Below, piece by piece: positions 1 through 64,000 of a stretch of DNA of 64,000 nt. The notes beneath the pieces are model-generated. The model saw nothing but the letters and a program-made list of their open reading frames with translations. It did not search any database and was not told where the DNA came from. The first letter of the stretch is position 1; every line of letters starts with the position of its first letter. This DNA is from Megaleporinus macrocephalus (lineage: Eukaryota; Chordata; Actinopteri; Characiformes; Anostomidae). The stretch covers positions 11,227,667 to 11,291,666 of the forward strand of contig CM038716.1 in NCBI GenBank assembly GCA_021613375.1, given 5' to 3'. The translations under genes and the position numbers were made by a program.

Positions 1-117
1 GACCGGTCTCGATTTCCTGAAGTCAACAACCATTTCCTTGGTCTTCTCTACATTCCAGTGAAGGTTGTTGACTGTACACCAGTCTGTCAGCTGCTGTACC
101 TCCTGTACCTCACAGCT
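1..117 (-). pseudogene. LINE reverse-transcriptase fragment (CR1/Rex1/L2 group)
   Basis: The reverse strand reads, without a stop, a stretch containing LTDWCTVNNLHWNVEKTKE followed by MVVDFR. This is the segment after the catalytic YADD box in CR1/Rex1/L2-group non-LTR retrotransposons, where the usual pattern is W-C-x-x-N-x-L-x-x-N-x-x-K-T-K-E-x-x-V-D-F-R. The window edge cuts the element on its 3' side, and homology stops near 117 with no RT core upstream. It is therefore a dead fragment; the exact family is not determined. Confidence 0.7.
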
Positions 118-410
118 GGAGAGTGACTGCTGACCACACATTTGTTATTATAATGTTTATGTAAACTTACTGACCACTTAATTAGGTCCAGTTCCCACAT
201 ACTGTACAGTGGTCAAAGACCACCTTTCATTTATTTCAGTCAAGTACACATTATTTGTCTACACTGTAGTGTCTCCAACTCTATTATAACATCACATATT
301 TCAGTGTTTAGTGTTTATCAGATAGAGGCAGTGTTAGAGGGTCTACCAGGTCCTTCAGCTGGAGCTGGATCTTGTAATCATGTGTTGAACTCTAGTTTTG
401 GAAACTCCTG
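118..410. other. Non-coding stretch, nothing recognised
   Basis: Moderately AT-rich sequence with stop codons in all frames and no recognised repeat. It separates the LINE scrap from the minisatellite. Confidence 0.5.
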
Positions 411-1017
411 GAGCTTTACACCACTTCAGAGTCTGGTGATAGAGCTTTACACCACTCCAGAGTCCAGTGGTGGAGCTTTACACCACTCCAGAGTTCAGTG
501 GTACAGCTTTACACCACTCCAGAGTCCGGTGGTAGAGCTTTACACCACTTCAGAGTTCAGTGGTAGAGCTTTACACCACTCCAGAGTTCAGTGACAGAGC
601 TTTACACCACTTCAGAGTTCAGTGGTGGAGCTTTACACCACTCCAGAGTTCAGTGGTGGAGCTTTACACCACTCCAGAGTCCGGTGGTGGAGCTTTACAC
701 CACTCCAGAGTCCGGTGGTAGAGCTTTACACCACTCCAGAGTTCAGTGATAGAGCTTTACACCACTCCAGAGTTCAGTGGTGGAGCTTTACACCACTCCA
801 GAGTCCGGTGGTGGAGCTTTACACCACTCCAGAGTCCAGTGGTAGAGCTTTACACCACTCCAGAGTCCGGTGGTGGAGCTTTACACCACTCCAGAGTCCG
901 GTGGTGGAGATTTACACCACTCCAGAGTCCAGTGGTGGAGCTTTACACCACTCCAGAGTCCAGTGGTGGAGCTTTACACCACTCCAGAGTCCAGTGGTGG
1001 AGCTTTACACCACTCCA
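411..1017. repeat. 31-bp minisatellite, about 19.6 units
   Basis: Tandem unit beginning GAGCTTTACACCACTCCAGA and continuing to a GTGGTG end, period 31 bp (for example unit starts at 411 and 442). Variants are mostly transitions (TCC/TTC, CAG/CGG). Because 31 is not a multiple of 3 and the unit has no stop in any forward phase, all three forward frames stay open and give artificial ORFs rich in ELYTTPES, ALHHSRV and WSFTPLQSP. These are not genes. Confidence 0.95.
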
Positions 1018-1392
1018 ACCAATGCTTGATATTGCACATAGTAATCTTAGCCTTGTGTGCGGCTTCTCTGCCAAGGAGACCAAAAATTTGGTGAGCTTCT
1101 AAAATCAGACGTATTCTTTACCTGTCTGACATCCATCTTTCTCAGGTGGTCAGTTCTTCTGCTGCTGGTCAGACAACATGCACACATATGCTGTTTTGTT
1201 TGGATGAGATTAGAGCCACAACGTAACCCTGGCTTAAAACTGTGGTGGACATATACTTGGCTGCTGTGTGCTGTGCAACATGAGCCCCATCATGTGGCTA
1301 TTATGTGGTACTACATCATAACGTGCTGCAGCAGTGATTAACAGTACAGAGCTCTTGGTGGTTTTATCTGGACTGACCAGATTAACTGCAGT
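1018..1392. other. Unique flank of the minisatellite, no gene seen
   Basis: Contains only an unsupported 94-codon ORF (1057-1341) with no recognisable domain. It ends at the left boundary of the large duplication. Confidence 0.4.
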
Positions 1393-1679
1393 TCTGTAGT
1401 CAGAGGAACTTCAGGGCCTTTAAGTCCTTCAGAGAAGGTCTAATTATTTCTGGGAGCTAGAAAAACTCACATCAACATAATAATGCTGGTTAAACTCTCT
1501 GGATGGAAACAAAAGGGTTAAATTCTTGGAAAGTCCAGCAGAAAACTGGCCAATCAGGAATAGTTTTTATTCTGGGTGGTATCTGGATTGATATATTTAA
1601 GTGAGTCTTCTTATTAGTTAGGACTTGAAGCACTGAAGGGAAGACCTAAAGCAGAGGTGGAGCCACATGCAGCTCTTTT

Positions 1680-1695
1680 ACTGCCCCCTTGTGGC
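1680..1695 (-). promoter_or_regulatory. Candidate CTCF-binding motif
   Basis: The plus strand reads ACTGCCCCCTTGTGGC, whose reverse complement GCCACAAGGGGGCAGT matches the vertebrate CTCF core CCANNAGGGGGCRNT. The same bases recur at 44724-44739 in duplication copy 2. Motif match only; occupancy is unknown. Confidence 0.45.
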
Positions 1696-1984
1696 TCCAC
1701 AGCAGTATTACACCTTTAGATTCAAACATTAACACAGTTTTAACACCATTTCAACAAGAAATGGTCTGGAATTCATGTATACCTGCCAATTCACTGAACT
1801 TTAATCCTGAATTCTGGCAACATCTTAGTGGAAATAAGTCATGCTAGGCCTTCTGGAGGTTCTAGATACGTCAGTGATTGAATATGAGCTGCAGTTTAGT
1901 GAGTTAATTAGAACAGCAGGCGTCTCTACTGAAACAGTCACAGCTCACTACTGACTTCAGTGATGACCTTCATGTTGAATCATG

Positions 1985-2105
1985 TCTTTACAGGAGAGGC
2001 CAGAAACTGTCTTCACTTTCAATGTACGTCAATGGAACCAGAATGGAGCATTTCTATTGGTCCATTCATCCTGAGATTAGGGGACAATGTAAAGGACAGC
2101 TTTTC
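1985..2105 (+). repeat. Single arm of the fold-back repeat family
   Basis: Shares TTTACAGGAGAGGC, TTTCAATGTA-GTCAATGGAACCAGAA and GGAGCATTTCTATTGGTCC with the inverted pair at 19215-19566 and with 30390-30525. Here only one arm is present, with an internal deletion of the TTTTCTCCAAGCTGTTTT part. Confidence 0.7.
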
Positions 2106-2265
2106 CAGATGAGGCAGAAATATAAAAATTGTTACATGTATGTATATTTCCCTTATAATTCCTCACACGCTGGACTCTTCTGAGCTGGAGGAGGATGTAG
2201 GCCTATGGTCCTGTTACCTGATGAGGTCATTAATGTCCAGTTTCAGGCTGTTTAAACCGTATACT

Positions 2266-3390
2266 AAACGCTGAAATGAGTCAGTAGCTGCGGGGAAGGT
2301 TTTATAAGAGCTGCTTTTAGACACATGACTTTAAAAAGGAGTTCAAATCTGATGTAGTCAGTCAGCAGTAACTCAACTCAGACCTCCTGATGTGAGCTAG
2401 TATGTGGAACGTTGTTAAGAGAGCATCAGAACAAAGTTCAAACCACACACTGTGATTAGTATTAAATATTAATGAGCTTTATTATACATTACATAAACAT
2501 TCTGTACGTATTCTATACATACACGTTATTTAAGATAGACCTTTTCTGAAGCTTCAGGATCTCAAAACATCTCACACCATCACAAACCAACATAATAGTA
2601 ATTCATATATATATAAAACATGTGTGAGGATAAATAATAACTATTACTAACTAATGTATTCATGTTTCTGCAGCTTGAAGGGAAACTCAGCAGAGTTTTT
2701 AAAATTCCTACATAATTCAGTGTGTAAGATGTAAACAGAGTCATTCAGAGTGGTTTGGTGTTAAAGGGAAACTTACTGACTCAGATATTGTTTACAGTGT
2801 TGGTGAAGGGAACCAGAGGTCACCATGTCTACAACACAAATATACACATTGTATTCACCATCAACCCCACCAGTGAACCTACAAGTGATGATGATAAAAT
2901 AGTAGTGCATCAGACTTATTGGGCATTCATAGCCTTAAAGGTGGACGTCTGGTTCCATTCACCATGGTCATCATGTCTATCCTACAATTGTATCTGCTAT
3001 CCACAGTGACCAGTGAAGCTACACGTGTGAGATTTATATGGAATGTTGATGATGGTAAAATATGGAAAACCTAAAGTTTTCTTTAGGGACCACTTGCCTC
3101 ACATTCCACCCCCCCTGCACGTTTCCCCAACATCTTGACTCTGTTTACATCTTTAATGATGCAGAGAAACGAGTGGAAGCTCCTGGTTATGGATCTCCAG
3201 CTGGATCAGATCACAGCACTGCAAACCCAGAATGTTCTGATAGTCAGTAGACGACTGTGAGGTGACGTCTCGACTGTGTCTTCTTTGTATACAGGGTGAA
3301 GAGCTCGGAGGCCTCGGTAGGAGCTTAAGCAGCCCAGGGACGGAGATGTCCACAACTGAAGTTCTCCTCCTCTCCAGTGACGCTGATCAG
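2266..3390. other. Non-coding leader of the nested repeat
   Basis: No convincing gene. AT-rich up to 2740. At 2795-2860 it contains GTTTACAGTGTTGGTGA followed by GGGAACCAGAGGTCAC, the single-copy counterpart of the unit and right flank of the 21-bp minisatellite at 43630-44245. A 141-codon minus ORF (3206-3631) has no family signature and is poorly kept in copies B and C. Confidence 0.6.
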
Positions 3391-5910
3391 TGGTGTTAAA
3401 TGGAGGCTGTAGCGGTAACACCAGCTGTGGAGTGCTGGAACCGGCAGGTGAGGTCATGGAGGTGGCAGTGGCGACGTCTTCATGACGAGGACACAGAGTC
3501 TGGAGACGTAGCCGAGCTCCTGCTGAAGGATGAACAACGTTCAGTAGACTGTAGCTTTGGCTTTTTAAGCATAAACTACTGACATCACAAATTAGGCTAA
3601 TGTAGAACTTCAGTACTGAATACTGAATCATGTTTCACACCATACGGTTCACTAGTCTATTCAATAAATCATCATTTTCATTGATTTCTTGTGTTCTTAC
3701 TACATGAGATGTGTGTGTGGTATCTACACGAGTCTTACAAACCTTCTAAACATCTGTCAGCTGTCACTCCTCTGGACTCCACACGATCTGTAGCTGGTGG
3801 TGTCTTCAGCTGTGAGAAGGGACGCTGGACCAGGAACCACCTGAAGTAGCTGGACTTGGAGGGAACTTGGGGTTGGACTGGAGACTTGGGGGGGTCGACA
3901 AGCCTAACGGTGGTGGTACCTGTAGTTGAAGGCGCCGCCTCTGCAGTGACCCTGGTTTAGCAGTGAAACAGAGACTGTAGTGGTGACGCCTTCAGCTGCA
4001 GGCAGGACTGCTGGCGCAGCTACAAAGGCTGTAGCCGTGGTGTCGTCAGCTTTGAGCAGGAGCTGCTGACGCCTGATGTTGGGAGCAGGACCACCAGGCT
4101 GCAAGAACGACCTTCTTCTGCTGCGAGAGAACCCCTTTCTGACTGAGCACAACTTCTGTATTAACTCAACAACAACAGGCCAACATTTAATAACATATAA
4201 TAATAAGATAATATAAGTTTATACATAATGTAATGTATTGCAGTTATCCTTCAAACACAAGGAGATGCACCAGAGTGGTGGAACCTTCACTGCCCCACAA
4301 GCTGGGGCACTGGAATAGTGCCACCATGTGGATTGGTAGGGTCGGTGCCTGGACATGAAGACTGCAGTGGTGATTTCCAACCTACATACTGACCTGTGCT
4401 GTAAGATGAATGGGCATCTTTGGCTGTGAGGAGGATCTTCTGTTTTGTAATATCTTAATATGAAAAATATTAAAGTATCAATACTAAAAAAGAAAATACC
4501 TGTATATTTACATAGTTAAACTTGGGCTTAATGCACAATATTAACAGTACAATTAGACCAATTTAACACACTATGGATTATTAATATTTCAATACATTTG
4601 ATCCACCAGTGTATACAGTCCACAAATTGAAATGAAGCTGCAAATGTAGAGCTCTTAACCTTTAGCTTTGCTCTTAAGTGTTATATGTTAACTTCAGTGT
4701 TCTGGTTAAATATAACTTACTGAAACTGGTGCAGGAAGGAAGGACACTGGAGCGGAACCACCTGGAGTAGCTGAACTTGGGACCTACTGGGGCTGGACTG
4801 GGGATTTGTGGGGTTAACAAGTCTAATGGTGATGAAACCGGCAGCTGAAAGAACCGCCTCTGCAGTGACCCTGGTTTAGCAGTGAAACAGAGACTGTAGT
4901 GGTGACGCCTTCAGCCGCAGGCAGGAGTGCTGGCCCAGAAACACCTTTACTCCCCCACAAGCTGGGGCACTGGAATAGTGCCACCATGTGGAGTGGTAGG
5001 GTCGGTGGCTGTTGGGATAGACTCTGCTGCGAGCTTGATGGTGGTGATGCCTGCAGTTCAGTTCAAGACACCACCACCTCAAGACCACCACAGGAACTGC
5101 TGCAAGCCTAACGTGGATGATGCCCACAGTTGAAGACACCACCCCTCCAGTGACCCTGGTTGCTAATGTGAAACAGAGACTGAAGTGGTGACGCCTTCAG
5201 CTGTGAGCAGGAAGCTCTACAGCGCTGGTACTCCAGGCCTGGACATGAAGACTGCAGTGATGATGTCCAACCTACACCTGTGCTAGAAGATGGATGGGCA
5301 AAGACTCTGCTGCGAGCCTAATGGGGGCGATCTCTGGGAACAGAGACTATAGTGGCGACACCTTCAGTCGTGGGCAGGAGTTTGCTGGTGCAGGTATGAA
5401 GGCTGTAGTGGTGGCACCTACAGACGCTGCAAGATGAACAGCCCTCTTTTGCTGCAAGGAGAATTCTTTCTGACTGAGGACGTTCAGAACTTCACATAAT
5501 GTTTTAATATTCAAACAGACTCACCAAACCAAGTTAGAGTAATGCTAATATCCTTAAACAACCAGTAGATGCACTTAAGCAGTGAAAACTGGTGCAAGCT
5601 GAGGTCACTGCGCCACCATCTGGAGAGGCAGAGGCTCTGAGGAAAGACATGAAGACCACAGGAACTGCTGCAAGCCTAACGTGGGTGATGCCCAGAGTTG
5701 AAGACACCACCTCTCCAGTGACCCTGGTTGTTAATACGAAACAGAGACTGAAGTGGTGACGCCTTCAGCTGTGAGCAGGAGCTCTACAGTGCTGGTACCT
5801 CCAGGCCTGGACATGAAGGCTGTAGTGGTGATGTTTTCAGATAAGGGCTGCCTACCTACCTGCTTACCTTGGCTCTAAGATGAACGACTATCTTGGGCTG
5901 TGAGGAGCAT
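3391..5910. repeat. Degenerate modular repeat array, copy A
   Basis: Built from diverged modules of roughly 500-700 bp. Recurrent blocks are GTAGTGGTGACGCCTTCAGC, CTCCAGTGACCCTGGTT, GAAACAGAGACTG, CCAGGCCTGGACATGAAG, and an AGATGAAC...GCTGTGAGGAG block. A clear pair of about 190 bp is 5085-5275 and 5650-5840. AT-rich separators lie at 4160-4250, 4440-4720 and 5505-5570. In the plus strand many blocks translate to a V-V-T-P-S-A-like motif (TVVVTPSA, AVVVAPT, LMVVMPA) but frames shift between blocks, so no protein is made as the sequence stands. It may be a decayed Thr/Pro-rich coding array or a satellite that only looks coding. Confidence 0.65.
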
Positions 5911-6269
5911 CCTTGTTAATCAAATACATTGATAACTATTTACACATTTTGTGTAGTCAATATTTCAACACATGCTCCACAAGTACATTCAGTCCATGGA
6001 CAGAAATTCAGCAGCAAATGTACAGCTTTGCTATTAAATACTTTATATTAGCTTTCTCAATAAATATAACATACCGTCTATTGAAGGAGCAGCAAAAGGA
6101 ATACAACATATTGACATATCAATAACAATTAAAACTTTAAGAACTACAGTGCATTTAAAAAACATTACATAACAATAAAAGTACAGAAATAGCCAATGCA
6201 AGATACAGCAGGCAGTGAAGGCACCGTTTTTAAATTTGATGATATTCCAAATCAGTCGAATGGTCCAAA
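5911..6269. other. AT-rich spacer
   Basis: AT-rich, with one small unsupported ORF (5913-6125) conserved among the three copies only as part of overall nucleotide identity. Confidence 0.5.
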
Positions 6270-7080
6270 TCCAAGGATGCTGAAGGCTCCAGGCTCCTCA
6301 AGAGCTTGCTTGAAAATGCTGCCTCTCTAGAGCTCCTGCAGCTGGAAATGATACCACTCTGGTGCCCCTACTTTTTAAAAGTCCCACCAAAGAAGTGTAC
6401 CTGCTGCTCTAGTAGGTTAGTGCTACTGTTTCTGTGTCCACAACTGAAGGCCCACTCCATTGCACCTTTTAACTGGTGCAGGTGTTGTTGTTCCAATGAC
6501 ATCACCACTGCAGTTTCTATGCCTGTTCCTAAAAGTGCCATCACCCTGAAGATTTTCCTCAAGACAGCATGTGCTGCTGCTTCTGCTCACAACTGAAGGC
6601 TTTGCCTCTGGTCTCCATGCTTGTGACTGAAGGTACCCAGTACCTGCCACTCCTGATGTCTGCCACCGATGACTTGAAATCCTTCCTGAAGCCTCCACTT
6701 TACTACAGGTTACGTGACTGCATATGGTGGCCCCTGTGATCCTGCTTTGCTGATAGCAAAAGGGTCCAAGGTTGGGTGGTAACAGTGCCACACCACTCCA
6801 TTCACAGTCTCCATATACATACCTGTAGGCAACATGACCATTTCAGAAGTCCTGTTGAATACTGGAAACACATCAACAGCCTGAAGGTACTGCTGCTGTA
6901 GATGTCCTGTACATAACTGTAGGCATCAATGCTGCACCACTTTCTGTGCCTGAAGCTGAAGATAGCACCACTTCAGCACACAGTCACACTACTACTGTGG
7001 TGTCCGGGCTGGTGCTTGAAGGCACCACAACTCCAGTGCCTCAACTGTGGCTGAAGACATCATCACTTGAAAATTAGAAC
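6270..7080 (+). other. Decayed Thr/Val/Pro-rich coding-like region, copy A
   Basis: Short plus-strand stretches in shifting frames read like low-complexity extracellular protein: VSVSTTEGPL (about 6425), TAVSMPVPKSAIT (about 6510), PLVSMLVTEGT (about 6606) and EGTTTPVPQLW (about 7018). The core block CTGAAGG.ACC.A.C recurs. There is no uninterrupted frame. The ORFs listed for either strand here (64-122 codons) have no domain. Probably derived from the same kind of module as 3391-5910. Confidence 0.4.
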
Positions 7081-7559
7081 CAACTAATGAAGACCTTACC
7101 TTCACCTCTAATCTGAGCGGAGGAGCCAGCTACAAGAATGTATGCATGTCATCAAGACCAGGCAATTGCCAGTGGTCCAGATTGACATGGGGACAGAGAA
7201 AATTGTTGGAAAAACAAAGCCAGGACACACGTCCCTCAATAAGCAGATATGATGGCCTGAAACTTGATGGCAGACGTAGCTTGATGCTGTCCAAATACTG
7301 GACCCTCAAAACATACTGTAGTGAAAACAAAGAACCGCTACCTTCAGATAATATATGATCATCTGGACACGCCTGAGAAAATGAACATGAGACTGCATAG
7401 TCCCAACATAGAGTAACTCAGGACAACGGCCATGCCACACAGATCAAAGATGCTGACTAATGACTCCTACTGAATGACGGCCATCCTGAATCACTGGATC
7501 AACTACTAAGAATTGTTGGTCCAAAGATGTCAGGTCCAAAAGAATTCCTTCAGAAGTCT
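7081..7559 (+). other. Possible 5' remainder of the RTE-type LINE
   Basis: Precedes recognisable reverse transcriptase on the same strand and is retained in all three copies. Small ORFs at 7146-7358 (plus) and 7130-7330 (minus) show no clear endonuclease motif. Assignment to the LINE is inference from position. Confidence 0.3.
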
Positions 7560-9023
7560 GGAAGACAATAGGTTGACAAGGGGCTGAGAGCCTCGCAAGC
7601 TCTTCAACCACACCATCCTCGATGACAGCGCACCAGTAACATGGCTGACTAGCACCACTGTTCCCATTTGGAAAAACAAGGTGTTGTCAATGACGCTTCA
7701 AATTCCATCCAGGTCCGTGTGCTGGGCCACTCAATCAGCAAATGTGATGGCCTGATGATGCCGACCTGTTCAAAGCCTACTGCTGTCAACATGAAGAGCC
7801 AAGATCTCCAGAGGACATATGATAATTCCTGATCCGTGTGCTGTGCCACTCATTGTTGTTTGTCAAATGGGTCCTTGACAGGTGCCTCCGAGCCATTGTC
7901 CAAATTTCTCCAATCCTGCTCTTTTTGTGAAGGCTTTTAGCAGCGATGCAATCCACGCTGCCCACTTACTTCTGGAGAAGCATTTGTCCAACAATAGTTC
8001 TCAAATCTGGAAAAGGCTTTCAACCTAGTCTATATAAGCTTATCTGGAGACCGCTCAAAATCCATGGTGTCCTATAAGCCTATGCGCAGTGGTTGTAACT
8101 GCTACAGTGAAACATCTCAAGCATGGTCCAATGCCCAGCAGGAATTCCACCACCTTCCCCATCAACGTTGGAGTACATCAAGGATCCACCCGTTCGCCAC
8201 TATTATTCATCCTGTCCATGAAAATGGCAACGGCAGATGTCCCAAACTCCACATCCTTGTTCAAAGATGATGTGATGGTTACTAACTAATCCTGCCAGGA
8301 CCTTTAAGACCACATATGAAAATGATAATATGGGCTGGATAAAAATGGCATGCGACTCAACATCGAATCCCTCAAACAGCCCATAGACCAATGGCACCAT
8401 CTGTATTGAAGGCCAAGACCTCATCAAAACAATCCAGTTCAAGTACCTTGGCCCCTTGGTGATCTTTCAAGCTGACACATTCACAGGTACCTGAGCCTGA
8501 GTTAGAGTTGTGTGGCTAAAAAGACAGCAAGTCACCACTTGTGCCATAAAACGATGCCAGTCCAACTAAAGGTGAGGATCTACAAGACCTCTGTTCAGCC
8601 AGTTGCACTCTATGAATCTGAATGCTGGCCAGTCTCCACCAAGCATGAACAAACTCTCCATGGGATGGAGATGAAGATGCTGGGGTGGTCACTGAGATGG
8701 TTGGATCTCATAATGAATGTTGACATGGCTCCTGTGGGTCGAGAAAAAAGTTCTGGGTAATGCCAATTACTCAGAAGATGCAGGAGATGGTATGGCCATG
8801 TCAAGCAAAACAAGGAGAACTCGATAGGCCGGACAGCCCTCTGATATGACTCGAGGAGCCCACCACAAGGCTGACCAGAGAAACTCGATCGAGTTACCAG
8901 GAGTCGGTCGGGTGTTGCCCCAGAAAATACCCTTGACCGAAAGAGATGGTAGACGATGTTCAGTTTTGAGGACCCTGAACTAGTGCCGGGAATAACGTCA
9001 GGAACGTAGAAGAAGAAGAAGAT
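7560..9023 (+). pseudogene. Eroded RTE-type LINE reverse transcriptase, copy A
   Basis: Pieces of a non-LTR RT appear in order on the plus strand in changing frames: TVPIWKNK (about 7658), SDAIHAAHLLLEKHLS (about 7940), VGVHQGSTRSPLLFIL (about 8170), a YADD-box remnant LFKDDVM (about 8255, with A replaced by K), and the thumb/C-terminal part IYKTSVQPVALYESECWPVS (about 8580-8640) with EMKMLGW. The WYGHVK block lies near 8790 and a GAAGAAGAAGAAG tail at 9008-9022 marks the 3' end. These blocks are diagnostic for RTE-like elements. Many frameshifts and stops show it is long dead. Confidence 0.8.
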
Positions 9024-9336
9024 TTGGACCTCAAACTGTAAATGAAACTGTGTAGCCCATGAAATTGATCCGAATCGCGTCCAGTATAGGTCACCATCCA
9101 TATTAATTCTGACTAATATGAACTTTTATCCTTAGTGTCGATATTTAGCTTCACGGCATATTTGTAGAAATGAATCCGTTGAGTTTCCTACTTGTCCCGT
9201 TTGGTCGTGTTCGTCCTGTATCTTGGCTCCCATTTCTCTGATTAGTCCTGTCCTTAGTTTGTAAAATCCCTCCAATTAATTTTTGTTCCCTCGATGCCGT
9301 TTGAAGAATTAAATAAAGTCTTCTTCTTCCCTTCCA
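9024..9336. other. 3' flank of the CDK5-activator-like pseudogene, copy A
   Basis: No gene identified. The part nearest 9337, read on the minus strand, resembles the linker that joins the two domains of the intact gene (see 17385-17425). Confidence 0.4.
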
Positions 9337-9989
9337 TCACTGTTCTCCCGTTGGGTCCACCGCATTCCTCAGGTCGGCGAAGACATCTGCAAAAAACTGG
9401 GGGTCGTTGTTGATCTGCAGCATCTTGCCACTCATGCGGTGGATGATGTCCAGCGTCCGCTTCCAGAAGGCCCCTCTGTCCTGCTCCACGAGGAAGGGCA
9501 TGGCAGGGTAGCTGATCTCATGGCCGATGTAGGCGTACGCCACGTAGAAGCAGGTGAGCACCCACGGCCTGCAGTTCCTTCATGCTGGATACCTCCGCTG
9601 AGACGGTGTCTCTGCACAGCATGTACAGGAAGACCACGCTGCCTGGTCCGATGAAGCGGTGACGCTGGCGTTGGCCGAGAAAAAGGACAACGTCTACGAA
9701 GTTGAGCCACATCGGAGGGTCCTCAGGAGAAAGGTCCTCGATCAGGCAGCAACGGCGGCACAAGAATTCACCCAGCAACACGAGGAGCCTCATCGGTGGA
9801 GGCGTCCTTGAGCACCATCTCGTGCGCGCTGGTGGTCTGGTCTGAGAGGACATCTGTGTTGAAGGGTATGGAGCTGGCAGATGGTCCAGGAGCTTCCAAA
9901 GAAGAGCCGCCACCAGGCTGGTGTTTGGTGGTGATGGTAGGCACGGTAACTCCTTCCAGCTTAGTTCCAGAAGCAAGATCCAGGATCTT
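9337..9989 (-). pseudogene. Truncated CDK5-activator-like pseudogene, copy A (second domain only)
   Basis: Minus-strand homology to residues of about 249-464 of the intact two-domain gene at 18815-17421. It begins at the tandem junction (9989), inside the linker, so the N-terminus and first activator domain are missing. Relative to copy B there is an extra C near 9560 (CACCCACGG against CACCACGG) and an extra C near 9788 (GAGCCTC against GAGCTC), which break the frame into pieces of 74 and 177 codons. Recognisable motifs include ISYPAMPFLVEQDRGAFWKR, MSGKMLQINNDPQFF and VFADLRNAV. It has no promoter or start of its own. Both lesions are one-base insertions, so sequencing error is possible for the frameshifts but not for the truncation. 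Confidence 0.9.
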
Positions 9990-10328
9990 GCTAAACGCTG
10001 AAATGAGTCAGTAGCTGCGGGGAAGGTTTTATAAGAGCTGCTTTTAGACACATGACTTTAAAAAGGAGTTCAAATCTGATGTAGTCAGTCAGCAGTAACT
10101 CAACTCAGACCTCCTGATGTGAGCTAGTATGTGGAACGTTGTTAAGAGAGCATCAGAACAAAGTTCAAACCACACACTGTGATTAGTATTAAATATTAAT
10201 GAGCTTTATTATACATTACATAAACATTCTGTACGTATTCTATACATACACGTTATTTAAGATAGACCTTTTCTGAAGCTTCAGGATCTCAAAACATCTC
10301 ACACCATCACAAGCCAACATAATAGTAA

Positions 10329-10366
<38 letters not shown>

Positions 10367-11130
10367 GTGTGTGAGGATAAATAATAACTATTACTAACTA
10401 ATGTATTCATGTTTCTGCAGCTTAAAGGGAAACTCAGCAGAGTTTTTAAAATTCCTACATAATTCAGTGTGTAAGATGTAAACAGAGTCATTCAGAGTGG
10501 TTTGGTGTTAAAGGGAAACTTACTGACTCAGATATTGTTTACAGTGTTGGTGAAGGGAACCAGAGGTCACTATGTCTACAACACAAATATACACATTGTA
10601 TTCACCATCAACCCCACCAGTGAACCTACACGTGATGATGATAAAATAGTAGTGCATCAGACTTATTGGGCATTCATAGCCTTAAAGGTGGACGTCTGGT
10701 TCCATTCACTACCACTGTGACTCTAGATCACCATGGTCATCATGTCTATCCCACAATTGTATCTGCTATCCACAGTGACCAGTGAAGCTACACGTGTGAG
10801 TTTTCTTTAAGGACCACCTGCCTCATATCCCACCCCCCTACACGTATCCCTTCACCATGAGTGTGGCCAACATCTTGACTCTGTTTACATCTTTAATGAT
10901 GCAGAGAAACGAGTGGAAGCTCCTGGTTATGGATCTACAGCTGGATCAGATCACAGCACTGCAAACCCAGAATGTTCTGATAGTCAGTAGACGACTGTGA
11001 GGTGACGTCTCGACTGTGTCTTCTTTGTATACAGGGTGAAGAGCTCGGAGGCCTCGGTAGGAGCTTAAGCAGCCCAGCGACAGAGATGTCCACAACTGAA
11101 GTTCTCCTCCTCTCCAGTGACGCTGATCAG
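9990..11130. other. Non-coding leader of the nested repeat, copy B
   Basis: Counterpart of 2266-3390. No gene seen. A TA dinucleotide tract at 10335-10361 is expanded compared with the short tract near 2607 and 45648. Confidence 0.6.
10335..10361. repeat. (TA)n microsatellite
   Basis: About 13 TA pairs; only about 5 in the matching places of copies A and C. Confidence 0.9.
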
Positions 11131-13990
11131 TGGTGTTAAACGGACACTGTAGTGGTGACACCAGCTGTGGAGTGCTGGAACCGGCAGGTGAGGTCATGGA
11201 GGTGGCAGTGGTGACGTCTTCATGACGAGGACACAGAGTCTGGAGACGTAGTGGAGCACCTGCTGAAGGATGAACAACTTTCAGTAGACTGTAGCTTTGG
11301 CTTTTTTAAGCATAAACTACTGACATCACAAATTAGGCTAATGTAGAACTTCAGTACTGAATACTGAATCATGTTTCACACCATACGGTTCACTAGTCTA
11401 TTCAATAAATGATCATTTTCATTCATATCTTGTGTTCTTACTACATGAGATGTGTGTGTTGTATCTACACAAGTGTCACAAACCTTCTAAACATCTGCAG
11501 CTGTCGCTCCTCTGGACTCCACACGGTCTGCAGCTGGTGGTGTCTTTAGCTGTGAGAAGGGACGCTGGACCAGGAACCACCTGAAGTAGCTGGACTTGGA
11601 GGGAACTTGGGGTTGGACTGGAGACTTGGGGGAGTCGACAAGCCTAACGGTGGTGGTACCTGTAGTTGAAGGCGCCTCTGCAGTAACCCTGGTTTAGCAG
11701 TGAAACAGAGACTGTAGTGGTGACGCCTTCAGCCGCAGGCAGGACTGCTGGCGCAGCTACAAAGGCTGTAGCCGTGGTGTCGTCAGCTTTGGGCAGGAGC
11801 TGCTGACGCCTGATGTTGGGAGCAGGACCACCTGGCTGCAAGAACGACCTTCTTCTGCTGCGAGAGAACCCCTTTCTGACTGAGCACGACTTCTGTATTA
11901 ACTCAACAACAACAGGCCAACATTTAATAACATATAATAATATGATAATATAAGTTTATACATAATGTAATGTATTGCAGTTATCCTTCAAACACAAGGA
12001 GATGCACCAGAGTGGTGGAACCTTCACTGCCCTACAAGCTGGGGCACTGGAATAGTGCCACCATGTGGATTGGTAGGGTCGTGGCTGTTGAGATAGACTC
12101 TGCTGCGAGCCTGACGATGGTGATGCCTGCAGTTCAGTTCAATACACCACTTCTGCAATGAGGCTGTGGGCAGGAGCTCTAGATTGCTAGGACAGGTACA
12201 AGGGCTGTAATGGTGACACCTGTGCAAGCTGGGTCACTGCACCACCGTCTGGAGTGGGAGGGGCTGTGAGGAAAGACTACCACAGGAACTGCTGCAAGCC
12301 TAACGTGGGTGATGCCCACAGTTGAAGACACCACCTCTCCAGTGACCCTGGTTGCTAATGTGAAACAGAGACTGAAGTGGTGACGCCTTCAGCTGTGAGC
12401 AGGAGCTCTACAGCGCTGGTACCTCCAGGCCTGGACATGAAGACTGCAGTGGTGATGTCCAACCTACATACTTACCTGTGCTGTAAGATGAATGGGCATC
12501 TTTGGCTGTGAGGAGGATCTTCTGTTTTGTAATATTTTAATATGAAAAATATTAAAGTATCAATACTAAAAAAGAAAATACCTGTATATTTACATAGTTA
12601 AACTTGGGCTGGTTTAATGCACAACATTAACAGTACAATTAGACCAATTTAACACACTATGGATTATTAATATTTCAATACATTTGATCCACCAGTGTAT
12701 ACAGTCCACAGATTGAAATTAGGCTGCAAATGTAGAGCTCTTAACCTTTAGCTTTGCTCTTAAGTGTTATATGTTAACTTCAGTGTTCTGGTTAAATATA
12801 ACTTACTGAAACTGGTGCAGGAAGCAAGGACACTGGAGCGGAACAACCTGGAGTAGCTGGACTTGGGGCCTACTGGGGCTGGACTGGGGATTTGGGGGTT
12901 AACAAGTCTAATGGTGATGAAACCGGCAGCTAAAAGAACCGCCTCTGCAGTGACCCTGGTTTAGCAGTGAAACAGAGACTGTAGTGGTGACGCCTTCAGC
13001 CGCAGGCAGGAGTGCTGACCCAGAAACACCTTCACTCCCCCACAAGCTGGGGCACTGGAATAGTGCCACCATGTGGAGTGGCAGGGTCGGTGGCTGTTGG
13101 GATAGACTCTGCTGCAAGGCTGACGGTGGTGATGCCTGCAGTTCAGTTCAAGACACCACCACCTCAAGACCACCACAGGAACTGCTGCAAGCCTAACATG
13201 GATGATGCCCACAGTTGATGACACCACCCCTCCAGTGACCCTGGTTGCTAATGTGAAACAGAGACTGAAGTGGTGACGCCTTCAGCTGTGAGCAGGAGCT
13301 CTACAGCGCTGGTACCTCCAGGCCTGGACATGAAGACTGCAGTGATGATGTCCAACCTACACCTGTGCTAGAAGATGGATGGGCAAAGACTCTGCTGCGA
13401 GCCTAATGGGGGCGATCTCTGGGAACAGAGACTATAGTGGCGACACCTTCAGCCGTGGGCAGGAGTTTGCTGGTGCAGGTATGAAGGCTGTAGTGGTGGC
13501 ACCTACAGACGCTGCAAGATGAACAGCCCTCTTTTGCTGCGAGGAGAATTCTTTCTGACTGAGGACGTTCAGAACTTCACATAATGTTTTAATATTCAAA
13601 CAGACTCACCAAACCAAGTTAGAGTAATGAAAATATCCTTAAACCACCAGTAGATGCACTTAAGCAGTGAAAACTGGTGCAAGCTGAGGTCACTGCGCCA
13701 CCATCTGGAGAGGCAGAGGCTCTGAGGAAAGACATGAAGACCACAGGAACTGCTGCAAGCCTAACGTGGGTGATGCCCACAGTTGAAGACACAACCTCTC
13801 CAGTGACCCTGGTTGTTAATACGAAACAGAGACTGAAGTGGTGACGCCTTCAGCTGTGAGCAGGAGCTCTACAGTGCTGGTACCTCCAGGCCTGGACATG
13901 AAGGCTGTAGTGGTGATGTCTTCAGATAAGGGCTGCGTACCTACCTGCTTACCTTGGCTCTAAGATGAACGACTATCTTGGGCTGTGAGG
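11131..13990. repeat. Degenerate modular repeat array, copy B (longest version)
   Basis: Same modules as 3391-5910. It has an additional block at 12080-12425, including another copy of the CCACAGGAACTGCTGCAAGC to GGACATGAAG segment (12285-12450), so three copies of that segment are present (also 13170-13340 and 13740-13910). The V-V-T-P-S-A-like coding flavour is seen at 11145 (TVVVTPAVE), 11710 and 12980. Confidence 0.65.
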
Positions 13991-15650
13991 AGCATCCTTG
14001 TTAATCAAATACATTGATAACTATTTACACATTTTGTGTAGTCAATATTTCAACACATGCTCCACAAGTACATTCAGTCCATGGACAGAAATTCAGCAGC
14101 AAATGTACAGCTTTGCTATTAAATACTTTATATTAGCTTTCTCAATAAATATAACATACCGTCTATTGAAGGAGCAGCAAAAGGAATACAACATATTGAC
14201 ATATCAATAACAATTAAAACTTTAAGAACCTACAGTGCATTTAAAAAACATTACATAACAATAAAAGTACAGAAATAGCCAATGCAAGATACAGCAGGCA
14301 GTGAAGACACCGTTTTTAAATTTGATGATATTCCAAATCAGTCGAATGGTCCAAATCCAAGGATGCTGAAGGCTCCAGGCTCCTCAAGAGCTTGCTTGAA
14401 AATGCTGCCTCTCTAGAGCTCCTGCAGCTGGAAATGATACCACTCTGGTGCCCCTACTTTTTAAAAGTCCCACCAAAGAAGTGTACCTGCTGCTCTAGTA
14501 GGTTAGTGCTACTGTTTCTGTGTCCACAACTGAAGGCCCACTCCATTGCACCTTTTAACTGGTGTGGATGCTGTTGTTCCAATGACATCACCACTGCAGT
14601 TTCTATGCCTGTTCCTAAAAGTGCCATCACCCTGAAGATTTTCCTCAAGACAGCATGTGCTGCTGCTTCTGCTCACAACTGAAGGCTTTGCCTCTGGTCT
14701 CCATGCTTGTGACTGAAGGTACCCAGTACCTGCCACTCCTGATGTCTGCCACCGATGACTTGAAATCCTTCCTGATGCCTCCACTTTACTACAGGTTACG
14801 TGACTGCATATGGTGGCCCCTGTGATCCTGCTTTGCTGATAGCAAAAGGGTCCAACGTTGGGTGGTAACAGTGCCACACCACTCCATTCACAGTCTCCAT
14901 ATACATACCTGTAGGCAACATGACCATTTCAGAAGTCCTGTTGAATACTGAAAACACATCAACAGCCTGAAGGTACTGCTGCTGTAGATGTCCTGTACAT
15001 AACTGTAGGCATCAATGCTGCACCACTTTCTGTGCCTGAAGCTGAAGATAGCACCACTTCAGCACACAGTCACACTACTACTGTGGTGTCCGGGCTGGTG
15101 CTTGAAGGCACCACAACTCCAGTGCCTCAACTGTGGCTGAAGACATCATCACTTGAAAATTAGAACCAACTAATGAAGACCTTACCTTCACCTCTAATCT
15201 GAGCGGAGGAGCCAGCTACAAGAATGTATGCATGTCATCAAGACCAGGCAATTGCCAGTGGTCCAGATTGACATGGGGACAGAGAAAATTGTTGGAAAAA
15301 CAAAGCCAGGACACACGTCCCTCAATAAGCAGATATGATGGCCTGAAACTTGATGGCAGACGTAGCTTGATGCTGTCCAAATACTGGACCCTCAAAACAT
15401 ACTGTAGTGAAAACAAAGAACCGCTACCTCCAGATAATATATGATCATCTGGACACGCCTGAGAAAATGAACATGAGACTGCATAGTCCCAACATAGAGT
15501 AACTCAGGACAATGGCCATGACACACAGATCAAAGATGCTGACTAATGACTCCTACTGAATGACGGCCATCCTGAATCACTGGATCAACTACTAAGAATT
15601 GTTGGTCCAAAGATGTCAGGTCCAAAAGAATTCCTTCAGAAGTCTGGAAG
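13991..15650 (+). other. AT-rich spacer and decayed Thr/Val/Pro-rich region, copy B
   Basis: Counterpart of 5911-7559 with about two to three percent differences. No intact gene. The 96-codon (14392-14682) and 122-codon (14509-14877, minus) ORFs are preserved only because the DNA is recently duplicated. Confidence 0.5.
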
Positions 15651-17107
15651 ACAATAGGTTGACAAGGGGCTGAGAGCCTCGCAAGCTCTTCAACCACACC
15701 ATCCTCGATGACAGCGCACCAGTAACATGGCTGACTAGCACCACTGTTCCCATTTGGAAAAACAAGGTGTTGTCAATGACGCTTCAAATTCCATCCAGGT
15801 CCGTGTGCTGGGCCACTCAATCAGCAAATGTGATGGCCTGATGATGCCGACCTGTTCAAAGCCTACTGCTGTCAACATGAAGAGCCAAGATCTCCAGAGG
15901 ACATATGATAATTCCTGATCCGTGTGCTGTGCCACTCATTGTTGTTTGTCAAATGGGTCCTTGACAGCTGCCTCCGAGCCATTGTCCAAATTTCTCCAAT
16001 CCTGCTCTTTTTGTAAAGGCTTTTAGCAGCGATGCAATCCACGCTGCCCACTTACTTCTGGAGAAGCATTTGTCCAACAATAGTTCTCAAATCTGGAAAA
16101 GGCTTTCAACCTAGTCCTATATAAGCTTATCTGGAGACCGCTCAAAATCCATGGTGTCCTATAAGCCTATGCGCAGTGGATGTAACTGCTACAGTGAAAC
16201 ATCTCAAGCATGGTCCAATGCCCAGCAGGAATTCCACCACCTTCCCCCATCAACGTTGGAGTACATCAAGGATCCACCCGTTCGCCACTATTATTCATCC
16301 TGTCCATGAAAATGGCAACGGCAGATGTCCAAACTCCACATCCTTGTTCAAAGATGATGTGATGGTTACTAACTAATCCTGCCAGGACCTTTAAGACCAC
16401 ATATGAAAATGATAATATGGGCTGGATAAAAATGGCATGCGACTCAACATCGAATCCCTCAAACAGCCCATAGACCAATGGCACCATCTGTATTGAAGGC
16501 CAAGACCTCATCAAAACAATCCAGTTCAAGTACCTTGGCCCCTTGGTGATCTTTCAAGCTGACACATTCACAGGTACCTGAGCCTGAGTTAGAGTTGTGT
16601 GGCTAAAAAGACAGCAAGTCACCACTTGTGCCATAAAACGATGCCAGTCCAACTAAAGGTGAGGATCTACAAGACCTCTGTTCAGCCAGTTGCACTCTAT
16701 GAATCTGAATGCTGGCCAGTCTCCACCAAGCATGAACAAACTCTCCATGGGATGGAGATGAAGATGCTGGGGTGGTCACTGAGATGGTTGGATCTCGTAA
16801 TGAATGTTGACATGGCTCCTGTGGGTCGAGAAAAAAGTTCTGGGTAATGACAATTACTCAGAAGATGCAGGAGATGGTATGGCCATGTCAAGCAAAACAA
16901 GGAGAACTCGATAGGCCGGACAGCCCTCTGATATGACTCGAGGAGCCACCACAAGGCTGACCAGAGAAACTCGATCGAGTTACAGGAGTCGGTCGGGTGT
17001 TGCCCCAGAAAATACCCTTGACCGAAAGAGATGGTAGACGATGTTCAGTTTTGAGGACCCTGAACTAGTGCGGGAATAACGTCAGGAACGTAGAAGAAGA
17101 AGAAGAT
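15651..17107 (+). pseudogene. Eroded RTE-type LINE reverse transcriptase, copy B
   Basis: Same decayed element as 7560-9023, with the same K-D-D box remnant (about 16345), the IYKTSVQPVALYESECWPVS block (about 16665-16725) and a GAAGAAGAAGAAG tail at 17092-17106. Small indels relative to copy A change which pieces look open. Confidence 0.8.
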
Positions 17108-17420
17108 TTGGACCTCAAGCTGTAAATCAAACTGTGTAGCCCATGAAATTGATCCGAATCGCGTTCAGTATAGGTCACCATCCATATTAATTCTGACTAA
17201 TATGAACTTTTATCCTGAGTGTCGATATTTAGCGTCACGGCATATTTGTAGAAATGAATCCGTTGAGTTTCCTACTTGTCCCGTTTGGTCGTGTTCGTCC
17301 TGTATCTTGGCTCCCATTTCTCTGATTAGTCCTGTCCTTAGTTTGTAAAATCCCTCCAATTAATTTTTGTTCCCTCGATGCCGTTTGAAGAATTAAATAA
17401 AGTCTTCTTCTTCCCTTCCA
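17108..17420. other. 3' flank of the two-domain CDK5-activator-like gene
   Basis: No separate gene. Immediately after the stop codon (minus strand, 17420 down to about 17350) lies sequence resembling the inter-domain linker. No clear minus-strand AATAAA was found close to the stop; the AATAAA at 17395 is on the plus strand. Confidence 0.5.
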
Positions 17421-18815
17421 TCACTGTTCTCCCGTTGGGTCCACCGCATTCCTCAGGTCGGCGAAGACATCTGCAAAAAACTGGGGGTCGTTGTTGATCT
17501 GCAGCATCTTGCCACTCATGCGGTGGATGATGTCCAGCGTCCGCTTCCAGAAGGCCCCTCTGTCCTGCTCCACGAGGAAGGGCATGGCAGGGTAGCTGAT
17601 CTCATGGCCGATGTAGGCGTACGCCACGTAGAAGCAGGTGAGCACCACGGCCTGCAGTTCCTTCATGCTGGATACCTCCGCTGAGACGGTGTCTCTGCAC
17701 AGCATGTACAGGAAGACCACGCTGCCTGGTCCGATGAAGCGGTGACGCTGGCGTTGGCCGAGAAAAAGGACAACGTCTACGAAGTTGAGCCACATCGGAG
17801 GGTCCTCAGGAGAAAGGTCCTCGATCAGGCAGCAACGGCGGCACAAGAATTCACCCAGCAACACGAGGAGCTCATCGGTGGAGGCGTCCTTGAGCACCAT
17901 CTCGTGCGCGCTGGTGGTCTGGTCTGAGAGGACATCTGTGTTGAAGGGTATGGAGCTGGCAGATGGTCCAGGAGCTTCCAAAGAAGAGCCGCCACCAGGC
18001 TGGTGTTTGGTGGTGATGGTAGGCACGGTAACTCCTTCCAGCTTAGTTCCAGAAGCAAGATCCAGGATCTTCTTCTTCCCTTCGGTCATCGTTCTCCCAA
18101 CATGGTCCGCTGCATTCCTCAGGTCGGCGAAGACATCTGCAAACAACTGGGGGTCGTTGTTGATCTGCAGCATCTTGCCACTCATGCGGTCGATGATGCC
18201 CAGCGTCCGCTTCCAGAAGGCCCCTCTGTCCTGCTCCACTAGGAAGGGCACGGCTGGGTAGCTGATCTCATGGCCGATGTAGGCGTACGCCACGTAGAAG
18301 CAGGTGAGCACCACGGCCTGCAGTTCCCTCATGCTGGAAACCTCCGCTGAGACGGTGTCCCTGCACAGCATGTACAGGAAGACCACGCTGCCTGGTCCGA
18401 TGAAGCGGTGACGCTGGCGTCCTCTGACGTAGAGGGACATGTCCACGTTGCTGAGCCACATCGGAGGGTCCTCAGGAGAAAGGTCCTCGACGAGGCTGCA
18501 ACGACGGCACAAGAATTCACCCAGCAACACGAGGAGCTCATGGGTGGAGGCGTCCTTGAGCACCATCTCGTGCGCGCTGGTGGTCTGGTCTGAGCAGACG
18601 TCCGCGTTGAAGCGTGTGGAGCTGGTGGATGGGCCAGGAGCTTCTGAAGAAGGGCCGGTACGCTCGGTAACTCCGTCCAGCTGGTGTACAGGAGCGAGAT
18701 CCATGATCTTCCTTCTCTTGGCTGAAAGAGCTTCCGGCGAGAGAACGCGAGCGCGTCGCTTCTCGGCCCTGGTCCTCTTCTCCTCCTGACCAGGTGATGA
18801 GCGGAGGTGGCTCAT
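17421..18815 (-). CDS. cdk5r-like: Two-domain CDK5 activator-like protein (p35/p39 family), intact copy B
   Basis: A 464-residue intronless frame. Two CDK5-activator domains lie in tandem, about residues 92-237 and 312-458. Each carries family hallmarks: [67 protein letters not shown] and MSGKMLQIN. p35 and p39 use this cyclin-box-like fold to bind and activate CDK5; they are about 300-370 residues with one such domain, so two in one chain is unusual. The linkers (about 35-91 and 248-311) are also homologous, so a unit of about 215 residues was duplicated. The N-terminus has two basic clusters (KRTRAEKRRAR, AKRRK) resembling a nuclear localisation signal and lacks the Gly-2 myristoylation site of p35/p39. 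The ATG has A at -3 (ACC ATG). Domain recognition is firm; CDK5 activation, expression and localisation are inference. Confidence 0.88.
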   Translation of the reverse strand: MSHLRSSPGQEEKRTRAEKRRARVLSPEALSAKRRKIMDLAPVHQLDGVTERTGPSSEAPGPSTSSTRFNADVCSDQTTSAHEMVLKDASTHELLVLLGEFLCRRCSLVEDLSPEDPPMWLSNVDMSLYVRGRQRHRFIGPGSVVFLYMLCRDTVSAEVSSMRELQAVVLTCFYVAYAYIGHEISYPAVPFLVEQDRGAFWKRTLGIIDRMSGKMLQINNDPQLFADVFADLRNAADHVGRTMTEGKKKILDLASGTKLEGVTVPTITTKHQPGGGSSLEAPGPSASSIPFNTDVLSDQTTSAHEMVLKDASTDELLVLLGEFLCRRCCLIEDLSPEDPPMWLNFVDVVLFLGQRQRHRFIGPGSVVFLYMLCRDTVSAEVSSMKELQAVVLTCFYVAYAYIGHEISYPAMPFLVEQDRGAFWKRTLDIIHRMSGKMLQINNDPQFFADVFADLRNAVDPTGEQ

Positions 18816-19214
18816 GGTCCTGTCCTCCTCTGTGATGTGTGGATTGAGTGTTGATGAGTGCTAGTGGAGTAGAATGAAGTGGGGTAAAGTGAAAATGGTA
18901 GCTGAGGAGATAAAAAACAGATAAATATGTTACATCTTTCCTGAAATATCAGTCTGGAATTCTGGTCAGTCTGTATTTTCAGTTGTATGAAGCGAAGGGG
19001 TCACACAGTTACACACATCACTACGTTAAGAAAATCAACAACGTTCTGTATATACGAACAAATATAGAGAAAAATAGAAACCGTGACAAAACATGCACTG
19101 ATACAGGAATTCTGGACCAACGCAGACATACTGTACTTAACACAGCGTCACTCTCCAAAGAAAAACATGTGACACCATGTACTATGTTTATTTTAATTTT
19201 TCTATATTATTTGA
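18816..19214. other. 5' flank of the CDK5-activator-like gene
   Basis: Would contain the 5' UTR and promoter of the minus-strand gene. No TATA box or CpG-dense promoter could be picked out with confidence. The matching region in copy 2 (52785-53180) carries many one-base insertions. Confidence 0.3.
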
Positions 19215-19566
19215 ACTTGACAGCTGCTCTTTATACCCTGTTAAAATTCATTTTCATTCAAAATTTCATGATGAACCGACCAATAGAAATGCTTCAAAAT
19301 AGCTTTGGAAAAATTCTGGTTCCATTGACTTACATTGAAAGTAAAGACAGTTTTTGTCTTCTCCTGTATAGTTAATATTTTAAAGATACTTGTGATTCAC
19401 TCACAGAAACAAGTATCTCTAAAGCGACAACTTTACAGGAGAGGCTGAAAACAGTCTTTACTTTCAATGTAAGTCAATGGAACCAGAATTTTCTCCAAGC
19501 TGTTTTGGAGCATTTCTATTGGTCCGTTCATCATAAATTCGTCATACAATGTAAACGACAACAGCT
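19215..19566. mobile_element. Fold-back element (MITE-like) with about 150-bp inverted arms
   Basis: The left arm (19215-19394) and right arm (19415-19566) are inverted copies. CATTTCTATTGGTC and GTAAGTCAATGGAACCAGAA on the right are matched by their reverse complements on the left. The centre pairs AGATACTTGT (about 19385) with ACAAGTATCT (about 19409). Outer ends share CAGCTG. Single arms of the same family occur at 1985-2105, 30380-30525 and 45029-45150. No coding capacity is seen, so a non-autonomous fold-back or MITE-type element is likely. Confidence 0.75.
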
Positions 19567-20235
19567 GCATTAAAAGGATGTAGAAAAGTCTTCTTCTGTG
19601 AAGACCACAATAAACCAGACGCACCACATCACACAGATTAATATTAGTAATAATATGTATTCTAATAATAAACCTATCAACACTTTCTGTTGAGCTGATT
19701 TAGACTACTGAACCATCATATGATGCTGAAGTTGTGCTGGCTGCTTCATTCTGAGGTGGACATCATGTTATGGTCAAGCAGCTTGTGGATATGAGTGGCT
19801 ACCATGTCGTGTAGCTCCAGTAGAGCTGCATCAGACAAATAACGACAGCTAGGTTTAAAGTGGAGCTGCTAAAACCTCAACAGAGAACAGCTGGTCATCC
19901 AGAGAGAGGAACTGAATCAGCTTTGCTGGAACAGCTGCAGCGTTTGGGCTGTTTTTCTCAGAAGGGTTTGATTTCTGAAGGAGCTGATAAGCCGTCTGAG
20001 GAGCTGCAGGTTTAAAACTCATCATCCAATATCGGTTTACAATATCAGACAAATCTAAGCTTATCATAACTATTATTATGTTCATCTCTGATTTTAACTC
20101 AAATGCAGCTCATTAACACAATTATTATATTAATGTACTGAAATACATGCAGGCCTTTCCAAAGCGCCTATACAGCTGAACAGCAGATCAGATTCCTTAT
20201 AGAGTTCTAAACACTCAACTGAACCAGTAAACAGA
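19567..20235. other. No gene seen
   Basis: Unremarkable sequence. A 76-codon minus ORF (19855-20085) has no domain; its counterpart in copy 2 is a different 104-codon plus ORF because of indels. Confidence 0.5.
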
Positions 20236-20460
20236 TCAATCATAACACTTAAACCAGCATTAACACTTAAACCAGAACTAACACTTAAATCACTACTAAC
20301 ACTTAAACCAGCATTAACACTTAAATCAGCACTAAAACTTAAACCAGCACTAACACTTAAATCAACACTAACACTTAAACCAGTACTAAAACTTAAATCA
20401 CAACGAATCCTTAAATCAGTGGTAAAACTAAAATCAAAACACTTAAATCAGCACACTTCG
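20236..20460. repeat. 18-bp tandem repeat, first block
   Basis: Irregular units of ACACTTAAACCAGCACTA type, period about 18 bp with deletions. Same family as 21003-22136. Confidence 0.9.
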
Positions 20461-21002
20461 AAAATTTAGAAAATTCAAGAAATGGGTGGAATTTCCCTTT
20501 AAACTCAATCAAAACCTTTTATTATAAAGCAACCGTCCACTAGAAACATGATGACCCTCGTGAAGCCCAGTGACGAGACTATCTCTAGTTTGAGATCAGA
20601 CAGCGGAGACGTACAGAACATCTTAAACAGAAAAGACACCAGAAAGCTCAGAAACCCAAACTGTCAATCATCCTGAAGGCTAAAGCATGCTGCCACAGCG
20701 GGCGTGAGAAACGTTCATGGAGCATTTAGATCTTACCTTTGATGGCTTGTGTGCAGAAACAGACAGAAGACATTCACATTTACATTTGGACACAGTTCAT
20801 TCAGAAATCTCAGTAAAAGAACATCATCAGAACCAAATTCACAAAGCAGTGAGAAGAACCATGTAGCTGAGAACCAGAGAACAGCTCCTTCTGATCCACC
20901 AGGACTTCCAGTGATGCTCTGATAGAGAACCCAGAGCTGGAGCTAATGGTGGCTAGAAATGAAGTGATTGGAGGACTAAGAAAGAAAACTGTAGTAAAAT
21001 CA
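20461..21002. other. Single-copy island between two 18-bp repeat blocks
   Basis: About 540 bp without tandem repeats and without a convincing ORF. Present almost unchanged at 54446-54989. Confidence 0.5.
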
Positions 21003-22136
21003 TCAACACTTAAATCAGCACCAACACTTAAATAAACATTAACACTTAAATCAGAAATAACACTTAAATAAACACTAACACTTAAATCAGAACTAACACT
21101 TAAATCAGAACTAACACTTAAATCAGTACTAACACTTAAATCAGAACTAACACTTAAATCAGAACTAACACTTAAATCAGAACTAACACTTAAATAAACA
21201 CTAACACTTAAATCAGAACTAACACTTAAATCAGAACTAACACTTAAATCAGTACTAACACTTAAATCAGAACTAACACTTAAATCAGTACTAATACTTA
21301 AATAAACACTAACACTTAAATCAGAACTAACAATTAAATAAACACTAACAATTAAATAAACACTAACACTTAAATAAACATCAACACTTAAATAAACATT
21401 AACACTTAAATCAGAACTAACACTTAAATCAGCACCAACACTTAAATCAGCACTAACACTTAAATCAGCACCAACACTTAAATCAGCACCAACACTTAAA
21501 TCAGCACTAACACTTAAATCAGAACTAACACTTAAATCAGCACTAACACTTTAATCAGTACTAACACTTAAATCACCACCAACACTTAAATCAGCACTAA
21601 CACTTAAACCAACGCTAACACTTAAATCAGCACCAACACTTAAATCAGCACTAACACTTAAATCAGCACACTTAAATCAGCACTAACACTTAAATCAGCA
21701 CACTTAAATCAGCACTAACACTTAAATCAGCACACTTAAATCAGCACTAACACCTAAACCAGCACACTTAAATCAACATACTTAAATCAGCACTAACACT
21801 TAAATCAGTACACATAAACCAGCACACTTAAATCAACATACTTAAATCAGCACTAACACTTAAATAAGCACTAACACTTCAATCAGTACTAACACTTAAA
21901 TAAGCACTAACACAAATCAGAACTAACACTTAAATCAGTACTAACACTTAAATCAGTACTAACACTTAAATCACCACTAACAATTAAATCAGAACTAACA
22001 CTTAAATCAGAACTAACACTTAAATCAGTACTAACACTTAAATCAGCACTAACACTTAAATCAGTACTAACACTTAAATCAGTACTAACACTTAAATCAG
22101 TACTAACACTTAAATCAGCACTAACACTTAAATTCA
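21003..22136. repeat. 18-bp tandem repeat, main block
   Basis: More than 60 units of AACACTTAAATCAGNACT, with shortened units (CACTTAAATCAGCA) around 21660-21860. As 18 is a multiple of 3, the minus strand reads a hexapeptide repeat LSVS-S/T-D, open for 76 codons at 22137-21907. Stops (TAA from TTTAA-type variants) close it elsewhere, so coding is not supported. Confidence 0.95.
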
Positions 22137-22216
22137 ATATTAATTGTGTACATACACATCATATATAAAATACTGTTTATATATTAAATATTGTTCCTAT
22201 TTAAAGAAACACAAGC

Positions 22217-22255
22217 ATCTCTCTCTCTCTCTCCCTCTCTCTCTCTCCCTCTCTC

Positions 22256-22289
<34 letters not shown>

Positions 22290-22327
22290 CCTCTCTCTCC
22301 CTCTCTCTCTCTCTCTCTCCCTCTCTC

Positions 22328-22367
<40 letters not shown>
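22217..22367. repeat. (CT)n / CTCTCTCC microsatellite
   Basis: About 150 bp of pure pyrimidine CT with CCC interruptions; all frames open, giving SLSLSLPL or ERERER ORFs. Not coding. Confidence 0.95.
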
Positions 22368-22369
<2 letters not shown>

Positions 22370-22379
22370 ACACCCCCCC

Positions 22380-23740
22380 TCCACCCCAGTCCCCGTATGT
22401 AGGAGTGTGTGAGATGTTCTGAATAAGTGTGTGTGACGTCAACGCGGTTTTTCATGCTTTGGGCCCTTTAATACGCTTCATCTGCCCCGAGTTACTGAGA
22501 AGCTCCACAGGATCCCGTTTATTGTGGACTGTGTGCTTAGCGCCCCCTGGTGTCTGACCGATCACACGACACTCAGTACTGAGAAACTGGACCAGCTTCA
22601 AGTTCAGCCTCGTTTCCAGATTTACCGAAGACCTCCATCAGCGCCGTTCAGCGCGTGCAGTACCGAATAACTTCACGACCTGTTCGGGATTCGATCTGAT
22701 TTAATCTGGCGGGTTTAATCTGCTCCAGATCTGCTCGTGAGTGAGTTTAGTGATGATACAGGTGTGTTTCTGAGCGCAGCTGAATAATCCAGCCCAGGTG
22801 AGGCGATTAGTCGATTGTTCATATTCGAATTAGTCCTCAGGCTGGGTGTCGGAGCAGAGCGGAGTGGAAATGAGCTGAATGGAGGAGAGAAAGGAGTGAA
22901 GGACGCTGGAAAGAGAGCAGACCTGCGCTGGACACTCACCTGGATCTGCTGTGAGGAGCTGGAGGTGGAAGTTCTGCTGAGTTTAGGAGAAAAGTTCAGA
23001 GTTGTGTGGAGTCGCTGCTGAGTTTGTTTGGGTTTTCGCTGGTCTGAACGCTGAGGCGATGTTGCCACGGAAACCATGACGTTCAAGATCGAGAGTGAAC
23101 AGATAAACAATAAACGAAATATTTATTAATTTATAGATTATTAATTGTACATTTTAAGTTTTTTTCTTTTTAACATTTGTATCTAAAATTAGTTTCAAAT
23201 AACAATAAACAATGTGTAATAAATACATAATAAAATTGTATAATACTTATTTTTTTCGATTTAGAGAATTTAATTACTTTCAGACAGTTTTATTCTAACA
23301 ATAAACAACTTACACATACAATTCTGATAACAGTGTTTAATATTTTAATCTTTTGATCCTTATTTCATACAATATCTATATGGAACAATACAAGTGCATG
23401 TCATGTTTATATATATGGGATTAAATAAGAACTGTTTTAATTTAAAATGTATTATAAGATTAAACCTATATATATGAAGCTCTCTACGCTCCGTTCTTCA
23501 ACTGATCTGAAGACCACATGAAGTTTGGAGGTGTGCAGTGATGGAGTTGGATACTTTCTGTGTTAATGAGTAATTACTTAATACATACTAATACTTAATA
23601 CTTACTTAATACTTACTTAATACATTTATTAACCCTTTCCAAGCTTCTCCTAAACAACCCAGTATTATTTACAGTTCTCATCTAATACCTGCTTTGACTG
23701 CTCAGTACTTCATTAAGCTAAATCAAGACCTTCACCTACC
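22380..23740. other. Single-copy region: GC-richer block then AT-rich block
   Basis: 22440-23060 is richer in GC and CpG than its surroundings and could hold a promoter or first exon, but no domain was found in the 131-codon minus ORF (22715-23110) or the overlapping 68-codon plus ORF. 23110-23500 is strongly AT-rich. 23528-23735 is a direct repeat of 25445-25640. Confidence 0.45.
22538..22554 (-). promoter_or_regulatory. Candidate CTCF-binding motif
   Basis: TAGCGCCCCCTGGTGTC on the plus strand is almost the reverse complement of the classical CTCF consensus (CCACCAGGGGGCGCTA). Conserved at 56550-56566. It lies at the start of the GC-richer block. Motif match only. Confidence 0.55.
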
Positions 23741-23744
23741 TGTG

Positions 23745-24970
23745 TACAGGTAAACTGTCAAACACTACCTTCACCTACCTGTGTACAGGTAAACTGTAAC
23801 ACTACCCTCACCTACCTGTGTACAGGTAAACTCTAACACTACCTTCACCTACCTGTGTACAGATAAATAGTCTAACACTACCTTTACCTACCTGTGTACA
23901 GGTAAATTCTAACACTACCTTCACCTACCTGTGTACAGGTAAACTCTAACACTACCTTCACCTACCTGTGTACAGGTAAATAGTCTAACACTACCTTTAC
24001 CTACCTGTGTACAGGTAAATTCTAACACTACCTTCACCTACCTGTGTACAGGTAAACTGTCTAACACTACCTTCACCTAGCTGTGTACAGGTAAACTGTC
24101 TAACACTACCTTCACCTACCTGTGTACAGGTAAACTGTCTAACACTACCTTTACCTACCTGTGTACAGGTAAACTGTCTAACGCTACCTTCACCTGCCTG
24201 TGTACAGGTAAACTGTCTAACGCTACCTTCACCTGCCTGTGTACAGGTAAACTGTAACACTACCTTCACCTACCTGTGTACAGGTAAATTCTAACACTAC
24301 CTTCACCTACCTGTGTACAGGTAAATTCTAACACTACCTTTACCTACCTGTGTACAGGTAAATTCTAACACTACCTTTACCTACCTGTGTACAGGTAAAT
24401 TCTAACACTACCTTCACCTACCTGTGTATAGGTAAATTCTAACACTACCTTCACCTACCTGTGTATAGGTAAACTGTCTAACACTACCTTCACCTACCTG
24501 TGTACAGGTAACCTATCTAACACTACCTTCACCTACCTGTGTACAGGTAAACTGTCTAACGATACCTTCACCTACCTGTGTACAGGTAAACTCTACCACT
24601 ACCTTCACCTACCTGTGTACAGGTAAACTTTGTAACACTACCTTTACCTACCTGTGTACAGGTAAATTCTAACACTACCTTCACCTACCTGTGTATAGGT
24701 AAATTGTAACACTACCTTCACCTACCTGTGTACAGGTAAACTGTCTAACACTACCTTCACCTACCTGTGTACAGGTAAACTGTAACACTACCTTAACCTA
24801 CCTGTGTACAGGTAAACTGTCTAACACTACCTTCACCTACCTGTGTATAGGTAAACTGTAACACTACCTTCACCTACCTGTGTACAGGTAAACTGTAACA
24901 CTACCTTCACCTACCTGTGTACAGGTAAACTGTACCACTACCTTCACCTACCTGTATACAGGTAAGCTGT
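23745..24970. repeat. 35-39-bp minisatellite
   Basis: About 33 units of CTACCTGTGTACAGGTAAAC plus a variable T-G-T-C-T-A-A-C-A-C-T-A-C-C-T-T-C-A-C tail; length variants come from loss of TGTC or CTGT. The core is close to palindromic (TACCTGTGTACAGGTA). A remnant, ACAGGTAAACTGTAACTCTA, occurs at 26625-26645. Confidence 0.95.
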
Positions 24971-25214
24971 ACGTCACTCTAGATAAATGCTGTAACTGTA
25001 AATGGAAGAATATATAGTATATTATTTTATTTGCTATTATTATAGAATCTGGATGTTGATGGTAAAATGTGGAAGATCTGAAAATACTAGGTTTTCTTTG
25101 GGGACTATTTGAACCTCACAGCGTCCTGCATGTATCCCTCCACCATGAATGGAGTTTAAGACTGAGATCTTCTCTAAACTATCATAAACAGCGTCTCAGA
25201 ATCAGACAGTGTAT

Positions 25215-25450
25215 TAATAACATCTACTGTAAGAACTTTCTGTGAGGAGTTTTTAGAGGAGGACGTCTGGTTCCATTCACCACCACTGTGAACAGTTCTG
25301 ACTGTATCTAGAACAGAGTGTTTCATATCAGACACGCTGTACAGGAATGACTTTACGTATTAATTCAAATTCCTTTTTGGGAATTACAGTAGAAAGAACT
25401 GATTGGAGAAAAGTTTTATTTAACCAGTAGGTGGCACTGTGGCTGTGTAG
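25215..25450. repeat. Diverged direct repeat (partner at 26670-26855)
   Basis: Both copies share CAGAGTGTTTCATATCAGAC, ATTCCTTTTTGGGAATTACA and CCAGTAGRTGGCACTGTRGC in the same order. The second copy is also preceded by a piece of the 35-39-bp minisatellite, so a larger block was once duplicated. Confidence 0.75.
25424..25438 (+). promoter_or_regulatory. Candidate CTCF-like motif inside the direct repeat
   Basis: CCAGTAGGTGGCACT fits the relaxed CTCF core CCANNAGRNGGCRNT. The partner at 26822-26836 has CCAGTAGATGGCACT. Copy 2 carries it at 59696-59710. A repeat-borne motif; binding is untested. Confidence 0.35.
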
Positions 25451-25640
25451 GTGTGCAGTGATGGAGTTGGATACTTTCTGTGTTAATGAGTTCTTACTTA
25501 ATACAGTAAGTAGAGCTTTTACATACGCCAGTGTGTTTATTAACCCTTTCCAAGCTTCTCCTAAACAACCCAGTATTATTATCAGTTCTCATCTAATACC
25601 TGCTTTGACTGCTCAGTACTTCATTAAGATAAATCAAGAT
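25445..25640. repeat. Direct repeat of 23528-23735 flanking the minisatellite
   Basis: Shares GTGCAGTGATGGAGTTGGAT, TTTATTAACCCTTTCCAAGC and CTGCTTTGACTGCTCAGTAC in the same order. The two copies bracket the 35-39-bp minisatellite. Confidence 0.85.
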
Positions 25641-26485
25641 TTGCTGCTGAAGAACTGATCACATTCATACAATGTCTGGGGCGTCCAGGAGAAATCTGGA
25701 ACCTAACTTTGTTCTTCAAACTGGATCAAGATCTGATCTACTTCTCTCACAATAACATATTCATGTTACTTTGTATTGTATGTCTGATTATTTACATCTG
25801 TTCTAATCAGATCTGCTGTTGCAACAATGTTTCTGTTGTATAAACTGGATCTTACTGGCTTGAACACAGAATGTTACTGTAGAAGTTACAGAACTTCATT
25901 ATCGTGGACCATCACTCATGTACAAAGTGGCTGTTCTGATTGCTGTCTTTTCTATTGGTTAACACAGTGATGGGATTGGTGGGAGGGGCACTTCTGAGAC
26001 TTAAAGCTGCAGTACACAATTCTGCAGAACATTCCTTGATATTTGAGCTCCGCCCCAAAACAAACACGCCCCTCCCTTCAGAAGCTCCACCCCCCAAATT
26101 CATGGACACACATTCCCAGAGCAAATGAAACTGAACTAGCATAGTTGGCTGTTTAGACCTTCATAGCCAGAAGCCCTTCGTCCCCTGAATAACATTATAT
26201 ACTATAATACTGCATAACACTCTGACCAATCAGAGCACTCCCTTCTGTCCATGTTATAGTGACTGACTCCCACCATCACGTTCATCATGACAGAACAGAA
26301 AGCAGTAATCTAAACCAAACACTTTTTAATAGTGAGATCAAGTCCAAATCCAGCGGAAGTGCTTTTCCACATTTTATAGCATCATCTTTGTAGTTCAAAA
26401 ACATAAACACATAAACAAACACAAGAACTATAGCAGGAAGTAACACTGTAGATAAACACAATATAAAATCACAATAGTAAAATAT

Positions 26486-26488
<3 letters not shown>
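25641..26488. other. No gene seen
   Basis: Single-copy sequence apart from the duplication. The overlapping small ORFs near 25912-26142 have no domain. Confidence 0.5.

Positions 26489-26530
<42 letters not shown>
26489..26530. repeat. (CA)n microsatellite
   Basis: About 20 CA pairs; about 5 pairs longer in copy 2 (60762-60812). Confidence 0.95.
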
Positions 26531-26532
<2 letters not shown>

Positions 26533-27031
26533 ATGTAGAATACAGTAATTATCTTAACAAACCATATTACAACATATCAAATACAACATATCAGCTTCTT
26601 ACTGGAAACCCATACGATACACATACAGGTAAACTGTAACTCTACCTTCACCTACCAGGTCAACTGTATCACCCTCTACTGTAATAACCGTCTGTGAGGG
26701 AGCTTTTCAGAGTGTTTCATATCAGACACTCTGTATGTGAATGACTTTACTCAAATTTCACTCCAATTCCTTTTTGGGAATTACAGTAAAAAGAACTGTT
26801 TGTCAGAAAGTTTTAATTCAACCAGTAGATGGCACTGTAGCTGTGTAGAAGAAGTTTATAGGCCCAGGACTAGAGTTCTGTTCTGATCTTTACAGTCTGG
26901 CTTTGCCTGATTCTAATCCCACCTGCTTCGTCGTCTGAATTAAGTGGGACTCTACAAAACCTACAAAACCCAAAAACACTTCAAAACCCAAAAAACAACG
27001 AAAGCAGTTCAACATGTCATCGCGGTCCAAA

Positions 27032-27939
27032 GTCAAGTCAAGTCAAGTCAATTTTATTTATATAGCGCTTTTTACAACGATGTTGTCTCAAAGCAGCTTT
27101 ACAGAGTTTTGAAAAGACAGTTATAACATATACCCCCCAGTGAGCAAGCCAGAGGCAACAGTGGCAAGAACACCTCCCTCAGACTGGAGGAAGAAACCTT
27201 GGGAGGAACCAGACTCACAAGGGGAGACCCATCCTCCTCTGATCAAAGAGTATTTACAGTTTAAACTAAATACCAAAGAAAGGAGTCTCTGTTTGAAATC
27301 TGGATAGCAAAGCTTTAGAAGCTGCACAGATAGAGGCAGTGTATGACTGAGGCAGTCTCTGGCTGAGGCAGTCTATGACTGAGGCAGTCTCTGGCTGAGG
27401 CAGTCTATGACTGAGGCAGTCTATGACAGTCTTTATGTAAAGTGGGCGTGAGCTGAAACAGTCCCATCCTATCTCAGTGCTGGTGCATCTGGATGGCACA
27501 GTGATGTAACTGAGGGTGTAGCAGTAAATGGACAGGTGAGCTGGCTGGTGATGGTGGGGAGGTTAGCTGGCTGGTGATGGTGGGGTGATGGCCCGATGAT
27601 CAGTCCTTTAACAGCCTTCAACAGACAGGAGGACAGTCATTACCTCAGGAAGAGTAAAGAGAGAGAGTGAGTTGGGCTCGGGAGTGAGACTGTAGAGAAT
27701 ATGAATTTTCAGAATTTTAGAGTGAGGCTGGCGACTCCGGCAGATCTAACTATAACAGCCTAAACTAAAAGGAGAGAACCAGAAGGTAACATGGACATGA
27801 GAGTACCCTGAGACACTGGGGTCCCACCACTCCACCATCAACAAACCTGTGTGATCGCGTGAAGTGGTGGAACAACAGCACCAACATCTCAGTTTACCAT
27901 AAACCTCTGTGTCCAAGAACCCCCAGATCTCCTGCCTTT
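27032..27939 (-). mobile_element. 3' UTR and tail of an L2-type LINE, copy 1
   Basis: The minus strand ends with GTTGTAAAAAGCGCTATATA then AATAAAATTGACTTGACTTG, the typical 3' terminus of teleost L2-type LINEs, whose short tandem tail (here TTGAC repeats at 27031-27050) is used for target-primed reverse transcription. A small tandem of TGAGGCAGTCTATGACTGAG type lies at 27335-27430. Confidence 0.85.
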
Positions 27940-30365
27940 ATCTAAAAGAGAAGATTAATAACCAAAAGCTACTAAACAAGTATGTTTTTAGTCTAGACTT
28001 AAATATTGAGACTGTGTCAGAGTCCAGAACATTAACTGGGAGATTATTCCACAGTTTGGGGGCTTTGTAGGAAAAAGCTCTTCCCCTCATTGTAGTCTTC
28101 TGAATTTTAGGAACTATTAGAAAACCAGCATCCTGTGATCTGAGTGAACGTGGCGGTTCATAATAGGAGATTAGATCTTGCAGGTTCTCCGGTGTGAGAC
28201 CGTGCAGGGTTTTATACGTCAGTAAAATAATTTCATAGTGGATACGGAATTTAACAGGAAGCCAGTGTAGCTGATAAAACTGGACTGATGTGATGGAAGG
28301 TTCTGGTTTTAGTTAGTACTCTAGCTGCAGCGTTCTGAACTAACTGAAGTTTATTCAGGTTCCTGCTGGAGCATCCTGACAATAATGCATTACAGTAATC
28401 TAGACTTGAGGTTATAAAGGCATGTACTAACTTCAGACACAGCATCAGACACAGATAACACATTTCTTAACTTTGAAATGTTTCGTAGGTGAAGAAACGC
28501 TGTTCTTGTAATGTTACCGATGTGTTGATTAAATGTCAGATCTGAGTCAATTGTTACACCAAGATTTTTAACTACTGAACCAGGAACTACAGAGAAATCA
28601 TCAAGATTTAACATTAAATCTGAACATTTAGTCCGAGCAGCCTTTGGGTCGAGGAGGAGAACTTCCGTTTTATCTGGGTTTAAAAGAAGGAAGTTCTGTA
28701 GCATCCAAAGTCTAATATCTCTTACACAATCTTCTATCTTATCTAATCTGGATTTATCATCTGGTCTGATATGTACAGCTGTGTATCATCAGCATAACAG
28801 TGGAAACTAATTCCATGTCTATTTATAACTGAGCCTAATGGTAGCATATATAGTGTAAATAACAGAGGACCTAAAACAGAACCTTGTGGAACTCCATATT
28901 TCACTTTTGTATAATTAGACGATACATTATTAATCTTTACAAACTGAAAGCGATCACTAAGGTAAGATGTGAACCAGGATAACGCTGTTCCTGTGATTCC
29001 AACTATATTTTCTAGCCTGTCCAAGAGAATAGTGTGATCTATAGTGTCAAAAGCTGCACTTAGATCGAGTAACACCAGTAGAGATACGTGGTCCTGATCA
29101 GAGACAAGAAGAAGATCATTTGTTATCTTAACTAAAGCTGTCTCTGTGCTGTGATGTGGCCTAAAACCAGATTGGAATTTTTCATATATGTTGTTCTTAT
29201 GTAGATGAGAACAGAGTTGTCGAGCTACAGCCTTTTCTAAAATCTTAGAGATAAAAGGTAAATTGGAAATGGGTCTATAACTGGACAGTTCTCTGGGGTC
29301 AAGATTTGGTTTCTTTATCAAGGGTTTTATCACAGCTAGTTTAAAAGACTTAGGTACATGACCCAGACTAAGAGAAGAGTTGATGATAGTTAAGGTTTAA
29401 TAATAGCTGGTAATACTTGTTTCAATAGGCTTGTTGGAATCATATCGAGTGTGCATGTAGCAGAATTTGAAGAAGAGATAAGTTTTTCTAGTTCTGTCTG
29501 CTGGAGTGGACAGAATGTTTCTAGTGTTTCTTCTAAAATCACATTTTGTGCTGTTTGAGCCAAACCAGATGAAGGATAGGTTACTCGTATTGGTAGAACT
29601 TTTTGTCTAATATTCTCGATTTTGCTATTGAAAAAGTCCATGAAATCATTGCTGCTGTGGTTGGCGGGTATTTGAGGTTCAGATCCTGCCTGATTTTTGG
29701 TAAGTTTTGCGATGGTGCTAAATAAAACTCTAGGATTGTTTTTGTTGTGTTCGATGAGTGTGGACAGGTATGCTGAGCGTGTTTTAATAAGTGCCTTTCT
29801 GTAAATGCTAAGGCTGTCCTTCCAAGCAGAGTGAAATACCTCTAGCTTGGTCACTCTCCATTTGCGTTCTAATTTCCGTACTGTCTGTCTTAAGGTGCGT
29901 ACTTCATTGTTGTACCACGGAGCGAGCTTTTTTTGTTGCATCTTTTTAATTTTTATAGGTGCAACGTTGTCTAAAGTTAGTCGGAGCGTATTTTCTACGC
30001 AGTCAGTTAGTCTGTCTAGCTCGGTTGGGTCTGATGATGGAAAAATTATGGTTGATAAATCTGGAAGAGTTTCAATAAAGTTCTGAGATGTATTTGGCAT
30101 TATTGAACGTTTCATGCAATAACGGGGTGTACATACATTTTTACTAAGACTCAATTCATATGAAATTAGGTAGTGATCTGAAACTACTGAAGTCTGTGAG
30201 TAAGATTATGTATATCAACACCTAAAGTCAAAACTAGATCTAGTGTGTGATTACAGGAATGTGTAGGTCCTATTACATTCTGAGTGAGACCTATAGAGTC
30301 TAAGATGAGAAAGCCTTTTTTAATGGATCTGCTGAGTTTTCAAAGTGAATATTAAAATCTCCTGC
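27940..30365 (-). pseudogene. 5'-truncated L2-type LINE ORF2, copy 1
   Basis: Reading down the minus strand: the end of the endonuclease (GDFNIHFENSADPL near 30360, then frameshifted), the endonuclease-RT linker (30154-29390), the RT core (29333-28743: [61 protein letters not shown], and the catalytic [10 protein letters not shown]), then the thumb and C-terminal part (LNPDKTEVLLLDP, FITSSLDYCNALLSG, RSLRSQDAGFLI, RAFSYKAPKLWNNLP, to about 27940). Frameshifts near 29395, 28760 and 28450 break it. It is truncated at 30365 inside the endonuclease, as is usual for LINE insertions. Dead copy. Confidence 0.9.
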
Positions 30366-30379
30366 GAAAGAAAAACAAG

Positions 30380-30525
30380 CATCTCCAAAATCAACTTTAC
30401 AGGAGAGGACAAAAACTCTCTTTACCTTTAATGTAAGTCAATGGAACCAGAATTATTTCCGAGCTGTTTTGGAGCATTTCTATTGGTCCATTCATCATGA
30501 GATTTTCACACAATGTAAAAAGCGG
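30380..30525 (+). repeat. Single arm of the fold-back repeat family
   Basis: Begins next to the LINE 5' truncation point with ACAAGCATCTCCAAAATC, then ACTTTACAGGAGAGG, GTAAGTCAATGGAACCAGAA and GCATTTCTATTGGTCCATTC. Matches the right arm of 19215-19566. Confidence 0.75.
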
Positions 30526-30934
30526 CTGTTTTGTCCAAATAATGCATAAAAATAAAAGTGGACAAAAATGGAGATACATGTTTATCTTTGGACAGCAACG
30601 ATATACATAATGATATGAAGTACACAATAAATACATCATCATTGTAGGCCAAAGAAAGTGGAGCCTGCAGAATAACAACTTTAAATATAAAGTTAATGCA
30701 AAGTTAAACACAATAAGATTAAGGACTAATAGCAGCTTCGGACCATTTCTGTCCGTCAGTTCATCCTTATGACTTCCACACATTGCAGCGGACAGCTGAC
30801 CTTCACATGGTATGTACTGGGCCGTGGATGGATCTCCCAGCATAGTCAATGACCACAGAATCAAGGTTTCACCATGGTCATCCTACTTCCTGTGGGTTGA
30901 GCTGGAGAAGAGAGTCTACAAGTGATAATAAGAA
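30526..30934. other. No gene seen
   Basis: The 155-codon minus ORF (30397-30864) runs through the fold-back arm and has no domain, so it is not called. Confidence 0.4.
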
Positions 30935-31110
30935 CTCAGGGTCTGAAGGATCTGGAGAGGTTCTGTATGGAGTACTGGTCTCAGATCACCTCCCAGGTGT
31001 TCTCCAGTCTCATTTAGCTTCGTAGAAGACTCACAGCTGTTGCATCTGCAAAGGAAGGAGCACAAAGCATTAACTGAAGGGGAGATGATGATTGTGACAC
31101 ATGTATACTG
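30935..31110 (+). pseudogene. Tc1-like transposase C-terminal fragment
   Basis: The plus strand reads DLERFCMEYWSQITSQVFSS, a stop, then LRRRLTAV. This is the C-terminus typical of Tc1-like transposases (pattern D-L-E-x-F-C-x-E-W-x-x-I, Y-R-R-R-L-x-A-V). It is followed by ATTGTGACACATGTATACTG, also usual near the end of such elements. No TIR or catalytic DDE part remains. Confidence 0.65.
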
Positions 31111-31115
31111 GAGTC

Positions 31116-32309
31116 TTAAAGGGACCCCCGGCTGGTACCACTTGTAAACCTTAATATGGTGAAATGAATAAATTGTTAAGACACGTTGTTAAAAATCACT
31201 AAAGTATCAGATTTATTTATAAATTAACTCTTTTATTCTAAATATTTATCATATGGACGCAGTTATTATTACTGAGGTGCAATGCCTGCTGGGTAGATGA
31301 GGTCAGAAGGTTTCAGGTCTAAACTGGACTGTGGTGTGAAGGAGTGAGTGTTAGTTACTAATCTAGCTTAAAGAAAACCATGTACATTGTGTTGTTGATG
31401 TTTCAGTGAAAGGCAGTGTGAAGACTGATATTAGTCTAAACAGCTTCACAAACATAAACAAGGAGAATAGTTAGTGAAGCAGCGTGTGGACCAACACAGC
31501 TACCCAAAGACCCCCGCTCTGCTCTCCTCACTTCAGTCTGGATGAGTTTGAGTGGTTCAGTAGACCACCACTGGTGAGAGACTTGACGGAGGCTGTTGGT
31601 TTTAAGCGGAGACTAAAACACAATGCAGTGCCACAGTTTCTCCACACAGGAAGTCCAGAAGCTCCAGATTCTGGAGAACCTCGAGAAGAACCGTGAACGT
31701 GAACATGAGCTGGACTCTCTCCTGAGAACGTTTAGCGTTAGCGTCAGCTGCTTCTCCTCGTTTGTGGATCCTGAAGGTGAAAGTCCAGTCTTAGTAGTGA
31801 ACATACTACTTCACTAATAAAGGAGTGTGACGCTCAGAGACACTCCCGTTCAGTGTATCTAGCTGTTTACTGAGTGTGAATGTTTCCTGCTAGAAAGCGG
31901 AGCTCCTTTAACAGACACTCTCCTTCTCCGTCAACACCAACACACAGCTTCACAACAACTCCAGCACTGTGTCACTCTCTCCTCCACCCTCTCTGTTCAC
32001 CATTTACACTAACTTGGTGTGTGATGTCACCGCTGATGTCAGAAATGTTGAGTTCTAGTTCAAACTGTAAAGACTGAACAGTAGCATGTTTAGTAGCTAG
32101 CTGAGCTCGAGCGTGACGGCCGGTTACTGCAACCATTTGACGTCACTACCCGCTGATCACGTCAGTAGATACAACAATGGAGACCCACGTGCAGCGGATT
32201 TTACAGAAAATCTAATAAATCTGATACTTTTAGTGATTTTTAACAACATGTCCTAATAATTTATGGTCATTACACCATATTAAGGCTGGGTAACCGGGGT
32301 TCCCTTTAA
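31116..32309. mobile_element. piggyBac-like non-autonomous element with TTAA target duplication
   Basis: Both ends are flanked by TTAA (31116-31119 and 32306-32309). Inverted termini follow: AGGGACCCCCGG on the left against AGGGAACCCCGG read inward from the right. The inverted similarity continues for about 105 bp (CCTTAATATGGTG, AAAAATCACTAAAGTATCAG). The interior of about 1 kb has no transposase; the 65-70-codon ORFs inside are not recognisable. The TTAA duplication is characteristic of the piggyBac superfamily. Confidence 0.8.
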
Positions 32310-32644
32310 AGCTTATGATGAAGCGTCTTTCTTTTCAAGTGTTCTACTTCAAATGAAGCTCAGATCTATAAGAATATGCAGTAAAGACACGTTTTATAGC
32401 ACTTTGCTCACGTTCCCCAGGTGTGGTAGGCTCTGTATGTAGATACAGTGCTGTGAAAAAGTATTTGCCCCCTTACAGGCTTCTTTTGTTTGGGCACATT
32501 TGTTGCACGTCAAGCGTCTCACGTCTCTGTGGAGGAATGTTGGTGACTCGTCTTTGTAGTTGTTTCAATTCCGTCACATTCGCATGAACAGATCAGGCCA
32601 CAGCAGCTCAATCAGATTTAAGTCTGGACTTGGACTGACCCACT

Positions 32645-32935
32645 TCAGCCATTCAGAGGTTCAAACTTGCTGGTGTGCTTCAGATCATTGTCCTGCTGCA
32701 GAACCCAAGCATGCTTGAGCTTGAGGTCGCAAACTGATGACCAGACATTCTCCTTCAGGACTTTCTGGTAAAGAGTAGAATTCCTGGTTCCACCAATTAC
32801 AGCAAGTCGTCCAGGTCCTGAATCAGCAAAGCAGCCCCAGACCCTCACACCACCACCACCATGTTTGACTGTCTGTGTGATGTTCTTTTTCTCTGTTAGT
32901 TTTACACCAGATGTAATGGGACGCACACCTTCCAA
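32645..32935 (-). pseudogene. Tc1-like transposase fragment (catalytic part)
   Basis: The minus strand encodes VKHGGGGVRVWGCFADSGPG, then LYQKVLKENV and WVLQQDNDLKHTSK. This is the DDE-domain block of Tc1-like transposases, with QQDND-KHTS holding the second catalytic Asp. The start and the third acidic residue are outside this open piece, so it is a relic. Confidence 0.85.
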
Positions 32936-33202
32936 ACAGTTCCACTTGTGTCTTTGAGTTCTTGTTGGTCAGCAGTGGTTTTGGTCTTGGACCTCTCCCA
33001 TTGGTACCATTTTTGCCCAGTCTGTCTTTCTTATTGTTGAATTATGAACACTGACCTTAACTAAGGCGAGTGAGGCCTGCACTGCTTTAGATGTTGTTCT
33101 GGGTTCTTTTGTGGACTCCTGGCTGAGTCATCGATGTGCTCTTGGAGTAATGTTGGTAGACCAGCCTCCTGGGAAGGCTCTCCACTGTTCCATGTTTTCT
33201 CC

Positions 33203-33621
33203 TGAAGTGTATTGATGAGGAAGAGAGGCTACTTTCTTTCCCCGTTTATTAATTTGACATGTAGTTTAAGAAAGACATACATTTTACGGTGTGGTATGTC
33301 TGGAAAACAACTGGTCTGAAGGGATGAGAGGAGATGCTGTTTTTAGACAGAGGCTATGGATTCCATAGGAAAGATCTTCTATCTTGGGCTCTGTATAGCT
33401 CAATAAGGGAGAAAAATGCCTTGTCCTGTCTAGAACGTCAAGAACCAGGGTATCAGAACAGTAGAACCTACTGAGAAGGCCAGAGGTTTCTTTACATTCA
33501 GCCAGGAAGCCTTTCCAGATGTTGAAAAGTGTCTGTTTGATCTTTCTTTGCAATAAATGTATTTTACAAGCAAGAATTATTCAGTCATCATTACAGCACC
33601 ACTACAGAACTGACTACACTC
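33203..33621. mobile_element. Insertion of about 400 bp inside the Tc1-like element, possible solo LTR
   Basis: Related Tc1-like sequence is continuous up to TTCCATGTTTTCTC (33189-33202) and resumes at CCATTTGTGGATAA (33622), so the intervening DNA is foreign. It can be framed by TGTATTGATGA (33208) and its imperfect inverse TCATCATTACA (33585-33595), with AATAAA at 33552. This would suit a solo LTR, but no target-site duplication is visible, so the class is uncertain. Confidence 0.4.
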
Positions 33622-34320
33622 CATTTGTGGATAACAGCTCTGACTGTGGTTGGGTGGAGTCCCAAAGCCTCATCTGTTGTTGAAGTTCTTCAGATCGAGG
33701 CATAATGTGTTGCTTTTTCGAGATCTTTGAGCTACTTTATGCCGTCAGACAGGTTCTATTTAAGTGATTTCTTGATTCTACAGGTCAGGCAGTAAACAGG
33801 TCTGGGTGTGGCTGGTGAGATTGAACTCAGCTTTCTAAAATATGTGGTTAATCACAGTTTATTCATGGGGGGATGTGGCCTGGTTGGTTCGAATAGCTTT
33901 TTTCCCTTAATATAAAAGAACTCATCATTTAAAAACTGCATTTCATATTCAGTCAGGTTTTCTTTGTCTGATCTGAAACATTTGAATGTGACACAAAACA
34001 AAAGACACCTGTAAGCGGGCAAATACTTTAACATGTTCACCATCTCAGACACTATCCAGCTGTGAAAAGTAGCACTGACCTCTGTAGGTTGTTGTGTAAA
34101 TCCTGAAAAAAGAGAAACCGTTTGTGTTTATATGATTAAAAAAAACATTATTAATGTAAACAATGTCTTTTCATAACATATGCCATGATATGTTGACAGT
34201 GTGGCTGCCGTGCATAATTAAAACGTGGTTTTTAGGCCTGATGTTCGGCTTCTTGGTTACGATCGCCGTCATCAGTGTTACCAAATAAGACCTCATTTGT
34301 TTGGAAGGTATTTTAAACCA

Positions 34321-35085
34321 GCCCTTACAGAAAATAAGTATACTTAAAGTTAATTTTATTAAGTATACTTTATGCAGTGACTATACTAGTGTCATTGTAC
34401 TAGTAGTACACTCGTATATGTACTATTTTAATACTTCTTGGGACTAAATTGGCCCAATTTCTAGTTTTTAAAAGTATACTTTTAAGTACACTTTAAGTGT
34501 AAGAGTAGTAAACCAAGTATAAACTAGCTTACGTCTTTTGTACTGCAACTACACTAAAAGTAAACTTAAGGGTTTACTGTTAGTTTACTAGCTTGTTTTC
34601 TTTAAGTGAACTTAAACTTAACATAATACTAATAATTTACTGCTTATATTATTGTTGTACTTTAAAGTATATGACTAGGTTTAAGAGTTTTTTTCTACTT
34701 AAAATAGAATTTAACAACGTTTACTTACTCACCAGTGGACACACGTAAAATAAACAAGACACACTCAGATTAAGAAACATATTTGTATCTTTATAAATCT
34801 TTATAAATCAAATTTTAAATAAATATTGTACTGGATGTGTTTTTGTGTAGAACAAGAATACTTACTTCTACTATCTCAATCAAAAGATGAAGTACAAGTA
34901 AAGACCAAATATACTTAGACTGTTCTATACTTGTTAGTATAACCCCAGCATACTTAAGTATAACTGTGTTTAGTAGATCACTGAGAAGTACATAAAAAGT
35001 AAACTGAAAGTAGACTCACTTCCTCCTAGTTTAAAAGAAGTAAACTGATGCTACACTTGAATAAACTTCTTTTTTGTAAGGGAGG
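34321..35085. mobile_element. AT-rich MITE with CCCTTACA termini
   Basis: Left end GCCCTTACAGAAAATAAGTA; right end (reverse complement) CTCCCTTACAAAAAAGAAGT. The interior is full of AAGTATACTTTAAGTACACT-type self-complementary motifs and has no coding capacity. This type of palindrome-rich non-autonomous element is common in fish genomes. Confidence 0.75.
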
Positions 35086-35837
35086 CCAGTAACAACTGCT
35101 AACGACACAGCATGCTGGGTATTCTGTCACTGGTGCTTCTAGTATATATCATATGAAAGATAGCAGTAAACATTATCTAATATTATACATAGAGAAAAAA
35201 AGAAGTGCTGGGTAGTGCGTGAAATGCCCCCTGATATTCAGGGGTCCCATATTGTTGACTGGCTGCTCTCACTGATGCTAGTGGTAATGGATTCAGTGGC
35301 AACAAGATGTTTGGTTTAACGGTTCTTCTACAGGTTTGGTAGATCTTCCACACATGTACTGAACTCTTACTCCTCATCTCTTCATCTGTCGTCAGTCTGA
35401 TTGAGTGAATCAGCAATAACTCAATCTTTACTGCAGAAGGACCAACCGGGGGGACCAGTTTGCTACAGCCCACCCTGAGGCAGAGCAGTGCTGCAGCTAT
35501 AGTTAGTTAAGAAAGACAGAAGCTCTCTGATTGGTGGGTGAAGCAGCTAAACAATGACAACATATTGTTAAATTTATTCAGAGGGGTCCATGAGGTTATT
35601 TAGGCCCCCCAGGACCCCCTACATTTCAAACCCTGGTGCTGAGTAATTTTCTTGGAGATAGAAGATGGTTAAGTGGCTGTACAAATGGCTCAGAGCCTGA
35701 AAGGAACAGTTATGGGTCTATTTCAAAGGTACGTTGAGGTACGTTGAGGTCTCTCTGTCTTATCAGTACCTGGATGCACTTAAGCACAGAGACTGAAGGA
35801 ACTTTACCTTTTCTTATTCTCTTCTTCTCCAACCCTA
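35086..35837. other. No gene seen
   Basis: ORFs up to 96 codons (35183-35473, minus) have no recognisable domain. The tandem pair GGTACGTTGA occurs at 35728-35747. Confidence 0.4.
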
Positions 35838-35881
35838 AAAGAAGAAGAAGAAGAAGAAGAAGAAGAAGAAGAAGAAGAAGA
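35838..35881. repeat. (GAA)n microsatellite
   Basis: About 14 AGA/GAA triplets; gives poly-Arg, poly-Leu and poly-Lys pseudo-ORFs. Confidence 0.95.
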
Positions 35882-36179
35882 GCCGGATTGGTCATCTCAC
35901 AGATCCACATTCAGCATCAAGGTTCTGAGAAGCGTACAGCAGCAGACGCACCTTTCATTGTACATATGATGACAAGCTGAACGACTCCAAGGATCGTGAG
36001 AGCTGCTACGGCCACAGCTAAGCAAGTGACAGTGCTGGACCTGCAGGACTGGAGTTCTTCTAGAACATAAACAAGCCAAGTTCACATGAACTGAACCCCT
36101 GCAGCTCTTGATGGCTTGAGTACGTTTCCAGATACACACTTGACAATGACAATACTAAAACTCCACACTACTGATATTC

Positions 36180-36305
36180 CTCCATCCATCCATTCTCTTC
36201 CACTTTATCCCGCTAGTCGGGGTCACGGGGGGGCTTGAAGCCAATCCCAGTGTCACCCCGCGAAGGCAGGGTACGCCATGGACAGGTCACCAGTCCATCA
36301 CACAC
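36180..36305. repeat. Teleost interspersed repeat (CCATCCATC start, GGGGTCACGGGGGG core)
   Basis: Starts TCCATCCATCCATTC, then CACTTTATCCCGCTAGTCGG, GTCACGGGGGG, and CAGGTCACCAGTCCATCACA. This order is familiar from a very abundant fish interspersed repeat. The name is not recalled with certainty. Confidence 0.65.
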
Positions 36306-36806
36306 TCACGCTAACCACTACACCACCCTACTAACCACTACACCACCATACTAACCACTACACCACCATACTAACCACTACACCACCGTAATAACCACTA
36401 CACCACCATACTAACCACTACACCACCATACTAACCACTACACCACCACACTAACCACTACACCACCGTACTAACCACTACACCATCATACTAACCACTA
36501 CACCTCCATACTAACCACTACACCACCATACTAACCACTACACCACCATACTAACCACTACACCACCATACTAACCACTACACCATCATACTAACCACTA
36601 CACCACCATACTAACCACTACACCACCGTACTAACCACTATACCACCATACTAACCACTGCACCACCATACTAACCACTACACCACCATACTAACCACTA
36701 CACCACCATACTAACCACTACACCACCGTACTAACCACTACACCACCATACTGACCACTACACCACCATACTAACCACTACACCATCATACTAACCACTA
36801 CACCAG
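36306..36806. repeat. 20-bp minisatellite, about 25 units
   Basis: Units of ACTAACCACTACACCACCAT, exactly 20 bp (three per 60 bases throughout), with point variants (CACCATCAT, CACCGTA, CACTGCACC). Confidence 0.95.
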
Positions 36807-37209
36807 CTCTACAGCCAAGAAAGCCCAGCAGCGTCTCTACTTCCTCCGGAAGCTGAGAAAGGCCCGTCTTCCTCCACCCATCCTCACCCTCTTCTATAGG
36901 GGAACCATAGAGAGCATCCTAAGCAGCTGCATCACTGCCTGGTTTGGGACCTGCACAGCCTCTGACCGCAAGTCCCTCCAACGCATTGTGAGGACAGCTG
37001 AGAGGATCATCGGAGTCTCTCTCCCCTCCGTCTTGGACATTTACACCACCCGCTGCATCCGCAAAGCAACCAGCATTGTGGATGACCCCACCCACCCTTC
37101 ACACAGACTGTTCTCCCTCCTGCCATCAGGAAGAAGGTACCGCAGCGTCCGGTCCAACACGACCAACAGCTTCTTCCCCCAAGACTTCTCAACACAACTC
37201 AACGTCTGA
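36807..37209 (+). pseudogene. LINE ORF2 C-terminus (CR1/Rex1/L2 group)
   Basis: Continuous plus-strand frame: KKAQQRLYFLRKLRKARLPP, LTLFYRGTIESILSSCITAW, RTAERIIGVSLPSVLDIYTT, RKATSIVDDPTHPSHRLFSL, LPSGRRYRSVR, ending at a stop at 37207-37209. This is the conserved end of ORF2, after the RT core, in teleost CR1/Rex1/L2-group elements. The RT core itself is absent: the frame starts directly at the minisatellite. 5'-truncated copy. Confidence 0.85.
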
Positions 37210-37535
37210 ACTGATATCTTTCTCCAACCATTTACCCCAGATAAAAAAAGGGAAGCATTTTTTGCACAAAGCATTGCACTAACAACTTTACTACCTCACT
37301 GGACTCTATTTATTACACATTGCACAATTTGCACACAACCAGCAATTATTTATTATTCTCTGTCTGTACTGTGTTGTGTTGTCTGTCCGTACTTGTTTGT
37401 TTGTGTTGCACTTGTGTCTGTATGCACTGTCTATGTTGAACTATGGTCCTGGAGGAACGTTGTTTCGTTTCACTGTGTACTCTGTATGTAGTTGAAATGA
37501 CAATAAAAACCCACTTGACCACTTGACTTGACCAC
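37210..37535 (+). mobile_element. 3' UTR of the LINE fragment
   Basis: T-rich 3' UTR ending TTGAAATGACAATAAAAACC then CACTTGACCACTTGACTTGA, i.e. a polyadenylation-like AATAAA and a short tandem tail as expected for this LINE group. Confidence 0.75.
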
Positions 37536-38104
37536 ACTGTGACGCCTATTTCAAATACTACATGTATTAAAATGACAGAAGTTGAACTAAAGCTTTTCAC
37601 TAAACTGAGTTGTTGGATCAGTGTAATTAATTAATTTAATTAATTGTGTTACTGAAATGAATCACAATTAGATCATCTTTAATTAACATAAGTGAAGTGT
37701 ATCCTTCAGTCGTTAGGTTTTAAGTTCAGGTTTAAAGGCTCATATAACATTTAAATTTCTTTATCTCATATATTCATATAAGCCAGTATCATTAGATCTG
37801 CTCTCATCATTGATGCACAAATCAAGCCCTGAATTTATTTCTTTTAAAATATTTCTATCAACATGTCCATGCATTATGTTTAACTGCCCCTCCAACCAGG
37901 GCTGATTGATGGGACTTGATATTTGAATTCCCTCGTCTTGCAGGTTTACCACCCGTGTTGTCTAGTCTCCAAAACTGCAGGACTAGTTATCAGACAAAAA
38001 AACAATAGTGTAAACATCCGCTCAAGACCCACCCATCAGATTTACACACCTACTGTCCCACATTCCTCAACCATAACACTACTGTTATGATCTCACCATC
38101 ATAC
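37536..38104. other. Sequence downstream of the Ig exons, no exon identified
   Basis: A 63-codon minus ORF (37952-37761; contains GQLNIMHGHVDRNILKEINS) looks protein-like in composition but I do not recognise it. A transmembrane exon for the Ig gene was not found here. Confidence 0.3.
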
Positions 38105-38356
38105 CTGATATGCTGATCTGTACTTCCCGCACGTGATCTTTATCTCGAATGAGACAAAAGTAGCTGCTCGTGTCCCTCTCGTCTCCCACGACGACACTGT
38201 GGCGTACACTGTAGTCTACACTGTAGTCTTCAGCACGAATGATTATCCCCTTCTTATCCGTCCAAGACCCCTTTGGCATGGAAGACCAACCGCCCGATTC
38301 GCATGTCAAGCACACCTTCCCACCCACGCTGTCCACCGTAATGACTGAAGACGCTT
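38105..38356 (-). CDS. Butyrophilin-like immunoglobulin exon 2 (second Ig domain)
   Basis: A 252-bp exon-like block on the minus strand, framed by an acceptor (TTTTTTCTAG at 38366-38357) and a donor (CAG|GTATGATGG, donor GT at 38104-38103). It encodes a second Ig domain: VGGKVCLTCESGGW, a W in GSWTDKKG, VDYSVRHSVVVGDERDTSSY then FC. Both canonical cysteines and the core tryptophan are kept. The CESGGW...W..D..G pattern is typical of the membrane-proximal domain in fish butyrophilin/MOG-like receptors. The neighbouring V-type exon lies upstream on the same strand. No transmembrane or B30.2 exon was found, so the gene is partial or its remaining exons are divergent. Confidence 0.7.
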
Positions 38357-38461
38357 CTAGAAAAAAGGTTTGGTAAAGTTCTTAATGGAGACATAAGTGC
38401 AGGGTAGTTCATTTCTAGGACCACAGTGTGGACATAGTTAGCCATCAAACATTGGTCTTAC

Positions 38462-38815
38462 CAGCCACTTGAACAGCCGCTACGGCTTCTTTAGTCCATC
38501 GGCTGTACGTGAGGGAGCACATGTTCTCTCCTGCTTCAGAAGTTTGCGCTCCTGATATTCCTAATGACACATTTCCATTCTGGAGCTCATCTCTGAGCAG
38601 GTGTGTCCTGCCTGCATAAGACGGGAACTGAGGAGCGTTTTGGTCTTCATAGTTCTTATACATGTGGACAAGGATTTCAGGGGGCCGGGCTCGGAAGCAC
38701 TCGACTCTCATTCCCGCAGCGCTCGTCCTGGGCTTGAGATGAAACGACAGAACGATGTCCTCACCGGCACTTACAACCACTGGACTGTCCAGACCAATTA
38801 GGTCGTACTGACTCT
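38462..38815 (-). CDS. Butyrophilin-like immunoglobulin exon 1 (V-type domain, altered cysteine)
   Basis: A 354-bp minus-strand block between an acceptor (CACCATTTCAG, exon from about 38815) and a donor (GGCTG|GTAAGACC, exon end 38462). It reads ESQYDLIGLDSPVVVSAGED, IVLSFHLKPRTSAAGMRVEC, GRTHLLRDELQNGNVSLGIS, SEAGENMCSL and W, the usual layout of the N-terminal V domain in fish butyrophilin-like proteins. The first canonical cysteine (normally L-x-C-x-L-K-P) is Phe, and the core tryptophan after it (normally V-E-W) is Cys, while the second cysteine is present. The domain would lack its standard disulfide, suggesting decay or an altered fold. The frame is open, so it could still be expressed. 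Confidence 0.7.
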
Positions 38816-39170
38816 CTGAAATGGTGAAACACCAAATAGAATATTTACAATAACTTTCACATCACCAAACACTCTGTACTTTTGGACTCATATCCTACCT
38901 GAGCTGGAACTGCACAGGTAAACTGACCACACCCCACATATAAATCTGAAATATAATAATATATGGATCTCAAATATAGGACAGGTATTTTATACTATGT
39001 ATCAGTTATCAGACTGTATCATATTATATCTTGATTTATCTGTATAATTAATAATTATATTCTTAACTATATATAATACTGACTATACTGCTATTATTAT
39101 ACTATGCTTATTATATTATACACCATATATACATATATACACCAGTCTATACATGTAAATAGTGCTACTG
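38816..39170. other. Upstream of the Ig exons; possible leader exon
   Basis: On the minus strand, a small interval between TATATTTCAG and CAG|GTAGGATAT (about 38950-38903) has splice-like borders and could be part of a leader exon, but no complete signal peptide with a start codon was found. The rest is AT-rich. Confidence 0.25.
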
Positions 39171-39250
<80 letters not shown>

Positions 39251-39254
39251 TTAT
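39171..39254. repeat. (CTAT)n microsatellite, left half
   Basis: About 20 tetranucleotide units ending in TTTAT directly at the LTR element; it continues on the other side of the element at 42127. Confidence 0.95.
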
Positions 39255-39677
39255 TGTGGGGTGCTCGAGGGACGAGAGGGACCAGAAAGGTGTATCAGTG
39301 ACGGCTTGCAGTCACAATTTATTTAGTCTTGACAAAAAAATTCCAAAATCTAAAGACGAGTAAAAAAAATGGACAAAAATTGGATCCTCTTCATACGCGC
39401 AGTGAGTAGCACGGCCTCGGAGGCTCCTCTCCCCGTACCGGCGCAGTAAACACCATAGAAGACAGCGGTAGACCCCGGGCGACACACAGTCAGACGGCGG
39501 ATCCGGCGGCACAGCTCAGTCCCCTAGGCGACAGAAGAGGCGTAGAGAACAGAACAGGAGAAAGGGAGACACGGCATACCATAGAGACGTTAACGGTCAG
39601 TTGTACGGCTCCAATGCTGCTCCCCCACTGAGTCTCAGCGAGCCCTTTTTATGCTCCGGCTCCGTCGAGTTGAGTGG
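39255..39677 (-). repeat. 3' LTR (truncated)
   Basis: Starts TGTGGGGTGCTCGAGGG. Matches the other LTR to GAGTTGAGTG (39668-39677), then jumps into the RT remnant, so about 170 bp at this LTR's inner edge were lost together with the end of pol. Confidence 0.85.
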
Positions 39678-39679
39678 AT

Positions 39680-39832
39680 GATGACGTCATCTAGGTAGGC
39701 AGCCGCAAAGGTTTGGTTCGGCCGTAGGACCACATCCATGAGCCGCTGGAAGGTGGCAGGCGCTCCATGGAGCCCGATCGGGAGAACCTGGTAATGCCAG
39801 TGGCCCGATGAAGAGGAAAAGGCTGTTTTGGG
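39680..39832 (-). pseudogene. Reverse-transcriptase fragment of the LTR element
   Basis: The minus strand reads KTAFSSSSGHWHYQVLPIGL, HGAPATFQRLMDVVLRP and AAYLDDVIIHS. This is RT blocks 3-5 of Ty3/gypsy, with the catalytic Y-L-D-D box. It is placed after integrase and joined out of frame to it by a deletion; the remainder of RT and RNase H is deleted to the LTR. Confidence 0.85.
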
Positions 39833-39839
39833 TCGGGCA

Positions 39840-40950
39840 CCGTTCGGTGCCACCAGTTGTAGTGGCGTTGTTGGGCTCGTTGGGCTTCCTCCATATGCTC
39901 TTGCACAATGGGGGCTACAGCGTCAATGCGCTGTTGCATCTCTTGAACATACTCAATGACGGAGCGGTACGGGGACGGTTGCTGCTCCCATGCCTCCCTG
40001 ACCACATCGAGAAGCCCCCGTGGCCTGCGAGAATAAAGGAGCTCAAAGGGTGAAAACCCTGTGGGGGCCTGGGGCACTTCTCGTATGGCAAAGAGGACGT
40101 AGGGAATCAGCAAGTCCCAGTCCCGTCCGTCCTGAGCCACCACCTTGCGGAGCATACGTTTTAGCGTTTGGTTAAACCTCTCCACCAATCCGTCCGTCTG
40201 GGGGTGATAGACGGAGGTGGGGAGGTGTTTAATTTGGAGAAGCCCACAGAGGTCCGCCATAAGTTTGGAAATGAACGGGGTACCTTGGTCCGTAATGATG
40301 TCCTTCGGGATCCCCACACGACTACATAGCGTGAACAGTTCCCTGGCAAGTGCCTTGGAGGTGGCTTTTCTAAGGGGGACCGCCTCCGGGTAGCATGTTG
40401 CATAATCCACCAAGACGAGGATGTACTCGTGCCCCCGGCCGCACTTTGGCAACTGCCCTACAATGTCCATGCCTATTCGCTCAAAGGGGACGGCGATGAT
40501 GGGAAGCGGGACGAGGGGAGCTGGTGGCGGCCTTTTTGGGGACGTGAGCTGACACCTCTGGCACCGCTGACAGAAGTTCTTCACCTCGGTGTATATGGAG
40601 GGCCAATAGAACCGGGGGAGGATGCGTGCCAAGGTGTTCTCGTGATCCAGGTGCCCTCCCATTGGATGATGGTGTGCTAGGTGCATCACAGCATCGATGC
40701 GAGACCTGGGCAGGACCAGGGCCTCTCTGACTCCTCCAGGGAGGTGCCGCACATGGTACAAGAGGTTATCTCGGACCGCGAAGTAGGTACTGGGGAGTGG
40801 CTGTTGGGCATGTGGCACTCCGTCAATCTGCATCACGTTCTCCCAGGCCCGCTTTAACCTATTGTCCTCCCGCTGTTCTTTGGCAAACCCCCCCTCCTGC
40901 TGTATCTGCTGGAAGAGTGAGGAGAGGGGGTTCGGGACGCTAGGATGCTC
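39840..40950 (-). pseudogene. Integrase of the LTR element
   Basis: Lies in an open minus-strand frame of 479 codons (41130-39691; residue numbers refer to it). An HHCC zinc-binding region spans about residues 153-193 (HHHPMGGH ... CQRCQRC). The catalytic triad is D222 (MDIVGQLP), D281 (IITDQGTPF) and E317 (GLVERFNQTLKRML), with 35 residues between the last two as expected for D,D-35-E. The integrase core is therefore intact in sequence, but the C-terminus is lost in the deletion joining it to RT. Upstream, the frame carries a spacer (EEGGFAKEQRE-like) that follows protease in related elements. Confidence 0.85.
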
Positions 40951-41004
40951 ACCTTCGCTGCTGACCTCCCCGCTTTCCTCCGCCGGCTGTGCCATCAGGG
41001 TGGA

Positions 41005-41170
41005 CTTCTCCATGCACAGAGGCAACCGGCAGCGTCTCACAGGATGGCTGGATCCCAGGGAAATGAGTCGGTCGAAGCAAGGTGACCGTACTGCCGGAAT
41101 CCATAAGGGCGCACACCTTCTGGCCATCAACTAGCAGGCGGCGGGTGACGCAGGCGGTGGGAGTCGCTCC
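41005..41170 (-). pseudogene. Aspartic protease remnant of the LTR element
   Basis: The minus strand reads TRRLLVDGQKVCALMDSGST, then VTLLRP. The D-S-G-S active-site motif and the preceding strand are those of retroelement aspartic proteases. It sits directly after a shortened gag and before integrase. A frame change separates it from the integrase frame. Confidence 0.75.
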
Positions 41171-41199
41171 ATGCCAGCTACAGCCTGCGAGGCAAGCCT

Positions 41200-41367
41200 T
41201 CCTGGGTTGAGCAGGGCCGGTAGGGTCCGGTTCGGTGGGCATAGGTTCATCCAGGACCGCGCGGCTATGATGTCTTCGGTCAGGGCCCTGACACCTCTTG
41301 CCAGCTCTTGGGTAGCTGTTTGTTGTTGTATGCTGGTCTCCAGTAAGTGCTGGATGATTTGATCCAT
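41200..41367 (-). pseudogene. gag N-terminal remnant of the LTR element
   Basis: Begins with Met at 41367 (MDQIIQHLLETSIQQQTATQ), a Gln-rich start like the gag of related fish elements. It is cut short: capsid and zinc-knuckle parts are missing before the protease. Confidence 0.5.
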
Positions 41368-41530
41368 TTCTCCTGTCTACAGCGTGCAAGCAGGAGAGGA
41401 TGAGGTGAAGTAGGAGGGAGGAGCGAAGAAAAAGAGAGAAAAAAAAGAATGATATTATTATTATCATTATTATTATTTTTTTTCTGGTGGTGTCCCTCAG
41501 ACGGATGTCGATGCCCGCATTCTCCACCAC

Positions 41531-42255
<725 letters not shown>

Positions 42256-43629
42256 CTATTTTTCCTTATATTCAACTTATATTAGCATATAGACGCATTT
42301 GTGACATACATGCCAACTTATTGGAAATCGGTGATCAAAGCAATATTTCAGTGTAAGATATGTAACATATTTAACAACATAAGATAAAAAATAATTATTC
42401 ATACTCATACAGCTTCATGATAAGGTTTTTCATGCATGTTGCTGGTTTTATTACATTTATGTTTGTTTCTTTTTAGAAATTTGCTTTAAAATAGTATTTT
42501 AGAATTAGGATTAGACATACTGTGTATGCATGATTTACGTATCAAACCGAATATATGCATATATGTGTTGATCCATCTATCAGACATATACGCCCAAGAT
42601 TTAATAATACTTCTACATACACAGCATATATTTACATACATGCTGAAACACATGCATGACCCTGTATGACTGTATAAGTGCATATACAGTCCAAATACAA
42701 AGCTTTTTAATGAAGGCGTCATTGACACTCATTTCTCCAATACTGTGTTCACTTAAACCCAGAACTAGAACTAACTACACATATGGTAATTATTAATATT
42801 AACATTAATAACCCATTCAGATATTTCTATTTTCATTTATGATAAAATCAGCTTCAGTACTACTGGACTGAGGGGAATCTGACATTTAGAAGATCTGCAT
42901 GCTCAGATGAAAGTGTGGGCAATCAAAATCCTGAAGCTCTGATGTCTGCTTACCCTCCAAATATGGCTTAGCATGTGTTGCTATGTGCTATTACCTCAGT
43001 CAAGCTGTAGTAGACCCTGAAAGAGTTCAGTTACTTTCTGTGTATGATGACCCCAAGTAGCTGGATACAGCAGAAGATAATGGATGGATGATGAAATATT
43101 CTTACTCTGTACAAAAAGGCACTCAGAAAAATATTTGTTTAGAAATTTCGATCTATAAAGATTTATTAAAAAAATAACGTTTCATTTGCTGAATATGTGT
43201 TGTATTTGTGCAGCCCACTGCTACGTCTACATAATAAGAAAAAAACATGAGCTAGTCATATACTTTAAAGAGCAAAAATAACATATAAGTAGTAAATTGT
43301 AAGTATTCTGTCGAGTAAAGCTTGCAGTTACTTTCAGTGGCTCTCTTTTAAAACACACCAGTTTGGTTCATTCAATTGAATTCCATTACACTGGCTAAAC
43401 GTACCTACTGTCTCATTTCCAGCTCATAGAACATGATTTACTCCTGTTGATTCAACTTGTTTTACTAGACTGGCTTTAAAAGTGCAGACTGTAGTGTCTG
43501 GTCAGTTGATAGTCACTCTTAGGAGTAGAGAATGTGGTAATGCTAACAATACAGGAAAGAAAAACATGGATCTCCATTGTTGTAAATTCTTGTTTTTCCA
43601 CATCCTTTGAACACAGCAGTCGCCGTTTA
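42256..43629. other. AT-rich intergenic sequence, no gene seen
   Basis: Only short unsupported ORFs. 43045-43092 (GACCCCAAGTAGCTGGATAC then GATAATGGATGGATGA) is a reverse-orientation scrap of the interspersed repeat at 36180-36305. Confidence 0.5.
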
Positions 43630-44245
43630 CAGATGTTGATGTTGATGTTGGTTACAGTGGTGGTGATGTTGTTTACAGTGGTGGTTACAGTGGTGGTGAT
43701 ATTGGTTACAGTGGTGGTGATGTTGGTTACAGTGGTGGTGATGTTGGTTACAGTGGTGATGATGGTGTTTACAGTGGTGGTGATGGTGTTTACAGTGGTG
43801 ATGGTGTTTACAGTGGTGGTGATGGTGTTTACAGTGGTGGTGATGTTGGTTACAGTGGTGGTGATGGTGTTTACAGTGGTGGTGATGGTGTTTACAGTGG
43901 TGGTGATGGTGTTTAATGTGGTGGTGATGGTGTGTACAGTGGGGGTGATGGTGTTTACAGTGGTGATGATGGTTTTTACAGTGGTGGTGATGGTGGTTAC
44001 AGTGGTGGAGATGGTGTTTACAGTGGTGGTGATGTTGTTTACAGTGGTGGTGATGGTGTTTACAGTGGTGGTGATGTTGGTTACAGTGGTGATGATGGTG
44101 TTTACAGTGGTGGTGATGGTGGTTACAGTGGTGGTGATGGTGGTTACAGTGGTGGTGATGGTGTTTACAGTGAGGGTGATGTTGGTTACAGTGGTGGTGA
44201 TGGTGTTTACAGTGGTGGTGATGGTGTGTACAGTGGTGGTGATGG
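43630..44245. repeat. 21-bp minisatellite, about 29 units
   Basis: Units GGTGGTGATGGTGTTTACAG plus T, 21 bp, some shortened to 18 bp. All forward frames and two reverse frames are open (TVVVMVF, GGDGVYS, HHHHCKH repeats, up to 270 codons). Because 21 is divisible by 3 and the unit lacks stops, these ORFs are explained by the repeat. No flanking coding sequence supports a gene. Confidence 0.95.
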
Positions 44246-44433
44246 GAATCAGTGGTCACCATTCTACAAATATACACATTGTATTCACTGTGAAACAGTT
44301 TGGTGCATTCTGGGTAAAAAGAGTGCTCTGGTGGGCTCAGAACTGAAAACATCTTATAAAAGACTAAAGGTGTATAAATGAATAGCTGCTTGGTTTTATA
44401 AACTAGCGTCAATAGGACACCTGAATTTGGGGT
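44246..44433. other. Right flank of the 21-bp minisatellite
   Basis: GGGAATCAGTGGTCACCATT then CTACAAATATACACATTGTA and TTCACTG resemble 2815-2870, 10558-10610 and 45850-45905, the same flank without repeat expansion. Confidence 0.7.
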
Positions 44434-44723
44434 GTTCTGTAGTCAGAGAGGAAACTTCAGGGCCTATAAGTTCTTCAGAGAAGGTCTAATTATTTCTGGG
44501 AGCTAGAAAAACTCACATCAACATAATAATGCTGGTTAAACTCTGGATGGAAACAAAAGGGTTAAATTCTTGGAAAGTCCAGCAGAAAACTGGCCAATCA
44601 GGAATAGTTTTTATTCTGGGTGGTATCTGGATTGATATATTTAAGTGAGTCTTCTTATTAGTTAGGACTTGAAGCACTGAAGGGAAGGCCTAAAGCAGAG
44701 GTGGAGCCACATGCAGCTCTTTT

Positions 44724-44739
44724 ACTGCCCCCTTGTGGC
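44724..44739 (-). promoter_or_regulatory. Candidate CTCF-binding motif, copy 2
   Basis: ACTGCCCCCTTGTGGC, identical to 1680-1695. Confidence 0.45.
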
Positions 44740-45028
44740 TCCACAGCAGTATTACATCTTTAGATTCAAACATTAACACAGTTTTAACACAGTTTCAACA
44801 AGAAATGGTCTGGAATTCATGTATACCTGCCAATTCACTGAACTTTAATCCTGAATTCTGGCAACATCTTAGTGGAAATAAGTCACGCTAGGCCTTCTGG
44901 AGGTTCTAGATACGTCAGTGATTGAATATGAGCTGCAGTTTAGTGAGTTTATTAGAACAGCAGGCGTCTCTACTGAAACAGTCACAGCTCACTACTGACT
45001 TCAGTGATGACCTTCATGTTGAATCATG

Positions 45029-45150
45029 TCTTTACAGGAGAGGCCAAAAACTGTCTTCACTTTCAATGTACGTCAATGGAACCAGAAAGGAGCATTTCTA
45101 TTGGTCCGTTCATCCTGAGATTAGGGGACAATGTAAAGGACAGCTTTTCC
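45029..45150 (+). repeat. Single arm of the fold-back repeat family, copy 2
   Basis: Counterpart of 1985-2105 with the same internal deletion and small differences. Confidence 0.7.
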
Positions 45151-45310
45151 AGATGAGGCAGAAATATAAAAATTGTTACATGTATGTATATTTCCTTTAT
45201 AATTCCTCACACGCTGGACTCTTCTGAGCTGGAGGAGGATGTAGGCCTATGGTCCTGTTACGTGATGAGGTCATTAATGTCCAGTTTCAGGCTGTTTAAA
45301 CCGTATACTA

Positions 45311-46350
45311 AATGCTGAAATGAGTCAGTAGCTGCGGGGAAGGTTTTATAAGAGCTGCTTTTAGACACATGACTTTAAAAAGGAGTTCAAATCTGATGTA
45401 GTCAGTCAGCAGTAACTCAACTCAGACCTCCTGATGTGAGCTAGTATGTGGAACGTTGTTAAGAGAGCATCAGAACAAAGTTCAAACCACACACTGTGAT
45501 TAGTATTAAATATTAATGAGCTTTATTATACATTACATAAACATTCTGTACGTATTCTATACATACACGTTATTTAAGATAGACCTTTTCTGAAGCTTCA
45601 GGATCTCAAAACATCTCACACCATCACAAGACAACATAATAGTAATTTATATATATATAAAACGTGTGTGGATAAATAATAACTATTACTAACTAATGTA
45701 TGTATGTTTCTGCAGCTTGAAGGGAAACTCAGCAGAGTTTTTAAAATTCCTACATAATTCAGTGTGTAAGATGTAAACAGAGTCATTCAGAGTGGTTTGG
45801 TGTTAAAGGGAAACTTACTGACTCAGATATTGTTTACAGTGTTGGTGAAGGGAACCAGAGGTCACCATGTCTACAACACAAATATACACATTGTATTCAC
45901 CACCAGTGAACCTACATGTGTCCTTTTTATGGTGGACGTCCGGTTCCATTCACCACCACTGTGTTCTGACACCAGTTCTGACTCCAGATCACCATGGTCA
46001 CCATGTCTATCCCACAAATGCATTTGCTATCCACAGTAACCAGTGAAGCTACACGTGTGAGTTTTATATGGAATGTTGATGATGACGACTCTGTTTACAT
46101 CTTTAATGATGCAGAGAAACGAGTGGAAGCTCCTGGTTATGGATCTACAGCTGCATCAGATCACAGCACTGCAAACCCAGAATGTTCTGATAGTCAGTAG
46201 ACGACTGTGAGGTGACGTCTCGACTGTGTCTTCTTTCTATACAGGCTGAAGAGCTTGGAGGTCTCGGTAGGAGCTTAAGCAGCCCAGGGACGGAGATGTC
46301 CACAACTGAAGTTCTCCTCCTCTCCAGTGACGCTGATCAGTGGTGTTAAA
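45311..46350. other. Non-coding leader of the nested repeat, copy C
   Basis: Counterpart of 2266-3390 with two deletions near 45905 and 46085. Contains the unexpanded seed of the 21-bp minisatellite at about 45832-45900. No gene seen. Confidence 0.6.
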
Positions 46351-47935
46351 TGGAGGCTGTAGTGGTGACACCAGCTGTGGAGTGCTGGAACCGGCAGGTG
46401 AGGTCATGGAGGTCGTAGTGGTGACGTCTTCATGACGAGGACACAGACTCTGGAGACGTAGTGGAGCACCTGCTGAAGGATGAACGACTTTCAGTAGACT
46501 GTAGCTTTGGCTTTTTAAGCATAAACTACTGACACCACAAATTAGGCTAATGTAGAACTTCAGTACTGAATACTGAATCATGTTTCACACCATACGGTTC
46601 ACTAGTCTATTCAATAAATGATCATTTTCATTGATTTCTTGTGTTCTTACTACATGAGATGTGTGTGTGGTATCTACACGAGTCTCACAAACCTTCTAAA
46701 CTTTTGCTGTTGTCGCTCCTCTGGACTCCACACGATCTGTAGCTGGTGGTGTCTTCAGCTGTGAGAAGGGATGCTGGACCAGGAACCACCTGAAGTAGCT
46801 GGACTTGGAGGGAACCTTGGGGTTAGACTGGAGACTTGGGGGGCGTCGACAAGCCTAACGGTGGTGGTACCTGTAGTTGAAGGCGCCGCCTCTGCAGTGA
46901 CCCTCGTTTAGAGACTGTAGTGGTGACGCCTTCAGCCGCAGGCAGGAGTGCTGGCCCAGAAACACCTTCACTCCCCCACAAGCTGGGGCACTGGAATAGT
47001 GCCACCATGTGGAGTGGCAGGGTCGGTGGCTGTTGGGATAGACTCTGCTGCAAGCCTGACGGTGGTGATGCCTGCAGTTCAGTTCAAGACACCACCACCT
47101 CAAGACCACCACAGGAACTGCTGCAAGCCTAACATGGATGATGCCCACAGTTGATGACACCACCTCTCCAGTGACCCTGGTTGCTAATGTGAAACAGAGA
47201 CTGAAGTGGTGACGCCTTCAGCTGTGAGCAGGAGCTCTACAGCGCTGGTACCTCCAGGCCTAGACATGAAGACTGCAGTGGTGATGTCCAACCTACACCT
47301 GTGCTAGAAGATGGATGGGCAAAGACTCTGCTGCGAGCCTAATGGTGGCGATCTCTGGGAACAGAGACTTTAGTGGCGACACCTTCAGCCGTGGGCAGGA
47401 GTTTGCTGGTGCAGGTATGAAGGCTGTAGTGGTGACGCCTACAGACGCTGCAAGATGAACAGCCCTCTTTTGCTGCGAGGAGAATTCTTTCTGACTGAGG
47501 ACGTTCAGAACTTCACATAATGTTTTAATATTCAAACAGACTCACCAAACCAAGTTAGATTAATGCTAATATCCTTAAACCACCAGTAGATGCACTTAAG
47601 CAGTGAAAACTGGTGCAAGCTGGGGTCACTGCGCCACCATCTGGAGTGGCAGAGGCTCTGAGGAAAGACATGAAGACCACAGGAACTGCTGCAAGCCTAA
47701 CGTGGGTGATGCCCACAGTTGAAGACACCACCTCTCCAGTGACCCTGGTTGCTAATGTGAAACAGAGACTGAAGTGGTGACGCCTTCAGCTGTGAGCAGG
47801 AGCTCTACAGTGCTGGTACCTCCAGGCCTGGACATGAAGGCTGTAGTGGTGATGTCTTCAGATAAGGGCTGCCTACCTACCTGCTTACCTTGGCTCTAAG
47901 ATGAACGACTATCTTTGGCTGTGAGGAGCATCCTT
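46351..47935. repeat. Degenerate modular repeat array, copy C (shortest version)
   Basis: Same modules as 11131-13990, but GTGACCCTCGTTTAGAGACT (46901-46920) joins what in B are two places about 1.3 kb apart (about 11690 and 12975). Both B sites carry the block GAGACTGTAGTGGTGACGCC, so the loss fits recombination between homologous modules. Confidence 0.65.
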
Positions 47936-49590
47936 GTTAATCAAATACATTGATAACTATTTACACATTTTGTGTAGTCAATATTTCAACACATGCTCCA
48001 CAAGTACATTCAGTCCATGGACAGGAATTCAGCAGCAAATGTACAGCTTTGCAATTAAATACTTTATATTAGCTTTCTCAATAAATATAACATACCGTCT
48101 ATTGAAGGAGCAGCAAAAGGAATATAACATATTGACATATCAATAACAATTAAAACTTTAAGAACCTACAGTGCATTTAAAAAACATTACATAACAATAA
48201 AAGTACAGAAATAGCCAATGCAAGATACAGCAGGCAGTGAAGGCACCGTTTTCAAATTTGATGGTATTCCAAATCAGTCGAATGGTCCAAATCCAAGGAT
48301 GCTGAAGGCTCCAGGCTCCTCAAGAGCTTGCTTGAAAATGCTGCCTCTCTAGAGCTCCTGCAGCTGGAAATGATACCACTCTGGTGCCCCTACTTTTTAA
48401 AAGTCCCACCAAAGAAGTGTACCTGCTGCTCCAGTAGGTTAGTGCTGCTGTTTCTGTGTCCACAACTGAAGGCCCACTCCATTGCACCTTTTAACTGGTG
48501 TGGATGCTGTTGTTCCAATGACATCACCACTGCAGTTTCTATGCCTGTTCCTAAAAGTGCCATCACCCTGAAGATTTTCCTCAAGACAGCATGTGCTGCT
48601 GCTTCTGCTCACAACTGAAGGCTTTGCCTCTGGTCTCCATGCTTGTGACTGAAGGTACCCAGTACCTGCCACTCCTGATGTCTGCCACCGATGACTTGAA
48701 GTCCTTCCTGAAGACTCCACTTCACTACAGGTTACGTGACTGCATATGGTGGCCCCTGTGATCCTGCTTTGCTGATAGCAAAAGGGTCCAACGTTGGGTG
48801 GTAACAGTGCCACACCACTCCATTCACAGTCTCCATATACATACCTGTAGGCAACATGACCATTTCAGAAGTCCTGTTGAATACTGAAAACACATCAACA
48901 GCCTGAAGGTACTGCTGCTGTAGATGTCCTGTACATAACTGTAGGCATCAATGCTGCACCACTTTCTGTGCCTGAAGCTGAAGATAGCACCACTTCAGCA
49001 CACAGTCACATTACTACTGTGGTGGCCGTGCTGGTGCTTGAAGGCACCACAACTCCAGTGCCTCAACTGTGGCTGAAGACATCATCACTTGAAAATTAGA
49101 ACCAACTAATGAAGACCTTACCTTCACCTCTAATCTGAGCGGAGGAGCCAGCTACAAGAATGTATGCATGTCAGTCACCAAGACCAGGCAGTTGCCAGTG
49201 GTCCAGATTGACATGGGGACAGAGAAAATTGTTGGAAAAACAAAGCCAGGGCACACGTCCCTCAATAAGCAGATATGATGGCCTGAAACTTGGTGGCAGA
49301 CGTAGCTTGATGCTGTCCAAATACTGGACCCTCAAAACATACTGTAGTGAAAACAAAGAACCGCTACCTCCAGATAATATATGATCATCTGGACACGCCT
49401 GAGAAAATGAACATGAGACTGCATAGTCCCAACATAGAGTAACTCAGGACAACGGCCATGACACACAGATCAAAGATGCTGACTAATGACTCCTACTGAA
49501 TGACGGCCATCCTGAATCACTGGATGAACTACTAAGAAGGTCCCAAAGATGTCAGGACCAAAAGAATTCCTTCAGAAGTCTGGAAGACAA
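47936..49590 (+). other. AT-rich spacer and decayed Thr/Val/Pro-rich region, copy C
   Basis: Counterpart of 13991-15650, close to copy B. No intact gene. Confidence 0.5.
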
Positions 49591-51048
49591 TAGGTTGACA
49601 AGGGGCTGAGAGCCTCGCAAGCTCTTCAACCAGACCATCCTCGATGACAGCGCACCAGTAACATGGCTGACTAGCACCACTGTTCCCATTTGTAAAAACA
49701 AGGTGTTGTCAATAACGCTTCAAATTCCATCCAGGTCCGTGTGCTGGGCCACTCAATCAGTAAATGTGATGGCCTGATGATGCCGACCTGTTCAAAGCCT
49801 ACTGCTGTCAACATGAAGAGCCAAGATCTCCAGAGGACATATGATAATTCCTGATCCGTGTGCTGTGTCACTCATTGTTGTTTGTCAAATGGGTCCTTGA
49901 CAGCTGCCTCCGAGCCATTGTCCAAATTTCTCCAATCCTGCTCTTTTTGTAAAGGCTTTTAGCAGCGATGCAATCCACGCTGCCCACTTACTTCTGGAGA
50001 AGCATTTGTCCAACAATAGTTCTCAAATCTGGAAAAGGCTTTCAACCTAGTCCTATATAAGCTTATCTGGAGACCACTCAAAATCCATGGTGTCCTATAA
50101 GCCTATGCGCAGTGGATGTAACTACTATAGTGAAACATCTCAAGCATGGTCCAATGCCCAGCAGGAATTCCACCACCTTCCCCCATCAACGTTGGAGTAC
50201 ATCAAGGATCCACCCGTTCGCCACTATTATTCATCCTGTCCATGAAAATGGCAACGGCAGATGTCCAAACTCCACATCCTTGTTCAAAGATGATGTGATG
50301 GTTACTAACTAATCCTGCCAGGACCTTTAAGACCACATATGAAAATGATAATATGGGCTGGATAAAAATGGCATGCGACTCAACATCGAATCCCTCAAAC
50401 ACAGCCCATAGACCAATGGCACCATCTGTATTGAAGGCCAAGACCTCATCAAAACAATCCAGTTCAAGTACCGTGGCCCCTTGGTGACCTTTCAAGCTGA
50501 CACGTTCACAGGTGCCCGAGCCTGAGTTAGAGTTGCGAGGCTAAAAAGACAGCAAGTCACCACTTGTGCCATAAAACGATGCCAGTCCAACTAAAGGTGA
50601 GGATCTACAAGACCTCTGTTCAGCCAGTTGCACTCTATGAATCTGAATGCTGGCCAGTCTCCACAAGCAAGAACAAACTCTCCATGGGATGGAGATGAAG
50701 ATGCTTGGGGTGGTCACTGAGATGGTTGGATCTCATAATGAATGTTGACATGGCTCCTGTGGGTCGAGAAAAAAGTTCTGGGTAATGACAATTACTCAGA
50801 AGATGCAGGAGATGGTATGGCCATGTCAAGCAAAACAAGGAGAACTCGATAGGCCGGACAGCCCTCTGATATGACTCGAGGAGCCACCACAAGGCTGACA
50901 CAGAGAAACTCGATCGAGTTACAGGAGTCGGTCGGGTGTTGCCCCAGAAAATACCCTTGACCGAAAGAGGGTGGGTAGACGATGTTCAGTTTTGAGGACC
51001 CTGAACTAGTGCGGGAATAACGTCAGGAACGTAGAAGAAGAAGAAAGA
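49591..51048 (+). pseudogene. Eroded RTE-type LINE reverse transcriptase, copy C
   Basis: Same dead element as 15651-17107 with the same box remnants and a GAAGAAGAAGAAA tail near 51034-51047. Additional small indels accumulate towards its 3' end. Confidence 0.8.
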
Positions 51049-51391
51049 TTTGGACCTCAAACTGAAAATGCAAACTGTGTAGCCCATGAAATTGATCCGA
51101 ATCGCGTTCATTATAGGTCCACCATCCATATTAAATTCTGACTAATATGAACTTTTATCTCTGAGTGTCGATATTTAGCTTCACGGCATATTTGTAGAAA
51201 TGAATCCGTTGAGTTTCCTACTTGTCCCGTTTGGTCGTGTTCGTCCTGTATCTTGGCTCCCATTTCTCTGATTAGTCCTGTCCTTAGTTTGTAAAATCCC
51301 TCCAATTAATTTTTGTGCTAAGTTGTTCTCTCGATGCCGTTTGAAGAATAAAACAAAGTCTTCTTCTTCCCTTCCATCACCGTTCTCCCGT

Positions 51392-52782
51392 TTAGTCCAC
51401 CGCATTCCTCAGGTCGGCGAAGACATCTGCAAAAAACTGGGGGTCGTTGTTGATCTGCAGCATCTTGCCACTCATGCGGTTGATGATGTCCAGCGTCCGC
51501 TTCCAGAAGGCCCTCTTGTCCTGCTCCACGAGGTAAGGGCATGGCAGGGTAGCTGACTCATGGCCGATGTAGGCGTACGCCACGTAGAAGCAGGTGAGCA
51601 CCACGGCCTGCAGTTCCTTCATGCTGGATACCTCCGCTGAGACGGTGTCTCTGCACAGCATGTACAGGAAGACCACGCTGCCTGGTCCGATGAAGCGGTG
51701 ACGCTGGCGTTGGCCGAGAAAAAGGACAACGTCTACGAAGTTGAGCCACATCGGAGGGTCCTCAGGAGAAAGGTCCTCGATCAGGCAGCAACGGCGGCAC
51801 AAGAATTCACCAGCAACACGAGGAGCTCATCGGTGGAGGCGTCCTTGAGCACCATCTCGTGCGCGCTGGTGGTCTGGTCTGAGAGGACATCTGTGTTGAA
51901 GGGTATGGAGCTGGCAGATGGTCCAGGAGCTTCCAAAGAAGAGCCGCCACCAGGCTGGTGTTTGGTGGTGATGGTAGGCACGGTAACTCCTTCCAGCTTA
52001 GTTCCAGAAGCAAGATCCAGGATCTTCTTCTTCCCTTCGGTCATCGTTCTCCCAACATGGTCCGCTGCATTCCTCAGGTCGGCGAAGACATCTGCAAACA
52101 ACTGGGGGTCGTTGTTGATCTGCAGCATCTTGCCACTCATGCGGTCGATGATGCCCAACGTCCGCTTCCAGAAGGCCCCTCTGTCCTGCTCCACTAGGAA
52201 GGGCACGGCTGGGTAGCTGATCTCATGGCCGATGTAGGCGTACGCCACGTAGAAGCAGGTGAGCACCACGGCCTGCAGTTCCCTCATGCTGGAAACCTCC
52301 GCTGAGACGGTGTCCCTGCACAGCATGTACAGGAAGACCACGCTGCCTGGTCCGATGAAGCGGTGACGCTGGCGTCCTCTGACGTAGAGGGACATGTCCA
52401 CGTTGCTGAGCCACATCGGAGGGTCCTCAGGAGAAAGGTCCTCGACGAGGCAGCAACGTCGGTACAAGAATTCACCCAGCAACACGAGGAGCTCATGGGT
52501 GGAGGCGTCCTTGAGCACCATCTCGTGGAGCCTGGTGGTCTGGTCTGAGCAGACGTCCGCGTTGAAGCGTTGTTGTGGCAGCTGGTGGATGGGACCAGGA
52601 GCTTCTGAAGAAGGGCCGGTACGCTCGGTACTCCGTCCAGCTGGTGTACAGGAGCGAGATCCATGATCTTCCCTTCTCTTGGCTGAAAGAGCTTCCGGCG
52701 AGAGAACGCGAGCGCAGTCGCTTCTCTCGGCCCCATGGTCCTCTTCTTCCTCCTGACCAGGTGATGAGCGGAGGTGGCTCAT
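51392..52782 (-). pseudogene. Frameshifted two-domain CDK5-activator-like locus, copy C
   Basis: Covers the whole length of the intact gene at 18815-17421 including both activator domains. The N-terminal part is altered by several small insertions (52600-52760). Domain 1 and the linker stay open to about 51781 (333-codon frame). A one-base deletion near 51811 (TTCACCAGC against TTCACCCAGC) shifts the frame just inside domain 2 (after LLVLL), and a 136-codon frame continues from 51802. Domain 2 also has a one-base insertion and deletion near 51535-51556. The last codons read NAVD then stop. The surrounding 3 kb is rich in one-base insertions even in non-coding DNA, so the gene may be intact in the animal. 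Called a pseudogene only as the sequence stands. Confidence 0.75.
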
Positions 52783-53179
52783 GGTCCTGTCCTCCTCTGT
52801 GATGTGTGGATTGAGTGTTGATGAGTGCTAGTGGAGTAGAATGAAGTGGGGGTAAAGTGAAAATGGTAGCTGAGGAGATAAAAAAACAGATAAATATGTT
52901 ACATCTTTCCTGAAATATCAGTCTGGAATTCTGGTCAGTCTGTATTTTCGGTTGTATGAAGCGAAGGGGTCACACAGTTACACACATCACTCTACGTTAA
53001 GAAAATCAACAACGTTCTGTATATACGATACAAATATAGAGAAAAATAGAAACGTGAACAAAACAAATGCACTGATACAGGTAATTCTGGACCAACGCAG
53101 ACATACTGTACTTAACACAGCGTCACTCTCCAAAGAAAAACATGTGACACCATGTACTATGTTTATTTTAATTTTTCTA

Positions 53180-53535
53180 TATTATTTGAACTTGACAGCT
53201 GCTCTTTATACCCTGTTAAAATTCATTTTCATTCAAATTTCATGATGAACCGACCAATAGAAATGCTTCAAAATAGCTTTGGATAAAATTCTGGTTCCAT
53301 TGACTTACATTGAAAGTAAAGACAGTTTTTGTCTTCTCCTGATACGTTAATATTTTAAAGATACTGTGATTCACCTCACAGAAACAAGTATCTCTAAAGC
53401 CGACAACTTTACAGGAGAGGCTGGAAAACAGTCTTTACTTTCAATGTAAGTCAATGGAACCAGAATTTTCTCCAAGCTTGTTTTGGAGCTTTTCTATTGG
53501 TTCCGTTCATCATAAATTCGTCATAACAATGTCAA
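53180..53535. mobile_element. Fold-back element, copy 2
   Basis: Counterpart of 19215-19566 with the same inverted arms, carrying about ten one-base indels relative to it. Confidence 0.7.
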
Positions 53536-54230
53536 CGACAACAGCTGCATTTAAAAGGATGTAGAAAAAGTCTTCTTCTGTGAAGACCACAATAAACCAG
53601 ACGCACCACATCACACAGATTAATATTAGTAATAATATGTATTCCTAATAATAAACCTATCAACACTTTCTGGTGAGCTGATTTAGACTAGCTGAACCAT
53701 CATATGATGCTGAAGTTGTGCTGGCTGCTTCATTCTGAGGTGGGACATCATGTTATGGTCAAGCAGCTTGTGGATATGAGTGGCTAACCATGTCGTGTAG
53801 CTCCAGTAGGAGCTGCATCAGACAAATAACGACAGCTAGGTTTAAAGTGGAGCTGCCTAAACCTCAACAGAGAACAGCTGGTCATCCAGAGAGAGGAACT
53901 GAATCAGCTTTGCTGGAACAGCTGCAGCGTTTGGGCTGTTTTTCTCAGAAGGGTTTGATTTCTGAAGGAGCTGATAAGCCGTCTGAGGAGCTGCAGGCTT
54001 TAAAACTCATCATCCAATATCGGTTTACAATATCAGACAAATCTAAGCTTATCATAACTATTATTATGTTCATCTCTGATTTTAACTCAAATGCAGCTCA
54101 TTAACACAATTATTATATTAATGTACTGAAATACATGCAGGCCTTTCCAAAGCGCCTATACAGCTGAACAGCAGATCAGATTCCTTATAGAGTTCTAAAC
54201 ACTCAACTGAACCAGTAAACAGATCAATCA

Positions 54231-54445
54231 TAACACTTAAACCAGCATTAACACTTAAACCAGCACTAACACTTAAACCAGTACTAACACTTAAATCACT
54301 ACTAACACTTAAACCAGCACTAATACTTAAACCAGCACTAACACTTAAATCAGCACTAACACTTAAACCAGTACTAACACTTAAATCATAACGAATCCTT
54401 AAATCAGTGGTAAAACTAAAATCAAAACACTTAAATCAGCACACT
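54231..54445. repeat. 18-bp tandem repeat, first block, copy 2
   Basis: Counterpart of 20236-20460 with unit differences (additional CACTTAAACCAGTACTA units). Confidence 0.9.
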
Positions 54446-54989
54446 TCGAAAATTTAGAAAATTCAAGAAATGGGTGGAATTTCCCTTTAAACTCAATCAA
54501 AACCTTTTATTATAAAGCAACCGTCCACTAGAAACATGATGACCCTCGTGAAGCCCAGTGACGAGACTATCTCTAGTTTGAGATCAGACAGCGGAGACGT
54601 ACAGAACATCTTAAACAGAAAAGACACCAGAAAGCTCAGAAACCCAAACTGTCAATCATCCTGAAGGCTAAAGCATGCTGCCACAGCGGGCGTGAGAAAC
54701 GTTCATGGAGCATTTAGATCTTACCTTTGATGGCTTGTGTGCAGAAACAGACAGAAGACATTCACATTTACATTTGGACACAGTTCATTCAGAAATCTCA
54801 GTAAAAGAACATCATCAGAACCAAATTCACAAAGCAGTGAGAAGAACCATGTAGCTGAGAACCAGAGAACAGCTCCTTCTGATCCACCAGGACTTCCAGT
54901 GATGCTCTGATAGAGAACCCAGAGCTGGAGCTAATGGTGGCTAGAAATGAAGTGATTGGAGGACTAAGAAAGAAAACTGTAGTAAAATC

Positions 54990-56122
54990 ATCAACACTTA
55001 AATCAGCACAACACTTAAATAAACATTAACACTTAAATCAGAAATAACACTTAAATAAACACTAACACTTAAATCAGAACTAACACTTAAATCAGAACTA
55101 ACACTTAAATCAGTACTAACACTTAAATCAGAACTAACACTTAAATCAGAACTAACACTTAAATCAGAACTAACACTTAAATAAACACTAACACTTAAAT
55201 CAGAACTAACACTTAAATCAGAACTAACACTTAAATCAGTACTAACACTTAAATCAGAACTAACACTTAAATCAGTACTAATACTTAAATAAACACTAAC
55301 ACTTAAATCAGAACTAACAATTAAATAAACACTAACAATTAAATAAACACTAACACTTAAATAAACATCAACACTTAAATAAACATTAACACTTAAATCA
55401 GAACTAACACTTAAATCAGCACCAACACTTAAATCAGCACTAACACTTAAATCAGCACCAACACTTAAATCAGCACCAACACTTAAATCAGCACTAACAC
55501 TTAAATCAGCACTAACACTTAAATCAGCACTAACACTTAAATCAGCACTAACACTTAAATCAACACCAACACTTAAATCAGCACTAACACTTAAATCAGC
55601 ACACGTAAATCAGCACTAACACTTAAATCAGCACTAACACTTAAATCAGCACACGTAAATCAGCACTAACACTTAAATCAGCACACTTAAATCAGCACTA
55701 ACACTTAAATCAGCACACTTAAATCAGCACTAACACCTAAACCAGCACACTTAAATCAACATACTTAAATCAGCACTAACACTTAAATCAGTACACATAA
55801 ACCAGCACACTTAAATCAACATACTTAAATCAGCACTAACACTTAAATAAGCACTAACACTTCAATCAGTACTAACACTTAAATAAGCACTAACACAAAT
55901 CAGAACTAACACTTAAATCAGTACTAACACTTAAAATCAGTACTAACACTTAAATCACCACTAACAATTAAATCAGAACGTAACACTTAAATCAGACACT
56001 TAACACTTAAATCAGTACTAACACTTAAATCAGCACTAACACTTAAATCAGCACTAACACTTAAATCAAAACTAACACTTAAATCAGCACTAACACTTAA
56101 ATCAGCACTAACACTTAAATTC
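54990..56122. repeat. 18-bp tandem repeat, main block, copy 2
   Basis: Counterpart of 21003-22136. Unit order is the same up to about 55500, then differs in the GCACTA/GCACAC section, showing independent change. Confidence 0.95.
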
Positions 56123-56207
56123 AATATTAATTGTGTACATAAACATCATATATAAAATATAAATACTGTTTATATATTAAATATTGTTCCTGTTTAAAGA
56201 AACACAA

Positions 56208-56211
<4 letters not shown>

Positions 56212-56244
<33 letters not shown>

Positions 56245-56250
56245 TCTCTC

Positions 56251-56284
<34 letters not shown>

Positions 56285-56376
56285 CCTCTCTCTCCCTCTC
56301 TCTCTCTCTCTCTCCCTAGCTCTCTCTCTCTCCCCCCCTCTCTCTCTCTCTCTCTCTCTGTCTCTCGCTCTCTTCT
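56212..56376. repeat. (CT)n microsatellite, copy 2
   Basis: Counterpart of 22217-22367 with different interruptions (CCCTAGC, TCCCCCCC). Confidence 0.95.
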
Positions 56377-56549
56377 ACACCCCCCCCCTCCACCCCAGGT
56401 CCCCGTATGTAGGAGTGTGTGAGATGTTCTGAATAAGTGTGTGTGACGTCAACGCGGTTTTTTCATGCTTTGGGCCCTTTAATACGCTTCATCTGCCCCG
56501 AGTTACTGAGAAGCTCCACAGGATCCCGTTTATTTGTGGACTGTGTGCT

Positions 56550-56566
56550 TAGCGCCCCCTGGTGTC
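56550..56566 (-). promoter_or_regulatory. Candidate CTCF-binding motif, copy 2
   Basis: TAGCGCCCCCTGGTGTC, identical to 22538-22554. Confidence 0.55.
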
Positions 56567-57771
56567 TGACCGATCACACGACACTCAGTACTGAGAAACT
56601 GGACCAGCTTCAAGTTCAGCCTCGTTTCCAGATTTACCGAAGACCTCCATCAGCGCCGTTCAGCGCGTGCAGTACCGAATAACTTCACGACCTGTTCGGG
56701 ATTCGATCTGATTTAATCTGGCGGGTTTAATCTGCTCCAGATCTGCTCGTGAGTGAGTTTAGTGATGATACAGGTGTGTTTCTGAGCGCAGCTGAATAAT
56801 CCAGCCCAGGTGAGGCGATTAGTCGATTGTTCATATTCGAATTAGTCCTCAGGCTGGGTGTCGGAGCAGAGCGGAGTGGAAATGAGCTGAATGGAGGAGA
56901 GAAAGGAGTGAAGGACGCTGGAAAGAGAGCAGACCTGCGCTGGACACTCACCTGGATCTGCTGTGAGGAGCTGGAGGTGGAAGTTCTGCTGAGTTTAGGA
57001 GAAAAGTTCAGAGTTGTGTGGAGTCGCTGCTGAGTTTGTTTGGGTTTTCGCTGGTCTGAACGCTGAGGCGATGTTGCCACGGAAACCATGACGTTCAAGA
57101 TCGAGAGTGAACAGATAAACAATAAACGAAATATTTATTAATTTATAGATTATTAATTGTACATTTTAAGTTTTTTTCTTTTTAACATTTGTATCTAAAA
57201 TTAGTTTCAAATAACAATAAACAATGTGTAATAAATACATAATAAAATTGTATAATACTTATTTTTTTCGATTTAGAGAATTTAATTACTTTCAGACAGT
57301 TTTATTCTAACAATAAACAACTTACACATACAATTCTGATAACAGTGTTTAATATTTTAATCTTTTGATCCTTATTTCATACAATATCTATATGGAACAA
57401 TACAAGTGCATGTCATGTTTATATATATGGGATTAAATAAGAACTGTTTTAATTTAAAATGTATTATAAGATTAAACCTATATATATGAAGCTCTCTACG
57501 CTCCGTTCTTCAACTGATCTGAAGACCACATGAAGTTTGGAGGTGTGCAGTGATGGAGTTGGATACTTTCTGTGTTAATGAGTAATTACTTAATACATAC
57601 TAATACTTAATACTTACTTAATACATACTAATACTTACTACTTACTTAATACTTACTTAATACATTTATTAACCCTTTCCAAGCTTCTCCTAAACAACCC
57701 AGTATTATTTACAGTTCTCATCTAATACCTGCTTTGACTGCTCAGTACTTCATTAAGCTAAATCAAGACCT

Positions 57772-59245
57772 TCACCTACCTGTGTACAGGTAAACTGTCA
57801 AACACTACCTTCACCTACCTGTGTACAGGTAAACTGTAACACTACCCTCACCTACCTGTGTACAGGTAAACTCTAACACTACCTTCACCTACCTGTGTAC
57901 AGATAAATAGTCTAACACTACCTTTACCTACCTGTGTACAGGTAAATTCTAACACTACCTTCACCTACCTGTGTACAGGTTAAACTCTAACACTACCTTC
58001 ACCTACCTGTGTACAGGTAAATAGTCTAACACTACCTTTACCTACCTGTGTACAGGTAAATTCTAACACTACCTTCACCTACCTGTGTACAGGTAAACTG
58101 TCTAACACTACCTTCACCTAGCTGTGTACAGGTAAACTGTCTAACACTACCTTCACCTACCTGTGTACAGGTAAACTGTCTAACACTACCTTTACCTACC
58201 TGTGTACAGGTAAACTGTCTAACGCTACCTTCACCTGCCTGTGTACAGGTAAACTGTCTAACGCTACCTTCACCTGCCTGTGTACAGGTAAACTGTAACA
58301 CTACCTTCACCTACCTGTGTACAGGTAAATTCTAACACTACCTTTACCTACCTGTGTACAGGTAAATTCTAACACTACCTTTACCTACCTGTGTACAGGT
58401 AAATTCTAACACTACCTTCACCTACCTGTGTATAGGTAAATTCTAACACTACCTTCACCTACCTGTGTATAGGTAAACTGTCTAACACTACCTTCACCTA
58501 CCTGTGTACAGGTAAACTATCTAACACTACCTTCACCCTACCTGTGTACAGGTAAACTGTCTAACGATACCTTCACCTACCTGTGTACAGGTAAACTCTA
58601 CCACTACCTTCACCTACCTGTGTACAGGTAAACTTTGTAACACTACCTTTACCTACCTGTGTACAGGTAAATTCTAACACTACCTTCACCTACCTGTGTA
58701 TAGGTAAATTGTAACACTACCTTCACCTACCTGTGTATAGGTAAACTGTCTAACACTACCTTCACCTACCTGTGTACAGGTAACCTATCTAACACTACCT
58801 TCACCTACCTGTGTACAGGTAAACTGTCTAACGATACCTTCACCTACCTGTGTACAGGTAAACTCTACCACTACCTTCACCTACCTGTGTACAGGTAAAC
58901 TTTGTAACACTACCTTTACCTACCTGTGTACAGGTAAATTCTAACACTACCTTCACCTACCTGTGTACAGGTAAACTGTAACACTACCTTCACCTACCTG
59001 TGTACAGGTAAACTGTCTAACACTACCTTCACCTACCTGTGTACAGGTAAACTGTAACACTACCTTAACCTACCTGTGTACAGGTAAACTGTCTAACACT
59101 ACCTTCACCTACCTGTGTATAGGTAAACTGTAACACTACCTTCACCTACCTGTGTACAGGTAAACTGTAACACTACCTTCACCTACCTGTGTACAGGTAA
59201 ACTGTACCACTACCTTCACCTACCTGTGTACAGGTAAACTGTACG
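57772..59245. repeat. 35-39-bp minisatellite, copy 2 (longer)
   Basis: Same units as 23745-24970. A block carrying the rare variants GGTAAC-CTATC, AACGATACC, CTCTACCACTACC and AACTTTGTAAC occurs twice (about 58470-58680 and 58740-58950), explaining about 240 bp of extra length. Confidence 0.95.
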
Positions 59246-59485
59246 TCACTCTAGATAAATGCTGTAACTGTAAATGGAAGAATATATAGTATGTTATTTT
59301 ATCTGCTATTATTATAGAATCTGGATGTTGATGGTAAAATGTGGAAGATCTGAAAATACTAGGTTTTCTTTGGGGACTATTTGAACCTCACAGCGTCCTG
59401 CATGTATCCCTCCACCATGAATGGAGTTTAAGACTGAGATCTTCTCTAAACTATCATAAACAGCGTCTCAGAATCAGACAGTGTA

Positions 59486-59722
59486 TTAATAACATCTACT
59501 GTAAGAACTTTCTGTGAGGAGTTTTTAGAGGAGGACGTCTGGTTCCATTCACCACCACTGTGAACAGTTCTGACTGTATCTAGAACAGAGTGTTTCATAT
59601 CAGACACGCTGTACAGGAATGACTTTACGTATTAATTCAAATTCCTTTTTGGGAATTACAGTAGAAAGAACTGATTGTAGAAAAGTTTTATTTAACCAGT
59701 AGGTGGCACTGTGGCTGTGTAG
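59486..59722. repeat. Diverged direct repeat, copy 2 (partner at about 60945-61128)
   Basis: Counterpart of 25215-25450 and 26670-26855, including the CTCF-like CCAGTAGGTGGCACT at 59696-59710. Confidence 0.7.
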
Positions 59723-60757
59723 GTGTGCAGTGATGGAGTTGGATACTTTCTGTGTTAATGAGTTCTTACTTAATACAGTAAGTAGAGCTTTTACATACGC
59801 CAGTGTGTTTATTAACCCTTTCCAAGCTTCTCCTAAACAACCCAGTATTATTATCAGTTCTCATCTAATACCTGCTTTGACTGCTCAGTACTTCATTAAG
59901 ATAAATCAAGATTTGCTGCTGAAGAACTGATCACATTCATACAATGTCTGGGGCGTCCAGGAGAAATCTGGAACCTAACTTTGTTCTTCAAACTGGATCA
60001 AGATCTGATCTACTTCTCTCACAATAACATATTCATGTTACTTTGTATTGTATGTCTGATTATTTACATCTGTTCTAATCAGATCTGCTGTTGCAACAAT
60101 GTTTCTGTTGTATAAACTGGATCTTACTGGCTTGAACACAGAATGTTACTGTAGAAGTTACAGAACTTCATTATCGTGGACCATCACTCATGTACAAAGT
60201 GGCTGTTCTGATTGCTGTCTTTTCTATTGGTTAACACAGTGATGGGATTGGTGGGAGGGGCACTTCTGAGACTTAAAGCTGCAGTACACAATTCTGCAGA
60301 ACATTCCTTGATATTTGAGCTCCGCCCCAAAACAAACACGCCCCTCCCTTCAGAAGCTCCACCCCCCAAATTCATGGACACACATTCCCAGAGCAAATGA
60401 AACTGAACTAGCATAGTTGGCTGTTTAGACCTTCATAGCCAGAAGCCCTTCGTCCCCTGAATAACATTATATACTATAATACTGCATAACACTCTGACCA
60501 ATCAGAGCACTCCCTTCTGTCCATGTTATAGTGACTGACTCCCACCATCACGTTCATCATGACAGAACAGAAAGCAGTAATCTAAACCAAACACTTTTTA
60601 ATAGTGAGATCAAGTCCAAATCCAGCGGAAGTGCTTTTCCACATTTTATAGCATCATCTTTGTAGTTCAAAAACATAAACACATAAACAAACACAAGAAC
60701 TATAGCAGGAAGTAACACTGTAGATAAACACAATATAAAATCACAATAGTAAAATAT

Positions 60758-60761
<4 letters not shown>

Positions 60762-60812
<51 letters not shown>
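60762..60812. repeat. (CA)n microsatellite, copy 2
   Basis: About 25 CA pairs, longer than at 26489-26530. Confidence 0.95.
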
Positions 60813-60814
<2 letters not shown>

Positions 60815-61311
60815 ATGTAGAATAAAGTAATTATCTTAACAAACCATATTACAACATATCAAATACAACATATCAGCTTCTTACTGGAAACCCATACGAT
60901 ACACATACAGGTAAACTGTAACTCTACCTTCACCTACCAGGTCAACTGTATCACCCTCTACTGTAATAACCGTCTGTGAGGGAGCTTTTCAGAGTGTTTC
61001 ATATCAGACACTCTGTATGTGAATGACTTTACTCAAATTTCACTCCAATTCCTTTTTGGGAATTACAGTAAAAAGAACTGATTGTAAGAAAGTTTTAATT
61101 CTACCAGTAGATGGCACTGTAGCTGTGTAGAAGAAGTTTATAGGCCCAGGACTAGAGTTCTGTTCTGATCTTTACAGTCTGGCTTTGCCTGATTCTAGTC
61201 CCACCTGCTTCGTCGTCTGAATTAAGTGGGACTCTACAAAACCTACAAAACCCAAAAACACTTCAAAACCCAAAAACCAACGAAAGCAGTTCAACATGTC
61301 ATCGCGGTCCA

Positions 61312-62221
61312 AAGTCAAGTCAAGTCAAGTCAATTTTATTTATATAGCGCTTTTTACAACGATGTTGTCTCAAAGCAGCTTTACAGAGTTTTGAAAAGAC
61401 AGTTATAACATATACCCCCCAGTGAGCAAGCCAGAGGCAACAGTGGCAAGAACACCTCCCTCAGACTGGAGGAAGAAACCTTGGGAGGAACCAGACTCAC
61501 AAGGGGAGACCCATCCTCCTCTGATCAAAGAGTATTTACAGTTTAAACTAAATACCAAAGAAAGGAGTCTCTGTTTGAAATCTGGATAGCAAAGCTTTAG
61601 AAGCTGCACAGATAGAGGCAGTGTATGACTGAGGCAGTCTCTGGCTGAGGCAGTCTATGACTGAGGCAGTCTCTGGCTGAGGCAGTCTATGACTGAGGCA
61701 GTCTATGACAGTCTTTATGTAAAGTGGGCGTGAGCTGAAACAGTCCCATCCTATCTCAGTGCTGGTGCATCTGGATGGCACAGTGATGTAACTGAGGGTG
61801 TAGCAGTAAATGGACAGGTGAGCTGGCTGGTGATGGTGGGGAGGTTAGCTGGCTGGTGATGGTGGGGTGATGGCCCGATGATCAGTCCTTTAACAGCCTT
61901 CAACAGACAGGAGGACAGTCATTACCTCAGGAAGAGTAAAGAGAGAGAGTGAGTTGGGCTCGGGAGTGAGACTGTAGAGAATATGAATTTTCAGAATTTT
62001 AGAGTGAGGCTGGCGACTCCGGCAGATCTAACTATAACAGCCTAAACTAAAAGGAGAGAACCAGAAGGTAACATGGACATGAGAGTACCCTGAGACACTG
62101 GGGTCCCACCACTCCACCATCAACAAACCTGTGTGATCGCGTGAAGTGGTGGAACAACAGCACCAACATCTCAGTTTACCATAAACCTCTGTGTCCAAGA
62201 ACCCCCAGATCTCCTGCCTTT
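61312..62221 (-). mobile_element. 3' UTR and tail of the L2-type LINE, copy 2
   Basis: Near-identical to 27032-27939. The same genomic flank (GTCATCGCGGTCCAA) precedes the TTGAC tail, so it is the same insertion duplicated and not an independent one. Confidence 0.85.
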
Positions 62222-64000
62222 ATCTAAAAGAGAAGATTAATAACCAAAAGCTACTAAACAAGTATGTTTTTAGTCTAGACTTAAATATTGAGACTGTGTC
62301 AGAGTCCAGAACATTAACTGGGAGATTATTCCACAGGTTTGGGGGCTTTGTAGGAAAAAGCTCTTCCCCTCATTGTAGTCTTCTGAATTTTAGGAACTAT
62401 TAGAAAACCAGCATCCTGTGATCTGAGTGAACGTGGCGGTTCATAATAGGAGATTAGATCTTGCAGGTTCTCCGGTCGAGACCGTGCAGGGTTTTATACG
62501 TCAGTAAAATAATTTCATAGTGGATACGGAATTTAACAGGAAGCCAGTGTAGCTGATAAAACTGGACTGATGTGATGGAAGGTTCTGGTTTTAGTTAGTA
62601 CTCTAGCTGCAGCGTTCTGAACTAACTGAAGTTTATTCAGGTTCCTGCTGGAGCATCCTGACAATAATGCATTACAGTAATCTAGACTTGAGGTTATAAA
62701 GGCATGTACTAACTTCAGACACAGCATCAGACACAGATAACACATTTCTTAACTTTGAAATGTTTCGTAGGTGAAGAAACGCTGTTCTTGTAATGTTACC
62801 GATGTGTTGATTAAATGTCAGATCTGAGTCAATTGTTACACCAAGATTTTTAACTACTGAACCAGGAACTACAGAGAAATCATCAAGATTTAACATTAAA
62901 TCTGAACATTTAGTCCGAGCAGCCTTTGGGTCGAGGAGGAGAACTTCCGTTTTATCTGGGTTTAAAAGAAGGAAGTTCTGTAGCATCCAAAGTCTAATAT
63001 CTCTTACACAATCTTCTATCTTATCTAATCTGGATTTATCATCTGGTCTGATATGTACAGCTGTGTATCATCAGCATAACAGTGGAAACTAATTCCATGT
63101 CTATTTATAACTGAGCCTAATGGTAGCATATATAGTGTAAATAACAGAGGACCTAAAACAGAACCTTGTGGAACTCCATATTTCACTTTTGTATAATTAG
63201 ACGATACATTATTAATCTTTACAAACTGAAAGCGATCACTAAGGTAAGATGTGAACCAGGATAACGCTGTTCCTGTGATTCCAACTATATTTTCTAGCCT
63301 GTCCAAGAGAATAGTGTGATCTATAGTGTCAAAAGCTGCACTTAGATCGAGTAACACCAGTAGAGATACGTGGTCCTGATCAGAGACAAGAAGAAGATCA
63401 TTTGTTATCTTAACTAAAGCTGTCTCTGTGCTGTGATGTGGCCTAAAACCAGATTGGAATTTTTCATATATGTTGTTCTTATGTAGATGAGAACAGAGTT
63501 GTCGAGCTACAGCCTTTTCTAAAATCTTAGAGATAAAAGGTAAATTGGAAATGGGTCTATAACTGGACAGTTCTCTGGGGTCAAGATTTGGTTTCTTTAT
63601 CAAGGGTTTTATCACAGCTAGTTTAAAAGACTTAGGTACATGACCCAGACTAAGAGAAGAGTTGATGATAGTTAAGGTTTAATAATAGCTGGTAATACTT
63701 GTTTCAATAGGCTTGTTGGAATCATATCGAGTGTGCATGTAGCAGAATTTGAAGAAGAGATAAGTTTTTTCTAGTTCTGTCTGCTGGAGTGGACAGAATG
63801 TTTCTAGTGTTTCTTCTAAAATCACATTTTGTGCTGTTTGAGCCAAACCAGATGAAGGATAGGTTACTCGTATTGGTAGAACTTTTTGTCTAATATTCTC
63901 GATTTTGCTATTGAAAAAGTCCATGAAATCATTGCTGCTGTGGTTGGCGGGTATTTGAGGTTCAGATCCTGCCTGATTTTTGGTAAGTTTTGCGATGGTG
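62222..64000 (-). pseudogene. L2-type LINE ORF2, copy 2 (cut by the window end)
   Basis: Same RT pieces and same frameshifts as 27940-29718, including the intact-looking 196-codon RT core at 63615-63025 with YADD. An additional T at about 63770 (TTTTTT against TTTTT) and small differences near 62335 and 62476 set it apart. The window ends in the endonuclease-RT linker. Confidence 0.9.

Follow-up and report, generated by a model that had tools for sequence, protein, structure and literature searches.

A two-domain CDK5-activator-type gene in Megaleporinus macrocephalus and its multi-domain paralogs

We report that a 64,000-nucleotide stretch of the Megaleporinus macrocephalus genome (C15:11227667-11291666), referred to as the window, contains a gene in which two CDK5-activator domains are read in a single open frame (copy A; Table 1). 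To our knowledge, the CDK5 activators described so far pair one domain with one kinase. The evidence supports copy A as a genuine gene of the CDK5-activator type with two domains, functional now or until recently. Three further intact genes were found elsewhere in the genome, two with two domains on C13 (L009 and L010) and one with three domains on C8 (L011), which brings the four intact genes to nine domains; we consider it very probable that they form a real, selected multi-domain CDK5-activator gene family.

Table 1. Features of the window, numbered from its first nucleotide, and related loci in the genome, given with their contigs
Feature	Position	Strand	Remarks
Copy A, two CDK5-activator domains	17421..18815	-	464 aa, ATG to TGA, single frame
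N-terminal segment of copy A	18573..18815	-	MSHLRS start, two basic clusters, LSPEAL; p10 region of p35 missing
D1 of copy A	18102..18572	-	predicted p25-like cyclin fold, residues 82-238
Linker of copy A	17907..18101	-	fusion joint inside
D2 of copy A	17436..17906	-	predicted p25-like cyclin fold, residues 304-460
Splice-acceptor-like ctgttttttatctcctcag	18902..18920	-	ends at 18902, 87 bases before ATG
Copy B	9340..9989	-	truncated, linker and D2 only
Copy C	51374..52782	-	two-domain gene with several frame-breaking indels
Tandem duplication, 7.7 kb	2264..9989	.	three aligned pieces; partner 9991-18071
Duplicated stretch	12833..29717	.	partner 46774-64000; spacing ~34 kb; cut by window end
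Intact two-domain gene	C13:105475-106881		468 aa, no internal stops, TGA end
Intact two-domain gene	C13:120903-122315		470 aa, no internal stops, TGA end
L011, intact three-domain gene	C8:47479185-47481257		690 aa, no internal stops, TGA end
L012, two-domain copy	C15, 7.33 Mb		frame broken
L013, partial copy			broken or truncated
Single-domain or fragmentary loci	C27 (two), C2, C8, C9
Four canonical p35/p39-type genes	C14, C18, C2, C3		one domain each, MGTVLS start, one open frame

An earlier note on this DNA had proposed, without naming a strand, that one 464-residue frame holds two full CDK5-activator domains, and this is borne out on the minus strand. The Pfam profile PF03261 matched the copy A protein in two stretches with 408.5 bits (cut-off, 25), the best of which starts at profile position 175 of 336. 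All five sequence blocks listed in that note, SGKMLQIN included, are present in both D1 and D2, which have 139/156 residues and 436/468 nucleotides in common. A PDB sequence search with copy A returned, at E ≤0.001, solved p25 chains only (4 distinct sequences). The resemblance is not a matter of chance: p25 chains match at E 6e-56, and the architecture recurs at other loci in the genome. The MGxxxS start and p10 region of p35 are absent, and serine replaces the membrane-anchor (myristoylation) glycine; the intact multi-domain paralogs also start with MSH. The description of the gene as single-exon holds for the coding part but not as a special trait, since the four canonical p35/p39-type genes of this genome also consist of one open frame.

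To place copy A among known activators, we used a comparison set of 144 proteins, made up of the best 120 of 293 matches and 24 more among the 98 of a second search. The nearest relatives among the matches listed were characiform fish proteins, and the best Prochilodus magdalenae domain listed was 81% identical to D2. In a tree of 42 rows, 39 of them chosen from the 144 proteins and three from the window, a 25-row clade separate from p35 (100/99) was made up of 22 fish proteins and the three window domains; within it, the window domains grouped with proteins from P. magdalenae, Colossoma, and Pygocentrus (96/95). This p25-like family occupies a long, fast branch distinct from p35; its members are without the p10 part, and some retain an MGHVFS or MGHVSS start, the counterpart of the MSHLRS of copy A. 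On each of three marks of p35/p39 orthology (the p10/MGxxxS start, grouping with canonical proteins in the tree, and a single domain), copy A departs from p35 and p39, and the four canonical genes exist apart from the multi-domain genes in the same genome.

Single-domain "CDK5 activator 1-like" proteins from P. magdalenae (P0001/P0121), Colossoma (P0122), and Pygocentrus (P0123) share the clade of the window domains, and Astyanax P0128 is a more distant relative. The Prochilodus and Colossoma rows resemble the window family in their short basic N terminus with an LSPxALSAxRRK-type motif. However, these characiform rows each have one near-complete domain, in every row examined, and several have an MG start. 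Among the 144 proteins (the best 120 of 293 matches and 24 more), none had two near-complete domains of >100 positions each; P0010 and P0011 have two partial stretches each. As a separate observation, characiform fish carry a fast-evolving expansion of p10-less CDK5-activator-like genes (P0001 to P0008 and P0121 to P0139), with at least nine Astyanax rows of the p10-less family among the matches listed. In the titles and abstract openings of the matches listed, we found no description of this expansion, and none of CDK5R1/CDK5-activator duplication in fish or of tandem activator domains.

Both domains of copy A are predicted to adopt the cyclin-like fold of p25. The AlphaFold model, built with 28 sequences, had a mean pLDDT of 66.6 at full length, with ten-residue block means of 64-96 in D1 and 46-82 in D2 and low confidence in the linker and N terminus; D2 modeled alone reached block means of 67-97. 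For D2 alone, the Foldseek matches to 7vdp_C, 1ung_D, and 1h4l_D had TM scores by target length of 0.96-0.97, with 59-60% identity; the full-length model matched these chains through one domain (D1 or D2 unspecified), at TM 0.95-0.97 and 60% identity. The best match, 7vdp_C, had E values of 8.0e-14 for D2 alone and 1.3e-11 for the full-length model.

Residues at the kinase interface were compared across 144 rows, of which 108 were canonical, 23 were family proteins picked from database searches, and 13 were in neither set. Part of one published study (PMC11031989) describes L262 and I265 of p25 as touching the PSSALRE helix of CDK5 and p25 as binding more stably. The equivalents of these residues are L and I in all nine domains of the four intact genes. 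Position 265 is I in 108/108 canonical rows and T, A, or S in 23/23 picked family proteins, a further difference between the window family and the characiform "CDK5 activator 1-like" rows. Isoleucine at 265 is not tied to the domain array, since L015, a single-domain locus in this genome, has it too. E240 and L289, which we take to be kinase-contact positions, are likewise retained in 9/9 array domains.

Based on the sequences and predicted models, we lean toward the reading that this is a p25-like family whose activator domain has been repeated in frame, that each domain docks CDK5, and that the chain is polyvalent, and we hold it to be somewhat probable. The family would be lineage specific, with the domain repeated two or three times. 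Because there is no p10 part and no N-terminal glycine, and because basic clusters are present, the protein would be soluble or nuclear rather than membrane bound. Every domain would dock on the C-helix of CDK5, or of a closely related CDK, in the way p25 does, and a single chain would then be able to hold two or three active kinases.

The main rival to this reading is that the fold has been kept but normal CDK5 activation lost, with the protein binding another CDK or binding CDK5 without activating it, as a multivalent decoy against p35 and p39. We judge this unlikely but worth serious weight. Among positions conserved in canonical p35, 37/118 are changed in D1 and 38/118 in D2, and the family branch is long, fast, and apart from p35. 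D259K and N239H are found in 9/9 array domains; position 259 is D in 105/108 and N in 3/108 canonical rows and K or R in 21/23 family proteins. We assume that D259, N266, and S270 are CDK5-contact residues, and a literature search for contact roles of the three returned no support, as did one on other residues. N266 and S270 vary even among canonical p35 rows, so only D259 is kept, as a caution. Weighing against an altered partner or decoy role, L262, I265, E240, and L289 are retained in all nine domains (the last two being presumed contacts), and within copy A neither D1 nor D2 looks the poorer of the two. The nearly equal divergence of D1 and D2 from canonical p35 gives no sign of one dead domain, and the suggestion that one of the two acts as a dead decoy was dropped as unsupported.

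Compared with CDK5R1 p35/p25 (PF03261; PDB 1H4L, 1UNG, and 7VDP), then, the window family is alike in its ~60% identity per domain, its predicted fold, L262 and I265, and a coding part in a single frame. It differs from p35 in having two to three domains per chain, no p10 region, no myristoylation glycine, D259K and N239H, and a separate fast-evolving clade. Cyclins also have two cyclin folds within one chain, but the kinase-docking surface of an ordinary cyclin is not known to recur in its second fold, whereas each repeat in the window family nearly copies the entire p25 activator domain. Cleavage by calpain that removes p10 turns p35 into the over-active fragment p25, and p25-like activators are linked to neurodegeneration in mammals. 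A vertebrate appears to encode p25-like proteins as ordinary genes, with two or three activator domains joined under selection. This raises the questions of whether CDK5 activation can be multivalent and of how a fish copes with activators of the p25 type, given their mammalian link to neurodegeneration.

The paralogs were identified by a PF03261 profile search of the 1.28-Gb chromosome-scale genome (100 contigs), which gave 26 match rows, several per gene. The step from domain to domain is 666 bp (222 codons) in 5/5 steps across the four intact genes, so the number of domains can change without loss of frame. In L011, the first and second units are identical at 635/666 sites, and D2 and D3 are 99.1% identical and sisters in the DNA tree. 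Domains of the other loci cluster by position in this tree (D1s, 100/99; D2s, 99/96), and D1 and D2 of copy A fall together outside the nine-row group formed by the domains of the other loci (99/100). This pairing could reflect within-gene homogenization or two independent fusions; we prefer homogenization. The linkers of copy A and L009 align with one 3-base gap, which makes a single ancestral fusion the simplest reading. More tentatively, and in our view doubtfully, the coding array may act as a tunable scaffold evolving by unequal crossing-over, in which the number of 666-bp repeats sets the number of CDK5 molecules held per soluble activator. Multi-domain members, with counts so far of two or three domains, are possibly copy-number variable between alleles. 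The C13 pair (105475-122315) lies <125 kb from the start of a 45-Mb contig and is possibly subtelomeric.

The joint itself is visible within copy A. The final part of D1 aligns to that of D2, and the match carries on over the start of the 3'UTR as far as the purine tract gggaagaagaaga (18068-18080, minus strand), which lies in the linker, is common to the 3'UTR after D2, and resembles the 5' coding region. Past this tract, the D1 side is the homolog of the 5' coding part (the AKRRKIMDL region), and the former TGA stop is shifted out of frame there by a small length difference just ahead of it. The alignment at the joint indicates a repeat unit that begins with the 5' coding part, continues through the domain and the former stop, and takes in a little of the 3'UTR. 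The domain would have been repeated in frame by unequal exchange or tandem duplication. Upstream of the ATG, the strongly acceptor-like ctgttttttatctcctcag is conserved at L009, L010, and L011 except for the length of its T run, which suggests a putative non-coding exon before the ATG.

The earlier note held that the frame is or was recently functional and took a dN/dS near 1 as grounds for rejecting this. Over the full length, copy A and L009 differ with a dS of 0.244 and a dN of 0.137, giving a dN/dS of 0.56 (bootstrap, 0.42-0.80); the ratio is 0.57 (0.40-0.76) between copy A and L010 and 0.46 (0.20-1.07) between L009 and L010. Each domain compared at the same position in copy A and L009 also falls below 1, at 0.53 (0.31-0.94) for D1 and 0.36 (0.20-0.55) for D2. 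In the comparison of copy A with L009, 0/5 coding indels and 17/20 flanking indels are frame breaking (Fisher p 0.001), and with L010 the counts are 0/4 and 16/20 (p 0.007). The last 9 codons, which lie outside the domain, read NAVDPTGEQ in copy A and LQRTMLGRQ in L009 to L011; these unlike tails may be a pair of compensating one-base indels concealed by the gapless alignment. A dN/dS of ~0.56 is a sign of moderate constraint only. With the doubtful ~9-codon tail set aside, the claim of present or recent function is supported, beyond the open frame itself, by the upper bound of 0.80, the lack of frame-breaking coding indels, and the three other intact genes; purifying selection appears to have left its signal along the whole fused frame and in each domain.

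Comparisons between repeat positions behave differently from those at the same position. Within copy A, D1 versus D2 gives a dN/dS of 0.56 (0.27-1.37), indistinguishable from 1 (binomial p 0.10); with too few changes, this pair was dropped as a test of function and the paralog comparison used instead. At and between the other loci, D1 against D2 or D3 positions give ratios of 0.62-2.9, seven of them >1, on 3-5 synonymous changes only. The highest are L009 D1 against L011 D2 and D3 (2.7 and 2.9, bootstrap bounds >1), and L010 D1 and L011 D1 against L011 D2 and D3 give 1.4-1.7, without bootstraps. Such ratios could reflect mosaic exchange or specialization of the repeat positions. Same-position pairs look constrained and several between-position pairs lie near or above 1; specialization of the D1 and D2 positions may already be under way.

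These results also bear on whether the genes are a recently decaying, segmentally duplicated family without present function, the intact copies being survivors, which we regard as improbable. In its favor, breaks or truncations affect copies B and C as well as L012 and L013, the dN/dS is moderate, and the duplications are recent, at 0.2-2.7% substitution divergence across the compared blocks of the window. Decay is nevertheless hard to reconcile with four intact multi-domain frames, a dN/dS bounded at 0.80, and coding indels that, as aligned, always come in multiples of three, against 17/20 flanking indels that do not. In a neutral simulation of one lineage (5000 runs), moreover, the frame stayed free of stops in a fraction of 0.0214 of runs with 0.10 substitutions per site and 0.0056 of runs with 0.125.

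One breakpoint of the 7.7-kb duplication falls in the linker of copy A, near the fusion joint, and copy B differs from copy A by 0 substitutions and two one-base insertions over ~640 bp. In the left block shared by copies A and C, 35/39 one-base indels lie within 3 kb around the gene (51374-53800, in and upstream of copy C), a crowding that makes consensus error and decay both possible; copies B and C may be assembly artefacts. That copy A itself is such an artefact, from the collapse of two single-domain genes into a single frame, as the earlier note had allowed, or from allelic copies placed in tandem, is very improbable, and the collapse was rejected, despite the near-identical tandem copies and crowded indels, since D1 and D2 differ at 32/468 sites and the 666-bp fused unit recurs intact, with the same joint, on two other chromosome-size contigs.

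Several other elements of the window were noted. An 18-bp minisatellite lies ~2 kb upstream of the gene, at 20995-22143 and again at 54985-56130; similar arrays match at no fewer than five paralogous loci (at least L009, L010, L012, L013, and L015), so the minisatellite may belong to a dispersed unit. A short gypsy-type element at 39259-41951 has terminal repeats of ~418 bp (39259-39676 and 41534-41951; 97.4% identical) with an integrase frame between them at 39691-41130. LINE-type frames at 28743-30154 and 63025-63615 were copied by the duplication with ~34-kb spacing, the former with a reverse transcriptase domain at 28743-29333.
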